Source: Paracoccaceae bacterium (GTDB lineage Bacteria; Pseudomonadota; Alphaproteobacteria; Rhodobacterales; Rhodobacteraceae). From it: a stretch of 39,042 bases of DNA. The translations under genes and the position numbers were made by a program. Below, in pieces: positions 1 through 39,042 of the stretch. The DNA lies in the NCBI GenBank assembly GCA_013373325.1, contig JABXIA010000039.1, positions 1 through 39,042 of the forward strand, in the 5' to 3' direction. Numbering within the stretch: the first letter of the stretch is position 1; each line of letters opens with the position of its first letter. The notes below the pieces were generated by a model that saw only the letters and a program-made list of their open reading frames with translations, was not told where the DNA came from and ran no database searches.

Positions 1-51
1 ACTTGACTACGAATCAAGGGGTGGGGGGTTCGAATCCTCCTCGGTCCGCCA
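1..51 (+). tRNA. tRNA-Arg(ACG), 3' part only
   Basis: The window begins inside a tRNA. An anticodon stem CTTGA (2-6) pairs with TCAAG (14-18) around the loop CTACGAA, which puts anticodon ACG at 9-11. A five-base variable region follows, then a T arm (24-28 with 36-40, one G-T pair) around the loop TTCGAAT, the 3' acceptor strand TCGGTCC, discriminator G and an encoded CCA at 49-51. The D arm and the 5' acceptor strand lie outside the window, so the acceptor pairing cannot be checked. A34 would be read as inosine, as in bacterial tRNA-Arg for CGN codons. Confidence 0.9.
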
Positions 52-140
52 CTTTCCGACTTGTCGAATGCCAAGCAAAACTGGCCTTCCCGTCAGGTTG
101 CCGACCCAGATCGACTAGAGGGTTCACCCTGCGGCCAGGG

Positions 141-806
141 TCAAACGTCAGTTGAAATTGACTGTTCGCCCTTTGATCCATTTTCTTTCGTATCGGCATC
201 GAACAGCGCATCCATCCACGAGGGTGCAGGCCCTTCATTCATCTTCCACTCGATACCTGACTTGCGCGAGAGGTCGGTAAGGTAGTTGTGGATGTTTTCA
301 ACAAGGTGCCTATTGATCCAAAGAAACAAAGGTTCCCACGAATCCGCTCCTCCTATGTAGATGCCGGCGGTTTGCTCTGGCCGTACAATCACTGCCCCAT
401 TTTCTACAGAGAGCGCTACTGTTGTAGTTGTAGTTACATGGCTACCATTGTGGGCATACCGATCATGACGAAGCCCCATAAGTTCGTCGTGAGCAGCCTT
501 GTGCTCCGCAGGAATTTTATTGGGATCAAGCTTTGTCGTCCCTTTACCCATTGTGAACAAGCGCCCATACGACGCTACCACGCTCGTCGTAAGTGCCTCA
601 TGAGCGAGCAACATTTCCCCTGGAGGCACCTGATTTGGGTTGCTGGCAAACTGCTCACCCAACTGCCGAAGCTGCCCATATGAGAATAGCAGCACGTTTA
701 TTGTCGAAAAGTTCAATTGGTGCTTGGTTATAACCTCCAGCTCTTTCCTGAAACGCTGGGCGAGGTCTTCAACATCCACCTCGATAGAAGAATTTTTCTC
801 CGGCAA
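141..806 (-). CDS. Hypothetical protein with HEPN-like R-x5-H motif
   Basis: I do not recognise the family. The protein is about 221 residues, soluble, with no signal peptide or membrane segment. The only suggestive motif is LRHDRYAHN near residues 112-120. It fits the R-x4-6-H signature (L-R-x-x-x-x-A-H) of HEPN domains, which occur in toxin and antiviral RNases and in tRNA-associated nucleotide-binding proteins. A Thr-rich stretch follows. The open frame extends upstream to 893 but contains no ATG near its start. I chose the TTG at 806 because GGAGG lies five bases before it; a GTG at 884 without a ribosome site is the alternative. Base composition looks clearly less GC-rich than the neighbouring genes, and it is the first gene after a tRNA, a common insertion point for transferred DNA. 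The gene is probably real; its function is open. Confidence 0.6.
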   Translation of the reverse strand: MPEKNSSIEVDVEDLAQRFRKELEVITKHQLNFSTINVLLFSYGQLRQLGEQFASNPNQVPPGEMLLAHEALTTSVVASYGRLFTMGKGTTKLDPNKIPAEHKAAHDELMGLRHDRYAHNGSHVTTTTTVALSVENGAVIVRPEQTAGIYIGGADSWEPLFLWINRHLVENIHNYLTDLSRKSGIEWKMNEGPAPSWMDALFDADTKENGSKGEQSISTDV

Positions 807-1035
807 TACAGCCTCCGCAAACAATCTGCGTGAAGAGTACCCATCTAATGCGCCAAGACAATGATCTGTCCGCAGTGGAATCACCCCAAGCAACTTGGGC
901 GGAAGGTTCGTTCTGGGTCAGAAATGCTTGGCATCGGGGCGGAAAAGCCCGGCCGCCTTCGAACGGAAAGTGGCCGGGAAGAGCACCTGGGGCGGCATCA
1001 AAGCGCGACACGTCCAGCTTGGAACCGCGATGCTG
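807..1035. other. Intergenic stretch without a recognisable gene
   Basis: Several short overlapping open frames cross this stretch on both strands, but none has a convincing start, ribosome site or family resemblance. It separates the low-GC orphan gene from the 3' end of the binding-protein gene. No transposase remnant, direct repeat of the tRNA end or terminator with a T-run was found by eye. Confidence 0.4.
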
Positions 1036-2118
1036 TTAGAGCCCGATTTGCAGCAGCCTCCAGCGGCGGTCGAGACTCTGCTTTTCCTCTCCAGTCCGGG
1101 GTTTCACAACAAACAGTTTCTTCCGCAGTTCTGGCGGCAGGGTTAGTGCGGGGATTGCATATCCGGGGTCGCGGATCTGCTGGCGGGCAGCGGGCACACT
1201 GTTTGTGGCGTTGTTGAAGACGGTTGCGCGTGCCATTTCCGACGGCTGCAAAACATGGTTCACCAGCCGGTGCGCGCCCTCCGGATCACCGGCATCGCTT
1301 GGGACAACAAAGAGATCGCCCCACAAGTTGGAGCCTTCCCTGGGAATGACATACTGATAGCTGCTGTTTTCATCTTCCATCTGCGGCGCCAGGCCAGCCG
1401 TGCTCCAGGCGATGGCCAGGCACACGTCGCCGTCCATCAGCGCATCATACTGGTAGGAATCAAACGACCGGACATAAGGCGCGATGGCGGACAGCAGGCT
1501 GAAGGCGGCCTCAATATCCTGTTCTGATTGGGACTGCGGATCCAGACCAAGATAGACCAGTGCGGCGGCCAGAACCTCCTCCACCGAATTGACGATGGAT
1601 ATGCCGCAATCGGCAAGCTTGCTGGCATTTTCCGGGTCAAACACCAGCGCCCAGCTGTCGAGCGGCGCGCCGGGCAGGCGCTCCTGCACCGCGTCGCGGT
1701 CATAGGCGAGGCCGGTTGTCCCCCAGAGATAGGGTAGAGCGTAGCCTTCTGCCTGCGGCAGGGAGGCCAGCAGGATCTGCATCAGCTCTGTGTCGAGCCC
1801 TGCTGCGTTTGGCACGGCCGGCAGGCTGAATTTACTGATTGCTCCGGCGTCCGCCAGTCGGCCGACCGTTTCAGACGCCACGATCGCCAGGTCATAACCG
1901 GTGCCGCGGGCAAGCAGCCGGGCTTCGGCTTCATCGGCATCGCCATAGGTGTCCAGCACGACCGCAGTGCCGGTGGCGTCCTGGAACGCGGCAAGGGTGT
2001 CCGGATCCATGTAGCCGCTCCAATTGTAGAGCCAGACCTGGCCGGGATCCGCCGCCGCTGGCAGCGCAAGCAGGGAGGCAGAGGTGATGGCTGCGGCAAT
2101 CAACGGTTTCAGGCGCAT
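1036..2118 (-). CDS. PotF-like periplasmic polyamine-type binding protein
   Basis: A 360-residue extracytoplasmic solute-binding protein of the PotD/PotF family. It has a Sec signal peptide (about residues 1-23, ending A-A-A-D). It follows PotF through its length: the YNWSGYMDPDT opening, the PYLWGTTGLAYD segment, an ExxxAAALVYLG helix, LAIAWSTAG and the LFVVPSDA strand. PotF of E. coli has NWSDY and WFD at ligand contacts; here these read NWSGY and WGD, so the ligand may differ from putrescine. There is no permease or ATPase gene nearby. The gene starts ten bases inside the end of the upstream hybrid kinase gene, with GGGAAG before the ATG. This suggests it supplies a ligand-bound partner to that kinase rather than feeding a transporter. 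That role is inference from overlap and absence of transport genes. Confidence 0.85.
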   Translation of the reverse strand: MRLKPLIAAAITSASLLALPAAADPGQVWLYNWSGYMDPDTLAAFQDATGTAVVLDTYGDADEAEARLLARGTGYDLAIVASETVGRLADAGAISKFSLPAVPNAAGLDTELMQILLASLPQAEGYALPYLWGTTGLAYDRDAVQERLPGAPLDSWALVFDPENASKLADCGISIVNSVEEVLAAALVYLGLDPQSQSEQDIEAAFSLLSAIAPYVRSFDSYQYDALMDGDVCLAIAWSTAGLAPQMEDENSSYQYVIPREGSNLWGDLFVVPSDAGDPEGAHRLVNHVLQPSEMARATVFNNATNSVPAARQQIRDPGYAIPALTLPPELRKKLFVVKPRTGEEKQSLDRRWRLLQIGL

Positions 2119-3962
2119 TTCGAGCTTCCCTTGCTGCTTGTTCCAGCCTCATCCGGCCAAAGGCGCGTCAGGGCGGCGGCAATTGCCGCCTTGTTGACGG
2201 GTTTCGCGAGATAATCATTCATTCCCGCGGCCAGGCCTTCTTCACGCTGCTCGCTCATCGCATTGGCGGACAGGCCGATGACCGGGACCGGCGCCGATCC
2301 CTGCTCCTGCTCTGCAGCCCGGATCGCCCGGGTGGCTTCGAGCCCGTCCATTTCCGGCATCCGGACATCCATCAGCACAAGGTCAGGCGCCCAGCTTTGT
2401 GTCAGTTCCACTGCCTCGAACCCGTTTCCTGCTGTGATAACGGTGCATCCCAGCCGCTCCAGCATCTTGCCCGCGACCATCTGGTTGACCCGGTTGTCAT
2501 CGGCGACCAGCACCTTCTTGCTGAACGTCGCATTGACGGGTTCAGGCCGGAAAACCGCAGCCGGCGGCGGCACATTCCCGGCGGGAAAATCCACCGTGAA
2601 TTCGGCGCCTTGGCCTTCGGCGCTGCGAAGCGCAATCGTGCCGCCAATCGCCTGGGTGAGGTTCTTGACAATAGCAAGGCCCAGGCCGGTGCCGCCAAAC
2701 CGCGTGGTGGTGGTTGCATCGGCCTGGGCGAATTGCTCAAAAATCCGTTCCTGAGCTTCCGGCGGTATCCCGATGCCGGTATCGCGCACCGCTATGCGGA
2801 TCATCCTGTCCCCGCCGCGGGCTGGCGGCAACTCCAGCAGCTTGACCTCGACAGTTCCGTTTTCGGTGAACTTCAGCGCATTGCTGATCAGGTTGACAAC
2901 GATCTGGCGGATCGCGGTGCCGTATCCTTGCACATGCCAGTTGCTGACCTCTGGGGCCGCTTCGAAATGCAGCCCGATCTTTGCGCTCTGCGCCCGTGCA
3001 GAGAAAAGGTCAATCACCTCAAGGCAAGTGGCGCGGACATTAAAGGCTTCGGCTTCCATTTCCAGTTTGCCGGCCTCGGCTTTGGACAGGTCCAGGACAT
3101 CGTTGATGATGCACAGCAGGGAGTTGCCGCTGACGATCATCATGCGGATCATATGCCGCTGCTGGTCGTCCAGGTCGGTGTCGTTCAGCAGCTCCGCCAG
3201 GCCCAGCACCCCGTTCAGAGGGGTCCGGATTTCGTGGCTCATTGTCGCCAGGAAGACGGACTTCGCCTCAGAGGCGGCTTCTGCCTTGCGGCGGCTGGCC
3301 TCGATTTCCGACTGCGCACTGATGATGAAGCGTTCCATCGGCAGATGCACGAAACGGGCCGCAACAAAAACACCGATCGCGCCGATTATCACGGCCGCCA
3401 GCGCATAGAGGAGCTGGGTTTGCGCGGCTATGCGGCTGGTCTGGGCTTCGGCTTCCTTCACTTTCATGAGAATGGTCAGCAGCCGCCTGGACAAGTCGGA
3501 GGCCAGTGCCGCGGCTTTTACATCCGCAGCTGCCTCCCGGCTGGCGGCGGGATCCGTGAGCAGCTCTGTCAGCAGCAGGATGTCCTCCAGCTCGGTAATG
3601 GGGTTCAGCGCCGGCTGCGACAGGATTTCCTGCGCTTGCGGCGAGAACGCTGAAAGCGCGCCGGCACCGGTGAGGCTGGCAAGCGAGTCGGCTGCGGGCC
3701 TTGCGCTCCGCCGGATGCGTCCGCGCGCAATCAGCGCTTTCTGGCTGCCCGGATCATTCTTCAGTTCGTCGAAGGCCAGCGACATTTCGGACAGGGAAAC
3801 AAGGAGCTGGTCGAGTACCCTGGTGTTCTCGGCCCGCCGGGCCACGCTTCTTTGACCGGAGAGGGTGACGCAGAATGCAGCCACAGCGGCTGCCAGCAGG
3901 ATCGCCAGGGCGATACCGCTGCGCAGACGGAGGTATTTACGCGTAACACGCTGCTTGGTCAT
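2109..3962 (-). CDS. Membrane hybrid sensor histidine kinase/response regulator
   Basis: About 617 residues. Order: transmembrane helix (about 15-35); a roughly 150-residue helical periplasmic sensor region; second transmembrane helix (about 184-204); HisKA box ATMSHEIRTP with phospho-acceptor His near 243; HATPase_c with N box NLISNALKF, G1 box DTGIGIPPE and G2 box GGTGLGLAI; and a C-terminal receiver starting VLVADDN, with phospho-acceptor Asp near 532 in LVLMDVRMPEMDG and a conserved Lys in YLAKPV. There is no Hpt domain, so phosphate must pass to a partner encoded elsewhere. The open frame reaches 4046, but the ATG at 3962 starts right before the basic residues and first helix and is the likelier start. 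The stop overlaps the start of the PotF-like gene, so the two are translationally coupled. The output and ligand are unknown. Confidence 0.92.
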   Translation of the reverse strand: MTKQRVTRKYLRLRSGIALAILLAAAVAAFCVTLSGQRSVARRAENTRVLDQLLVSLSEMSLAFDELKNDPGSQKALIARGRIRRSARPAADSLASLTGAGALSAFSPQAQEILSQPALNPITELEDILLLTELLTDPAASREAAADVKAAALASDLSRRLLTILMKVKEAEAQTSRIAAQTQLLYALAAVIIGAIGVFVAARFVHLPMERFIISAQSEIEASRRKAEAASEAKSVFLATMSHEIRTPLNGVLGLAELLNDTDLDDQQRHMIRMMIVSGNSLLCIINDVLDLSKAEAGKLEMEAEAFNVRATCLEVIDLFSARAQSAKIGLHFEAAPEVSNWHVQGYGTAIRQIVVNLISNALKFTENGTVEVKLLELPPARGGDRMIRIAVRDTGIGIPPEAQERIFEQFAQADATTTTRFGGTGLGLAIVKNLTQAIGGTIALRSAEGQGAEFTVDFPAGNVPPPAAVFRPEPVNATFSKKVLVADDNRVNQMVAGKMLERLGCTVITAGNGFEAVELTQSWAPDLVLMDVRMPEMDGLEATRAIRAAEQEQGSAPVPVIGLSANAMSEQREEGLAAGMNDYLAKPVNKAAIAAALTRLWPDEAGTSSKGSSKCA

Positions 3963-4161
3963 TGAGCGCCTGAAGTGAGGTTCCGGGAAGTCCTTGCGGC
4001 CTTTGCCGCAGACTAGGACTGAATTTCTATTCTGAAAAGCAAGCATTGAGAAACAATGAACCAGCTGAATGGAAAAATTTAATCAGTGCCTGCCTGTGTC
4101 TCTGCCGCGCCGGGCCTGGACCTGCGGCGGCTAAACTTTTGCGCGACTTTCCCGCAGCGCC

Positions 4162-5031
4162 TCATTTCGCCTGAATGCCTTTGGCAAAATCCATGAAGGC
4201 GCGGATCACGCGGACGTCGCGCCGCTGTGTGAGATAGATGATGCTTTCGCTCATCGTGAGTTCGGCATCGCGCAGGCTGTATTTGACCAGACGGTCGTCA
4301 TGGCCGAATTCCGCCTCGGAGACAAAACCGATACCCGCGCCGGAGGCCACAAGCTCACGCACGGCTTCGCGCCCTTCGGCGACAATTGCAGGCTTCAGCC
4401 GGATGCCCTGTTCACGCGCGGCGGTCTCGACTTTCTCACGGGTCTTTGAGCCCTCCTCGCGGAACACCAGCGGCAGCTGTGCCAGCTCCTGGAACGACAG
4501 GTCCGCCTGCGAGGCCATCAGCAGGCCGCGCGCGGCAAAGGCAACGATGCCGGTGGCGCCAAGGTTCAGAACACTCATGTCCTTGCCCGGGGACAGGCTG
4601 CCGGCCACCCCGATTTCGGCATTGTAGTCGCGCAGTTCATCAATGATTTCGCCCGTGTTCCCGGCGCGCAGTGAAATAACCACATTCGGGTAACGCTTCT
4701 GGAACGGCCCCAGGAAACCGGTCATGTGCTGGGCGGAGTCTGCGATAATGCGCAACTCCCCCTCAACTGCGGCGCGGGTTGCCGACAGGTAGTCGCCGAT
4801 CCGGCTTTCCACCTCGAAGTACTGCTTGGTCATGTGAAGCAGTTCTTCCCCCGCGGCTGTCAGGAATACCCGTTTCTTCTCGCGCCGGAACAGCAGCACG
4901 TCGTGGTCCTGCTCCAGCTTGCGCACCTGTTCCGAAACCGCGGGCTGGGTCAGGTGCAGTGCCTCTGCGGCGCGGGAAAAGCCGCCCAGAAGGGCCACGT
5001 GGTGGAAGGCCTTGAGCTGAGAATGACGCAT
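4162..5031 (-). CDS. LysR-family regulator, divergent from the phosphonate genes
   Basis: A 289-residue LysR-type transcriptional regulator. The N-terminal winged helix-turn-helix runs from about residue 3 to 62 (FSRAAEALHLTQPAVSEQVRKLE is typical), followed by a linker helix and a type 2 periplasmic-binding-fold effector domain beginning near residue 90. The chosen ATG at 5031 opens directly with the HTH and has AGGAA about eight bases upstream; longer in-frame extension to 5226 would overlap phnW and adds no family sequence. It is transcribed away from phnW across a 116-bp gap holding a perfect T-N11-A dyad. LysR regulators commonly control phn catabolic clusters, with a pathway compound such as 2-aminoethylphosphonate as inducer. 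That it controls phnWAY here is inference from position. Confidence 0.92.
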   Translation of the reverse strand: MRHSQLKAFHHVALLGGFSRAAEALHLTQPAVSEQVRKLEQDHDVLLFRREKKRVFLTAAGEELLHMTKQYFEVESRIGDYLSATRAAVEGELRIIADSAQHMTGFLGPFQKRYPNVVISLRAGNTGEIIDELRDYNAEIGVAGSLSPGKDMSVLNLGATGIVAFAARGLLMASQADLSFQELAQLPLVFREEGSKTREKVETAAREQGIRLKPAIVAEGREAVRELVASGAGIGFVSEAEFGHDDRLVKYSLRDAELTMSESIIYLTQRRDVRVIRAFMDFAKGIQAK

Positions 5032-5052
5032 GAGGGGTTCCTGTGAAATTGC

Positions 5053-5067
5053 ATAGGCCCAGCCTAT
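5053..5067. promoter_or_regulatory. Predicted LysR operator between lysR and phnW
   Basis: ATAGGC-CCA-GCCTAT is a perfect 6-3-6 inverted repeat and matches the LysR consensus T-N11-A (T at 5054, A at 5066). It lies about 21 bp from the lysR start and 80 bp from the phnW start, where autorepression and activation would both be possible. A second weaker dyad, AATTG-N7-CAATT, lies at 5073-5089 in the AT-rich region where a phnW promoter would be expected. Confidence 0.6.
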
Positions 5068-5147
5068 CATTGAATTGTTTTTTGCAATTTTACATATGAA
5101 TTGAGCTGGCGCAATCATGCTCTCGAACCATGCTTTGGAGACAGGCA

Positions 5148-6335
5148 ATGACCGCTTCCGCACCGCAGATTGACCCGCCGTTTCTGGGTGAACCGTACCT
5201 TCTGACCCCCGGTCCGCTGACAACATCCTATGAGGTCAAACAGGCCATGCTGCGGGACTGGGGCAGCTGGGACGACGACTTCCGCGCCATGACCCGCGAC
5301 ATGCGCAGCCGCCTGCTGGCATTGCTGGGTGAGGGCGCCGGCGCATTCGACTGCGTGCCGATGCAGGGCTCCGGCAGCTTTGCGGTTGAGGCGATGCTGG
5401 CGTCCTTTGTGCCGCGGGACGGCAAGGCGCTGGTGCTGGCCAATGGCGCCTACGGGCTGCGCTCGGCGCAGACGCTGCAATACCTGGGCCGCGACTATCA
5501 GCTGTTGGACAAGGGCGACTACCTGCCGCCGCGCGGTGATGAGGTGGCGCAGATACTGGCGGAAGATCCGTCAATCACCCATGTGGTGGCAATCCACTGC
5601 GAGACCTCCTCCGGCATTCTGAACCCGGTGGAGGAGATTTCCGAGGCTGTTTACGCCGCGGGCCGCAAATTGCTGATCGACTCGATGTCGGCCTTTGGCG
5701 CGATTGAACTGCAGCCGTCGCAGATCCGCTATGAGGCGATGGTCTCCTCTGCCAACAAATGCATCGAAGGGGTGCCGGGCTTTGGCTTTGTCATTGCCCG
5801 CAAAGAGGAACTTGAGGCGGCCAAGGGCAACAGCCATTCGCTGTCCCTGGATGTGCATGCGCAATGGGCGCATATGGAAAAGACCGGCCAGTGGCGGTTC
5901 ACCCCGCCGACCCATGTGGTTGCGGCCTTCCTGGAAGCGTTGAAGGGGCACGAGGCTGAAGGCGGCGTCGCGGGGCGCGGCGGCCGCTACACCCGCAACC
6001 GTGATGTAATGGTTGCCGGAATGCGCGAGCTGGGGTTCGAGACCCTGCTGCAGAACCGCTGGCTGTCGCCCATCATCGTCACATTCTTTTGCCCTGCGGA
6101 TGCGAATTTCGTCTTCGGCCGCTTCTACGATCTGATGAAGGAGAAGGGCTTTATCATCTATCCGGGCAAGCTGACCGTTGTGGACAGTTTCCGCGTCGGC
6201 TGCATCGGGCAGATGGATGAACATGTGATGCGGCAGGTTGTGACTGCCGCCAAGGAAACGCTTGCAGAAATGGGCGTCGCCAGCGCGGCCCCGCCCGCCG
6301 CGGCGCTTGAAGAGCGCGCCAAACTGGCCGCCTGA
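5148..6335 (+). CDS. phnW: 2-aminoethylphosphonate:pyruvate transaminase
   Basis: A 395-residue fold-type I PLP enzyme. PhnW converts 2-aminoethylphosphonate plus pyruvate to phosphonoacetaldehyde plus alanine in the cytoplasm. The opening LLTPGPLTTS, the MQGSGSFAVEAML segment, the ETSSGILNP segment, the cofactor Asp in LLIDSMSAFG and the Schiff-base Lys in SSANKCIEGVPGFGF (near 204) are all as in PhnW. I chose the ATG at 5148 because GGAG lies seven bases before it; the ATG at 5130 has none. It is followed after 20 bp by phnA. The pairing with phnA and phnY, rather than the phosphonatase phnX, marks the oxidative-hydrolytic route ending in acetate and phosphate. Confidence 0.95.
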   Translation: MTASAPQIDPPFLGEPYLLTPGPLTTSYEVKQAMLRDWGSWDDDFRAMTRDMRSRLLALLGEGAGAFDCVPMQGSGSFAVEAMLASFVPRDGKALVLANGAYGLRSAQTLQYLGRDYQLLDKGDYLPPRGDEVAQILAEDPSITHVVAIHCETSSGILNPVEEISEAVYAAGRKLLIDSMSAFGAIELQPSQIRYEAMVSSANKCIEGVPGFGFVIARKEELEAAKGNSHSLSLDVHAQWAHMEKTGQWRFTPPTHVVAAFLEALKGHEAEGGVAGRGGRYTRNRDVMVAGMRELGFETLLQNRWLSPIIVTFFCPADANFVFGRFYDLMKEKGFIIYPGKLTVVDSFRVGCIGQMDEHVMRQVVTAAKETLAEMGVASAAPPAAALEERAKLAA

Positions 6336-6355
6336 GACATAGAGGACTTTAAGAT

Positions 6356-7600
6356 ATGACCATTCAATCCCCCGTCGTTGCAAACGGCCGCGCCTATGAT
6401 GTGCCCAAGACCTGCGCGATTGCCATTTGCCTGGACGGCTGCGAGCCGGAGTATCTGGACAAGGCAATTGCCGACGGTCTGATGCCCACGCTCAAGCGGA
6501 TGCGCGCGGAAGGCACCGACCGGCTGGCGCATTCGGTGGTGCCGAGCTTCACCAACCCCAATAACCTGTCGATTGCGACCGGCCGCCCGCCGGTGGTGCA
6601 CGGGATCTGCGGAAACTACCTGATTGACCCGGACACCGGCGAAGAAGTGATGATGAACGACGTGCGCTTCCTGCGCGCGCCCACGGTGTTCAAGGCCTTT
6701 TATGACGCCGGCGCGCGGGTGGCCGTGGTCACCGCCAAGGACAAGCTGCGGGCGCTGCTGGGTGCAGGCCTGGCGTTTGATGAGGACCGCGCCAAGTGCT
6801 TCTCGGCTGAAAAATCGGATACCTCGACAGCCGCCGAGCACGGACAGGAAAAGGCGTCTGAGTGGCTCGGCATGGCGCAGCCCGAAGTCTATTCGGCAGA
6901 GCTGAGCGAGTTTGTCTTTGCCGCCGGTGTGAAGCTGCTGAAGGAATGGGCGCCGGATGTGATGTATCTGACCACCACCGACTATGTGCAGCACAAGTAC
7001 AGCCCTGACCAGGCAGAGGCCAAGGCCTTCTACGAGATGTTCGACAAGTACCTGACAGAGCTGGACGCGCTGGGCGCCGCCATCGTGGTGACCGCCGACC
7101 ACGGCATGAAGCCCAAGCACCACGCCGACGGTTCCCCCAGCGTGATCTATGTGCAGGATCTGATGGATGAATGGCTGGGTGAGGGCCAGGCGCGGGTGAT
7201 CCTGCCGATCACCGATCCCTATGTGGTGCACCACGGCGCGCTTGGATCCTTTGCCACCTGCTATCTGCCTGAAGGCGCGAACCGTTCGGAAATCATGGAA
7301 CGGCTGACCGGTTATGACGCGATCACCGATTTGCTGACTCGCGAGGAGGCGGTGGCCCGGTTCGAACTGCCCGCCGACCGGATTGGCGATATCATCCTGG
7401 TCTCGGGCGAGAATATTTGCATCGGCACGTCTGAGCACCGCCATGATCTGGCGGCGCTTAATGAGCCGCTGCGCAGCCATGGCGGGCTGACCGAACAGGA
7501 GGTACCCTTCATCTGCAACCGCGTCCTGCCGCTGCCGGAACGCCCGGTGCTGCGCAACTTTGATGCGTTTTTCTATGCCGCGCAGGCGGCGGCGCTGTAA
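6356..7600 (+). CDS. phnA: Phosphonoacetate hydrolase
   Basis: A 414-residue alkaline-phosphatase-superfamily enzyme that hydrolyses phosphonoacetate to acetate and phosphate using two zinc ions. The visible metal and nucleophile positions fit Phn[11 protein letters not shown] with Asp27, [13 protein letters not shown] with the nucleophile Thr near 66, the TTTDYVQHK segment, and [12 protein letters not shown] near the second metal site. Length matches characterised PhnA. It sits between phnW and phnY with short gaps (20 and 17 bp), so one transcript is likely. The name phnA here means the hydrolase; it is unrelated to the small E. coli PhnA protein. Confidence 0.95.
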
Positions 7601-7617
7601 CCATGAAGGATCAGGCG

Positions 7618-9066
7618 ATGAGCGATATCGAAATCCGAAACGAGGGCATGCGGATCGGCGGCGAGGTGGTCTTTACCGAGGAGACTGTGCCGGTTCTCTA
7701 CCCCTACACCAACGAGGTGGTGGGCCACGTGCCGGCGGGGCAGGCCGAGCACGCCCGCAAGGCGTTTGAGATTGCCGCGAACTACACGCCCAGGCTGACC
7801 CGCTATGAGCGCAGCCAGATCCTGCAGCGGGCAGGGGAGCTGATCGGGGAAAAGCGCGAGTGGCTGGCCAAATGGCTGACGCTGGAGCTGGGCATCTGCC
7901 ACCAGCACGCGATCTATGAGACCAAGCGTGCGCAGGACGTCTATCAGTTTGCCGCTGCCGAAGCGCTGAAGGACGATGGCGAGATTTTCTCCTGCGATCT
8001 GACCCACAACGGCAAGGCGCGCAAGATCTTCACTAAGCGAGAGCCGGTGAAGGCGATCTCGGCAATCACCCCGTTCAACCACCCTTTGAACATGGTGAGC
8101 CACAAGATTGCGCCCGCGATTGCGACCAACAACTGCATGGTTTGCAAGCCGACGGAACTGACGCCGCTGACCTGCATTGCATTGGCTGACATCCTGTACG
8201 AAGCGGGTCTGCCGCCGGAGATGTTCCAGGTGGTTACAGGCTGGCCGCAGGACATCGGCGACGAGATGATCACCAATGAAAACATCGACATCATCACCTT
8301 CACCGGCGGCGTGCCGGTGGGCAAGATGATTGCCGAGAAAGGCGTCTACAAGCGGCAGGCGCTGGAACTGGGCGGCAACGACCCGCTGATCGTGCTGAAT
8401 GATCTCAGCGACGCCGATCTGGAAAAGGCGGCAACCATTGCGGTCGCAGGCGCCACCGGCAACTCGGGCCAGCGCTGCACCGCGATCAAGCGCATCCTGG
8501 TGCAGGAAAGCGTTGCGGACCGCTTTGTGCCGATGGTGCTGGAGAAGGCGCGGAAGATCAAATTCGGCGACCCGCAGGACCCGGATACCGAGCTGGGCTG
8601 CGTGATCCACGACAAGGCGGCGGAGCTGTTTGAAAACCGCGTGCTGCAGGCCGCGGAGGAAGGCGCCGAGATCCTCTATCATCCGACCCGCCAGGGCGCG
8701 CTGCTGCCGCCCATCGTGGTCGACAAGGTGCCGCACAACAGCGAACTGGTGATGGAGGAGACATTTGGCCCGGTGATCCCGATTGTCCGCGTTCCGGATG
8801 ATGATGCGGAGGTGATGAAGATCTCCAATTCCACTGAATTCGGGCTGTCCTCCGGCGTCTGCACCAACGATCTGAACCGGGCGATTGCCTATATCAACGG
8901 ACTGGACGTCGGCACCTGCAACATCTGGGAACAGCCCGGCTACCGGATTGAGATGTCCCCCTTCGGCGGCATTAAGGACAGTGGCAACGGGGTCAAGGAA
9001 GGTGTCATCGAGGCGATGAAATTCTTCACCAACGTGAAGACCTATTCACTCCCCTGGCCGGAATAA
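7618..9066 (+). CDS. phnY: Phosphonoacetaldehyde dehydrogenase
   Basis: A 482-residue NAD(P)-dependent aldehyde dehydrogenase. Within this cluster it oxidises phosphonoacetaldehyde from PhnW to phosphonoacetate, the PhnA substrate. Visible ALDH features: [11 protein letters not shown] near residues 150-160, the FTGGVPVGK nucleotide-binding turn, the general base Glu near 250 in ALELGGNDP, the catalytic Cys near 287 in GNSGQRCTA, and [10 protein letters not shown] in the C-terminal part. Two in-frame ATGs lie 15 bp apart (7603 and 7618); AAGGA sits between them at good distance from the second, which I chose. Known PhnY enzymes share this genetic setting. ALDH family specificity cannot be read from motifs alone, so the substrate rests on the neighbours. 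Confidence 0.93.
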
Positions 9067-9075
9067 CTCCGGCCC

Positions 9076-9108
9076 GCCGGGGCTGGCTCCACCTGGCCCC
9101 GGCCTTTT
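9076..9108 (+). terminator. Terminator-like hairpin between phnY and the PbfA-like gene
   Basis: GCCGGGGC (9076-9083) pairs perfectly with GCCCCGGC (9096-9103) around a 12-base loop, followed by C and four T. It starts ten bases after the phnY stop. The short T-run suggests a partial terminator that would lower, not abolish, transcription into the next gene. Confidence 0.55.
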
Positions 9109-9145
9109 CATCCCTCCCTTTTGACCCCCTGCACGGAGGCGGCCC

Positions 9146-10492
9146 ATGCTCGTCCATACGGAAGGTGAATCCAATACATCCGAAGCCCGCAAAGCCTGGC
9201 TGAAGACCTCCATCGGCCCCAGATCCGCGCCGCTGCTGGAGCGGGACGCAAATGCCTTCCTGCATCAAAGCCTGTCCAGCCCCTGCGTCAGCACCATCGC
9301 CAAGGCTGAGGGAATCTGGATCGAGGACATGGACGGCCGCCGGTACATGGATTTCCACGGCAACTCGGTGCATCACCTGGGCTATGGCCACCCCAAGCTG
9401 GTCGCCGCGATCAAGCAGCAGCTGGATGACCTGCCCTTTGCGCCGCGCCGTTTCACCAATGAACCAGCGGTGGAACTGGCAGAGAAACTTGCGGCAATCA
9501 CCCCCGGCGATCTGGGCAAGACCCTGTTCACCACCGGCGGCTCCGACGCCAATGAGGTGGCACTGAAGATCGCCCGCGCCGCCACCGGACGGTTCAAGAC
9601 CCTCAGCTTCTGGGATGCGTTCCACGGCGCAGGTTTCGGCGCCGCTTCGGTCGGGGGAGAGGCCACCTTCCGCAGCCATATCGCAGGCCCCTTGCTGCCG
9701 GGAACGGAGCATGTGGCTCCCTTCAGCCCGTCAAACTGCGCCTATGGCCACAAATCGCTGGAGGCCAGTGCAGAGGCATGCGCGCGGATGATTGACTATG
9801 TGCTGGGCCGCGACGGCGACTATTGCGCGTTCATCGCAGAGGCGATGCGCGCGGTGCCGAACGTGCCGCCGCCGGGGTTCTGGAAATCGGTGCGCGAGAT
9901 CTGCGACCGTCACGGGGTGCTGCTGATCCTGGATGAAATCCCCACTGGGCTGGGCAAGACCGGGCAGATGTTCTCTTTCCAGCATGACGGGATCGTGCCG
10001 GACATCGTGACACTGGGCAAAGCGCTGGGCGGCGGCATCCTGCCCATCGCTGCCTGCGTGGCGCGGCGCGATCTGGATGTTTGCGGCGATTTCGCCATCG
10101 GCCATTACACCCACGAAAAGAACCCGGTGACCGCCCGCGCGGCCCTGACCACGCTGCAGATCCTCGAGGAGGAGGGACTTGTGGAGCGCGCCGCCGAGCT
10201 GGGCCGCCACGCGCTGGAGCGGCTGCGCGATGCACTGGGTCAAGTGTCCATTGTCGGTGATATCCGCGGCCGCGGGCTGATGTTCGGGGTGGAGATTGTC
10301 GAGGACCGGCAGACCATGAAGCCCGGCATCGCCAAGGCAGAACAGATCTACTACGCCTGTCTTGAAGGCGGCCTCAGCTACAAGATCAGCCAGGGCAGTG
10401 TCCTGACCCTGTCGCCGCCTCTGACCATCTCCCGCGAAGATCTGGACCGGGCACTGGATATCGTGATTGCCGCGGTGAAGGCGGCAGACTGA
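9146..10492 (+). CDS. pbfA: Class III PLP enzyme, probable PbfA (hydroxy-aminoethylphosphonate ammonia-lyase)
   Basis: A 448-residue class III aminotransferase-fold protein. It shows the cofactor pocket FTTGGSDANE, the ring-contacting Asp263 in ILDEIPTGLGKTG, and the Schiff-base Lys292 in TLGKALGGG. Members of this family in phnW clusters have been shown to be PbfA, which eliminates ammonia from (R)-1-hydroxy-2-aminoethylphosphonate to give phosphonoacetaldehyde, the PhnY substrate. That would widen the range of phosphonates entering this pathway. The call rests on context; a true aminotransferase acting on an omega-amino compound is the alternative and cannot be excluded by reading. The start has GGAGG at good spacing. 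It is separated from phnY by a terminator-like hairpin and ends before a strong terminator. Confidence 0.75.
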   Translation: MLVHTEGESNTSEARKAWLKTSIGPRSAPLLERDANAFLHQSLSSPCVSTIAKAEGIWIEDMDGRRYMDFHGNSVHHLGYGHPKLVAAIKQQLDDLPFAPRRFTNEPAVELAEKLAAITPGDLGKTLFTTGGSDANEVALKIARAATGRFKTLSFWDAFHGAGFGAASVGGEATFRSHIAGPLLPGTEHVAPFSPSNCAYGHKSLEASAEACARMIDYVLGRDGDYCAFIAEAMRAVPNVPPPGFWKSVREICDRHGVLLILDEIPTGLGKTGQMFSFQHDGIVPDIVTLGKALGGGILPIAACVARRDLDVCGDFAIGHYTHEKNPVTARAALTTLQILEEEGLVERAAELGRHALERLRDALGQVSIVGDIRGRGLMFGVEIVEDRQTMKPGIAKAEQIYYACLEGGLSYKISQGSVLTLSPPLTISREDLDRALDIVIAAVKAAD

Positions 10493-10519
10493 CGCCCCAT
10501 TGTGCGGACCTGTAAGAAG

Positions 10520-10544
10520 CCCCGGCCGCTGCCGGGGTTTTTTT
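10520..10544 (+). terminator. Rho-independent terminator after the phosphonate cluster
   Basis: CCCCGGC (10520-10526) pairs with GCCGGGG (10531-10537) around the loop CGCT, directly followed by seven T. It is a textbook intrinsic terminator and marks the end of the phn transcription unit. Confidence 0.93.
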
Positions 10545-10697
10545 GCTCAGCCTGGCAACTTGCTCCGGCTGCAGAAGTTGCGGGAATTAATACACCCCTG
10601 ACGTGTGTTTCTGGCCTTCCGGGCTGATGCGCCACGCTTCCAGCCTCCGGTAGAGTCAATGCAGGCCGGTACCTCCCGGTGCCGCAGCCGCATGAAC

Positions 10698-10713
10698 CGC
10701 CGGCGTGCCGGCG
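10698..10713 (+). promoter_or_regulatory. 5' leader hairpin just upstream of the flp ribosome site
   Basis: CGCCGGC-GT-GCCGGCG is a perfect seven-base inverted repeat followed by TTTAT, ending about 12 bp before the GGGAGA ribosome site of flp. It may stabilise the 5' end of the pilin transcript or act as a weak terminator. The surrounding 10545-10734 gap must hold the flp promoter, but I could not assign -35/-10 boxes with confidence. Confidence 0.45.
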
Positions 10714-10734
10714 TTTATCTGATGGGAGACTGAA

Positions 10735-10926
10735 ATGACTGCATATCTGAAAACGATGCTGTCCAAGCTGCGCAGCGACGAGCGCGGTGTGACACTGGTG
10801 GAATACGGCATTGCCATCGCGCTGGCGGTGGCCCTGGGCACTGCTGCTCTGGATCGTCTGGCCGACGACGTTGAAGACGGCATGGACGCGGCGGGTGCGA
10901 TTATGCCCAACTCGCCCACCCCCTGA
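10735..10926 (+). CDS. flp: Flp-type type IVb prepilin
   Basis: A 63-residue pilin precursor of the Flp/Fap family, the major subunit of Tad pili. The 18-residue charged leader ends in DERG, and cleavage before VTLVEYGIAI gives a mature pilin with Glu5 and Tyr6, the paired residues conserved in Flp pilins. One hydrophobic helix follows and a short acidic, hydrophilic tail completes the mature protein. The prepilin peptidase at the far end of this locus would cut it. GGGAGA precedes the ATG. It is the first gene of the Tad locus and is flanked on both sides by hairpins, as expected for a subunit made in excess over the assembly proteins. Confidence 0.95.
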   Translation: MTAYLKTMLSKLRSDERGVTLVEYGIAIALAVALGTAALDRLADDVEDGMDAAGAIMPNSPTP

Positions 10927-10942
10927 TACAGATCAGGGATTT
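10921..10942 (+). terminator. Attenuator-like hairpin overlapping the flp stop codon
   Basis: CCCTGAT (10921-10927) and ATCAGGG (10932-10938) form a perfect seven-base stem with loop ACAG, followed by ATTTT. The stop codon TGA of flp is inside the left arm. The weak T-run suggests partial termination or 3'-end protection of a short flp mRNA. Confidence 0.55.
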
Positions 10943-10943
10943 T

Positions 10944-10982
10944 GGCGGATGCGGGGCTTCGGGGGGAATGTCCCGCTCCGCC
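10944..10982 (+). terminator. Second large hairpin between flp and cpaB
   Basis: The left arm GGCGGATGCGGG (10944-10955) pairs with CCCGCTCCGCC (10972-10982), with a single bulged T, around a 16-base loop. No T-run follows, so it looks more like an RNA-processing or stability element than a classical terminator. It follows the stop-codon hairpin by five bases. Confidence 0.5.
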
Positions 10983-11109
10983 AGAGGACTGCCGCTGGCG
11001 ACTGGTGGCAGCAAGCATGGCAGGAAGCGGAAGCCTGCGGACAAATTCACCGACGTTTTGCCGGGACCGCCCTTCTGCTGCGCCAGCCAGCGATGAAAGG
11101 AAACCTGGC

Positions 11110-11925
11110 ATGAATATTTCATCACTTCTCAGCATGATTTCCGGATTGGCCCTGGCCGGCGGCTCTGCCTATGTGGCCAAGGATTACATCGACGGGCAGG
11201 CCGTGACCGGCGGCCCTGAAGGGCCTGCGCTGGTCGAAGTTGTGGTCGCCTCTCAGGATATCGCTTTCGGGACGGCATTGACTGCGCAATCCCTGACCAC
11301 CATTTCCTGGCCGGCCGAAGCGCGGCCCGCTGGCACCTTTACCAGTTTTGACACGCTGCTGCCGGATACCGGAAAACCGCCGCGCCGCGCCCGCCGCGCG
11401 ATTGCGCAGGGAGAGCTGATCCGGGCGTCCAAGGTCTCCAACTTCGGGGAAAAGGTGACCATTGTGCAGACGCTCAAGCCGGACCATCGCGCGATGGCCA
11501 TCAAGGTCAGCGCAGAAACCGCAGTGGGCGGTTTCGTGACCCCGGGCGACAGCGTTGATGTGCTGCTGACCCAGGGCCGCGGTGCCGGGCTGAAAACCGT
11601 GACCATCCTGCAGAACGTCCGGGTGATCGGTGTGGACCAGGATGCCAATCAGGAAACTGACCAGCCGGGCGTCGCCCGAACTGTCACGGTTGAGGTTACT
11701 CCGGACGAAGGCCAGCGCCTTGCTCTTGCGCAGCGCGCGGGCACGCTGAGCCTGACCTTGCGCAACCAGGAGGCGGCTGCCGAGGATGTTCCGCTGGAGT
11801 CGATCAGCCTGAATGACGTGCTGCGGAATGTGCAGGTGCAGCAGCCGGAACCGGCCGCAGAGCCTGCGCGCAGGACCGTTCTGATCCGCCGCGGCACCGA
11901 AGTGTCTGAAACTGAAATCCGCTGA
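11110..11925 (+). CDS. cpaB: CpaB/RcpC pilus assembly protein
   Basis: A 271-residue Tad component. It has an N-terminal membrane segment or signal anchor (about residues 5-22, SMISGLALAGGSAYVAKDYI), a SAF-like domain (about 38-105: EVVVASQDIAFGTALTAQSL and the IAQGELIRASKV segment), then an RcpC-like region with VTPGDSVDVLLTQ and VRVIGVDQDA. CpaB is periplasmic and normally works next to the outer-membrane secretin, which is absent from this cluster. The ATG at 11110 has AAGGA eight bases upstream; an upstream in-frame start at 10942 would begin in the hairpin and is unlikely. Confidence 0.92.
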   Translation: MNISSLLSMISGLALAGGSAYVAKDYIDGQAVTGGPEGPALVEVVVASQDIAFGTALTAQSLTTISWPAEARPAGTFTSFDTLLPDTGKPPRRARRAIAQGELIRASKVSNFGEKVTIVQTLKPDHRAMAIKVSAETAVGGFVTPGDSVDVLLTQGRGAGLKTVTILQNVRVIGVDQDANQETDQPGVARTVTVEVTPDEGQRLALAQRAGTLSLTLRNQEAAAEDVPLESISLNDVLRNVQVQQPEPAAEPARRTVLIRRGTEVSETEIR

Positions 11926-11955
11926 TTGAAACCGCACTGAGGGGCCTGCCGGACC

Positions 11956-13431
11956 ATGCGCCAGAACAACCGCATAAGACAGTTTGCACAGGATGAGCGC
12001 GGCACGATGCTGGTTATCTGGGGGCTGACCTTTGTGGTGCTTCTGGGGATCGCGGCGATGTCTTTCGACCTGGGCCGCACCGGCATCACCCGCAGCGAAC
12101 TGCAAGCCTACACCGACAATGTGGCGCTGGCGGCTGCAGGCGAGCTGGACGGCAAGGATGATGCTATCACCCGTGCCCGGGCCGCTGCCGCCAATCTGAT
12201 CAGTGACCGCAAGACCTTCGGCACCGGCGGCAGCCTGCTGAGCGGGGACAGCGATTACACGCTCACTTTCTATTCCGAACTGCCCGATGATGACACCGCG
12301 GTCCTGACTGCAGTCACCACCGATCCGGCAGAGGCGGCTTTTGTCCGAGCTGTTGCGACGCCCAGCACGGTACCCGCCACCTACGGTGCAGTATTTGCCG
12401 CGCTGACCGGCCGGTCCCGCCCGAATGAATTGGCGCGGGCCTCATCCGTGGCGGGCTTCACCCAATATGCTTGCGACATTACCCCGCTGATGTTCTGCGT
12501 CCCGCCGGGCTTCTCGGCTGACGCCAGCATCGGCGACATGATCCTGCTGCGTTCCGGCGGCAGCGGTTCCGCCTGGGGGCCGGGAGATTTCGGCTTTCTT
12601 GATCCGGCCAAGGTGCTGGTCGACGACGAAGGGCCGTGCGCGGGACTCAGCGGGGCACAGCTGGACGCCTGCCTGCTGGGGGCGGAAGGCAGCATCACCC
12701 AGTGCTTCAGCCAGCGCGGCGTGGATATCGAGCCGGGGCAGAAGGTCGGCATCCGCGATGCCATCTTCAACGTGCGCTTCGATATCTACAAGGCGATCAT
12801 GAACGGCAAGCGCAATGACTCCGACTACCCGCCTGCGCCGAATGTCATCAAGGGCATCGTGCCCAGCAGCGGCGGCAAAGGTAAAGGCGGCGGCAGCTGC
12901 ATCGGCAATAACGAGGACCCGTCGCCCGATACCGTTGGACTGCCGCGCGACGGATGTTTTGCCTCCGGCGGCTGCACACGATTTGGCGACGGCAACTGGT
13001 CGGCCGGACGGACGGATTATGTCAGCACTAACTATGGCGGGGTTGACCCGCACCCCGGTGCCACCACCCGCTATGAGTATTACCTGGAAGAGATTGATGC
13101 CGCTGGCGGTCCCGGAGGCACTGGCAGCATCCTGTCCGGTCTGGCCGAGACCGGCCGCCCGGTGTGTTCACCAAATCAAAGCTCCAACCCGCAGCGCCGG
13201 GTGGTGATTGCGGCGGGGATCGACTGCTACGCAAACCCGATCAACGGCGCAACTTCTGACGTGCCGGTGCAGGAATTCGTGAAGATCTTCCTGACTGAGC
13301 CGGTGGGGGACGACGGCGCCTCGCCGCCGACCCTGGATATCTGGGGCGAGGTTGTGGGCAGCGCAGGCGGCGGCGCCGGGGGCACTGGTGACACCGGTAT
13401 CTTCCGCGATGTTGTGCAGCTCTACAGGTGA
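11956..13431 (+). CDS. TadG-like pilus assembly protein
   Basis: A 491-residue protein with the N-terminal TadE/TadG-like membrane anchor: DERGTMLVIWGLTFVVLLGIAA near residues 14-35, then ITRSELQAYTDNVALAAAGEL, the segment typical of the Tad_N/TadG family. The rest is predicted to lie outside the membrane. It contains several cysteines and Gly-rich stretches (GSGGSGS-type near 195-205, SSGGKGKGGGS near 305, and GSAGGGAGGTGDTG near the C-terminus). I see no clear von Willebrand MIDAS motif, unlike some TadG proteins. The stop TGA is immediately followed by the tadE start region, so translation is likely coupled. Confidence 0.82.
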   Translation: MRQNNRIRQFAQDERGTMLVIWGLTFVVLLGIAAMSFDLGRTGITRSELQAYTDNVALAAAGELDGKDDAITRARAAAANLISDRKTFGTGGSLLSGDSDYTLTFYSELPDDDTAVLTAVTTDPAEAAFVRAVATPSTVPATYGAVFAALTGRSRPNELARASSVAGFTQYACDITPLMFCVPPGFSADASIGDMILLRSGGSGSAWGPGDFGFLDPAKVLVDDEGPCAGLSGAQLDACLLGAEGSITQCFSQRGVDIEPGQKVGIRDAIFNVRFDIYKAIMNGKRNDSDYPPAPNVIKGIVPSSGGKGKGGGSCIGNNEDPSPDTVGLPRDGCFASGGCTRFGDGNWSAGRTDYVSTNYGGVDPHPGATTRYEYYLEEIDAAGGPGGTGSILSGLAETGRPVCSPNQSSNPQRRVVIAAGIDCYANPINGATSDVPVQEFVKIFLTEPVGDDGASPPTLDIWGEVVGSAGGGAGGTGDTGIFRDVVQLYR

Positions 13432-13436
13432 CCGGG

Positions 13437-13940
13437 ATGGCTGGCAAAACACATACCGCAGTCTGTCGGGCTGCTTTCCGTAAAAGAGAAGAGGGCGCGG
13501 TGCTGGTGGAATTCGCACTGATGCTGCCGGTGATGCTGCTGGTTTTTGCGGTGATCATCGAGGGCGGGCGGATGATGTGGTCTTACCAGGCTGCAATCTC
13601 CGGCGTGAGGGATGCAGCCCGTTACCTGGCGCGGGTGGCGCCGCAGAACATCTGCTCCGCCGGCGGCACTGTGGACGCGCACCAGCCGCAACTGCTGGCG
13701 ATCGTGCGCGAAAGCATTTCGGGTGATGCGCTGTTTCCGGCCAGCCTTGCGGTGACCTCTGTCACCCCCGGCCTGACCTGCCAGCCAGGCAGTTACCGGA
13801 TATCGCCTGCGCCGGTTGTGACGGTGCGGGCCAGCCTGACCATGACCTTTCCCTTTGCGGGTGTCTTTGAACTGAACGGCGGCAGCCGTGCCACCATCAA
13901 TACGGTCATCACAGACCAGAGCCGGGTGTTCGGGACATGA
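13437..13940 (+). CDS. TadE-family pseudopilin
   Basis: About 167 residues. The N-terminal charged leader REEG is followed by AVLVEFALMLPVMLLVFAVI, the TadE-like motif with Glu5 as in prepilins, and then EGGRMMWSYQAAISGVRDAARYLAR. TadE and TadF are pseudopilins processed by the Tad prepilin peptidase. I chose the ATG at 13437 because AGGTG lies at the right distance; a GTG at 13428 overlapping the tadG stop is possible but lacks a ribosome site. The gene overlaps the next by four bases (ATGA). Confidence 0.88.
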   Translation: MAGKTHTAVCRAAFRKREEGAVLVEFALMLPVMLLVFAVIIEGGRMMWSYQAAISGVRDAARYLARVAPQNICSAGGTVDAHQPQLLAIVRESISGDALFPASLAVTSVTPGLTCQPGSYRISPAPVVTVRASLTMTFPFAGVFELNGGSRATINTVITDQSRVFGT

Positions 13941-14581
13941 AGGCGCTGTCAAAAGCATATGCAGCGCTGCGCCGGTTCCGCAGGGACCAGGAGGGTGCCG
14001 CGCTGGTGGAGCTGGGTGTTGCCATCCCGCTGTTCCTGCTGTTGTTCATGGGTATCATCGACTTCGGCCGCATGGCGTTTCACTATGTGGTGGCGGAACG
14101 GGCGATGAATGTGGCGGCGCGGGTGGCCGCGGTGCGGCCGCCGGCCTGCGCCGGGGTGCCGGAATTTCACCGGCGCGACCCGTCGGCCACCGGCACGCCG
14201 CCCGAATTCGGCACCTCCTGCCGGGCGGGGGCAGACATCTGCCTGAATGCGGGCACCGTGACCTGCGCGGGCAGTGCGGCCAATGCCACGGCAAATGAAA
14301 TCTGGGGCCTGGTGCGCGGCGCGATGCCGCCGGATGCCACCATCGCCGCGCTTTCGTTCAGCTACAGCTACGACGGCAGCCTCGGCTTTCTGGGCGGGCC
14401 TTACGTGCCCGTGGTCACGGTGGAGCTGCAAAACCAGACATTTCAATTCGTGTCGCCGCTGGGGCGGCTGGCGGCGCTGGCCGGTGCGGCTGGGGGGGGC
14501 GGCCTCGGCGCTGCGGTGCCGTTCCCGCCGATGAGCGTCTCGCTGCCGGGCGAGGACCTGGCACTGGGCCAGAGCGGCTGA
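13937..14581 (+). CDS. Second TadE/TadF-like pseudopilin
   Basis: A 214-residue protein. After a basic start (FRRDQEG) comes AALVELGVAIPLFLLLFMGIID, again a pseudopilin-like segment with Glu in position five, then FGRMAFHYVVAERAMNVAARVAAV. The C-terminal half is extracytoplasmic and contains four cysteines (residues about 72-115) that could pair. It starts in an ATGA overlap with tadE and lies 23 bp before cpaE. It may act as the TadF counterpart; sequence alone does not separate TadE from TadF here. Confidence 0.85.
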   Translation: MKALSKAYAALRRFRRDQEGAALVELGVAIPLFLLLFMGIIDFGRMAFHYVVAERAMNVAARVAAVRPPACAGVPEFHRRDPSATGTPPEFGTSCRAGADICLNAGTVTCAGSAANATANEIWGLVRGAMPPDATIAALSFSYSYDGSLGFLGGPYVPVVTVELQNQTFQFVSPLGRLAALAGAAGGGGLGAAVPFPPMSVSLPGEDLALGQSG

Positions 14582-14604
14582 AGCGATAGAGAAAGGAGAG
14601 GCCG

Positions 14605-15837
14605 ATGCAGGCTGATACACAATCCATCGTGGTCATTTCAAAGGATCCGGCGGTCTGTGCGCTGGTCGCCAGCGTGGCGCAGTTCCAGCCCGGAACAGGG
14701 GTGCAGAAATGCGCATCAGCGCTCAGTGAAATCAACGGCACCGCTCTGCAGCTGGCCATGGACAACGACCTGATCATCTTTCGCGCAGGGGCAGATCCGG
14801 CTGCTGAGGCTGCGGCCGTGAAAGAGATGCTGCGTCACACCAGCGGCGGTGCGCGAATCCTGGCACTGGCGGACACCAGCATGCCGTTTGCAGACCTGCG
14901 CCTGCTGACAGAGGCCGGGGTTCAGGATGTGCTGCCGGAAACCGCCTCTGCCGATGAGATGTCAGCCGCAATTCGTAAATGCCTGAAGGCAGAGGAGCCG
15001 CAACCGGTACCTGGCAGTACTGCCCGCGGCAGCCGTGAGGGAATGGTGGTCGCGGTCAGCCAGTCCTGCGGCGGTGCAGGGGCGACGACGCTGGCAGTGA
15101 ACCTTGCGGACTGCTTGACGCGGCGCCGCGGCCTGCGGCGGCAGGAGGCAGAGTTCAGGGTTGCCCTCTTGGACCTGGACCTGCAGTTCGGTTCCGTCGG
15201 CAGCTTTCTCGACCTGCCGCCGAACCGCTGTCTCTATGAGTTGGCAAGCGAGGGGTTTGTTCCCGACAATGTCTTTGCCGAACAATCCATGAGCGAGGCT
15301 GCCCCCGGACTGTGGGTGCTGGCAGCTCCGGCGGAAATTGCCCCGCTGCACGCGCTGAAACCGGAACAGGTGCAGGCGCTGATTGCGCATTTGCGCCAGC
15401 AGTTCGATTTCGTGGTGATCGGCCTGCCGCGGGCGCTGGCGGAATGGCTGACGCCGGTTCTGGAAGCCAGTGAGCGGCTGCTGATGGTGACCGGCAGCTC
15501 GGTGCCCGCGATCAGCCAGGCGCGGCGGTTGCTGGATTTCTACGCCGAGGCCAGCATGAGCCTGCAGACCGACATCGTGATCAGCCGCGAACGCAAACCG
15601 CTGATCACAGCGAGCCATCATAAAGAAGCCTCCAAGCTGCTGCAAAAGCCGTTCAAGTACTGGCTGCCCGACGATCCGTCGGCGGCATCTGCGGCGGCAG
15701 ACCGGGGGGTGCCGCTGTCAGCTGCGGCCGGGCGCTCCAGACTTGTCAAGGCGATCCGGCGGCTGTCACGCGACCTGATTGAAACAAGAAAAGCCCGCAC
15801 CGGCGCGGCACAGCCTCAGCAGGGAAAGGCGGTTTGA
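14605..15837 (+). CDS. cpaE: CpaE/TadZ-like pilus localisation protein with degenerate P-loop
   Basis: A 410-residue protein with an N-terminal receiver-like domain (about 5-125, without a convincing phospho-acceptor Asp) and a C-terminal ParA/MinD-like domain (from about 148). CpaE/TadZ positions the Tad machine at the pole or membrane. The nucleotide loop reads SQSCGGAGATTL. The deviant Walker Lys of KGGxGKT is Cys here, and the second Lys is Ala, so both lysines are missing. Switch-like segments LLDLDLQFGSVGSFLDLPP and LPRALAEWLTPVLEAS remain. GSSVPAISQARRLLDFY is typical of CpaE. AAGGAG precedes the ATG. The next gene starts one base after the stop. Confidence 0.88.
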   Translation: MQADTQSIVVISKDPAVCALVASVAQFQPGTGVQKCASALSEINGTALQLAMDNDLIIFRAGADPAAEAAAVKEMLRHTSGGARILALADTSMPFADLRLLTEAGVQDVLPETASADEMSAAIRKCLKAEEPQPVPGSTARGSREGMVVAVSQSCGGAGATTLAVNLADCLTRRRGLRRQEAEFRVALLDLDLQFGSVGSFLDLPPNRCLYELASEGFVPDNVFAEQSMSEAAPGLWVLAAPAEIAPLHALKPEQVQALIAHLRQQFDFVVIGLPRALAEWLTPVLEASERLLMVTGSSVPAISQARRLLDFYAEASMSLQTDIVISRERKPLITASHHKEASKLLQKPFKYWLPDDPSAASAAADRGVPLSAAAGRSRLVKAIRRLSRDLIETRKARTGAAQPQQGKAV

Positions 15838-15838
15838 G

Positions 15839-17229
<1,391 letters not shown>

Positions 17230-17230
<1 letters not shown>

Positions 17231-18222
17231 TGCTGAAGGAACTGTTGAACGAAGTGCACAGCTGGAACGGCCAGCTGGGAGGCTACGCGGTCTATTGCGG
17301 CATTGCAGTCGGTTTGCTGCTGCTGATGTCCGGGCTGCGGCAAATGCTGGGCCGCAAGGGCCGCTCGGCGGCCTCCCGCAGCCGCCGGATGCGGATGATT
17401 GCACAAGGGCGCAGTGGCACTGAGCGTCTCGCCATCCTCAAGCCGCCGCAGCAGCGGACCGGATGGCGGCGCATTCCGGTGGCAGGGGACTTGCCGCAGA
17501 TCCTGCGCCAGGCGGATGTGCCGCTGAGCCCAGGCCTGTTCTGGCTTGGCTGCATTGCGCTGACCGCCCTCATTTCGGTTGTCGCAGCCCGGTATGCGGG
17601 TCTGCCTCAGGGGTTAGTGATCGGGGTTCTTGGCGGCTTTGGCGTGCCGTTTGCGCTGCTAATCAGCCTGCAGCGCAAGAAGAAGGACAAATTGATGCAC
17701 CAGTTGCCGGATGCGCTGGAAATGCTGGCACGCGGCCTCAAGGTTGGCCACCCGCTGAACAATTCGATCGGCATCGCGGCTCGCGAGATGCCGGATCCGG
17801 CAGGCACCGAGCTGGGCATTATCTACGATCAAGTAACCTATGGCGACGATCTGCCGGATGCGGTGCAGGAATTTGCGGACCGGACCGGGCTGGAAGACGC
17901 CCAGTACCTGGCTGCCAGCATCAGCATTCAGCACGGCACTGGCAGCGACCTGTCGGTGATGCTGGAAACCCTGGCGCGGGTCATCCGCAGCCGCATTGTT
18001 CTGCGCCGCAAGGTGCACGCCTTGGCCTCCGAGGGGCGGCTGACCGCATGGATGCTGTCAGCCTTGCCGCTGGTGATCTTTGCCGCCGTCTCGGTGCTGA
18101 CGCCGGACTACTACGCGGGTGTGGCGGAAGATCCGCTGTTCCGGCCGATGATGGCCGGGATCGTCCTGCTGACCGTGCTGAACGCGCTGATGCTGCGCAA
18201 ACTTGTCAATTTCAGGATCTGA
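17230..18222 (+). CDS. tadB: TadB inner-membrane platform protein
   Basis: A 330-residue protein of the GspF/T2SF family. It has an N-terminal membrane helix (about 17-37), two helices in the middle (about 100-145: LFWLGCIALTALISVVAARY and the VIGVLGGFGVPFALLISL segment), a cytoplasmic T2SF domain with LPDALEMLARGLKVGHPLNNSI, and two helices near the C-terminus (about 270-325). TadB and TadC form the platform on which the CpaF ATPase acts. It overlaps cpaF by one base and ends 15 bp before tadC. Confidence 0.94.
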
Positions 18223-18237
18223 CCGGGGAGGCCTGCC

Positions 18238-19239
18238 ATGGAGGATTATGTCACAGGGGTATTGACTGGAACCGGGCTGGCACCCGGCGCGTTGGCCGCC
18301 GCCGCGGTGGCCGCAGCTGTGCTTTTGATCTACTTTGGTGCGGCCGCCAGCCTGGCCCGGAAATCGCCCGCTGCAGCACGGCTGTCATCGCTGGGTGAAA
18401 CCCGCCGCCGGCAAACCCGGGACCTGGCGCTGCTGAAGGCGCCTGCCGACCAGCCTGGCGGGCTGATGAAAGCCTTTGTGCCTGCCAGCATGACGGAACG
18501 CTCGGAACTGGAGAACAAGCTGTCTCAGGCCGGGTTTTCGCAGGCCGGGGCGCTGCGTACTTTCACTTTGATCCGGGTTCTGCTCGGGCTGGCACTGCCG
18601 GGTGCGCTGCTGCTGGTCATCGCCGCCGCCAAGACACCGGGTTTGCTGCCGCCCAATCCTGTCACCGCGCAAGTGGCGGGCTGGACCAACATGCAGGTGT
18701 TCCAGGCGCTGAGCGGGCTGGTGGGGGCGGGCTTCTTCGGCCCGATCTATGTGCTGAACGCCCGCGCCGCTGCCCGCCGCCGCCGGATTGAGGAGGCATT
18801 TCCCAACGCGCTGGACCTGATACGCATTTCGGTTGATTCCGGACTGGGCTTCGACGCCGCCATGACCCGGGTGGGTAACGAACTGGCGCAGGTTTCGCCG
18901 GATCTGGCCTTTGAGCTGCTCAGCGTGCAGCGGCAGATTCAGGCCGGCCGGGCGCGGCAGGATGCGCTGCTTGATATGTCCAGCCGCACCGGCGTAGAGA
19001 CGGTCCGGTCGTTTGCAAATGTGGCCCTGCAGTCAATGCAGTTCGGCACCAGCATGGCATCGGCGCTTGCAACGTATTCCGATGATCTGCGCAATCAGCG
19101 GGAAATGCGCGCGCAGGAAATGGCCAGCAAACTGCCGGTCAAGATGTCGGCGGTTCTGGCCTCTCTGATGCTGCCTGCGCTGATCATGATCACCATCGGC
19201 CCGGTGGTCATCCGTTACATCCGTTTTATTGCGAACTGA
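18238..19239 (+). CDS. tadC: TadC inner-membrane platform protein
   Basis: A 333-residue T2SF-family partner of TadB. Membrane helices are visible near 20-40, 110-130 and 155-175 and at the C-terminus (PVKMSAVLASLMLPALIMITIGPVV). The central T2SF segment is FPNALDLIRISVDSGLGFDAAM, with Asp and Gly positions shared with TadB. GGGGAGG precedes the ATG. A gap of 251 bp follows, so this is the likely end of the assembly operon and the luxR-type gene downstream has its own promoter. Confidence 0.94.
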   Translation: MEDYVTGVLTGTGLAPGALAAAAVAAAVLLIYFGAAASLARKSPAAARLSSLGETRRRQTRDLALLKAPADQPGGLMKAFVPASMTERSELENKLSQAGFSQAGALRTFTLIRVLLGLALPGALLLVIAAAKTPGLLPPNPVTAQVAGWTNMQVFQALSGLVGAGFFGPIYVLNARAAARRRRIEEAFPNALDLIRISVDSGLGFDAAMTRVGNELAQVSPDLAFELLSVQRQIQAGRARQDALLDMSSRTGVETVRSFANVALQSMQFGTSMASALATYSDDLRNQREMRAQEMASKLPVKMSAVLASLMLPALIMITIGPVVIRYIRFIAN

Positions 19240-19426
19240 TTCGAAACCGGTTTGGACAATTGCAGGATATGTTTTCGATTGGTTCGGGCCCTTAAGTCCA
19301 AAAGACTGAAAAAATCACCCTAGGATTGCAAATTTGCGCAGCCGAGCGCATTTTTTGTCAAATTCTTGACGCAATTGATTGAGCCGGCCAGCATGAGGGG
19401 ACGCAACAGGGGGTTTATAGGTACGG

Positions 19427-19458
19427 GCGCTTGCTAAGTCACTAAAAGCGCTATGTTA
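19427..19458 (+). promoter_or_regulatory. Predicted promoter/operator of the luxR-type gene
   Basis: In the AT-rich 19240-19490 gap, TTGCTA (19431-19436) and TATGTT (19452-19457) form a sigma70-like promoter with a 15-bp spacer. An inverted repeat GCGCTT (19427-19432) with AAGCGC (19446-19451) overlaps the -35 box and spacer. A further palindrome GCAAATTTGC lies at 19328-19337. The repeat could bind the regulator itself; that is a guess from position. Confidence 0.4.
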
Positions 19459-19490
19459 AAAGTTAATATTGCTGTGGGGGGACGCGCGTT

Positions 19491-20330
19491 ATGGGGACCA
19501 ATGCGCTTTTTGACACCCACACCATTCGGGCTGCTGAGGCCGGAATGATTGCGCCAATTGCGCGCTGGTGTGAGTGTTTGCACGGCTGTGCGCCTTTCAG
19601 GGACGCGTTGAGCGGACTGGCGGCGGCCATTAAAGGGGAAGCAGCTGCAATTTGCAGGGTATCAACCGGCCAGGGCCGGGCTTCCGGATCAGTTTTCTTT
19701 GACAGGGCTGCGGGCAGCGGAAACGGACCGCCATTGGAGCGTTCCTTTGCCCGCTCGGTGCTGGGCAGCTATCTGGACAAGGCCAAACCCGGTGCGATCT
19801 GGTACAAATCCATGAGCGATGAAGCGGCGGATCCGGTTCTGGACCGGTTCCACACCTCCCGCAAACTGGTAGAGCTGGCGGTGATACCGCTGTCGACCGG
19901 CAGTCAGCACGCCGATTTCCTGGAGGTTCATTTCTCCACCCGGCCCGGTGCGGTGCAGCAGGCGCTGCTCAACATCATCTCCGGCACCTTGGTCAGGACT
20001 TGGACCAACCGGTCGCCGGGGCTCTACGCCGAGGCCTGCCTGACAGAGCGGCGCGCGGCCCGCGGGGCCTGCGTCCAAGCGCATCTGCTGAGCATGGACA
20101 ACCCGGCCCAGCTGAGCCGCGCCGAGTACCGCGTTTGCGTGCTGTTGAGCAAAGGGCAAACGGCCAAGCGGGTGCAAACGGATCTTGGGATCTCGAAATC
20201 GACGCTGCGCACGCATCTGCGCAACATCTACGCCAAGACGCAGACCGGCAACATGAGCGAGCTGGTTTACCGGCTGGTCTCCGTGGACACCTTCGCCGGG
20301 CAAACGCCGCGGCGGAACTCAGCCGCATGA
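19491..20330 (+). CDS. LuxR-type transcriptional regulator in the Tad locus
   Basis: A 279-residue protein. The C-terminal LuxR helix-turn-helix is clear at about 205-265: LSRAEYRVCVLLSKGQTAKR, then DLGISKSTLRTHLRNIYAKTQT. The roughly 190-residue N-terminal part is not a recognisable acyl-homoserine-lactone domain: I do not see the conserved Trp/Tyr/Asp pattern of that family. It may be a GAF-like sensor. The gene lies between tadC and the prepilin peptidase and overlaps the latter by four bases (ATGA), so a regulator and the pilin-processing enzyme are made together. Control of the Tad genes is likely but inferred. Confidence 0.85.
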   Translation: MGTNALFDTHTIRAAEAGMIAPIARWCECLHGCAPFRDALSGLAAAIKGEAAAICRVSTGQGRASGSVFFDRAAGSGNGPPLERSFARSVLGSYLDKAKPGAIWYKSMSDEAADPVLDRFHTSRKLVELAVIPLSTGSQHADFLEVHFSTRPGAVQQALLNIISGTLVRTWTNRSPGLYAEACLTERRAARGACVQAHLLSMDNPAQLSRAEYRVCVLLSKGQTAKRVQTDLGISKSTLRTHLRNIYAKTQTGNMSELVYRLVSVDTFAGQTPRRNSAA

Positions 20331-20809
20331 CAGGCATCGCGGACCTGCTGCCACTGGCTGCGGCCAGCCCGGTGCTGATCCTGGCTGCAGCGGGAGATCT
20401 GCGGCACCTTCGGATATCCAACCGGCTGATGCTGGGATTGGCAGCGGTTTTTCTGCTGACCGCGCCGCTGTTGCCGCTGGCGGAAACCGGGCTGCGACTG
20501 CTGGCAGCCAGCATTGTTTTTGCCCTGTGCTTTGCGCTGTTCTGCGGGCGGGTGCTGGCGGGGGGCGACGTCAAGATGATGGCGCTGGCGATGCTGTTTG
20601 TGCCGTCCTCCGCGCTGGTGCTCTTTGGCTGGAGCTTCAGCGCGGCCATGCTCACCGTGCCCCTTGCACTGACTTTGCTGATCCGGATTGAGGCCGCTGC
20701 CGCTTGGCGGCATTGGGCCTCGCTTCAGACGCCAGGGAAAATGCCGATGGGGGCGGCAATTTCCCTGGCGTTGCTGCTTTTGCTGACCGTATCGGCCGCC
20801 GGAGCCTGA
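20327..20809 (+). CDS. cpaA: CpaA/TadV-type prepilin peptidase
   Basis: A 160-residue A24-family aspartic peptidase in the membrane. Both catalytic aspartates are visible: the first in AAAGDLRHLRISN (near residue 25) and the second in the GxGD-like motif AGGDVKM (near 83). Hydrophobic segments alternate with short loops, giving four to five membrane helices. It lacks the N-terminal methyltransferase domain of PilD, as is usual for Tad peptidases. It would cleave the Flp and TadE-like leaders. The start overlaps the luxR-type gene by four bases. Confidence 0.92.
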   Translation: MTGIADLLPLAAASPVLILAAAGDLRHLRISNRLMLGLAAVFLLTAPLLPLAETGLRLLAASIVFALCFALFCGRVLAGGDVKMMALAMLFVPSSALVLFGWSFSAAMLTVPLALTLLIRIEAAAAWRHWASLQTPGKMPMGAAISLALLLLLTVSAAGA

Positions 20810-20830
20810 CAACGCGGCCTGTCCCGGCCC

Positions 20831-21289
20831 TCAACGGGCAGGTGGAAACACCGCTGTCCGCTTGACCGTTCCATAGACAAAACTGGTGTCGATGGACGCA
20901 ATGCCGCCAACCGGATGGATCCGGTTGCGGATGAATTCTTCATAGGCCTCCAGATCCGGCACCAGCACCCGCAGCTGGTAGTCCATCGCTCCGGTCAGCA
21001 CGTGGCACTCCAGCACCTCTTCGATCAGCTGCATCTTGCGTTCGAAATTCTTCACGTCCGCCTCGCCGTGCCTCTCCAGCTTGATGCGGACAAAGACGGT
21101 GATCGGCAGCCCGTAGGACTTGGCATCCACCACTGCGCTGTAGGCCTGGATAATACCTTGGGCCTCCAGATTGCGCACCCGCCGCAGGCAGGGGGACGGG
21201 GAGAGGTTCACCGCCTCTGCCAGGTCCTGGTTGGTCATCCGCCCGTCGCGCTGCAGGGCGCGGATGATCTGGCGGTCCTTGCTGTCCAT
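20831..21289 (-). CDS. mdeR: Lrp/AsnC-family regulator of methionine catabolism (MdeR-like)
   Basis: A 152-residue Lrp/AsnC protein. It has an N-terminal winged HTH (DRQIIRALQRDGRMTNQDLAEAVNLSPSPCLRRVRNLE, residues 4-42) and a C-terminal RAM effector domain (about 65-145, with the VLECHVLTGAMDYQLRVLVP strand pair). It is divergent from a methionine gamma-lyase gene. The Pseudomonas putida mdeR-mdeA-mdeB cluster has the same three gene types and layout, with MdeR activating mdeAB. An AGGA ribosome site precedes the ATG. Methionine as the ligand is inference from that precedent. Confidence 0.9.
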   Translation of the reverse strand: MDSKDRQIIRALQRDGRMTNQDLAEAVNLSPSPCLRRVRNLEAQGIIQAYSAVVDAKSYGLPITVFVRIKLERHGEADVKNFERKMQLIEEVLECHVLTGAMDYQLRVLVPDLEAYEEFIRNRIHPVGGIASIDTSFVYGTVKRTAVFPPAR

Positions 21290-21302
21290 TTCGGGGTCCT
21301 AC

Positions 21303-21319
21303 TTGGCAGAATCTGCCAA
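21303..21319. promoter_or_regulatory. Predicted Lrp-type operator between mdeR and mdeA
   Basis: TTGGCAGAATCTGCCAA is a perfect 7-3-7 palindrome. It starts 14 bp from the regulator start codon and is 86 bp before mdeA. Lrp-family regulators often bind such 15-17 bp dyads to control themselves and a divergent target. Confidence 0.6.
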
Positions 21320-21404
21320 TATCTATACCAAGACAGAAATAATTCGCAATCCGTTGCCGCTGAGACAGGCGGATGATGCCTGTAACAACAGACAGGAGCA
21401 TCCC

Positions 21405-22607
21405 ATGAAAACCTCCGGCGGCTTTGCCACCCGTGCCATCCACCACGCCTATGACCCGCAGGACAACGAAGGCGCGCTGACGCCGCCGCTGCACCTGACT
21501 TCCACCTTCACATTCGAGACCGCGGAGGCCGGCGGCGAGATGTTCGCAGGCGAACGCCAGGGCCATATCTACAGCCGGATCTCCAATCCGACCTGCGACC
21601 TGCTGGAGCAGCGGATCGCCACGCTGGAGGGCGCCGAGGCGGGTCTTGCGCTCAGCAGCGGCATGGGCGCCATCACCGCGGTTCTGTGGACGCTGCTATC
21701 GCCCGGTGACGAGGTGATCGTGGACAAGACGCTTTATGGCTGCACCTTCGCCTTCATGCGCCACGGGCTGGCGAAATGGGGCGTTACCATCACCCATGTC
21801 GACATGACCGACATGGACAACCTGCGCGCGGCAGTTTCGGACAAGACCCGCGTGGTCTATTTCGAGACCCCGGCCAACCCGAACATGCGGCTGGTGGACA
21901 TCGCCGCGGCCGCCGAAATCGCCCATGGCGCAGGGGCGCAGGTGGTGGTCGACAACACCTATGCCACCCCCTACCTGACCCGCCCGATTGAGCTGGGCGC
22001 CGATATCGTGCTGCATTCGGCCACCAAATACCTGGGCGGCCACGGCGATGTGGTGGCGGGCCTTGTCGTGGGCACCGCCGAGCAGATTGGTGAAATCCGG
22101 CTGGTCGGCATGAAGGACATGACCGGTGCGGTGATGGCGCCCTTCAATGCCATGCTGATCCTGCGCGGGCTCAAGACCCTGGCGCTGCGGATGGACCGCC
22201 ACTGCGCCTCTGCCGTCACCGTGGCAGATTACCTGGCCGCCCACCCGGCGGTGAAAACAGTGTCCTTCCCGGGTCACGAGAGCTTTGCCCAGGCCGATGT
22301 GGCCAAGCGCCAGATGGCGCAGTCCGGCGCCATGATCGCCTTTGAGGTCGAGGGCGGCCTGCAGGGCGGCATCGCCTTTATGAACGGTCTGCAGATGATC
22401 CAGCGGGCAGTGTCGCTGGGTGATGCGGAAACCCTGATCCAGCATCCCGCCTCGATGACCCATTCGACCTACACCCCGGAAGAGCGCGCCGAGCATGGCA
22501 TCAGTGACGGGCTGATCCGCCTGTCGGTGGGGCTGGAGGACGTGGCAGACATCCTGGCCGACCTGGAACAGGCCTTGCCCGCCCCTGTGCAGCACGCCGC
22601 CGAGTAA
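21405..22607 (+). CDS. mdeA: Methionine gamma-lyase
   Basis: A 400-residue Cys/Met metabolism PLP enzyme. It splits methionine into methanethiol, ammonia and 2-oxobutyrate. The active-site Cys typical of methionine gamma-lyase is present in TLYGCTFAF (near residue 113; Cys116 in the P. putida enzyme), whereas cystathionine enzymes usually have another residue here. The Schiff-base Lys is in HSATKYLGGHGDV (near 208), and YSRISNPT and SSGMGAI are the phosphate-binding segments. An AGGAG ribosome site precedes the ATG. It is followed after 10 bp by an E1 gene able to use the 2-oxobutyrate product. In marine roseobacters the methanethiol produced would enter the organic sulfur cycle. Confidence 0.93.
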   Translation: MKTSGGFATRAIHHAYDPQDNEGALTPPLHLTSTFTFETAEAGGEMFAGERQGHIYSRISNPTCDLLEQRIATLEGAEAGLALSSGMGAITAVLWTLLSPGDEVIVDKTLYGCTFAFMRHGLAKWGVTITHVDMTDMDNLRAAVSDKTRVVYFETPANPNMRLVDIAAAAEIAHGAGAQVVVDNTYATPYLTRPIELGADIVLHSATKYLGGHGDVVAGLVVGTAEQIGEIRLVGMKDMTGAVMAPFNAMLILRGLKTLALRMDRHCASAVTVADYLAAHPAVKTVSFPGHESFAQADVAKRQMAQSGAMIAFEVEGGLQGGIAFMNGLQMIQRAVSLGDAETLIQHPASMTHSTYTPEERAEHGISDGLIRLSVGLEDVADILADLEQALPAPVQHAAE

Positions 22608-22617
22608 GGAGAGAGCC

Positions 22618-25002
22618 ATGCGCCCCGATCTGACCCACCTCAAGACCATCGAACAGCGGCTGTTGTGGCTGTCGCATTGGATGATTCACAACGCGAACCA
22701 CATCCGCCCCAAAGCGGACGGGATCAAGATCGGGGGGCATCAGGCCTCGTCGGCCTCAATGGTGTCGATCATGACGGCGCTCTATTTTTCTGCACTGAAG
22801 CCCGGCGACCGGGTGGCGGTGAAACCGCATGCCTCGCCCGTCTTCCACGCGATGCAGTACCTGATGGGCAACCAGACGCGCGAGAAGATGGAGAATTTCC
22901 GCGGCTTCGGCGGGGTGCAGAGCTATCCCAGCCGCACCAAGGACGTGGATGACGTGGATTTCTCTACCGGTTCGGTTGGCCTTGGCGTCGGGATCACCGC
23001 GCTGGCCTCGATGGTGCAGGATTTCATCACCGCCAAGGATTGGGGCAAGGACGCCCGCACCGGCCGCATGGTGGCACTGGCGGGTGACGCTGAGCTGGAC
23101 GAGGGCAACATATACGAGGTGCTGCAGGAAGGCTGGAAGAACGATCTTCGCAACACCTGGTGGATCATCGACTACAACCGCCAGTCTTTGGACGGCATCG
23201 TCCGCGAGGGCCTGTTCGAGCGGATCGAGAAGATCTATGACGCCTTCGGCTGGGACGTGGTGCGGGTGAAATACGGCGCCCTGCAGCGGGCTGCATTCGA
23301 GGAGCCGGGCGGCGAGCGCTTGCGCGCCTGGATCGACGCCTGCCCGAACCAGCAGTATTCCGCGCTCACCTACATGGGCGGTGCGGTCTGGCGGCAGCAT
23401 CTGATGGATGATCTGGGCGACCAGGGCGATGTCAGCGCGCTGATTGAGAAGCGCAGCGATGATGAGCTGGCGGAGCTGATGGAAAACCTCGGTGGCAACT
23501 GCGTCGAGACGATGGCGGATGTGTTTGCTTCCATCGACCACGACCGCCCGGTCTGCTTCCTGGCCTATACGGTCAAGGGCTGGGGCACCCCGATTGCCGG
23601 CCACAAGGACAACCACGGCGGCCTTATGACCAAGGCGCAGATGGCAGAGTGGCAGGCTCATATGGGCGTTGCTGCTGGGGAGGAGTGGGAGCCCTTCGCC
23701 ACCGTTTCCGACCCCGCCGCGCTGCAGGATTTCCTGCGTCAGGTGCCGTTTTTTTCCGAAGGCCCGCGCCGCCATTTCGACGCGCCGCTGCCGGTGCCTG
23801 CGATTGCCATCGACACCTCCCGCGAAATCTCCACCCAGATGGCGTTCGGCAAGATCCTTGATGATCTGTCCAAGGGCGACAGCGAACTGGCGGCGCGGAT
23901 CCTCACAACCTCGCCCGATGTGACCGGTACCACCGGACTGGGGCCGTGGGTCAACCGGCGCAAGCTGTTTGCCCGCGAGGTGCAGCAGGATGCCTTTATC
24001 GAGCACCGCATCCCCTCGACCGCGAAATGGAACTTTGCCCCCGAAGGCCAGCATCTGGAGCTCGGCATCGCGGAGATGAACCTGTTCCTGCTCTTGGGCG
24101 CTGCGGGCCTGTCGCATTCGCTGTTCGGCAAGCGGGTGATCCCCATTGGCACGGTCTACGACCCCTTTGTCTGCCGCGGCCTCGATGCACTGAATTATGC
24201 CTGCTATCAGGACGCGCGTTTCATGATCGTCGGCACCCCGTCGGGTGTGACGCTGGCGCCCGAAGGCGGCGCGCATCAGTCGATCGGCACACCGCTTATC
24301 GGCATGTCTCAGGACGGACTGGCAGCGTTTGAACCGGCCTTTGCCGATGAGCTGGCTGTGATCATGGAATGGGCTTTCGACTACCTGCAGCGCGACGGCG
24401 AGGGCGACCCGGATGAGCGCACCTGGCTGCGCGACGAGACCGGCGGCTCAGTCTATTTGCGCCTCACCACCAGCCCGATGGAGCAGCCCGGCAAACGCGC
24501 CGATGAGGACTTCCGCCAGGGGGCCATCGACGGCGGCTACTGGCTGCGCAAACCGGGGCCGAACTGCGATGTGGTGATCGCCTACCAGGGCGCGGTGGCA
24601 CCGGAGGCGATCAAGGCTGCGGGCATCATCGGCGAAAGCCGCCGCGACGTGGGCGTGCTGGCCGTCACCTCTGCCGACCGGCTGAACGCGGGCTGGACCG
24701 CGGCGCAGCGGGCGCGCTCACGCGGCAACGCCGCCGCCAAATCCCATATCGAAACGCTGATGGGCGGCCTGCCGCCGCACTGCAAGGTGATCACCGTGAT
24801 CGACGGCCACCCGGCGACGCTTGCCTGGCTGGGCGGGGTTGCGGGCCATCAGACCATCCCGCTGGGGGTGGAGCATTTCGGCCAGACCGGCACCATCGGT
24901 GATCTCTACCGCCACCACGGACTGGACGCTGCCGCAATCGTGGCCAAGGTGAACGGCCTGACCGCCGGCAAACGGGTCAGTAACGCGGTGCCGGCCGGGT
25001 AA
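22618..25002 (+). CDS. mdeB: Homodimeric 2-oxoacid dehydrogenase E1 (MdeB-like, likely 2-oxobutyrate)
   Basis: A 794-residue thiamine diphosphate enzyme of the AceE/transketolase type. The cofactor motif is GDAELDEGN near residues 156-164 with a downstream YNRQSLDG. Histidines and the TVKGWGTP-AGHKDNH segment of homodimeric E1 proteins are visible, and the central pyrimidine domain has LELGIAEMNLF with the conserved Glu. It is somewhat shorter than E. coli AceE (about 887 residues). In P. putida the gene after mdeA (mdeB) encodes this type of E1, thought to oxidise 2-oxobutyrate. No E2 or E3 gene is adjacent, so it must borrow them or act alone. GGAGAG precedes the ATG. Substrate is inferred from context. 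Confidence 0.88.
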   Translation: MRPDLTHLKTIEQRLLWLSHWMIHNANHIRPKADGIKIGGHQASSASMVSIMTALYFSALKPGDRVAVKPHASPVFHAMQYLMGNQTREKMENFRGFGGVQSYPSRTKDVDDVDFSTGSVGLGVGITALASMVQDFITAKDWGKDARTGRMVALAGDAELDEGNIYEVLQEGWKNDLRNTWWIIDYNRQSLDGIVREGLFERIEKIYDAFGWDVVRVKYGALQRAAFEEPGGERLRAWIDACPNQQYSALTYMGGAVWRQHLMDDLGDQGDVSALIEKRSDDELAELMENLGGNCVETMADVFASIDHDRPVCFLAYTVKGWGTPIAGHKDNHGGLMTKAQMAEWQAHMGVAAGEEWEPFATVSDPAALQDFLRQVPFFSEGPRRHFDAPLPVPAIAIDTSREISTQMAFGKILDDLSKGDSELAARILTTSPDVTGTTGLGPWVNRRKLFAREVQQDAFIEHRIPSTAKWNFAPEGQHLELGIAEMNLFLLLGAAGLSHSLFGKRVIPIGTVYDPFVCRGLDALNYACYQDARFMIVGTPSGVTLAPEGGAHQSIGTPLIGMSQDGLAAFEPAFADELAVIMEWAFDYLQRDGEGDPDERTWLRDETGGSVYLRLTTSPMEQPGKRADEDFRQGAIDGGYWLRKPGPNCDVVIAYQGAVAPEAIKAAGIIGESRRDVGVLAVTSADRLNAGWTAAQRARSRGNAAAKSHIETLMGGLPPHCKVITVIDGHPATLAWLGGVAGHQTIPLGVEHFGQTGTIGDLYRHHGLDAAAIVAKVNGLTAGKRVSNAVPAG

Positions 25003-25038
25003 ACGCCTGTCTGAGCTTGCGAGAACAGGTTGAAGCAC

Positions 25039-25070
25039 AGTGGCGGCCGCGTGGAAACGTTGCCGCCACT
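25039..25070. terminator. Bidirectional terminator between convergent mdeB and decarboxylase genes
   Basis: AGTGGCGGC (25039-25047) pairs perfectly with GCCGCCACT (25062-25070) around a 14-base loop. It sits in the short gap between two convergent genes and ends four bases before the decarboxylase stop codon. AT-rich sequence follows on the right but there is no long T-run. Confidence 0.65.
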
Positions 25071-25074
25071 ATTA

Positions 25075-27363
25075 CTATTCCGCCACGCAGTCGGCGAAGT
25101 AATGGGTCAGCCCGTCGGGCCCGGTTTCCTGCACCAGCCCGTGAATGTCGGTCTCAAACCCCGGGCATTCCCGTCCGAAGGCGCGGTTGAACTTCAGGTA
25201 TTCCACGATCTTCTTGTTGAACACCTCGCCCGGGATCAGCAGCGGAATACCAGGCGGGTAGGGGGTCACCAGGCTGGTGGTGATGCGCCCCTCCAGATCA
25301 TCAATCGGCACCCGCTGGGTGGTGCGCCGGGCGATATGGCTGAAAGCATCGCTTGGCTTCATCGCCGGGGTCAGGTCGCTCAGGTACATCTCTGTCGACA
25401 GCCGCGCCACGTTGTTCTTGGAATACAGCGCATGCACATGCTGGCAAAGGTCGCGCAGGCCCATCTGCTCATACCGCGGCTGGCTGGCGCAGAACTCCGG
25501 CATCGCGCGCGGCACGGCCAGGTTGCGGGCAAAGTCGTCCTTGAACTGCTGCAGCGCGCTCAGCAGCGAATTCCAGCGGCCCTTGGTGATGCCGATGGTG
25601 AACATGATGAAGAAGGAATAGAGCCCGGTCTTCTCCACCACCACGCCGTGCTCGGCCAGGTATTTGGTCACGATCGAAGCCGGGATGCCCCAGTCCTCGA
25701 ACCGGCCGTCCAGGTTGAGGCCGGGGGTGATGATGGTGGCCTTGATCGGGTCCAGCATGTTGAACCCCGGCGCCATATCGCCAAAGCCGTGCCAGCTGTC
25801 CTCACCGCCCGCCTGCACGCCGTCGGCGTCGGTTTTCCTCAGAACCCAGTCGTTGGTGCTGCCGATGCCGTCCTCGGCCAGATCCTCCCGCCCCCAGACC
25901 TGGAACCACCAGTCATCGGCGCCGTATTCCTCATCGACCTTGCGCATGGCGCGGCGGAAATCCAGTGCCTCCATGATGCTTTCCTCGACCAGCGCCGTGC
26001 CGCCCGGCGGCTCCATCATCGCCGCCGCCACATCGCAGCTGGCGATGATCGAATACTGCGGGCTGGTGGAGGTGTGCATCAGGTAGGCTTCGTTGAACAG
26101 ATGCCGGTCCAGCTTGGTCTCCTCGCTGTCCTGCACCAGCACATGGCTGGCCTGGCTGATGCCCGCCAGCAGCTTGTGAATCGACTGGGTGGCATAGGTC
26201 ACCGAATGCTTGGTGCGCGCCCGCTTGCGGCCCATCGCGTGATAGCTGCCATAGAACGGGTGGAAGGCCGCATGCGGCAGCCAGGCCTCGTCGAAATGCA
26301 GGTTCTCGGTATAGCCGTCCAGCTGCCCCTTGATCACCTCGGTGTTGTAGAGCACCCCGTCATAGGTGGACTGAGTCAGCGTCAGGATCCGCGGCTTCAC
26401 TGTATCGGCGTCCACGTCCTTCAGCAGCGGGTTGGCGCGGATCTTGTCCTTGATGCTCTCGATTTCGAACTCTGAATGCGGGATCGGGCCGATGATGCCC
26501 CAGTGGTTGCGGGTCGGCTTCAGGAACACCGGGATGGCGCCGGTCATGATGATCGAATGCAGGATCGACTTGTGGCAGTTGCGGTCCACCACCACCACGT
26601 CGCCCGGCGCCACCGTGTGATGCCAGACCATCTTGTTGGAGGTCGAGGTGCCATTGGTCACGAAATAGCAGTGATCGGCGTTGAAGATCCGCGCGGCATT
26701 GCGTTCCGAGGCGCCAATCGCGCCATTGTGGTCCAGCAGCTGCCCCAGCTCCTCCACCGCGTTGCAGACGTCCGCGCGCAGCATGTTTTCGCCGTAGAAC
26801 TGGTGGTACATCTGCCCGACCGGGCTCTTCAGGAAGGCCACGCCGCCCGAATGCCCCGGGCAGTGCCAGGAGTAGGAGCCGTCCTCGGCGTAATCCAAGA
26901 GCTTCCTGAAAAACGGCGGCTGGATGCTCTCCAGATAACCCTTTGCCTCGCGGATGATGTGGCGGGCGACAAACTCCGGCGTGTCCTCAAACATATGGAT
27001 GAAGCCGTGCAGCTCGCGCAGGATGTCGTTGGGCAGGTGGCGGCTGGTCTTGGTTTCGCCGTAGATATAGATCGGCACATCGGCGTTCTTCCAGCGCACT
27101 TCCTCGATAAACGTCCGCAGGGCGACTACCGCCGGGTCCAGATCGGGGCCGGGGGTGAACTCCTCGTCGTCGATCGACAGCACAAAGGCGCTGGCGCGGG
27201 ACTGCTGCTGTGCATATTGCGACAGGTCGCCATAGCCGGTTACACCCTGCACCTCAAAACCTTCGTCCTCGATGGCCTGGGCCAGTGCCCGGATGCCGGA
27301 GCCTGAGGAGTTCTCTGAACGGAAATCTTCGTCAATGATGACAATGGGAAAGCGGAATTTCAT
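25075..27363 (-). CDS. Orn/Lys/Arg decarboxylase family protein
   Basis: A 762-residue PLP decarboxylase of the large bacterial ornithine/lysine/arginine type. It has an N-terminal flavodoxin-like wing domain (residues 1-130, IVIIDEDF start), a PLP domain with TNGTSTSNKMV, the HFDEAWLPHAAF segment with the ring-contacting Asp, the Schiff-base Lys in ATQSIHKLLAGISQAS, and a C-terminal domain with PPGIPLLIPGE. Length fits the family (about 710-760). Substrate cannot be read from motifs. The ATG at 27363 has AGGAG at good spacing; a longer frame to 27531 crosses the MarR operator and is unlikely. In E. coli such enzymes give acid tolerance together with an antiporter, but none is adjacent here, so polyamine or cadaverine/agmatine synthesis is equally possible. 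Confidence 0.92.
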   Translation of the reverse strand: MKFRFPIVIIDEDFRSENSSGSGIRALAQAIEDEGFEVQGVTGYGDLSQYAQQQSRASAFVLSIDDEEFTPGPDLDPAVVALRTFIEEVRWKNADVPIYIYGETKTSRHLPNDILRELHGFIHMFEDTPEFVARHIIREAKGYLESIQPPFFRKLLDYAEDGSYSWHCPGHSGGVAFLKSPVGQMYHQFYGENMLRADVCNAVEELGQLLDHNGAIGASERNAARIFNADHCYFVTNGTSTSNKMVWHHTVAPGDVVVVDRNCHKSILHSIIMTGAIPVFLKPTRNHWGIIGPIPHSEFEIESIKDKIRANPLLKDVDADTVKPRILTLTQSTYDGVLYNTEVIKGQLDGYTENLHFDEAWLPHAAFHPFYGSYHAMGRKRARTKHSVTYATQSIHKLLAGISQASHVLVQDSEETKLDRHLFNEAYLMHTSTSPQYSIIASCDVAAAMMEPPGGTALVEESIMEALDFRRAMRKVDEEYGADDWWFQVWGREDLAEDGIGSTNDWVLRKTDADGVQAGGEDSWHGFGDMAPGFNMLDPIKATIITPGLNLDGRFEDWGIPASIVTKYLAEHGVVVEKTGLYSFFIMFTIGITKGRWNSLLSALQQFKDDFARNLAVPRAMPEFCASQPRYEQMGLRDLCQHVHALYSKNNVARLSTEMYLSDLTPAMKPSDAFSHIARRTTQRVPIDDLEGRITTSLVTPYPPGIPLLIPGEVFNKKIVEYLKFNRAFGRECPGFETDIHGLVQETGPDGLTHYFADCVAE

Positions 27364-27507
27364 GCTGTTCTCCTGGGAGCATGCCTGATGTGACGATACA
27401 GGCTGCCCGCGATGATGCAACGCCTCGCAGGGCGCAGTTCGCGTTACGTTCATCCGGGACCACCGCCAAGAGGGCATGTTCAGAATTCGCTGGCTTTTGA
27501 TGAGTAT

Positions 27508-27528
27508 ATAGTTGACATTGTCAATTAT
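27508..27528. promoter_or_regulatory. Predicted MarR operator upstream of marR-rdhA
   Basis: TTGACA-T-TGTCAA (27512-27524) is a perfect inverted repeat. With one mismatched pair it extends by ATA/TAT on each side (27508-27528), giving a 21-bp dyad typical of MarR-family operators. It ends one base before the marR ATG and overlaps a possible -10 (TATATA, 27505-27510). Bound regulator would block the start region of the marR-rdhA unit. Confidence 0.7.
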
Positions 27529-27529
27529 C

Positions 27530-27982
27530 ATGAGTCAGACACGCTTCCACCTGCATCACTCCCTCGGCTACCAGATCACCATGCTGGCGCGTGTGATCGA
27601 ACGCCGTTTTGAACAGCGCATCACCGAGCATGGGCTGACGCGCGTGACGTGGTGCGTGCTGCTGGCTGCAGGGGAGGAGGGGCTGGCAACGCCTTCCGAG
27701 ATTGCTGATTTCATCGGTATCGACCGCACTGCCACCTCCCGCGCCCTGCGGCAGATGGAGGCGCGCGGACTGATCACGCGCTGCAGCAGCGAGGGCGACG
27801 GGCGTTCGATCCGGGTAGCGCTGACCGCTGCAGGACAGGCGGCGTTGCAGGCGGTGCTGCCCATCGCGCAGGAGAACGCCGCGCATTTCGAGGCCAAGCT
27901 GAGCGGCGCAGAACTGTCCGCGCTGCGCCAGTCCGCCGCCCGGCTCCTGCAGGACGAGCCGCGCATCGTTGCCAAGCTGTAA
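27530..27982 (+). CDS. MarR-family regulator of the reductive dehalogenase unit
   Basis: A 150-residue MarR protein: helical dimerisation ends (1-30 and 115-150) around a winged HTH (about 53-100: ATPSEIADFIGIDRTATSRALRQMEARGLI, then the wing CSSEGDGRSIRVALT). MarR regulators usually release DNA on binding phenolic or aromatic ligands, which would suit control of a dehalogenase acting on halogenated aromatics. It lies 16 bp before the dehalogenase gene on the same strand. No purine-rich ribosome site precedes the ATG; instead the operator dyad is there, so translation may be weak or leaderless. A TTG at 27512 is an alternative start, also without a ribosome site. Confidence 0.9.
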   Translation: MSQTRFHLHHSLGYQITMLARVIERRFEQRITEHGLTRVTWCVLLAAGEEGLATPSEIADFIGIDRTATSRALRQMEARGLITRCSSEGDGRSIRVALTAAGQAALQAVLPIAQENAAHFEAKLSGAELSALRQSAARLLQDEPRIVAKL

Positions 27983-27998
27983 CTCAAAGGGGCCATCC

Positions 27999-30900
27999 AT
28001 GGGCAAACTGTTTTCCTACCGCAACCGGCCTGTGCATCTGGGGCCGTACCCGATGGAGATCCTTGCACGGCAAGCGGCTCCTGAAGGGCTGGACGCTCTG
28101 CCGCCGCTGGCGCAGGTCAGCTTCCGCCGCCCCGATGCGCCGCTTTCCATCGTCAACGGGATGCGCGACTATCAGGCGATGCTGGACGCCACCCGCGAGG
28201 GGCTGGTGAAAAAGGAACGCGCCGAAATCCCTGTCGACCCGCAGGAACGCACGGATCATCTGAAGGCGTTCGGCTATTTCTGCGACGCCTCTCTGGCGGG
28301 CGCCTGCGCGGTGCCCTCTGGCGCCTGGCGGGACGCGCCGCTGGTAAACCCGGATGTGGCGGCGCTGGCGGAAACCCTGCGCACGAAACAGATCAAGACC
28401 TTTGCCTCCGGCATCGACGTTGTGATGGCGAACCTGCGTGAGGCGATGCGGGCCCCGCCCGCGGACTGCCGCCACCACACGCACGCTCTGGTCTATGTTT
28501 ACGAGTTCCCCCGCGACCCCGAGGCTGGGGAAGACGGCGCCGATTGGCTGGCGGATGCTCAGGACCAGCGCGCTTGCCTGCGGGCGGCGGAAACCGTGGT
28601 GACGCTCGCCAACTACATCCGCCTTCTGGGCTGGGACGCCCGCGCGCATACCGGTGCGGCCAGTGACGTGCATCTTGGCAAGCTGGCGGTGCAGGCCGGG
28701 CTTGCCACTTACGAACACGGCGTGCTGACAAACCCGTTCCTCGGCAGCCGTTTCGGCATCGCTGCCGTGACCACAACGCTGGAACTGGCCGCCGATCTGC
28801 CGCTGGTGCCGGGGCAGGCGCCGGGGCTCAGATACCGGCTGGGCCTTGGCGCCCACGCCAAGAGCGCTGCCACCCGCGACCCGTACGCCAAGCGGCGCTT
28901 CATGGACGGCCCGCACCCGTTCGAGACCCTGAAGCGGGTGGCAGACCCCACAACCTATATTGACGAGGTGAATGTCGCGCGCGTCCCGAAACGTGCTGAC
29001 ATGTTCGCACGCTCCCTGTTCGGCGACCTCGGCAAAGGCCCGCAGGAGGCGGCGAAGAACGGTAACTACGTCCGCAAATCCTCTTCGGCCTTTGCCTTTC
29101 GCTCCTCGCTCGCGGCCTTGGTGCTGCTGCAGGACGGCGAGCCCGCGCCAAATATTGATCCCAGCGCCGCCGATGCCGCCCGCAACGCTGCCAATATCAA
29201 GGCCGCGGCCTATTTCCTTGGCTGCGACGCGGTGGGTATCTCACGCTGCCCGGACTGGGCCTACTACTCCCATGACGCGGCAGGCGAACCCTTGGCGCCC
29301 TACCACGAAAACGCCATCAGCATCATAATCGACCAGGGCCATGAAACAATGGAAGGCGCCTCCGGCGATGACTGGATCGCCTGCGCCCAGTCGATGCGTG
29401 CCTACTTGCGGTTCTCGCTTCTGGGCGGCGTAATCGCGCAGCAGATCCGCAACCTCGGCTATACCGCCCGGGTGCATTCGGTAATGGACGGCGAGGTTCT
29501 GCAGCCGCCGCTGTTGCTGCTCTCCGGCCTCGGCGAGGTCTCCCGCATCGGCGAGGTAATCCTGAACCCCTTCCTCGGCCCCCGCCTGAAATCCGGTGCC
29601 GTGACCACCAACCTGCCGATGGCCCACGACAAACCTGTCGACTTCGGCCTGCAGCGCTTCTGCGAGGCCTGCAACAAATGCGCCCGCGAATGCCCCTCTG
29701 GCGCAATCACCGCCGGGCCGAAGCTGATGTTCAACGGCTATGAGATCTGGAAGTCCGACAGCCAGAAATGCACCACCTACCGCGTCCCCGTGCCCGGCGG
29801 CGCCATGTGCGGCCGCTGCATGAAGACATGCCCCTGGAACCTGGAGGGTCTGTTTGCAGAGGAGCCGTTCCGCTGGGCCGCGATGAATGTGCCGGGCAGT
29901 GCGCCATTGCTCGCAAAACTCGACGACGCGCTGGGCCATGGCGAGGTCAACACCGCTAAGAAATGGTGGTGGGATCTGGAGATGGTGGAAGAGGGGCCCT
30001 ACGCGCCCTCGCCGCATCCAGTGAATGCCCGCAAGCTGTCCAAAGACTTAGATCTGAAGTTTGAGGACCAGACACTGGCGGTCTACCCCGCACCGCTGGC
30101 GCCGCCGCCCTATGCCTGGCCCGCGCCGATGGACCGCGAGGCCGGGATTGCTGCCTATCAGGCGATGATCCCGGCAGCGGAGCACAAGCGCCGCCGCGCG
30201 GCAGGTCTGCCGCCGGAACATGTCTATACCGCTGATCAGGGTGCAGCGCCTGTCATGCGGGTGCGCCTGTCCAAGGTCGAGCACATGGCGGACGCTGTTA
30301 CCAAATATGAGTTCTGCTTGCCGGACGGTGCGCCGCTCCCGCAGGCGACCGCAGGCGCCCACATCGACGTGGTCGTCGCGCCGGAATTTTTCCGCCAGTA
30401 CTCGCTGTCGGGCGATCCGGCCGACCGGTCGAAATACCAGATTGCGGTGCTGCGCGAAGACGGAGGCCGCGGCGGGTCCAGGCTCATGCACCGGATATTT
30501 GATGAGGGGCGGCTGGTCTTTATTTCCAAGCCGGTCAACCATTTCCCGCTGGCAGAGGATGCCGCCAAATCCTACCTGATGGGCGGCGGCATCGGGGTGA
30601 CGCCGATGATCGCCATGGCTCACCGTTTGCACGCTCTGGGCCGGGACTTCGAATTCCGCTATTCATGTTCGAAAAAGGCAAGCGCAGGGTTCCTTGAGGA
30701 TCTATCTGAGGTGCCTTGGGTCGATAAAGTGCATCTGCATTTCTCCGATCAAGGCACCAGGGCGGACCTTGGGGAGGTTCTGAAGTACCGCCCTGGAAGC
30801 CATGTCTACACCTGCGGGCCGGAAGTCTACATGCAGGCCGTACTGGAGGCGGCAAAAGCCAATGGCTTCCCGGAAGAGGCCCGCCACATGGAGTATTTCT

Positions 30901-31196
30901 CGGTTCCCGAACAGCCCGAATACGAGAACCATCCCTTTACCCTGAAGCTGGCAAAATCGGGCCGCGAGATTCTGGTTCCAGCGGAAAAGACCGCAACCGA
31001 GGCACTGGCCGAAAACGGCATCCACGTGGATGTGAAATGCTCCGACGGGATCTGCGGGGTCTGCAAATGCGGGCTTATTTCCGGCGAGGCGGAGCACCGC
31101 GACTTTGTACTGTCGAACAAGCAGCGCGAGGGCGCCATTATCCTCTGCCAGTCCCGCGCACAGGCACCGGACGGCGTGCTGGAGATTGATCTATAG
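27999..31196 (+). CDS. Self-sufficient reductive dehalogenase fused to NAD(P)H/flavin/2Fe-2S reductase
   Basis: A 1065-residue fusion. Residues about 1-700 are a cobalamin-dependent reductive dehalogenase. Two ferredoxin-like cluster motifs are visible, CEACNKCARECP near 554-565 and a distant Cys near 591 with CGRCMKTCP near 604-612. Residues about 735-970 are an FMN/NAD reductase module (RQYSLSGDP flavin site, GGGIGVTPM and CGPEVYM nucleotide sites). Residues about 980-1065 carry a plant-type 2Fe-2S domain, CSDGICGVCKC with the last Cys in ILCQSRA. This matches the layout of the aerobic, respiration-independent enzymes BhbA (Comamonas) and NpRdhA (Nitratireductor), which remove halogen from brominated phenolics. 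There is no Tat signal and no rdhB anchor gene, so it should be cytoplasmic. AAAGGGG precedes the ATG. The substrate is unknown. Confidence 0.9.
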   Translation: MGKLFSYRNRPVHLGPYPMEILARQAAPEGLDALPPLAQVSFRRPDAPLSIVNGMRDYQAMLDATREGLVKKERAEIPVDPQERTDHLKAFGYFCDASLAGACAVPSGAWRDAPLVNPDVAALAETLRTKQIKTFASGIDVVMANLREAMRAPPADCRHHTHALVYVYEFPRDPEAGEDGADWLADAQDQRACLRAAETVVTLANYIRLLGWDARAHTGAASDVHLGKLAVQAGLATYEHGVLTNPFLGSRFGIAAVTTTLELAADLPLVPGQAPGLRYRLGLGAHAKSAATRDPYAKRRFMDGPHPFETLKRVADPTTYIDEVNVARVPKRADMFARSLFGDLGKGPQEAAKNGNYVRKSSSAFAFRSSLAALVLLQDGEPAPNIDPSAADAARNAANIKAAAYFLGCDAVGISRCPDWAYYSHDAAGEPLAPYHENAISIIIDQGHETMEGASGDDWIACAQSMRAYLRFSLLGGVIAQQIRNLGYTARVHSVMDGEVLQPPLLLLSGLGEVSRIGEVILNPFLGPRLKSGAVTTNLPMAHDKPVDFGLQRFCEACNKCARECPSGAITAGPKLMFNGYEIWKSDSQKCTTYRVPVPGGAMCGRCMKTCPWNLEGLFAEEPFRWAAMNVPGSAPLLAKLDDALGHGEVNTAKKWWWDLEMVEEGPYAPSPHPVNARKLSKDLDLKFEDQTLAVYPAPLAPPPYAWPAPMDREAGIAAYQAMIPAAEHKRRRAAGLPPEHVYTADQGAAPVMRVRLSKVEHMADAVTKYEFCLPDGAPLPQATAGAHIDVVVAPEFFRQYSLSGDPADRSKYQIAVLREDGGRGGSRLMHRIFDEGRLVFISKPVNHFPLAEDAAKSYLMGGGIGVTPMIAMAHRLHALGRDFEFRYSCSKKASAGFLEDLSEVPWVDKVHLHFSDQGTRADLGEVLKYRPGSHVYTCGPEVYMQAVLEAAKANGFPEEARHMEYFSVPEQPEYENHPFTLKLAKSGREILVPAEKTATEALAENGIHVDVKCSDGICGVCKCGLISGEAEHRDFVLSNKQREGAIILCQSRAQAPDGVLEIDL

Positions 31197-31223
31197 CCCG
31201 GGTTTCGGACGGCGCGGTCCAAT

Positions 31224-31268
31224 TTTCTTGTGAAAGAAAGTTGCCAAAAGTTTTGCTGAAAACTTTTG
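31224..31268. repeat. Tandem inverted repeats after the dehalogenase gene
   Basis: Two hairpins lie in the gap between convergent genes: TTTCTT-GTGA-AAGAAA (31224-31239) and CAAAAGTTTT-GCTG-AAAACTTTTG (31245-31268), the second a perfect ten-base stem. They could form a bidirectional terminator. The AT-rich character inside a GC-rich genome suggests a dispersed intergenic repeat; no second copy was noticed in this window. Confidence 0.6.
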
Positions 31269-31287
31269 CGCGCGGGGCGGCGGCAGG

Positions 31288-31680
31288 TCAGAACACCTGC
31301 CGCTCACCCAGCAGATAGCGGGCGACGTCCACGTAATCAAACATCAGCGACACCGCGATCACCGCGCAGACCAGCAGGATAATACGCTGCGGCCAAACAG
31401 GCATATCCACCCGCATCCGCTGCCGCCACAGCCAGAAGACCAGAGGCGTCCACAGGATCACATGGGGCAGCCCCAGCAGCCGCACATATCCCAGCTTTCC
31501 ATACAGCCAGTAGACTCCAACGCCCGCCAGCACGCTCGCGGCCACAGTGACCAGCCCCGCCAGGCGGCCGGGCTGCCAGAACAGCAGCGCCAGCGGCAGC
31601 ACAAAGGCGCCCAGAAACAGAATGTTGACCCAGATCTGCACCCACAAAGGCTGGGTTGCGATTGCCTCATCCAGTGTCAT
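31288..31680 (-). CDS. Small four-helix membrane protein, unknown function
   Basis: A 130-residue integral membrane protein with four hydrophobic helices (about 15-36, 40-60, 68-88 and 98-118) and short charged ends. I do not recognise a family. It starts after a GGGAGG ribosome site 53 bp downstream of the sulfatase gene on the same strand, so the two are probably cotranscribed. It points towards the dehalogenase gene and is on the opposite strand from it, so it is not an RdhB anchor. It could assist uptake or export linked to the sulfatase, but nothing in the sequence shows this. Confidence 0.8.
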   Translation of the reverse strand: MTLDEAIATQPLWVQIWVNILFLGAFVLPLALLFWQPGRLAGLVTVAASVLAGVGVYWLYGKLGYVRLLGLPHVILWTPLVFWLWRQRMRVDMPVWPQRIILLVCAVIAVSLMFDYVDVARYLLGERQVF

Positions 31681-31733
31681 GGCACGGCCCTCCCGCCTGC
31701 GACCCTAGGCAAGGGCCGTCCGCACGGCAAGCG

Positions 31734-33200
31734 CTACAGTGCCGGGCCTTCGCGCATCCTGTCCTGCTCGTCCGGCGTTGGTGTGTGGTTGAACACATAG
31801 GCCGTGCGGCAGGCCTCCTCGCCGCCCAGCTCCGCGATCCTGCGGCGCTGATCGGCAAAGGCGCGGGCATTCACCTCCTCCGGGTCGCAGATTGCCAGGA
31901 GCCGCCGCGCACCCTCAGCCAATGCCGCCTGGATCTTCGGATCATTGACCCCGTCCATCGCCCGGTTTGCCTGCTCATTCGGGTCCGCCTCCAGGTCAAA
32001 CAGCTGCGGTTGCATCCCGGCATAGTGGACGTACTTCCACTTGCCCCAGCGCACCATGAAGGCGCCGGTTTTTGACCCGCCATCGTGGTATTCGCTGAAG
32101 CCGGTGCGGGCCTCGTCATAAGGCGCATTTGCAACCGCGCGAAGCGACACGCCTGGCAATTCCGAGGCTTCCCCCGCGCCGCAGACCTCACGCGCGGTGG
32201 CGGCGATGTCAGTCAGGCTGGTGCAGGTTGCCACCTGATGCCCTGCCGGAATACCCGGCCCGGCGGCGATCATCGGAACCCCGGCCGATTGCTCATACAT
32301 CACCTGCTTGGTCCAGAATCCCTGATCGCCCATCATGTCGCCATGATCCGAGACGTAAAGGATCACGGTGTTCTCCAGCTGGCCGCTGTCCTCCAGCGCC
32401 TTGATTACCCGGCCCGCGCAGTCATCCATGAAGGACGTCAGCCCGTAATAGGCCGCTTTGGCTTCACGCATCTTCTGTTCGTCGAAATAGTCATCGTAGT
32501 TGAAAAACTCCGCGATGTTGCGCAGCTCCTCATGATCCGGCAGCCCCTCGCCATAGCCCACAGGCAAGTCCATCCCGGCGGGGTCGTACAGGCTGTACCA
32601 CTCGTCGGGGCAGGTCAGCGGGTAGTGCGGGCTGACCAGGGACACGAACGCCGCCCAGGGCTGCTGCTGCCGTTTGGGATCCAACAGCCAAGCCTCTGCT
32701 GCGCCGGTGATGGCGAGATCGTAATCGGTATAGGTGCTGGACCCGGTGCCGACGTCGCCAGCCAGTTCGGCAGCCGAGCCGTAAGGCGGCGGGTTCTCCC
32801 GCAGCAAGCCTATCGCCCAGCCCACGCCGCCCACGACATGCATCGGCAGGATTTCCTCGGTAAACCCGTTGTCATCCCCGGCGGAACGGAAATGCAGCTT
32901 GCCGATCGACACCACCTCGCGGCCCGCGTCCCGCAGGGCGTGCATCCAGCTGCGCGGGCTGCCGCTGTAGGGGGTGGCACTGTCCCAGTGGCCGGTTTTG
33001 TGCACCCAATCGCCGGTGGCCAGCGCCGCCCGGGTCGGCACGCACATGGGCGACGGGGTATAGGCCGCGGTGAACATCGTGCCGCGCGCCGCCAGCGCGT
33101 CCAGGTTTGGCGTTTTCACAATCGGATGTCCCGCGCAGCCCATCGCATCCTTGCGGTGCTCGTCGGAAATAATGACCAGAAAATTCGGCTGCTCGCTCAT
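31734..33200 (-). CDS. Type I sulfatase (alkaline phosphatase superfamily)
   Basis: A 488-residue sulfatase. It has the formylglycine signature CVPTR with Cys53 (CxPxR), the N-terminal metal Asp in IISDEH, KLHFRS with a catalytic Lys/His pair, and the SDHGDMMGDQGFW metal site near residue 300. There is no signal peptide, so it acts in the cytoplasm and needs a formylglycine-generating enzyme encoded elsewhere. The layout resembles choline-sulfatase-type enzymes of the S1 class (the SDHGD region especially), but the substrate is not evident. GGAGG precedes the ATG at 33200; a longer frame to 33311 lacks a ribosome site. It is divergent from a LysR regulator and followed by a small membrane protein. 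Confidence 0.92.
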   Translation of the reverse strand: MSEQPNFLVIISDEHRKDAMGCAGHPIVKTPNLDALAARGTMFTAAYTPSPMCVPTRAALATGDWVHKTGHWDSATPYSGSPRSWMHALRDAGREVVSIGKLHFRSAGDDNGFTEEILPMHVVGGVGWAIGLLRENPPPYGSAAELAGDVGTGSSTYTDYDLAITGAAEAWLLDPKRQQQPWAAFVSLVSPHYPLTCPDEWYSLYDPAGMDLPVGYGEGLPDHEELRNIAEFFNYDDYFDEQKMREAKAAYYGLTSFMDDCAGRVIKALEDSGQLENTVILYVSDHGDMMGDQGFWTKQVMYEQSAGVPMIAAGPGIPAGHQVATCTSLTDIAATAREVCGAGEASELPGVSLRAVANAPYDEARTGFSEYHDGGSKTGAFMVRWGKWKYVHYAGMQPQLFDLEADPNEQANRAMDGVNDPKIQAALAEGARRLLAICDPEEVNARAFADQRRRIAELGGEEACRTAYVFNHTPTPDEQDRMREGPAL

Positions 33201-33326
33201 CGGGTCCTCCCATCTGGTCGCCTGAACCGTAATGGACAGGCGGGCAGGCCGCAGTGTTCTGGAAATCCGCGCCGCAATCCAATAGATAAATATTACCTGG
33301 AGACATAACAAAATTTATGGATTGCT

Positions 33327-34172
33327 ATGGCGACACCTCTGAAGTGGCTGCACAACTTCGAAGCTGTGGCCCGGCTCGGCAATATGACACTGGCCGCGCA
33401 GAAGGTCGGGCTGACGCAGGCCGCGCTCAGCCAGCAGATGCAAGCGCTGGAAACCCACCTGAAACTGCAGCTGTTCACCCGTGAGCCGCGCGGGATGTCG
33501 CTCACCGCTTCCGGTGCGCAGCTTTACAGCGACGTCTCTCCGGGGCTGGAGCAGATTTCCAACGCGCTGAAACGCTACCGGCAGCCGCAGGGCAGCCGTC
33601 TGCGTATTCTCTGCAACGCCAGTTTTGCCCTGCGCTGGCTGATCCCCAATCTGCCGGGGTTTCATGCCCGTCATCCCGGGATCCAAGTGGAAACCCGTAC
33701 TGCCCTCTGGCGGCCGGAGCGGCACGGGTACGACCCGGATGCGGAGATCTTCCTTGGCGGCCCGGTCCAGCCGGCGCCTGCCAGGGCACTCGTGAAATGC
33801 AGCCTTATCGCGGTTCGTGCACCGGGCTGCGCCGAAGAAGGGCCGCTTCCCGTAATCCGTATCAGCGGCCAGGAAAGTCTGTTCGAGGAGTGGCTGAAGT
33901 CACCGCGTTTCGCGGCCTGCACGATCCGCCAACCTCTTGAAGTCGACAGCGTGCACGCCGCAGTCAGCCTGGCCGCAGATGGTCTCGGCTGGACCCTGTG
34001 CCCTTCCTTTCTTGTCCGCGCAGAGCTGCAGACCGGACGGCTTCTCGCCGCTGATGCCGATGTGGCAGCACCCAAACGGGCCTATTGGCTGCAGCTGAAG
34101 GACCGGCCGAGCGCAGCCGCAGAGGTTTTTCGCGATTGGATCACAGCTGAATTGCCCGCCGGATTGGATTGA
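33327..34172 (+). CDS. LysR-family regulator (GcvA-like), divergent from the sulfatase
   Basis: A 281-residue LysR protein with N-terminal HTH (LHNFEAVARLGNMTLAAQKVGLTQAALSQQMQALE split over residues 8-42) and an effector domain from about 88 (SRLRILCNASFALRWLIPNLPGF, a pattern seen in GcvA-like regulators). The gap of 126 bp to the divergent sulfatase gene is AT-rich at its right end and should hold both promoters. By position it is likely to control the sulfatase and membrane protein. The ATG at 33327 has only a weak purine tract before it. Confidence 0.9.
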   Translation: MATPLKWLHNFEAVARLGNMTLAAQKVGLTQAALSQQMQALETHLKLQLFTREPRGMSLTASGAQLYSDVSPGLEQISNALKRYRQPQGSRLRILCNASFALRWLIPNLPGFHARHPGIQVETRTALWRPERHGYDPDAEIFLGGPVQPAPARALVKCSLIAVRAPGCAEEGPLPVIRISGQESLFEEWLKSPRFAACTIRQPLEVDSVHAAVSLAADGLGWTLCPSFLVRAELQTGRLLAADADVAAPKRAYWLQLKDRPSAAAEVFRDWITAELPAGLD

Positions 34173-34352
34173 GTGCACCCAGGCGCAACGGGTTCAGTGA
34201 AGACTTACGGGGAAATCAATCGGCTGTTCCGTTTCATCTTTCCAGAAATACTCAAACCTCCACGGGCTGCGGCAGATGGCCAAGCTTAGGGGAGGGGCAG
34301 CCGGTTTCAGCCTTGCGGCCGGACAGACCAACTGCTATCTACATAAATAGGT

Positions 34353-34367
34353 TGTTATGATATAACA
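34353..34367. promoter_or_regulatory. Predicted Zur box at the cobW-like gene
   Basis: TGTTATGATATAACA is a perfect 6-3-6 palindrome that matches the known alphaproteobacterial and enterobacterial Zur-type motif (GTTATNNNATAAC). It contains TATGAT (34357-34362), a good -10 box, and ends one base before the ATG at 34369. Zinc-loaded Zur would cover the promoter and keep the gene off when zinc is plentiful. Confidence 0.7.
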
Positions 34368-34368
34368 T

Positions 34369-35583
34369 ATGGGTTCGCGGATGATGGATAACAGGCTGCC
34401 GGTAACTGTGCTCTCGGGTTTCCTCGGAGCGGGCAAGACCACGCTTTTGAATCACGTTCTGAACAACCGCGCTGGCCGCCGGGTGGCGGTAATCGTCAAC
34501 GACATGAGCGAGGTGAACATCGACGCGGACCTGGTGCGCGGCGGAACGGAACTGTCACGCCAGGACGAGAAGCTGGTGGAAATGACCAATGGCTGCATCT
34601 GCTGCACGCTGCGCGACGACCTGCTGCAGGAGGTGCGCCGCCTCGCGGCTGAAGGGCGCTTTGACTATTTGCTGATCGAAAGCACAGGCATTGCTGAGCC
34701 GCTGCCGGTGGCTGCGACCTTCGATTTCCGGGATGAGCAGGGCGCCAGCCTTTCGGACGTGGCCCGGCTGGACACCATGGTCACGGTGGTCGACGCAGTA
34801 AACCTGCTGCGCGACTTCGCCAGCCATGACTTCCTCAGTGACCGCGGTGAAAGCCTGGGCGCGGAGGACGACCGCACCCTGGTCAATCTGCTGACCGACC
34901 AGATCGAGTTCTCCGATGTCATTATCCTGAACAAGGTATCGGACGCGGGACCGGACCAGACTTCCGCGGCAATGGCGGTCATCAAAGCGCTGAACCCGGA
35001 TGCCGAGGTGATCCATGCCGATTACTCCGAAGTTGACGGAGACCGCATCTTCGACACTGGCCGTTTCGATTTTGACAAGGCCCATGAGCATCCCCTTTGG
35101 GCCAAAGAGCTCTATGGCTTCGACCACCATGTGCCGGAAACCGAGGAATACGGGATTTCCTCTTTCGTCTACCGGGCCAAGCGCCCCTTTGACCCCGCCA
35201 AGATCCACGCAGTTCTGAATGGCGATCTGCCCGGGGTGATCCGGGCCAAAGGGCATTTCTGGCTGGCCACCCGTCCCGAATGGGCTGCGGAGTTCTCGCT
35301 GGCCGGGGCGATTTCTTCCGTCCGCCCGTTGGGTCTCTGGTGGGCGGCGGTGCCAACGGAGCGCTGGCCGTCTCATCCTGAGGCCCGTCAGGAATTCCTG
35401 CAGAACTGGGACGAAACCTGGGGCGACCGGCGGCAGGAGCTGGTGTTCATCGGCGCAGGTCTGGACAAGGAGGCGATCACCGCGCGGCTGGACGCCTGCC
35501 TTATGCCGGAAACGGCCAACGGCTTCGATCCGGCCTGGTCCGTGCTGGAAGACCCCTTCCCAAGCTGGCGCCGCAATGGCTGA
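34369..35583 (+). CDS. CobW/COG0523-family zinc-linked GTPase
   Basis: A 404-residue G3E GTPase. Walker A is [15 protein letters not shown] (18-32), the metal-binding CxCC motif is GCICCTL (Cys76, 78, 79), [11 protein letters not shown] forms the switch region and NKVSD is the base-recognition motif. The C-terminal CobW domain is present (about 255-360, with GHFWLATRP). COG0523 proteins under Zur control act as zinc chaperones for target enzymes during zinc limitation; the operator here supports that class over the cobalamin or nitrile-hydratase ones. No ribosome site lies before the ATG at 34369, which falls where transcription from TATGAT would begin, so the mRNA may be leaderless; an ATG at 34381 or 34384 is possible. 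Confidence 0.92.
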
Positions 35584-35845
35584 CCGCCGCGCGCGCCGCA
35601 ATCTGAACTCCCGCCTGAAACGGCGGCGCAGGGCAGGGGATCCGATGCAGGCTTATGATGCCTTGCCGCCGTCTCTGCGGCAGTGGCTGGCGGACGCGTG
35701 CCTGCCCTGGAGCCCGGCGTCAGCGCTCAGGCTCTGGACCAAGGCGGGCGGCAGCCGTGATCCCGCTGCAGCCGTGGCACGGCTGGACGCCGCAGAACAG
35801 GCAATGCTGAAACGGGACGCCCGCGTTTGGGCCTTTCGGAACTAG
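35576..35845 (+). CDS. Small basic protein of unknown function
   Basis: An 89-residue protein. The first 20 residues are strongly basic ([16 protein letters not shown]), followed by a hydrophilic alpha-helical region with conserved-looking [22 protein letters not shown] and a C-terminal [17 protein letters not shown] do not recognise a characterised family. It overlaps the cobW-like gene by eight bases and ends just before a terminator, so it belongs to the same zinc-responsive unit. The basic start suggests nucleic acid or ribosome binding, but that is a guess. Confidence 0.75.
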
Positions 35846-35850
35846 AGAAG

Positions 35851-35877
35851 AAGACCGCCGCTTCAGGCGGTCTTTTT
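35851..35877. terminator. Bidirectional terminator overlapping the hxlR 3' end
   Basis: AAGACCGCC (35851-35859) pairs perfectly with GGCGGTCTT (35866-35874) around the loop GCTTCA, with TTTTT running through 35873-35876 on the plus side. It terminates the cobW unit and, read the other way, the hxlR gene, whose stop codon lies in the loop. Confidence 0.88.
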
Positions 35878-36240
35878 CTCCGCCTCCGCCGCAGCGTCGA
35901 ACTCCGCCCGTGCCGCATCGATCACCGGCAGATGCTCCAGCGCCCACAGTCCCAGCGCCCTGACCGGCTCGCGGAACGACTCGCCCAAGGGTGTCAGCGC
36001 ATACTCCACCTTGGGCGGGATCGTCGGGTTATAGGTCCGGCTCACCAGCCCGTCGCGCTCCAGCTCGCGCAAGGTCAGGCTCAGCATCCGCTGGGAAATC
36101 CCCAGGTGCCTCTTCAGCTCATTGAACCGCAGCACGCCGTATTGCGCCAGGGAGATCACGATCAGCACGCTCCAGCGGTCGCCGACCCGCGACAGCACTT
36201 CGTTGATGCGCCCGCACTCCGGGCATTGACCTTCCGCCAT
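35863..36240 (-). CDS. HxlR-family regulator
   Basis: A 125-residue winged-helix regulator of the HxlR type: CPECGR start (Cys6 and Cys9), VLSRVGDRWSVLIVISLAQYGVLRFNELKRHLGISQRMLSLTLREL split over residues 15-60, and the wing VEYALTPLGESF. HxlR proteins such as YodB sense electrophiles or oxidants through the N-terminal Cys; here a CxxC pair is present. It is divergent from a nitroreductase gene, the usual HxlR target. AAGGAA precedes the ATG. The last codons and stop lie within a terminator hairpin. Confidence 0.93.
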   Translation of the reverse strand: MAEGQCPECGRINEVLSRVGDRWSVLIVISLAQYGVLRFNELKRHLGISQRMLSLTLRELERDGLVSRTYNPTIPPKVEYALTPLGESFREPVRALGLWALEHLPVIDAARAEFDAAAEAEKKTA

Positions 36241-36354
36241 GGCGGTTCCTTCCGTGTTACCGGGGCTCAGGAATGTGCCTTCTTGTGCCCTTTCCGGTTC
36301 CGCTTATATATCCGGTTACAAATTTATACCACCCCTCCTGAAAGGACCGGAGAC

Positions 36355-36996
36355 ATGAGCAAGAGCACCCTGATCGAGAAACTGAACTGGCGTTACGCCA
36401 CCAAAAAAATGGACCCTGCCAAGGCGGTTCCGCAAGAGAAAGTCGACCAGATCATCGAGGCCATCCGCATGGCGCCGACCTCTTCAGGCACCCAGCCGTT
36501 TGAGGTGTTTGTCATCACCAACCCGGAGATCCGCGCGCAGATCCGTCCGCACGCATGGGACCAGGCGCAGATCACCGACGGCTCGCACCTGATCGTCTTT
36601 GCCGCCTGGGACAACTACTCCGAGGACCGCATCGACGCCGTCACCCGCCAGATGACCGAAGAGCGCGGTGAGATCCCGATGCTGAACCAGTATTACGACA
36701 ATCTCAAGGCGACCTATCTGCCGCGCGAGGCGCGCACCAACCACGACCACGCCGCCCGCCAGGCCTATATCGCGCTGGGCTTTGCGCTGGCCGCGGCGGC
36801 GGAACTGGACGTGGACAGCACCCCGATGGAGGGGTTCACGCCCGAGAAAATCGACGAGATCCTGAATCTTCGCGAGAAGGGCCTGCGCTCTGTTCTCCTT
36901 CTGCCGCTTGGCTACCGCCAGGAAGATGGCGATTGGCTGCTGCCGATGAAGAAGGTGCGCAAATCCCGTGAAACCATCGTGACAGAAATCGCCTGA
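36355..36996 (+). CDS. Nitroreductase-family NAD(P)H-dependent oxidoreductase
   Basis: A 213-residue FMN enzyme of the NfsB-like nitroreductase family. FMN-binding positions are visible in RYATKKMDP near the N-terminus, RMAPTSSGTQPFEVFVI (about 38-54) and LPLGYRQEDG near 195. It would reduce quinones or nitro compounds in the cytoplasm. It is transcribed away from an HxlR regulator. The 114-bp gap holds an imperfect dyad, GGTTACAAATTTATACC (36314-36330), a candidate operator. GGAG lies close before the ATG. Confidence 0.92.
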   Translation: MSKSTLIEKLNWRYATKKMDPAKAVPQEKVDQIIEAIRMAPTSSGTQPFEVFVITNPEIRAQIRPHAWDQAQITDGSHLIVFAAWDNYSEDRIDAVTRQMTEERGEIPMLNQYYDNLKATYLPREARTNHDHAARQAYIALGFALAAAAELDVDSTPMEGFTPEKIDEILNLREKGLRSVLLLPLGYRQEDGDWLLPMKKVRKSRETIVTEIA

Positions 36997-37204
36997 GCAT
37001 CTTCCGTATGACGGCAGCAGGCGGCATTTCCGGCCGCCTGCCTGCACCTCTTTGCCGGGCGCATATGGAAATCAAATCGAATTGAATCCTTTAATGTGCT
37101 GATTTCAGTCTACATTAACAGCTGTGTGTTATTCTTTCAGGCACGGCTCTTGCCGCGTCCGAAGGGTCGAAGAGTGGTGTGATTGTGCCGGGGGCAGCCA
37201 AGGC

Positions 37205-37693
37205 GTGTTTACTTCTGATTTCTCTGCAGGCGAACTGCAGCCGGAATTGAAGCAGGTGTTTTTCCACTGGCGGAACGCCACGGAGGACGGGAATTTCCCG
37301 CGGCTCACCCAGTTCGAACTGCCAAACGCCCGCCCGGGTCCGAACGTTCTGTCAGTCTTTGAAATTGAGCGGACACAAACCGGCGCACCCGCAGATTTCA
37401 AGGCGCTTTACGTCCGCAACAAGATCATCAACACGCTGGGCAACAAATATGTTGGCACCCGGCTCTCGGAACACCCCGGCTTTGGCCCCGGCTCCATGAT
37501 CTGGAGCTGTTTTCACGAAGTGGCCTCCACCTCCCGGCCATTGCTCGCTGCACTGCCCTACGTCGGCCCGCTGCCGGAATACCGCAGTTCGTCCGAAATC
37601 TACTTGCCGCTGCGGGGGGAGGGGGTGTCGGTTGACTATGTGCTGGTGGGTGTCGTCCTGCTGGAACAGGAGTACAGCCACAAGGCACCTTGA
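37205..37693 (+). CDS. PAS-like domain protein, unknown role
   Basis: About 162 residues in one small domain. The pattern FFHWRNATEDGNFPRLTQFELP, then KYVGTRLSEHPGFGPGSM and the final VDYVLVGVVLLEQE strand fits PAS-like single-domain proteins common in alphaproteobacteria (PAS_5-like). No output domain or HTH is attached. The frame extends to a GTG at 37124; I prefer the GTG at 37205 because the family-like sequence starts there and AAGG lies just upstream, but the start is uncertain. It is not in an obvious operon. Confidence 0.65.
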   Translation: MFTSDFSAGELQPELKQVFFHWRNATEDGNFPRLTQFELPNARPGPNVLSVFEIERTQTGAPADFKALYVRNKIINTLGNKYVGTRLSEHPGFGPGSMIWSCFHEVASTSRPLLAALPYVGPLPEYRSSSEIYLPLRGEGVSVDYVLVGVVLLEQEYSHKAP

Positions 37694-37793
37694 CCTGGGC
37701 AGCGCACGTTACGGCAGCGCAGCAATCCGCGCCTCAGATTGCTCTGCTGCCGTCTGCAAATCCCTTTGCGCCTTGCCATGCAGGGCTTTTCCC

Positions 37794-37822
37794 TTGCGCG
37801 CACCCGGGAATCCGCCTATATC
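37794..37822 (+). promoter_or_regulatory. Predicted rpsA promoter
   Basis: TTGCGC (37794-37799) and TATATC (37817-37822) are separated by 17 bp, a sigma70-like arrangement. Transcription would start near 37829, leaving a leader of about 178 bases before the rpsA ATG. No other gene intervenes. Confidence 0.5.
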
Positions 37823-38006
37823 GCGCGCTGTCAGAACATGGGCGGCAAACGCCCGGGCGGCATATCTGAGCAGGGCTGGGGACTACCTCGGCCCTTTGTG
37901 TTTGTTTGATCAGATCTGCTCCGGGCCACGTTCTGGACTGGCTTAACCAAGACCGGCGGAGACAACCGCCCGGCCAGAAACACTAGTAAAGGAAACCTGA
38001 GACCTC
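37823..38006 (+). other. Long rpsA leader region
   Basis: The gap between the PAS-like gene and rpsA is 313 bp and holds no convincing gene. After the predicted promoter about 178 bases of GC-rich, potentially folded sequence precede the ribosome site AAGGAAA (37988-37994), which lies 12 bases before the ATG, rather far. E. coli S1 represses its own translation through a structured leader, so a similar role is possible here. Confidence 0.4.
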
Positions 38007-39042
38007 ATGGCTCAAAACGCATCGATGGAGGAATTCGAAGCCCTCCTGAACGAAAGCTTCGAAATGGACACCCCGGACGAAGGTTCGGTTGTCAAAGGCA
38101 AAGTGCTGGCAATCGAAGCCGGCCAGGCCATCATCGACGTCGGCTACAAAATGGAAGGCCGCGTTGATCTGAAAGAATTCGCAAACCCCGGCGAAGCGGC
38201 TGAAATCGCAGTCGGCGACGAAGTGGAAGTGTTCCTGCGCGCCGCTGAAAACGCCCGTGGCGAAGCTGTCATCTCCCGCGAGATGGCCCGCCGCGAAGAA
38301 GCCTGGGACCGCCTGGAAAAAGCCTACGCAGACGATCAGCGCGTCGAAGGCGCGATCTTCGGCCGCGTCAAAGGCGGCTTCACCGTCGACCTGGGCGGCG
38401 CTGTTGCCTTCCTGCCCGGCTCGCAGGTTGACGTGCGCCCCGTGCGCGACGCAGGCCCGCTGATGGGTCTGAAGCAGCCGTTCCAGATCCTGAAGATGGA
38501 CCGCCGCCGCGGCAACATCGTTGTCTCCCGCCGCGCGATCCTCGAAGAGTCCCGCGCCGAACAGCGCGCCGAAGTTATCGGCAACCTGTCCGAAGGCCAG
38601 GCAGTGGACGGTGTCGTCAAGAACATCACCGAATACGGTGCGTTTGTTGACCTGGGCGGCGTTGACGGCCTGCTGCACGTCACCGACATGGCATGGCGCC
38701 GTGTGAACCACCCCTCCGAGATCCTGTCGATCGGCGAACCCGTCAAGGTTCAGGTCATCAAGATCAACAAAGAGACCCACCGCATCAGCCTCGGCATGAA
38801 GCAGCTGCAGGAAGACCCGTGGGATCTGGTTGGCGCCAAGTACCCGCTGTCCTCCGTGCACAAGGGCCGTGTCACCAACATCACCGATTACGGTGCATTT
38901 GTTGAGCTGGAGCCGGGCGTCGAAGGTCTGGTCCACGTCTCCGAGATGTCCTGGACCAAGAAAAACGTCCACCCGTGCAAAATCGTCTCCACTTCCCAGG
39001 AAGTCGACGGCATGGTTCTGGAAATCGACGGTGCCAAGCGCC
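38007..39042 (+). CDS. rpsA: 30S ribosomal protein S1, 5' part (runs off the window)
   Basis: The first 345 residues of ribosomal protein S1; no stop codon is reached before the window ends. Four S1/OB-fold repeats can be followed: about 26-92, 107-172, 193-261 (VKNITEYGAFVDLGGVDGLLHV) and 278-345 (VTNITDYGAFVELEPGVEGLVHVSEMSW). S1 unfolds mRNA leaders and helps ribosomes bind weak or structured start sites. The protein normally has about 555-565 residues with six repeats in this group, so roughly 60 percent is present. Codon use is strongly biased (for example GAA, CTG, ATC and CGC), as expected for high expression. Confidence 0.97.
   Translation, partial: MAQNASMEEFEALLNESFEMDTPDEGSVVKGKVLAIEAGQAIIDVGYKMEGRVDLKEFANPGEAAEIAVGDEVEVFLRAAENARGEAVISREMARREEAWDRLEKAYADDQRVEGAIFGRVKGGFTVDLGGAVAFLPGSQVDVRPVRDAGPLMGLKQPFQILKMDRRRGNIVVSRRAILEESRAEQRAEVIGNLSEGQAVDGVVKNITEYGAFVDLGGVDGLLHVTDMAWRRVNHPSEILSIGEPVKVQVIKINKETHRISLGMKQLQEDPWDLVGAKYPLSSVHKGRVTNITDYGAFVELEPGVEGLVHVSEMSWTKKNVHPCKIVSTSQEVDGMVLEIDGAKR

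Follow-up and report, generated by a model that had tools for sequence, protein, structure and literature searches.

Our results indicate that the rdhA gene of the window, the 39,042-nucleotide stretch analysed here, very probably encodes a dehalogenase of the BhbA/JtRdhA type, which would strip bromine or iodine from ortho-halogenated phenols and is probably controlled by an upstream MarR regulator. Such fusion proteins are already known and are widespread among marine bacteria of the Roseobacter group; the marR gene and a conserved palindrome are what this work adds to an earlier note on the same DNA.

27999..31196, + strand: rdhA fusion gene, predicted self-sufficient catabolic reductive dehalogenase of 1065 amino acids

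The open reading frame and its translation are unbroken from the ATG at 27999 to the stop at 31196. This ATG is preceded by AAAGGGG, and M1 of the product was nearly invariant in an alignment of 38 rows; starting instead from the TTG at 27969, in the same frame, would lengthen the protein by 10 residues. The fusion protein scored 200 bits against the NCBIfam model TIGR02486 ('reductive dehalogenase', cut-off 160), gave no match to the Pfam Dehalogenase model PF13486 even at E 10, and reached 11.9 bits with the Pfam flavin-domain model PF00970, below its cut-off of 21.1. In phmmer searches, residues 3-105 and 156-735 matched NpRdhA (4RAS, E 1.9e-159) and residues 753-1062 matched phthalate dioxygenase reductase (2PIA, E 1e-57). 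The best 80 of 307 relatives were retained, so that locus counts are biased to close kin, and no Jhaorihella is within these 80 loci. Since 79 of the 80 align from residue 1 or 3 to at least residue 1014 of the fusion protein (the remaining one, L085, aligned from 117 to 1065), the fusion match is not a product of chance. Moreover, the fusion is present in 17 of the 21 genomes of the genus, is a single open frame in 16 of the 21, and was matched in 149 of the 394 genomes sampled from the family; the open frames and the family spread suggest that it is kept by selection.

28005..28313, + strand: N-terminal stretch (aa 3-105), aligning with the N-terminal part of NpRdhA (phmmer segment to 4RAS, 30 bits)
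28314..28463, + strand: insert of about 50 residues (aa 106-155), in the alignment missing from NpRdhA and present in six other fusion proteins
28464..30203, + strand: RdhA body (aa 156-735), carrying F336, S465, M466, Y469, K531 and R595
29661..29831, + strand: two [4Fe-4S] cysteine motifs (C555-C565 and C591-C611), with 8/8 cysteines in 84/84 sequences
30255..31184, + strand: phthalate-dioxygenase-reductase-like module (aa 753-1062) with flavin, nucleotide and plant-type 2Fe-2S parts, matching 2PIA

The earlier note's claim that one polypeptide joins a dehalogenase to a reductase is borne out by the TIGR02486, 4RAS and 2PIA matches and by the presence of all cluster cysteines, namely C555/558/561/565 and C591/604/607/611 for the [4Fe-4S] motifs and C1014/1019/1022/1050 for the 2Fe-2S motif. 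In the reductase module, Pfam Fer2 scored 39.5 bits (cut-off 21); we take RQYS to be the flavin signature, and GGGIGVTP and CGPEVYM to be nucleotide signatures. By homology only, from alignment with the N-terminal half of NpRdhA, a vestigial N-terminal duplicate of the cobalamin-binding domain is presumably present. In JtRdhA, the fusion-specific insert is described as folding over the active site (PMC10463259, available part). Foldseek aligned an AlphaFold model of the fusion protein with NpRdhA at a TM-score of 0.76 by target length (rmsd 7.0, 758 columns), the model being of moderate quality (mean pLDDT 71.7, below 50 for residues 550-625); active-site geometry taken from it was unusable.

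Residues F336, S465, M466, Y469, K531 and R595 of the fusion protein correspond to NpRdhA F291, S422, M423, Y426, K488 and R552. These six residues and the eight [4Fe-4S] cysteines were identical in all 84 aligned sequences, which comprise the window protein, 78 of the 80 loci and 5 plasmid records (L045 and L072 are outside the residue count and the tree, and L072 is included in other alignments). The alignment with NpRdhA and BhbA proposed earlier as a check thus finds the catalytic Tyr/Lys/Arg in place (Y469, K531 and R595; 84/84). Five other residues named as belonging to the NpRdhA pocket (PMC7565698), F290, F310, P311, A419 and N452, are changed to M335, Y357, V358, C462 and V495, and the exact substrate may therefore differ. 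These five changes might also be taken as a sign that the RdhA fold has shifted to another reductive, non-dehalogenating reaction, as QueG has for epoxyqueuosine. It could be added that none of the 24 other searched window proteins indicates halogen chemistry and that a short RdhA of the same genome could carry out debromination instead. Nevertheless, we consider this very unlikely, given the retention of six dehalogenase active-site residues in 84/84 sequences and the fact that BhbA and JtRdhA, which have the same layout, are demonstrated debrominases (PMC10463259, available part). Identity with QueG itself is contradicted by a score of 27.5 bits against TIGR00276 (cut-off 200), and the true QueG lies on another contig of the source genome (425 bits).

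The same fold and cofactor motifs are shared with respiratory, energy-conserving reductive dehalogenases. That the fusion protein is one of these is scarcely credible: its N-terminus, MGKLFSYRNRP, is without a twin arginine and hence a TAT signal (read by eye), no anchor gene was seen adjoining rdhA on the same strand, and the protein has its own reductase module. The own module and the missing twin arginine agree with the earlier proposal of dehalogenation without respiration in a marine lineage, which we would word as apparently non-respiratory.

27530..27982, + strand: marR-family regulator gene (Pfam MarR_2, 58.4 bits, cut-off 27)
27512..27524, no strand assigned: palindrome TTGACATTGTCAA, predicted MarR operator, upstream of marR

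The upstream neighbour of rdhA is this marR gene, on the same strand and with its stop 16 bp before the rdhA ATG; we place its start at the ATG of 27530, because the TTG at 27512 that the frame list gives as start lies inside the palindrome. In the genus, marR adjoins rdhA in 17/17 genomes that carry rdhA and was found in 0/4 of those without it. Within the flanks covered (up to 8 kb, less at contig ends), marR was not found at 43 of 85 loci, among them that of BhbA, which implies that the enzyme does not need it. The palindrome, TTGACA-N-TGTCAA with at most one mismatch, occurs at 28 of 43 marR-bearing loci, the window being counted although its match is by construction, as the motif was derived from it. 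Outside Leisingera, whose loci are close kin, it occurs at 18 of 33 marR loci. At the same tolerance it was lacking at 15 of the 43 marR loci. As background, it occurred at 0/43 loci where marR is missing and in 0.9% of randomly chosen windows of 220 bp. The exact palindrome is found in one place in the 4.5-Mb source genome. A sigma-70 scan gave 0 promoter-like sites on the + strand and 1 on the - strand (0.8 expected by chance), and a terminator scan gave 5 hits, all on the - strand, near the chance level of 3.3.

31734..33311, - strand: sulfatase gene (Pfam Sulfatase, 139.6 bits, cut-off 25)

Downstream of rdhA lies an antisense gene for a membrane-like protein of 130 aa with no Pfam family. 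The product of the sulfatase gene contains CVPTR (read by eye), presumably the sulfatase motif. At E 1e-100 a sulfatase was found in 12 of the 21 genus genomes, all 12 of which carry rdhA too, so it is possibly associated with the rdhA locus, inside the genus only. One might then see the locus in this genus as a substrate-switched island for sulfated algal bromophenols, in which the antisense sulfatase would expose the phenolic hydroxyl required by the RdhA pocket, RdhA would then use NAD(P)H to strip the bromine, and a MarR specific to the locus would act from what is possibly its sole site in the genome; we regard this as unlikely. The CobW-type neighbour at 34369-35580, considered as a B12 link, was rejected as such, since it belongs to the ZigA zinc-chaperone GTPases (601.9 bits for a cut-off of 600; CobW 152 against 332), and a nitroreductase neighbour was ruled out as BluB (20 bits against 150). 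In the source genome, the only traces of CobN were two partial matches at the end of a contig, both scoring under the cut-off. PleD-like, HAD-like and MttB-like neighbours (named by eye) are conserved in other genera and were read as local synteny, because none of these clusters is represented in the window.

No ring-degradation family reached its cut-off among 25 window proteins (24 of 33 picked frames, plus marR). For these proteins the statement of the earlier note that the window holds no such genes stands, but it is incomplete, since 4-hydroxybenzoate 3-monooxygenase (PobA) and protocatechuate 3,4-dioxygenase beta (PcaH) are both encoded elsewhere in the source genome above curated cut-offs and offer a possible downstream route outside the window. 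It is quite possible that the enzyme detoxifies bromo- and iodophenols from algae or neighbouring bacteria and does not serve growth on them, with MarR as a stress switch: no ring-cleavage family is among the searched window proteins, MarR regulators often respond to toxic phenols, and half of the loci pair the gene with marR and not with a catabolic cluster as in BhbA or Nitratireductor OM-1. Against this variant stand PobA and PcaH, as well as the report that E. coli W, given JtRdhA, can grow on 3-bromo-4-hydroxyphenylacetate.

Taking the BhbA/JtRdhA-type debrominase as the preferred reading, the rdhA product would be a soluble, self-sufficient catabolic reductive dehalogenase. NAD(P)H would reduce the flavin of the C-terminal module, from which single electrons would pass through the 2Fe-2S cluster and the two [4Fe-4S] clusters to base-off cobalamin. 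In the pocket, S465/K531/R595 would hold the hydroxyl of an ortho-bromo- or iodophenol whose halogen lies above the cobalt, Y469 being the putative proton donor. The likely product is a debrominated phenol of the 4-hydroxybenzoate or hydroxyphenylacetate type, which may be used as carbon via PobA and protocatechuate dioxygenase or merely be disposed of. A MarR repressor on TTGACA-N-TGTCAA probably holds off expression until a halophenol or a relative releases it. As to substrate, the earlier choice of a bromophenol-like compound is still the best guess in view of the JtRdhA precedent and the conserved catalytic residues, while the wider idea of halogen removal from marine halo-organics goes too far, since JtRdhA debrominates and deiodinates and the chlorinated analogues tested merely inhibit it (PMC10463259, available part).

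The sea is rich in bromophenols (PMC13101508), and the finding that more than one in three of the genomes sampled from the family (149/394) has a match to the fusion suggests that this kind of debromination is an ordinary trait of these bacteria and not a rarity of polluted sites. The marR gene and the palindrome provide a handle on the natural inducer, and hence on the natural substrate. Moreover, two unlike RdhAs occur in one genome, one with the layout of the oxygen-tolerant JtRdhA and the other a close kin of an oxygen-sensitive enzyme. The latter is a short RdhA (L003, contig C253), 83% identical to Ros_A3X954 of Roseobacter sp. MED193, a proven Roseobacter-group debrominase that is oxygen-sensitive (PMC13101508). 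Ros_A3X954 is a relative of this short protein and not the counterpart of the window fusion protein, from which it differs in being short (395 aa), oxygen-sensitive and without a reductase. The MED193 genome (locus L078) carries both types, and the published cysteine motifs and positions fit the 395-aa protein elsewhere in that genome, so that Ros_A3X954 was rejected as the window protein's counterpart.

As regards regulation, the MarR-type rdh regulators of Dehalococcoides, such as Rdh2R, are likewise encoded beside an rdh gene and exert negative control (PMC6299228, available part); these systems, likened to ours by description and not by sequence, differ in serving anaerobic respiratory enzymes, as opposed to the fused catabolic type found here. 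The enzyme NpRdhA (Nitratireductor pacificus; 4RAS, 6ZXU) is 43% identical in the RdhA part over 675 residues and has the same six active-site residues, but it differs in five other pocket residues, lacks the 50-residue insert, and has no reductase domain, requiring separate redox partners (PMC10463259, available part). The earlier note had given NpRdhA the same layout as BhbA; this was ruled out by the missing reductase domain, and BhbA and JtRdhA are therefore the right comparisons. For BhbA (Comamonas sp. 7D-2, plasmid pBHB, L094) the shared layout is confirmed, with 50% identity over the whole length (1059 aligned residues) and, in tblastn with the window protein, 100% of the query covered by the BhbA gene on pBHB. 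Its setting is different, a bromoxynil pathway from contaminated soil, where protocatechuate dioxygenase genes, porins and IS elements adjoin the gene and no marR was found. The nearest characterised type, likened by published layout and residues, is JtRdhA of Jhaorihella thermophila. In the available part of PMC10463259 no regulator is mentioned, in contrast to the marR that adjoins rdhA in the window; the two proteins share domain order, the six active-site residues, the insert in the RdhA domain and a marine host, and JtRdhA is described there as an NADPH-coupled, oxygen-tolerant enzyme that works in air on ortho-bromo- and iodophenols.

Features around the dehalogenase gene of the window
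27512-27524: palindrome TTGACATTGTCAA, just before the marR start codon (ATG at 27530); predicted operator
27530-27982, plus strand: marR, MarR-family regulator
27999-31196, plus strand: rdhA, fusion of a reductive dehalogenase and a reductase module; one open frame of 1065 residues from ATG to stop
31288-31680, minus strand: 130-residue protein, membrane-like by eye, no Pfam family
31734-33311, minus strand: sulfatase with a CVPTR motif, 0.5 kb downstream of rdhA on the opposite strand
33327-34172, plus strand: LysR regulator, divergent from the sulfatase gene

The rdhA start codon is preceded by AAAGGGG, and the earlier note's observation of a self-contained dehalogenase frame stands. In sequence searches NpRdhA (4RAS) matches the first two thirds of the protein (E 1.9e-159) and phthalate dioxygenase reductase (2PIA) the last third (E 1e-57). 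The protein reaches 200 bits with the NCBIfam reductive dehalogenase model (cut-off 160); Pfam assigned its 2Fe-2S and 4Fe-4S domains, with the flavin domain sub-threshold, whereas PF13486 (Dehalogenase) gave no match at a threshold as loose as E 10. A structure model folded from 38 aligned sequences (mean pLDDT 71.7, the [4Fe-4S] region being weak) placed NpRdhA chains first in Foldseek (best E 7e-52, TM 0.76 by target length, rmsd 7.0) and 2PIA at rank 16; the predicted fold agrees with the sequence and beyond that counts for little.

To compare residues, NpRdhA and 84 sequences were aligned with MAFFT; besides the window protein, the 84 cover 78 of the 80 kept loci and five plasmid records. 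Residues F291, S422, M423, Y426, K488 and R552 of NpRdhA, named as conserved in JtRdhA (PMC10463259), correspond to F336, S465, M466, Y469, K531 and R595 of the window protein and are identical in 84/84, the catalytic Tyr, Lys and Arg (Y469, K531, R595) being thereby kept. The eight [4Fe-4S] cysteines are also identical in all 84, and each of the four 2Fe-2S cysteines occurs in 82 or 83 of them, with gaps in the remainder. Five further pocket residues named for NpRdhA (PMC7565698) are changed in the window protein: F290 to M335, F310 to Y357, P311 to V358, A419 to C462 and N452 to V495. A419 lines the second-bromine pocket of NpRdhA; at the equivalent position 64 of the 84 sequences have Cys, 16 Val, 3 Ser and 1 Thr. 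Moreover, the window protein has an insert of about 50 residues relative to NpRdhA, such as the JtRdhA paper reports for fusion enzymes (PMC10463259).

The locus set comprised the best 80 of 307 relatives found in genome contigs; within it, identity to the window protein is 88-95% for the nine Leisingera loci (L006-L014) and 67-75% for the others, most non-Leisingera loci being labelled Rhodobacterales. In the genus, taken as Leisingera from relatives, 17 of 21 genomes carry the fusion, 16 in one frame and one (G016) split in two frames near residue 910, while three have none and G021 has an 84-residue remnant. The remnant (G021:C1:3325969-3326220) is 76% identical over 84 residues, the rest of the gene and marR not being found in G021. 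A frame break near residue 910 is seen in both the Leisingera sp. JC1 copy (L014, near 10784) and the G016 copy (G016:C136:35536), reflecting either recent loss or assembly error. Family-wide, 149 of 394 sampled genomes have a fusion match at E 1e-150 or better. In a quick tree, the Leisingera fusion proteins form one clade, apart from those of Phaeobacter, Pseudophaeobacter and Ruegeria; since these genera are close kin of Leisingera, the separation hints at horizontal transfer. BhbA homologues are described as widespread in the Roseobacter clade (PMC13101508, crediting Chen et al. 2013), and a Ruegeria pomeroyi RdhA appears in a tree legend of PMC10463259. Isolates from bobtail-squid glands (Leisingera, L007; Ruegeria, L083) carry the fusion, and bromoalterochromides, which a squid-gland Pseudoalteromonas is reported to produce (PMC7333567), are a possible natural substrate nearby.

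The marR gene lies on the same strand as rdhA and ends 16 bp before its ATG. Within the genus, marR (E 1e-30) occurs in exactly the 17 genomes with rdhA and in none of the four without, with 20 to 42 bp between the two matches in all 17. Among 85 loci (the 80 loci and five plasmid records), marR was found in 42, in every case no more than 600 bp ahead of rdhA, and was not found in the locus DNA around rdhA of 43. It shares the strand of rdhA in 41 of the 42 and lies on the opposite strand in one. Its presence on the quick tree takes 9 changes, against 28.5 on average when the labels are shuffled, and is thus clustered by descent. The palindrome, a motif taken from the window and then scanned in 220 bp around the marR start (133 bp in one contig-end locus) of the window and 42 marR loci, is perfect in 18 of these 43, window included, and among the perfect copies each of the four bases is found at the central position. 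It is present with at most one mismatch in 28/43 (18/33 outside Leisingera) and has more than one mismatch in 15. Random 220-bp windows from marR loci, possibly including the site, reach one mismatch or better in 0.9% of cases, and none of the 43 loci without marR has a match of this quality in the 300 bp before rdhA. When both strands of the window's genome assembly (4.5 Mb, 409 contigs, 90.5% complete) were read, the exact pattern occurred only at this place before marR, and a reversed control pattern had no occurrence in the assembly. Given this distribution among loci with and without marR and across the genome, we read the palindrome as a predicted MarR operator. In Dehalococcoides, marR genes adjoining rdh genes are reported to act as negative regulators (PMC6299228). 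Among the open-access literature matches listed, titles and abstract openings contained no marR gene or operator for aerobic fusion enzymes; Leisingera with reductive dehalogenase gave nothing but a forest-soil survey. The marR-palindrome pair is the part of this work that goes beyond the published work found in open-access literature.

The sulfatase (E 1e-100) is found in 12 of the 21 genus genomes, all among the 17 with rdhA, and five rdhA carriers lack it. It lies within 0.6 kb of rdhA in 11 genomes (G006 and G019 being partial matches) and in G014 25 kb away, with an internal stop. It was not found in the locus DNA of 71 non-Leisingera loci or five plasmid records. Its closest solved relatives are choline-sulfatases, and it scores 257 bits with the choline-sulfatase model, far under the cut-off of 433. 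Because of these absences and this kinship, action on sulfated bromophenols is only a possibility; the open-access matches listed held nothing on a bromophenol-sulfatase link. The LysR regulator is similar to GcvA and to choline-sulfate regulators without reaching the cut-offs of their models, and recurs in two Leisingera and, at 27-38% identity, five Ruegeria loci of the 85. Confined to Leisingera among the 85 loci are the sulfatase (7), a ZigA GTPase (7), the 130-residue protein (7), an ornithine/lysine/arginine decarboxylase (5) and a transketolase-like protein (5). Elsewhere in the window, adjacent genes for phosphonoacetaldehyde dehydrogenase and (R)-1-hydroxy-2-aminoethylphosphonate ammonia-lyase (PbfA), both over cut-off (7603-10492), are predicted to serve 2-aminoethylphosphonate use, and a tad/Flp pilus cluster (10942-19239) has CpaB over cut-off and CpaE- and TadA-like proteins below theirs.

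Second dehalogenase of the same genome
Contig C253 (L003), 1474-2661, minus strand: RdhA of 395 aa without reductase; TIGR02486 175 bits, over cut-off

This gene adjoins a LysR-type frame, judged by eye, and 15 of 21 genus genomes have matches to the short type at E 1e-20. Its product is 82.9% identical over 385 residues to a 395-aa frame of the MED193 genome (L093), which has exactly the cysteine motif positions given for Ros_A3X954 (283-294 and 337-345; PMC13101508). Ros_A3X954 is reported as a proven debrominase converting 2,6-dibromophenol to 2-bromophenol, with activity lost in oxygen (PMC13101508). The window's genome encodes PobA and PcaH, both over cut-off, and its organism could therefore use 4-hydroxybenzoate from debromination. 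QueG is a separate gene there, and for CobN the search found no more than two fragments, both under cut-off, at the edge of a contig.

Compared with known systems, the interpretation in the earlier note mostly holds, with corrections. NpRdhA, taken there to share the fused layout, is placed in a clade without the reductase domain (PMC10463259). NpRdhA is described as needing separate redox partners (PMC10463259), whereas the window protein has its own reductase module. The layout was rightly attributed to BhbA, and JtRdhA is described with it too (PMC10463259). BhbA, whose gene is on plasmid pBHB (L094), shares 50% identity with the window protein across 1059 aligned positions. JtRdhA is reported to run on NADPH, coupled 1:1 also when air is present, and to act on bromo- and iodophenols, the chlorinated compounds tested being inhibitors that are not turned over (PMC10463259). 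The window protein is a further example of this already known type of fusion enzyme.
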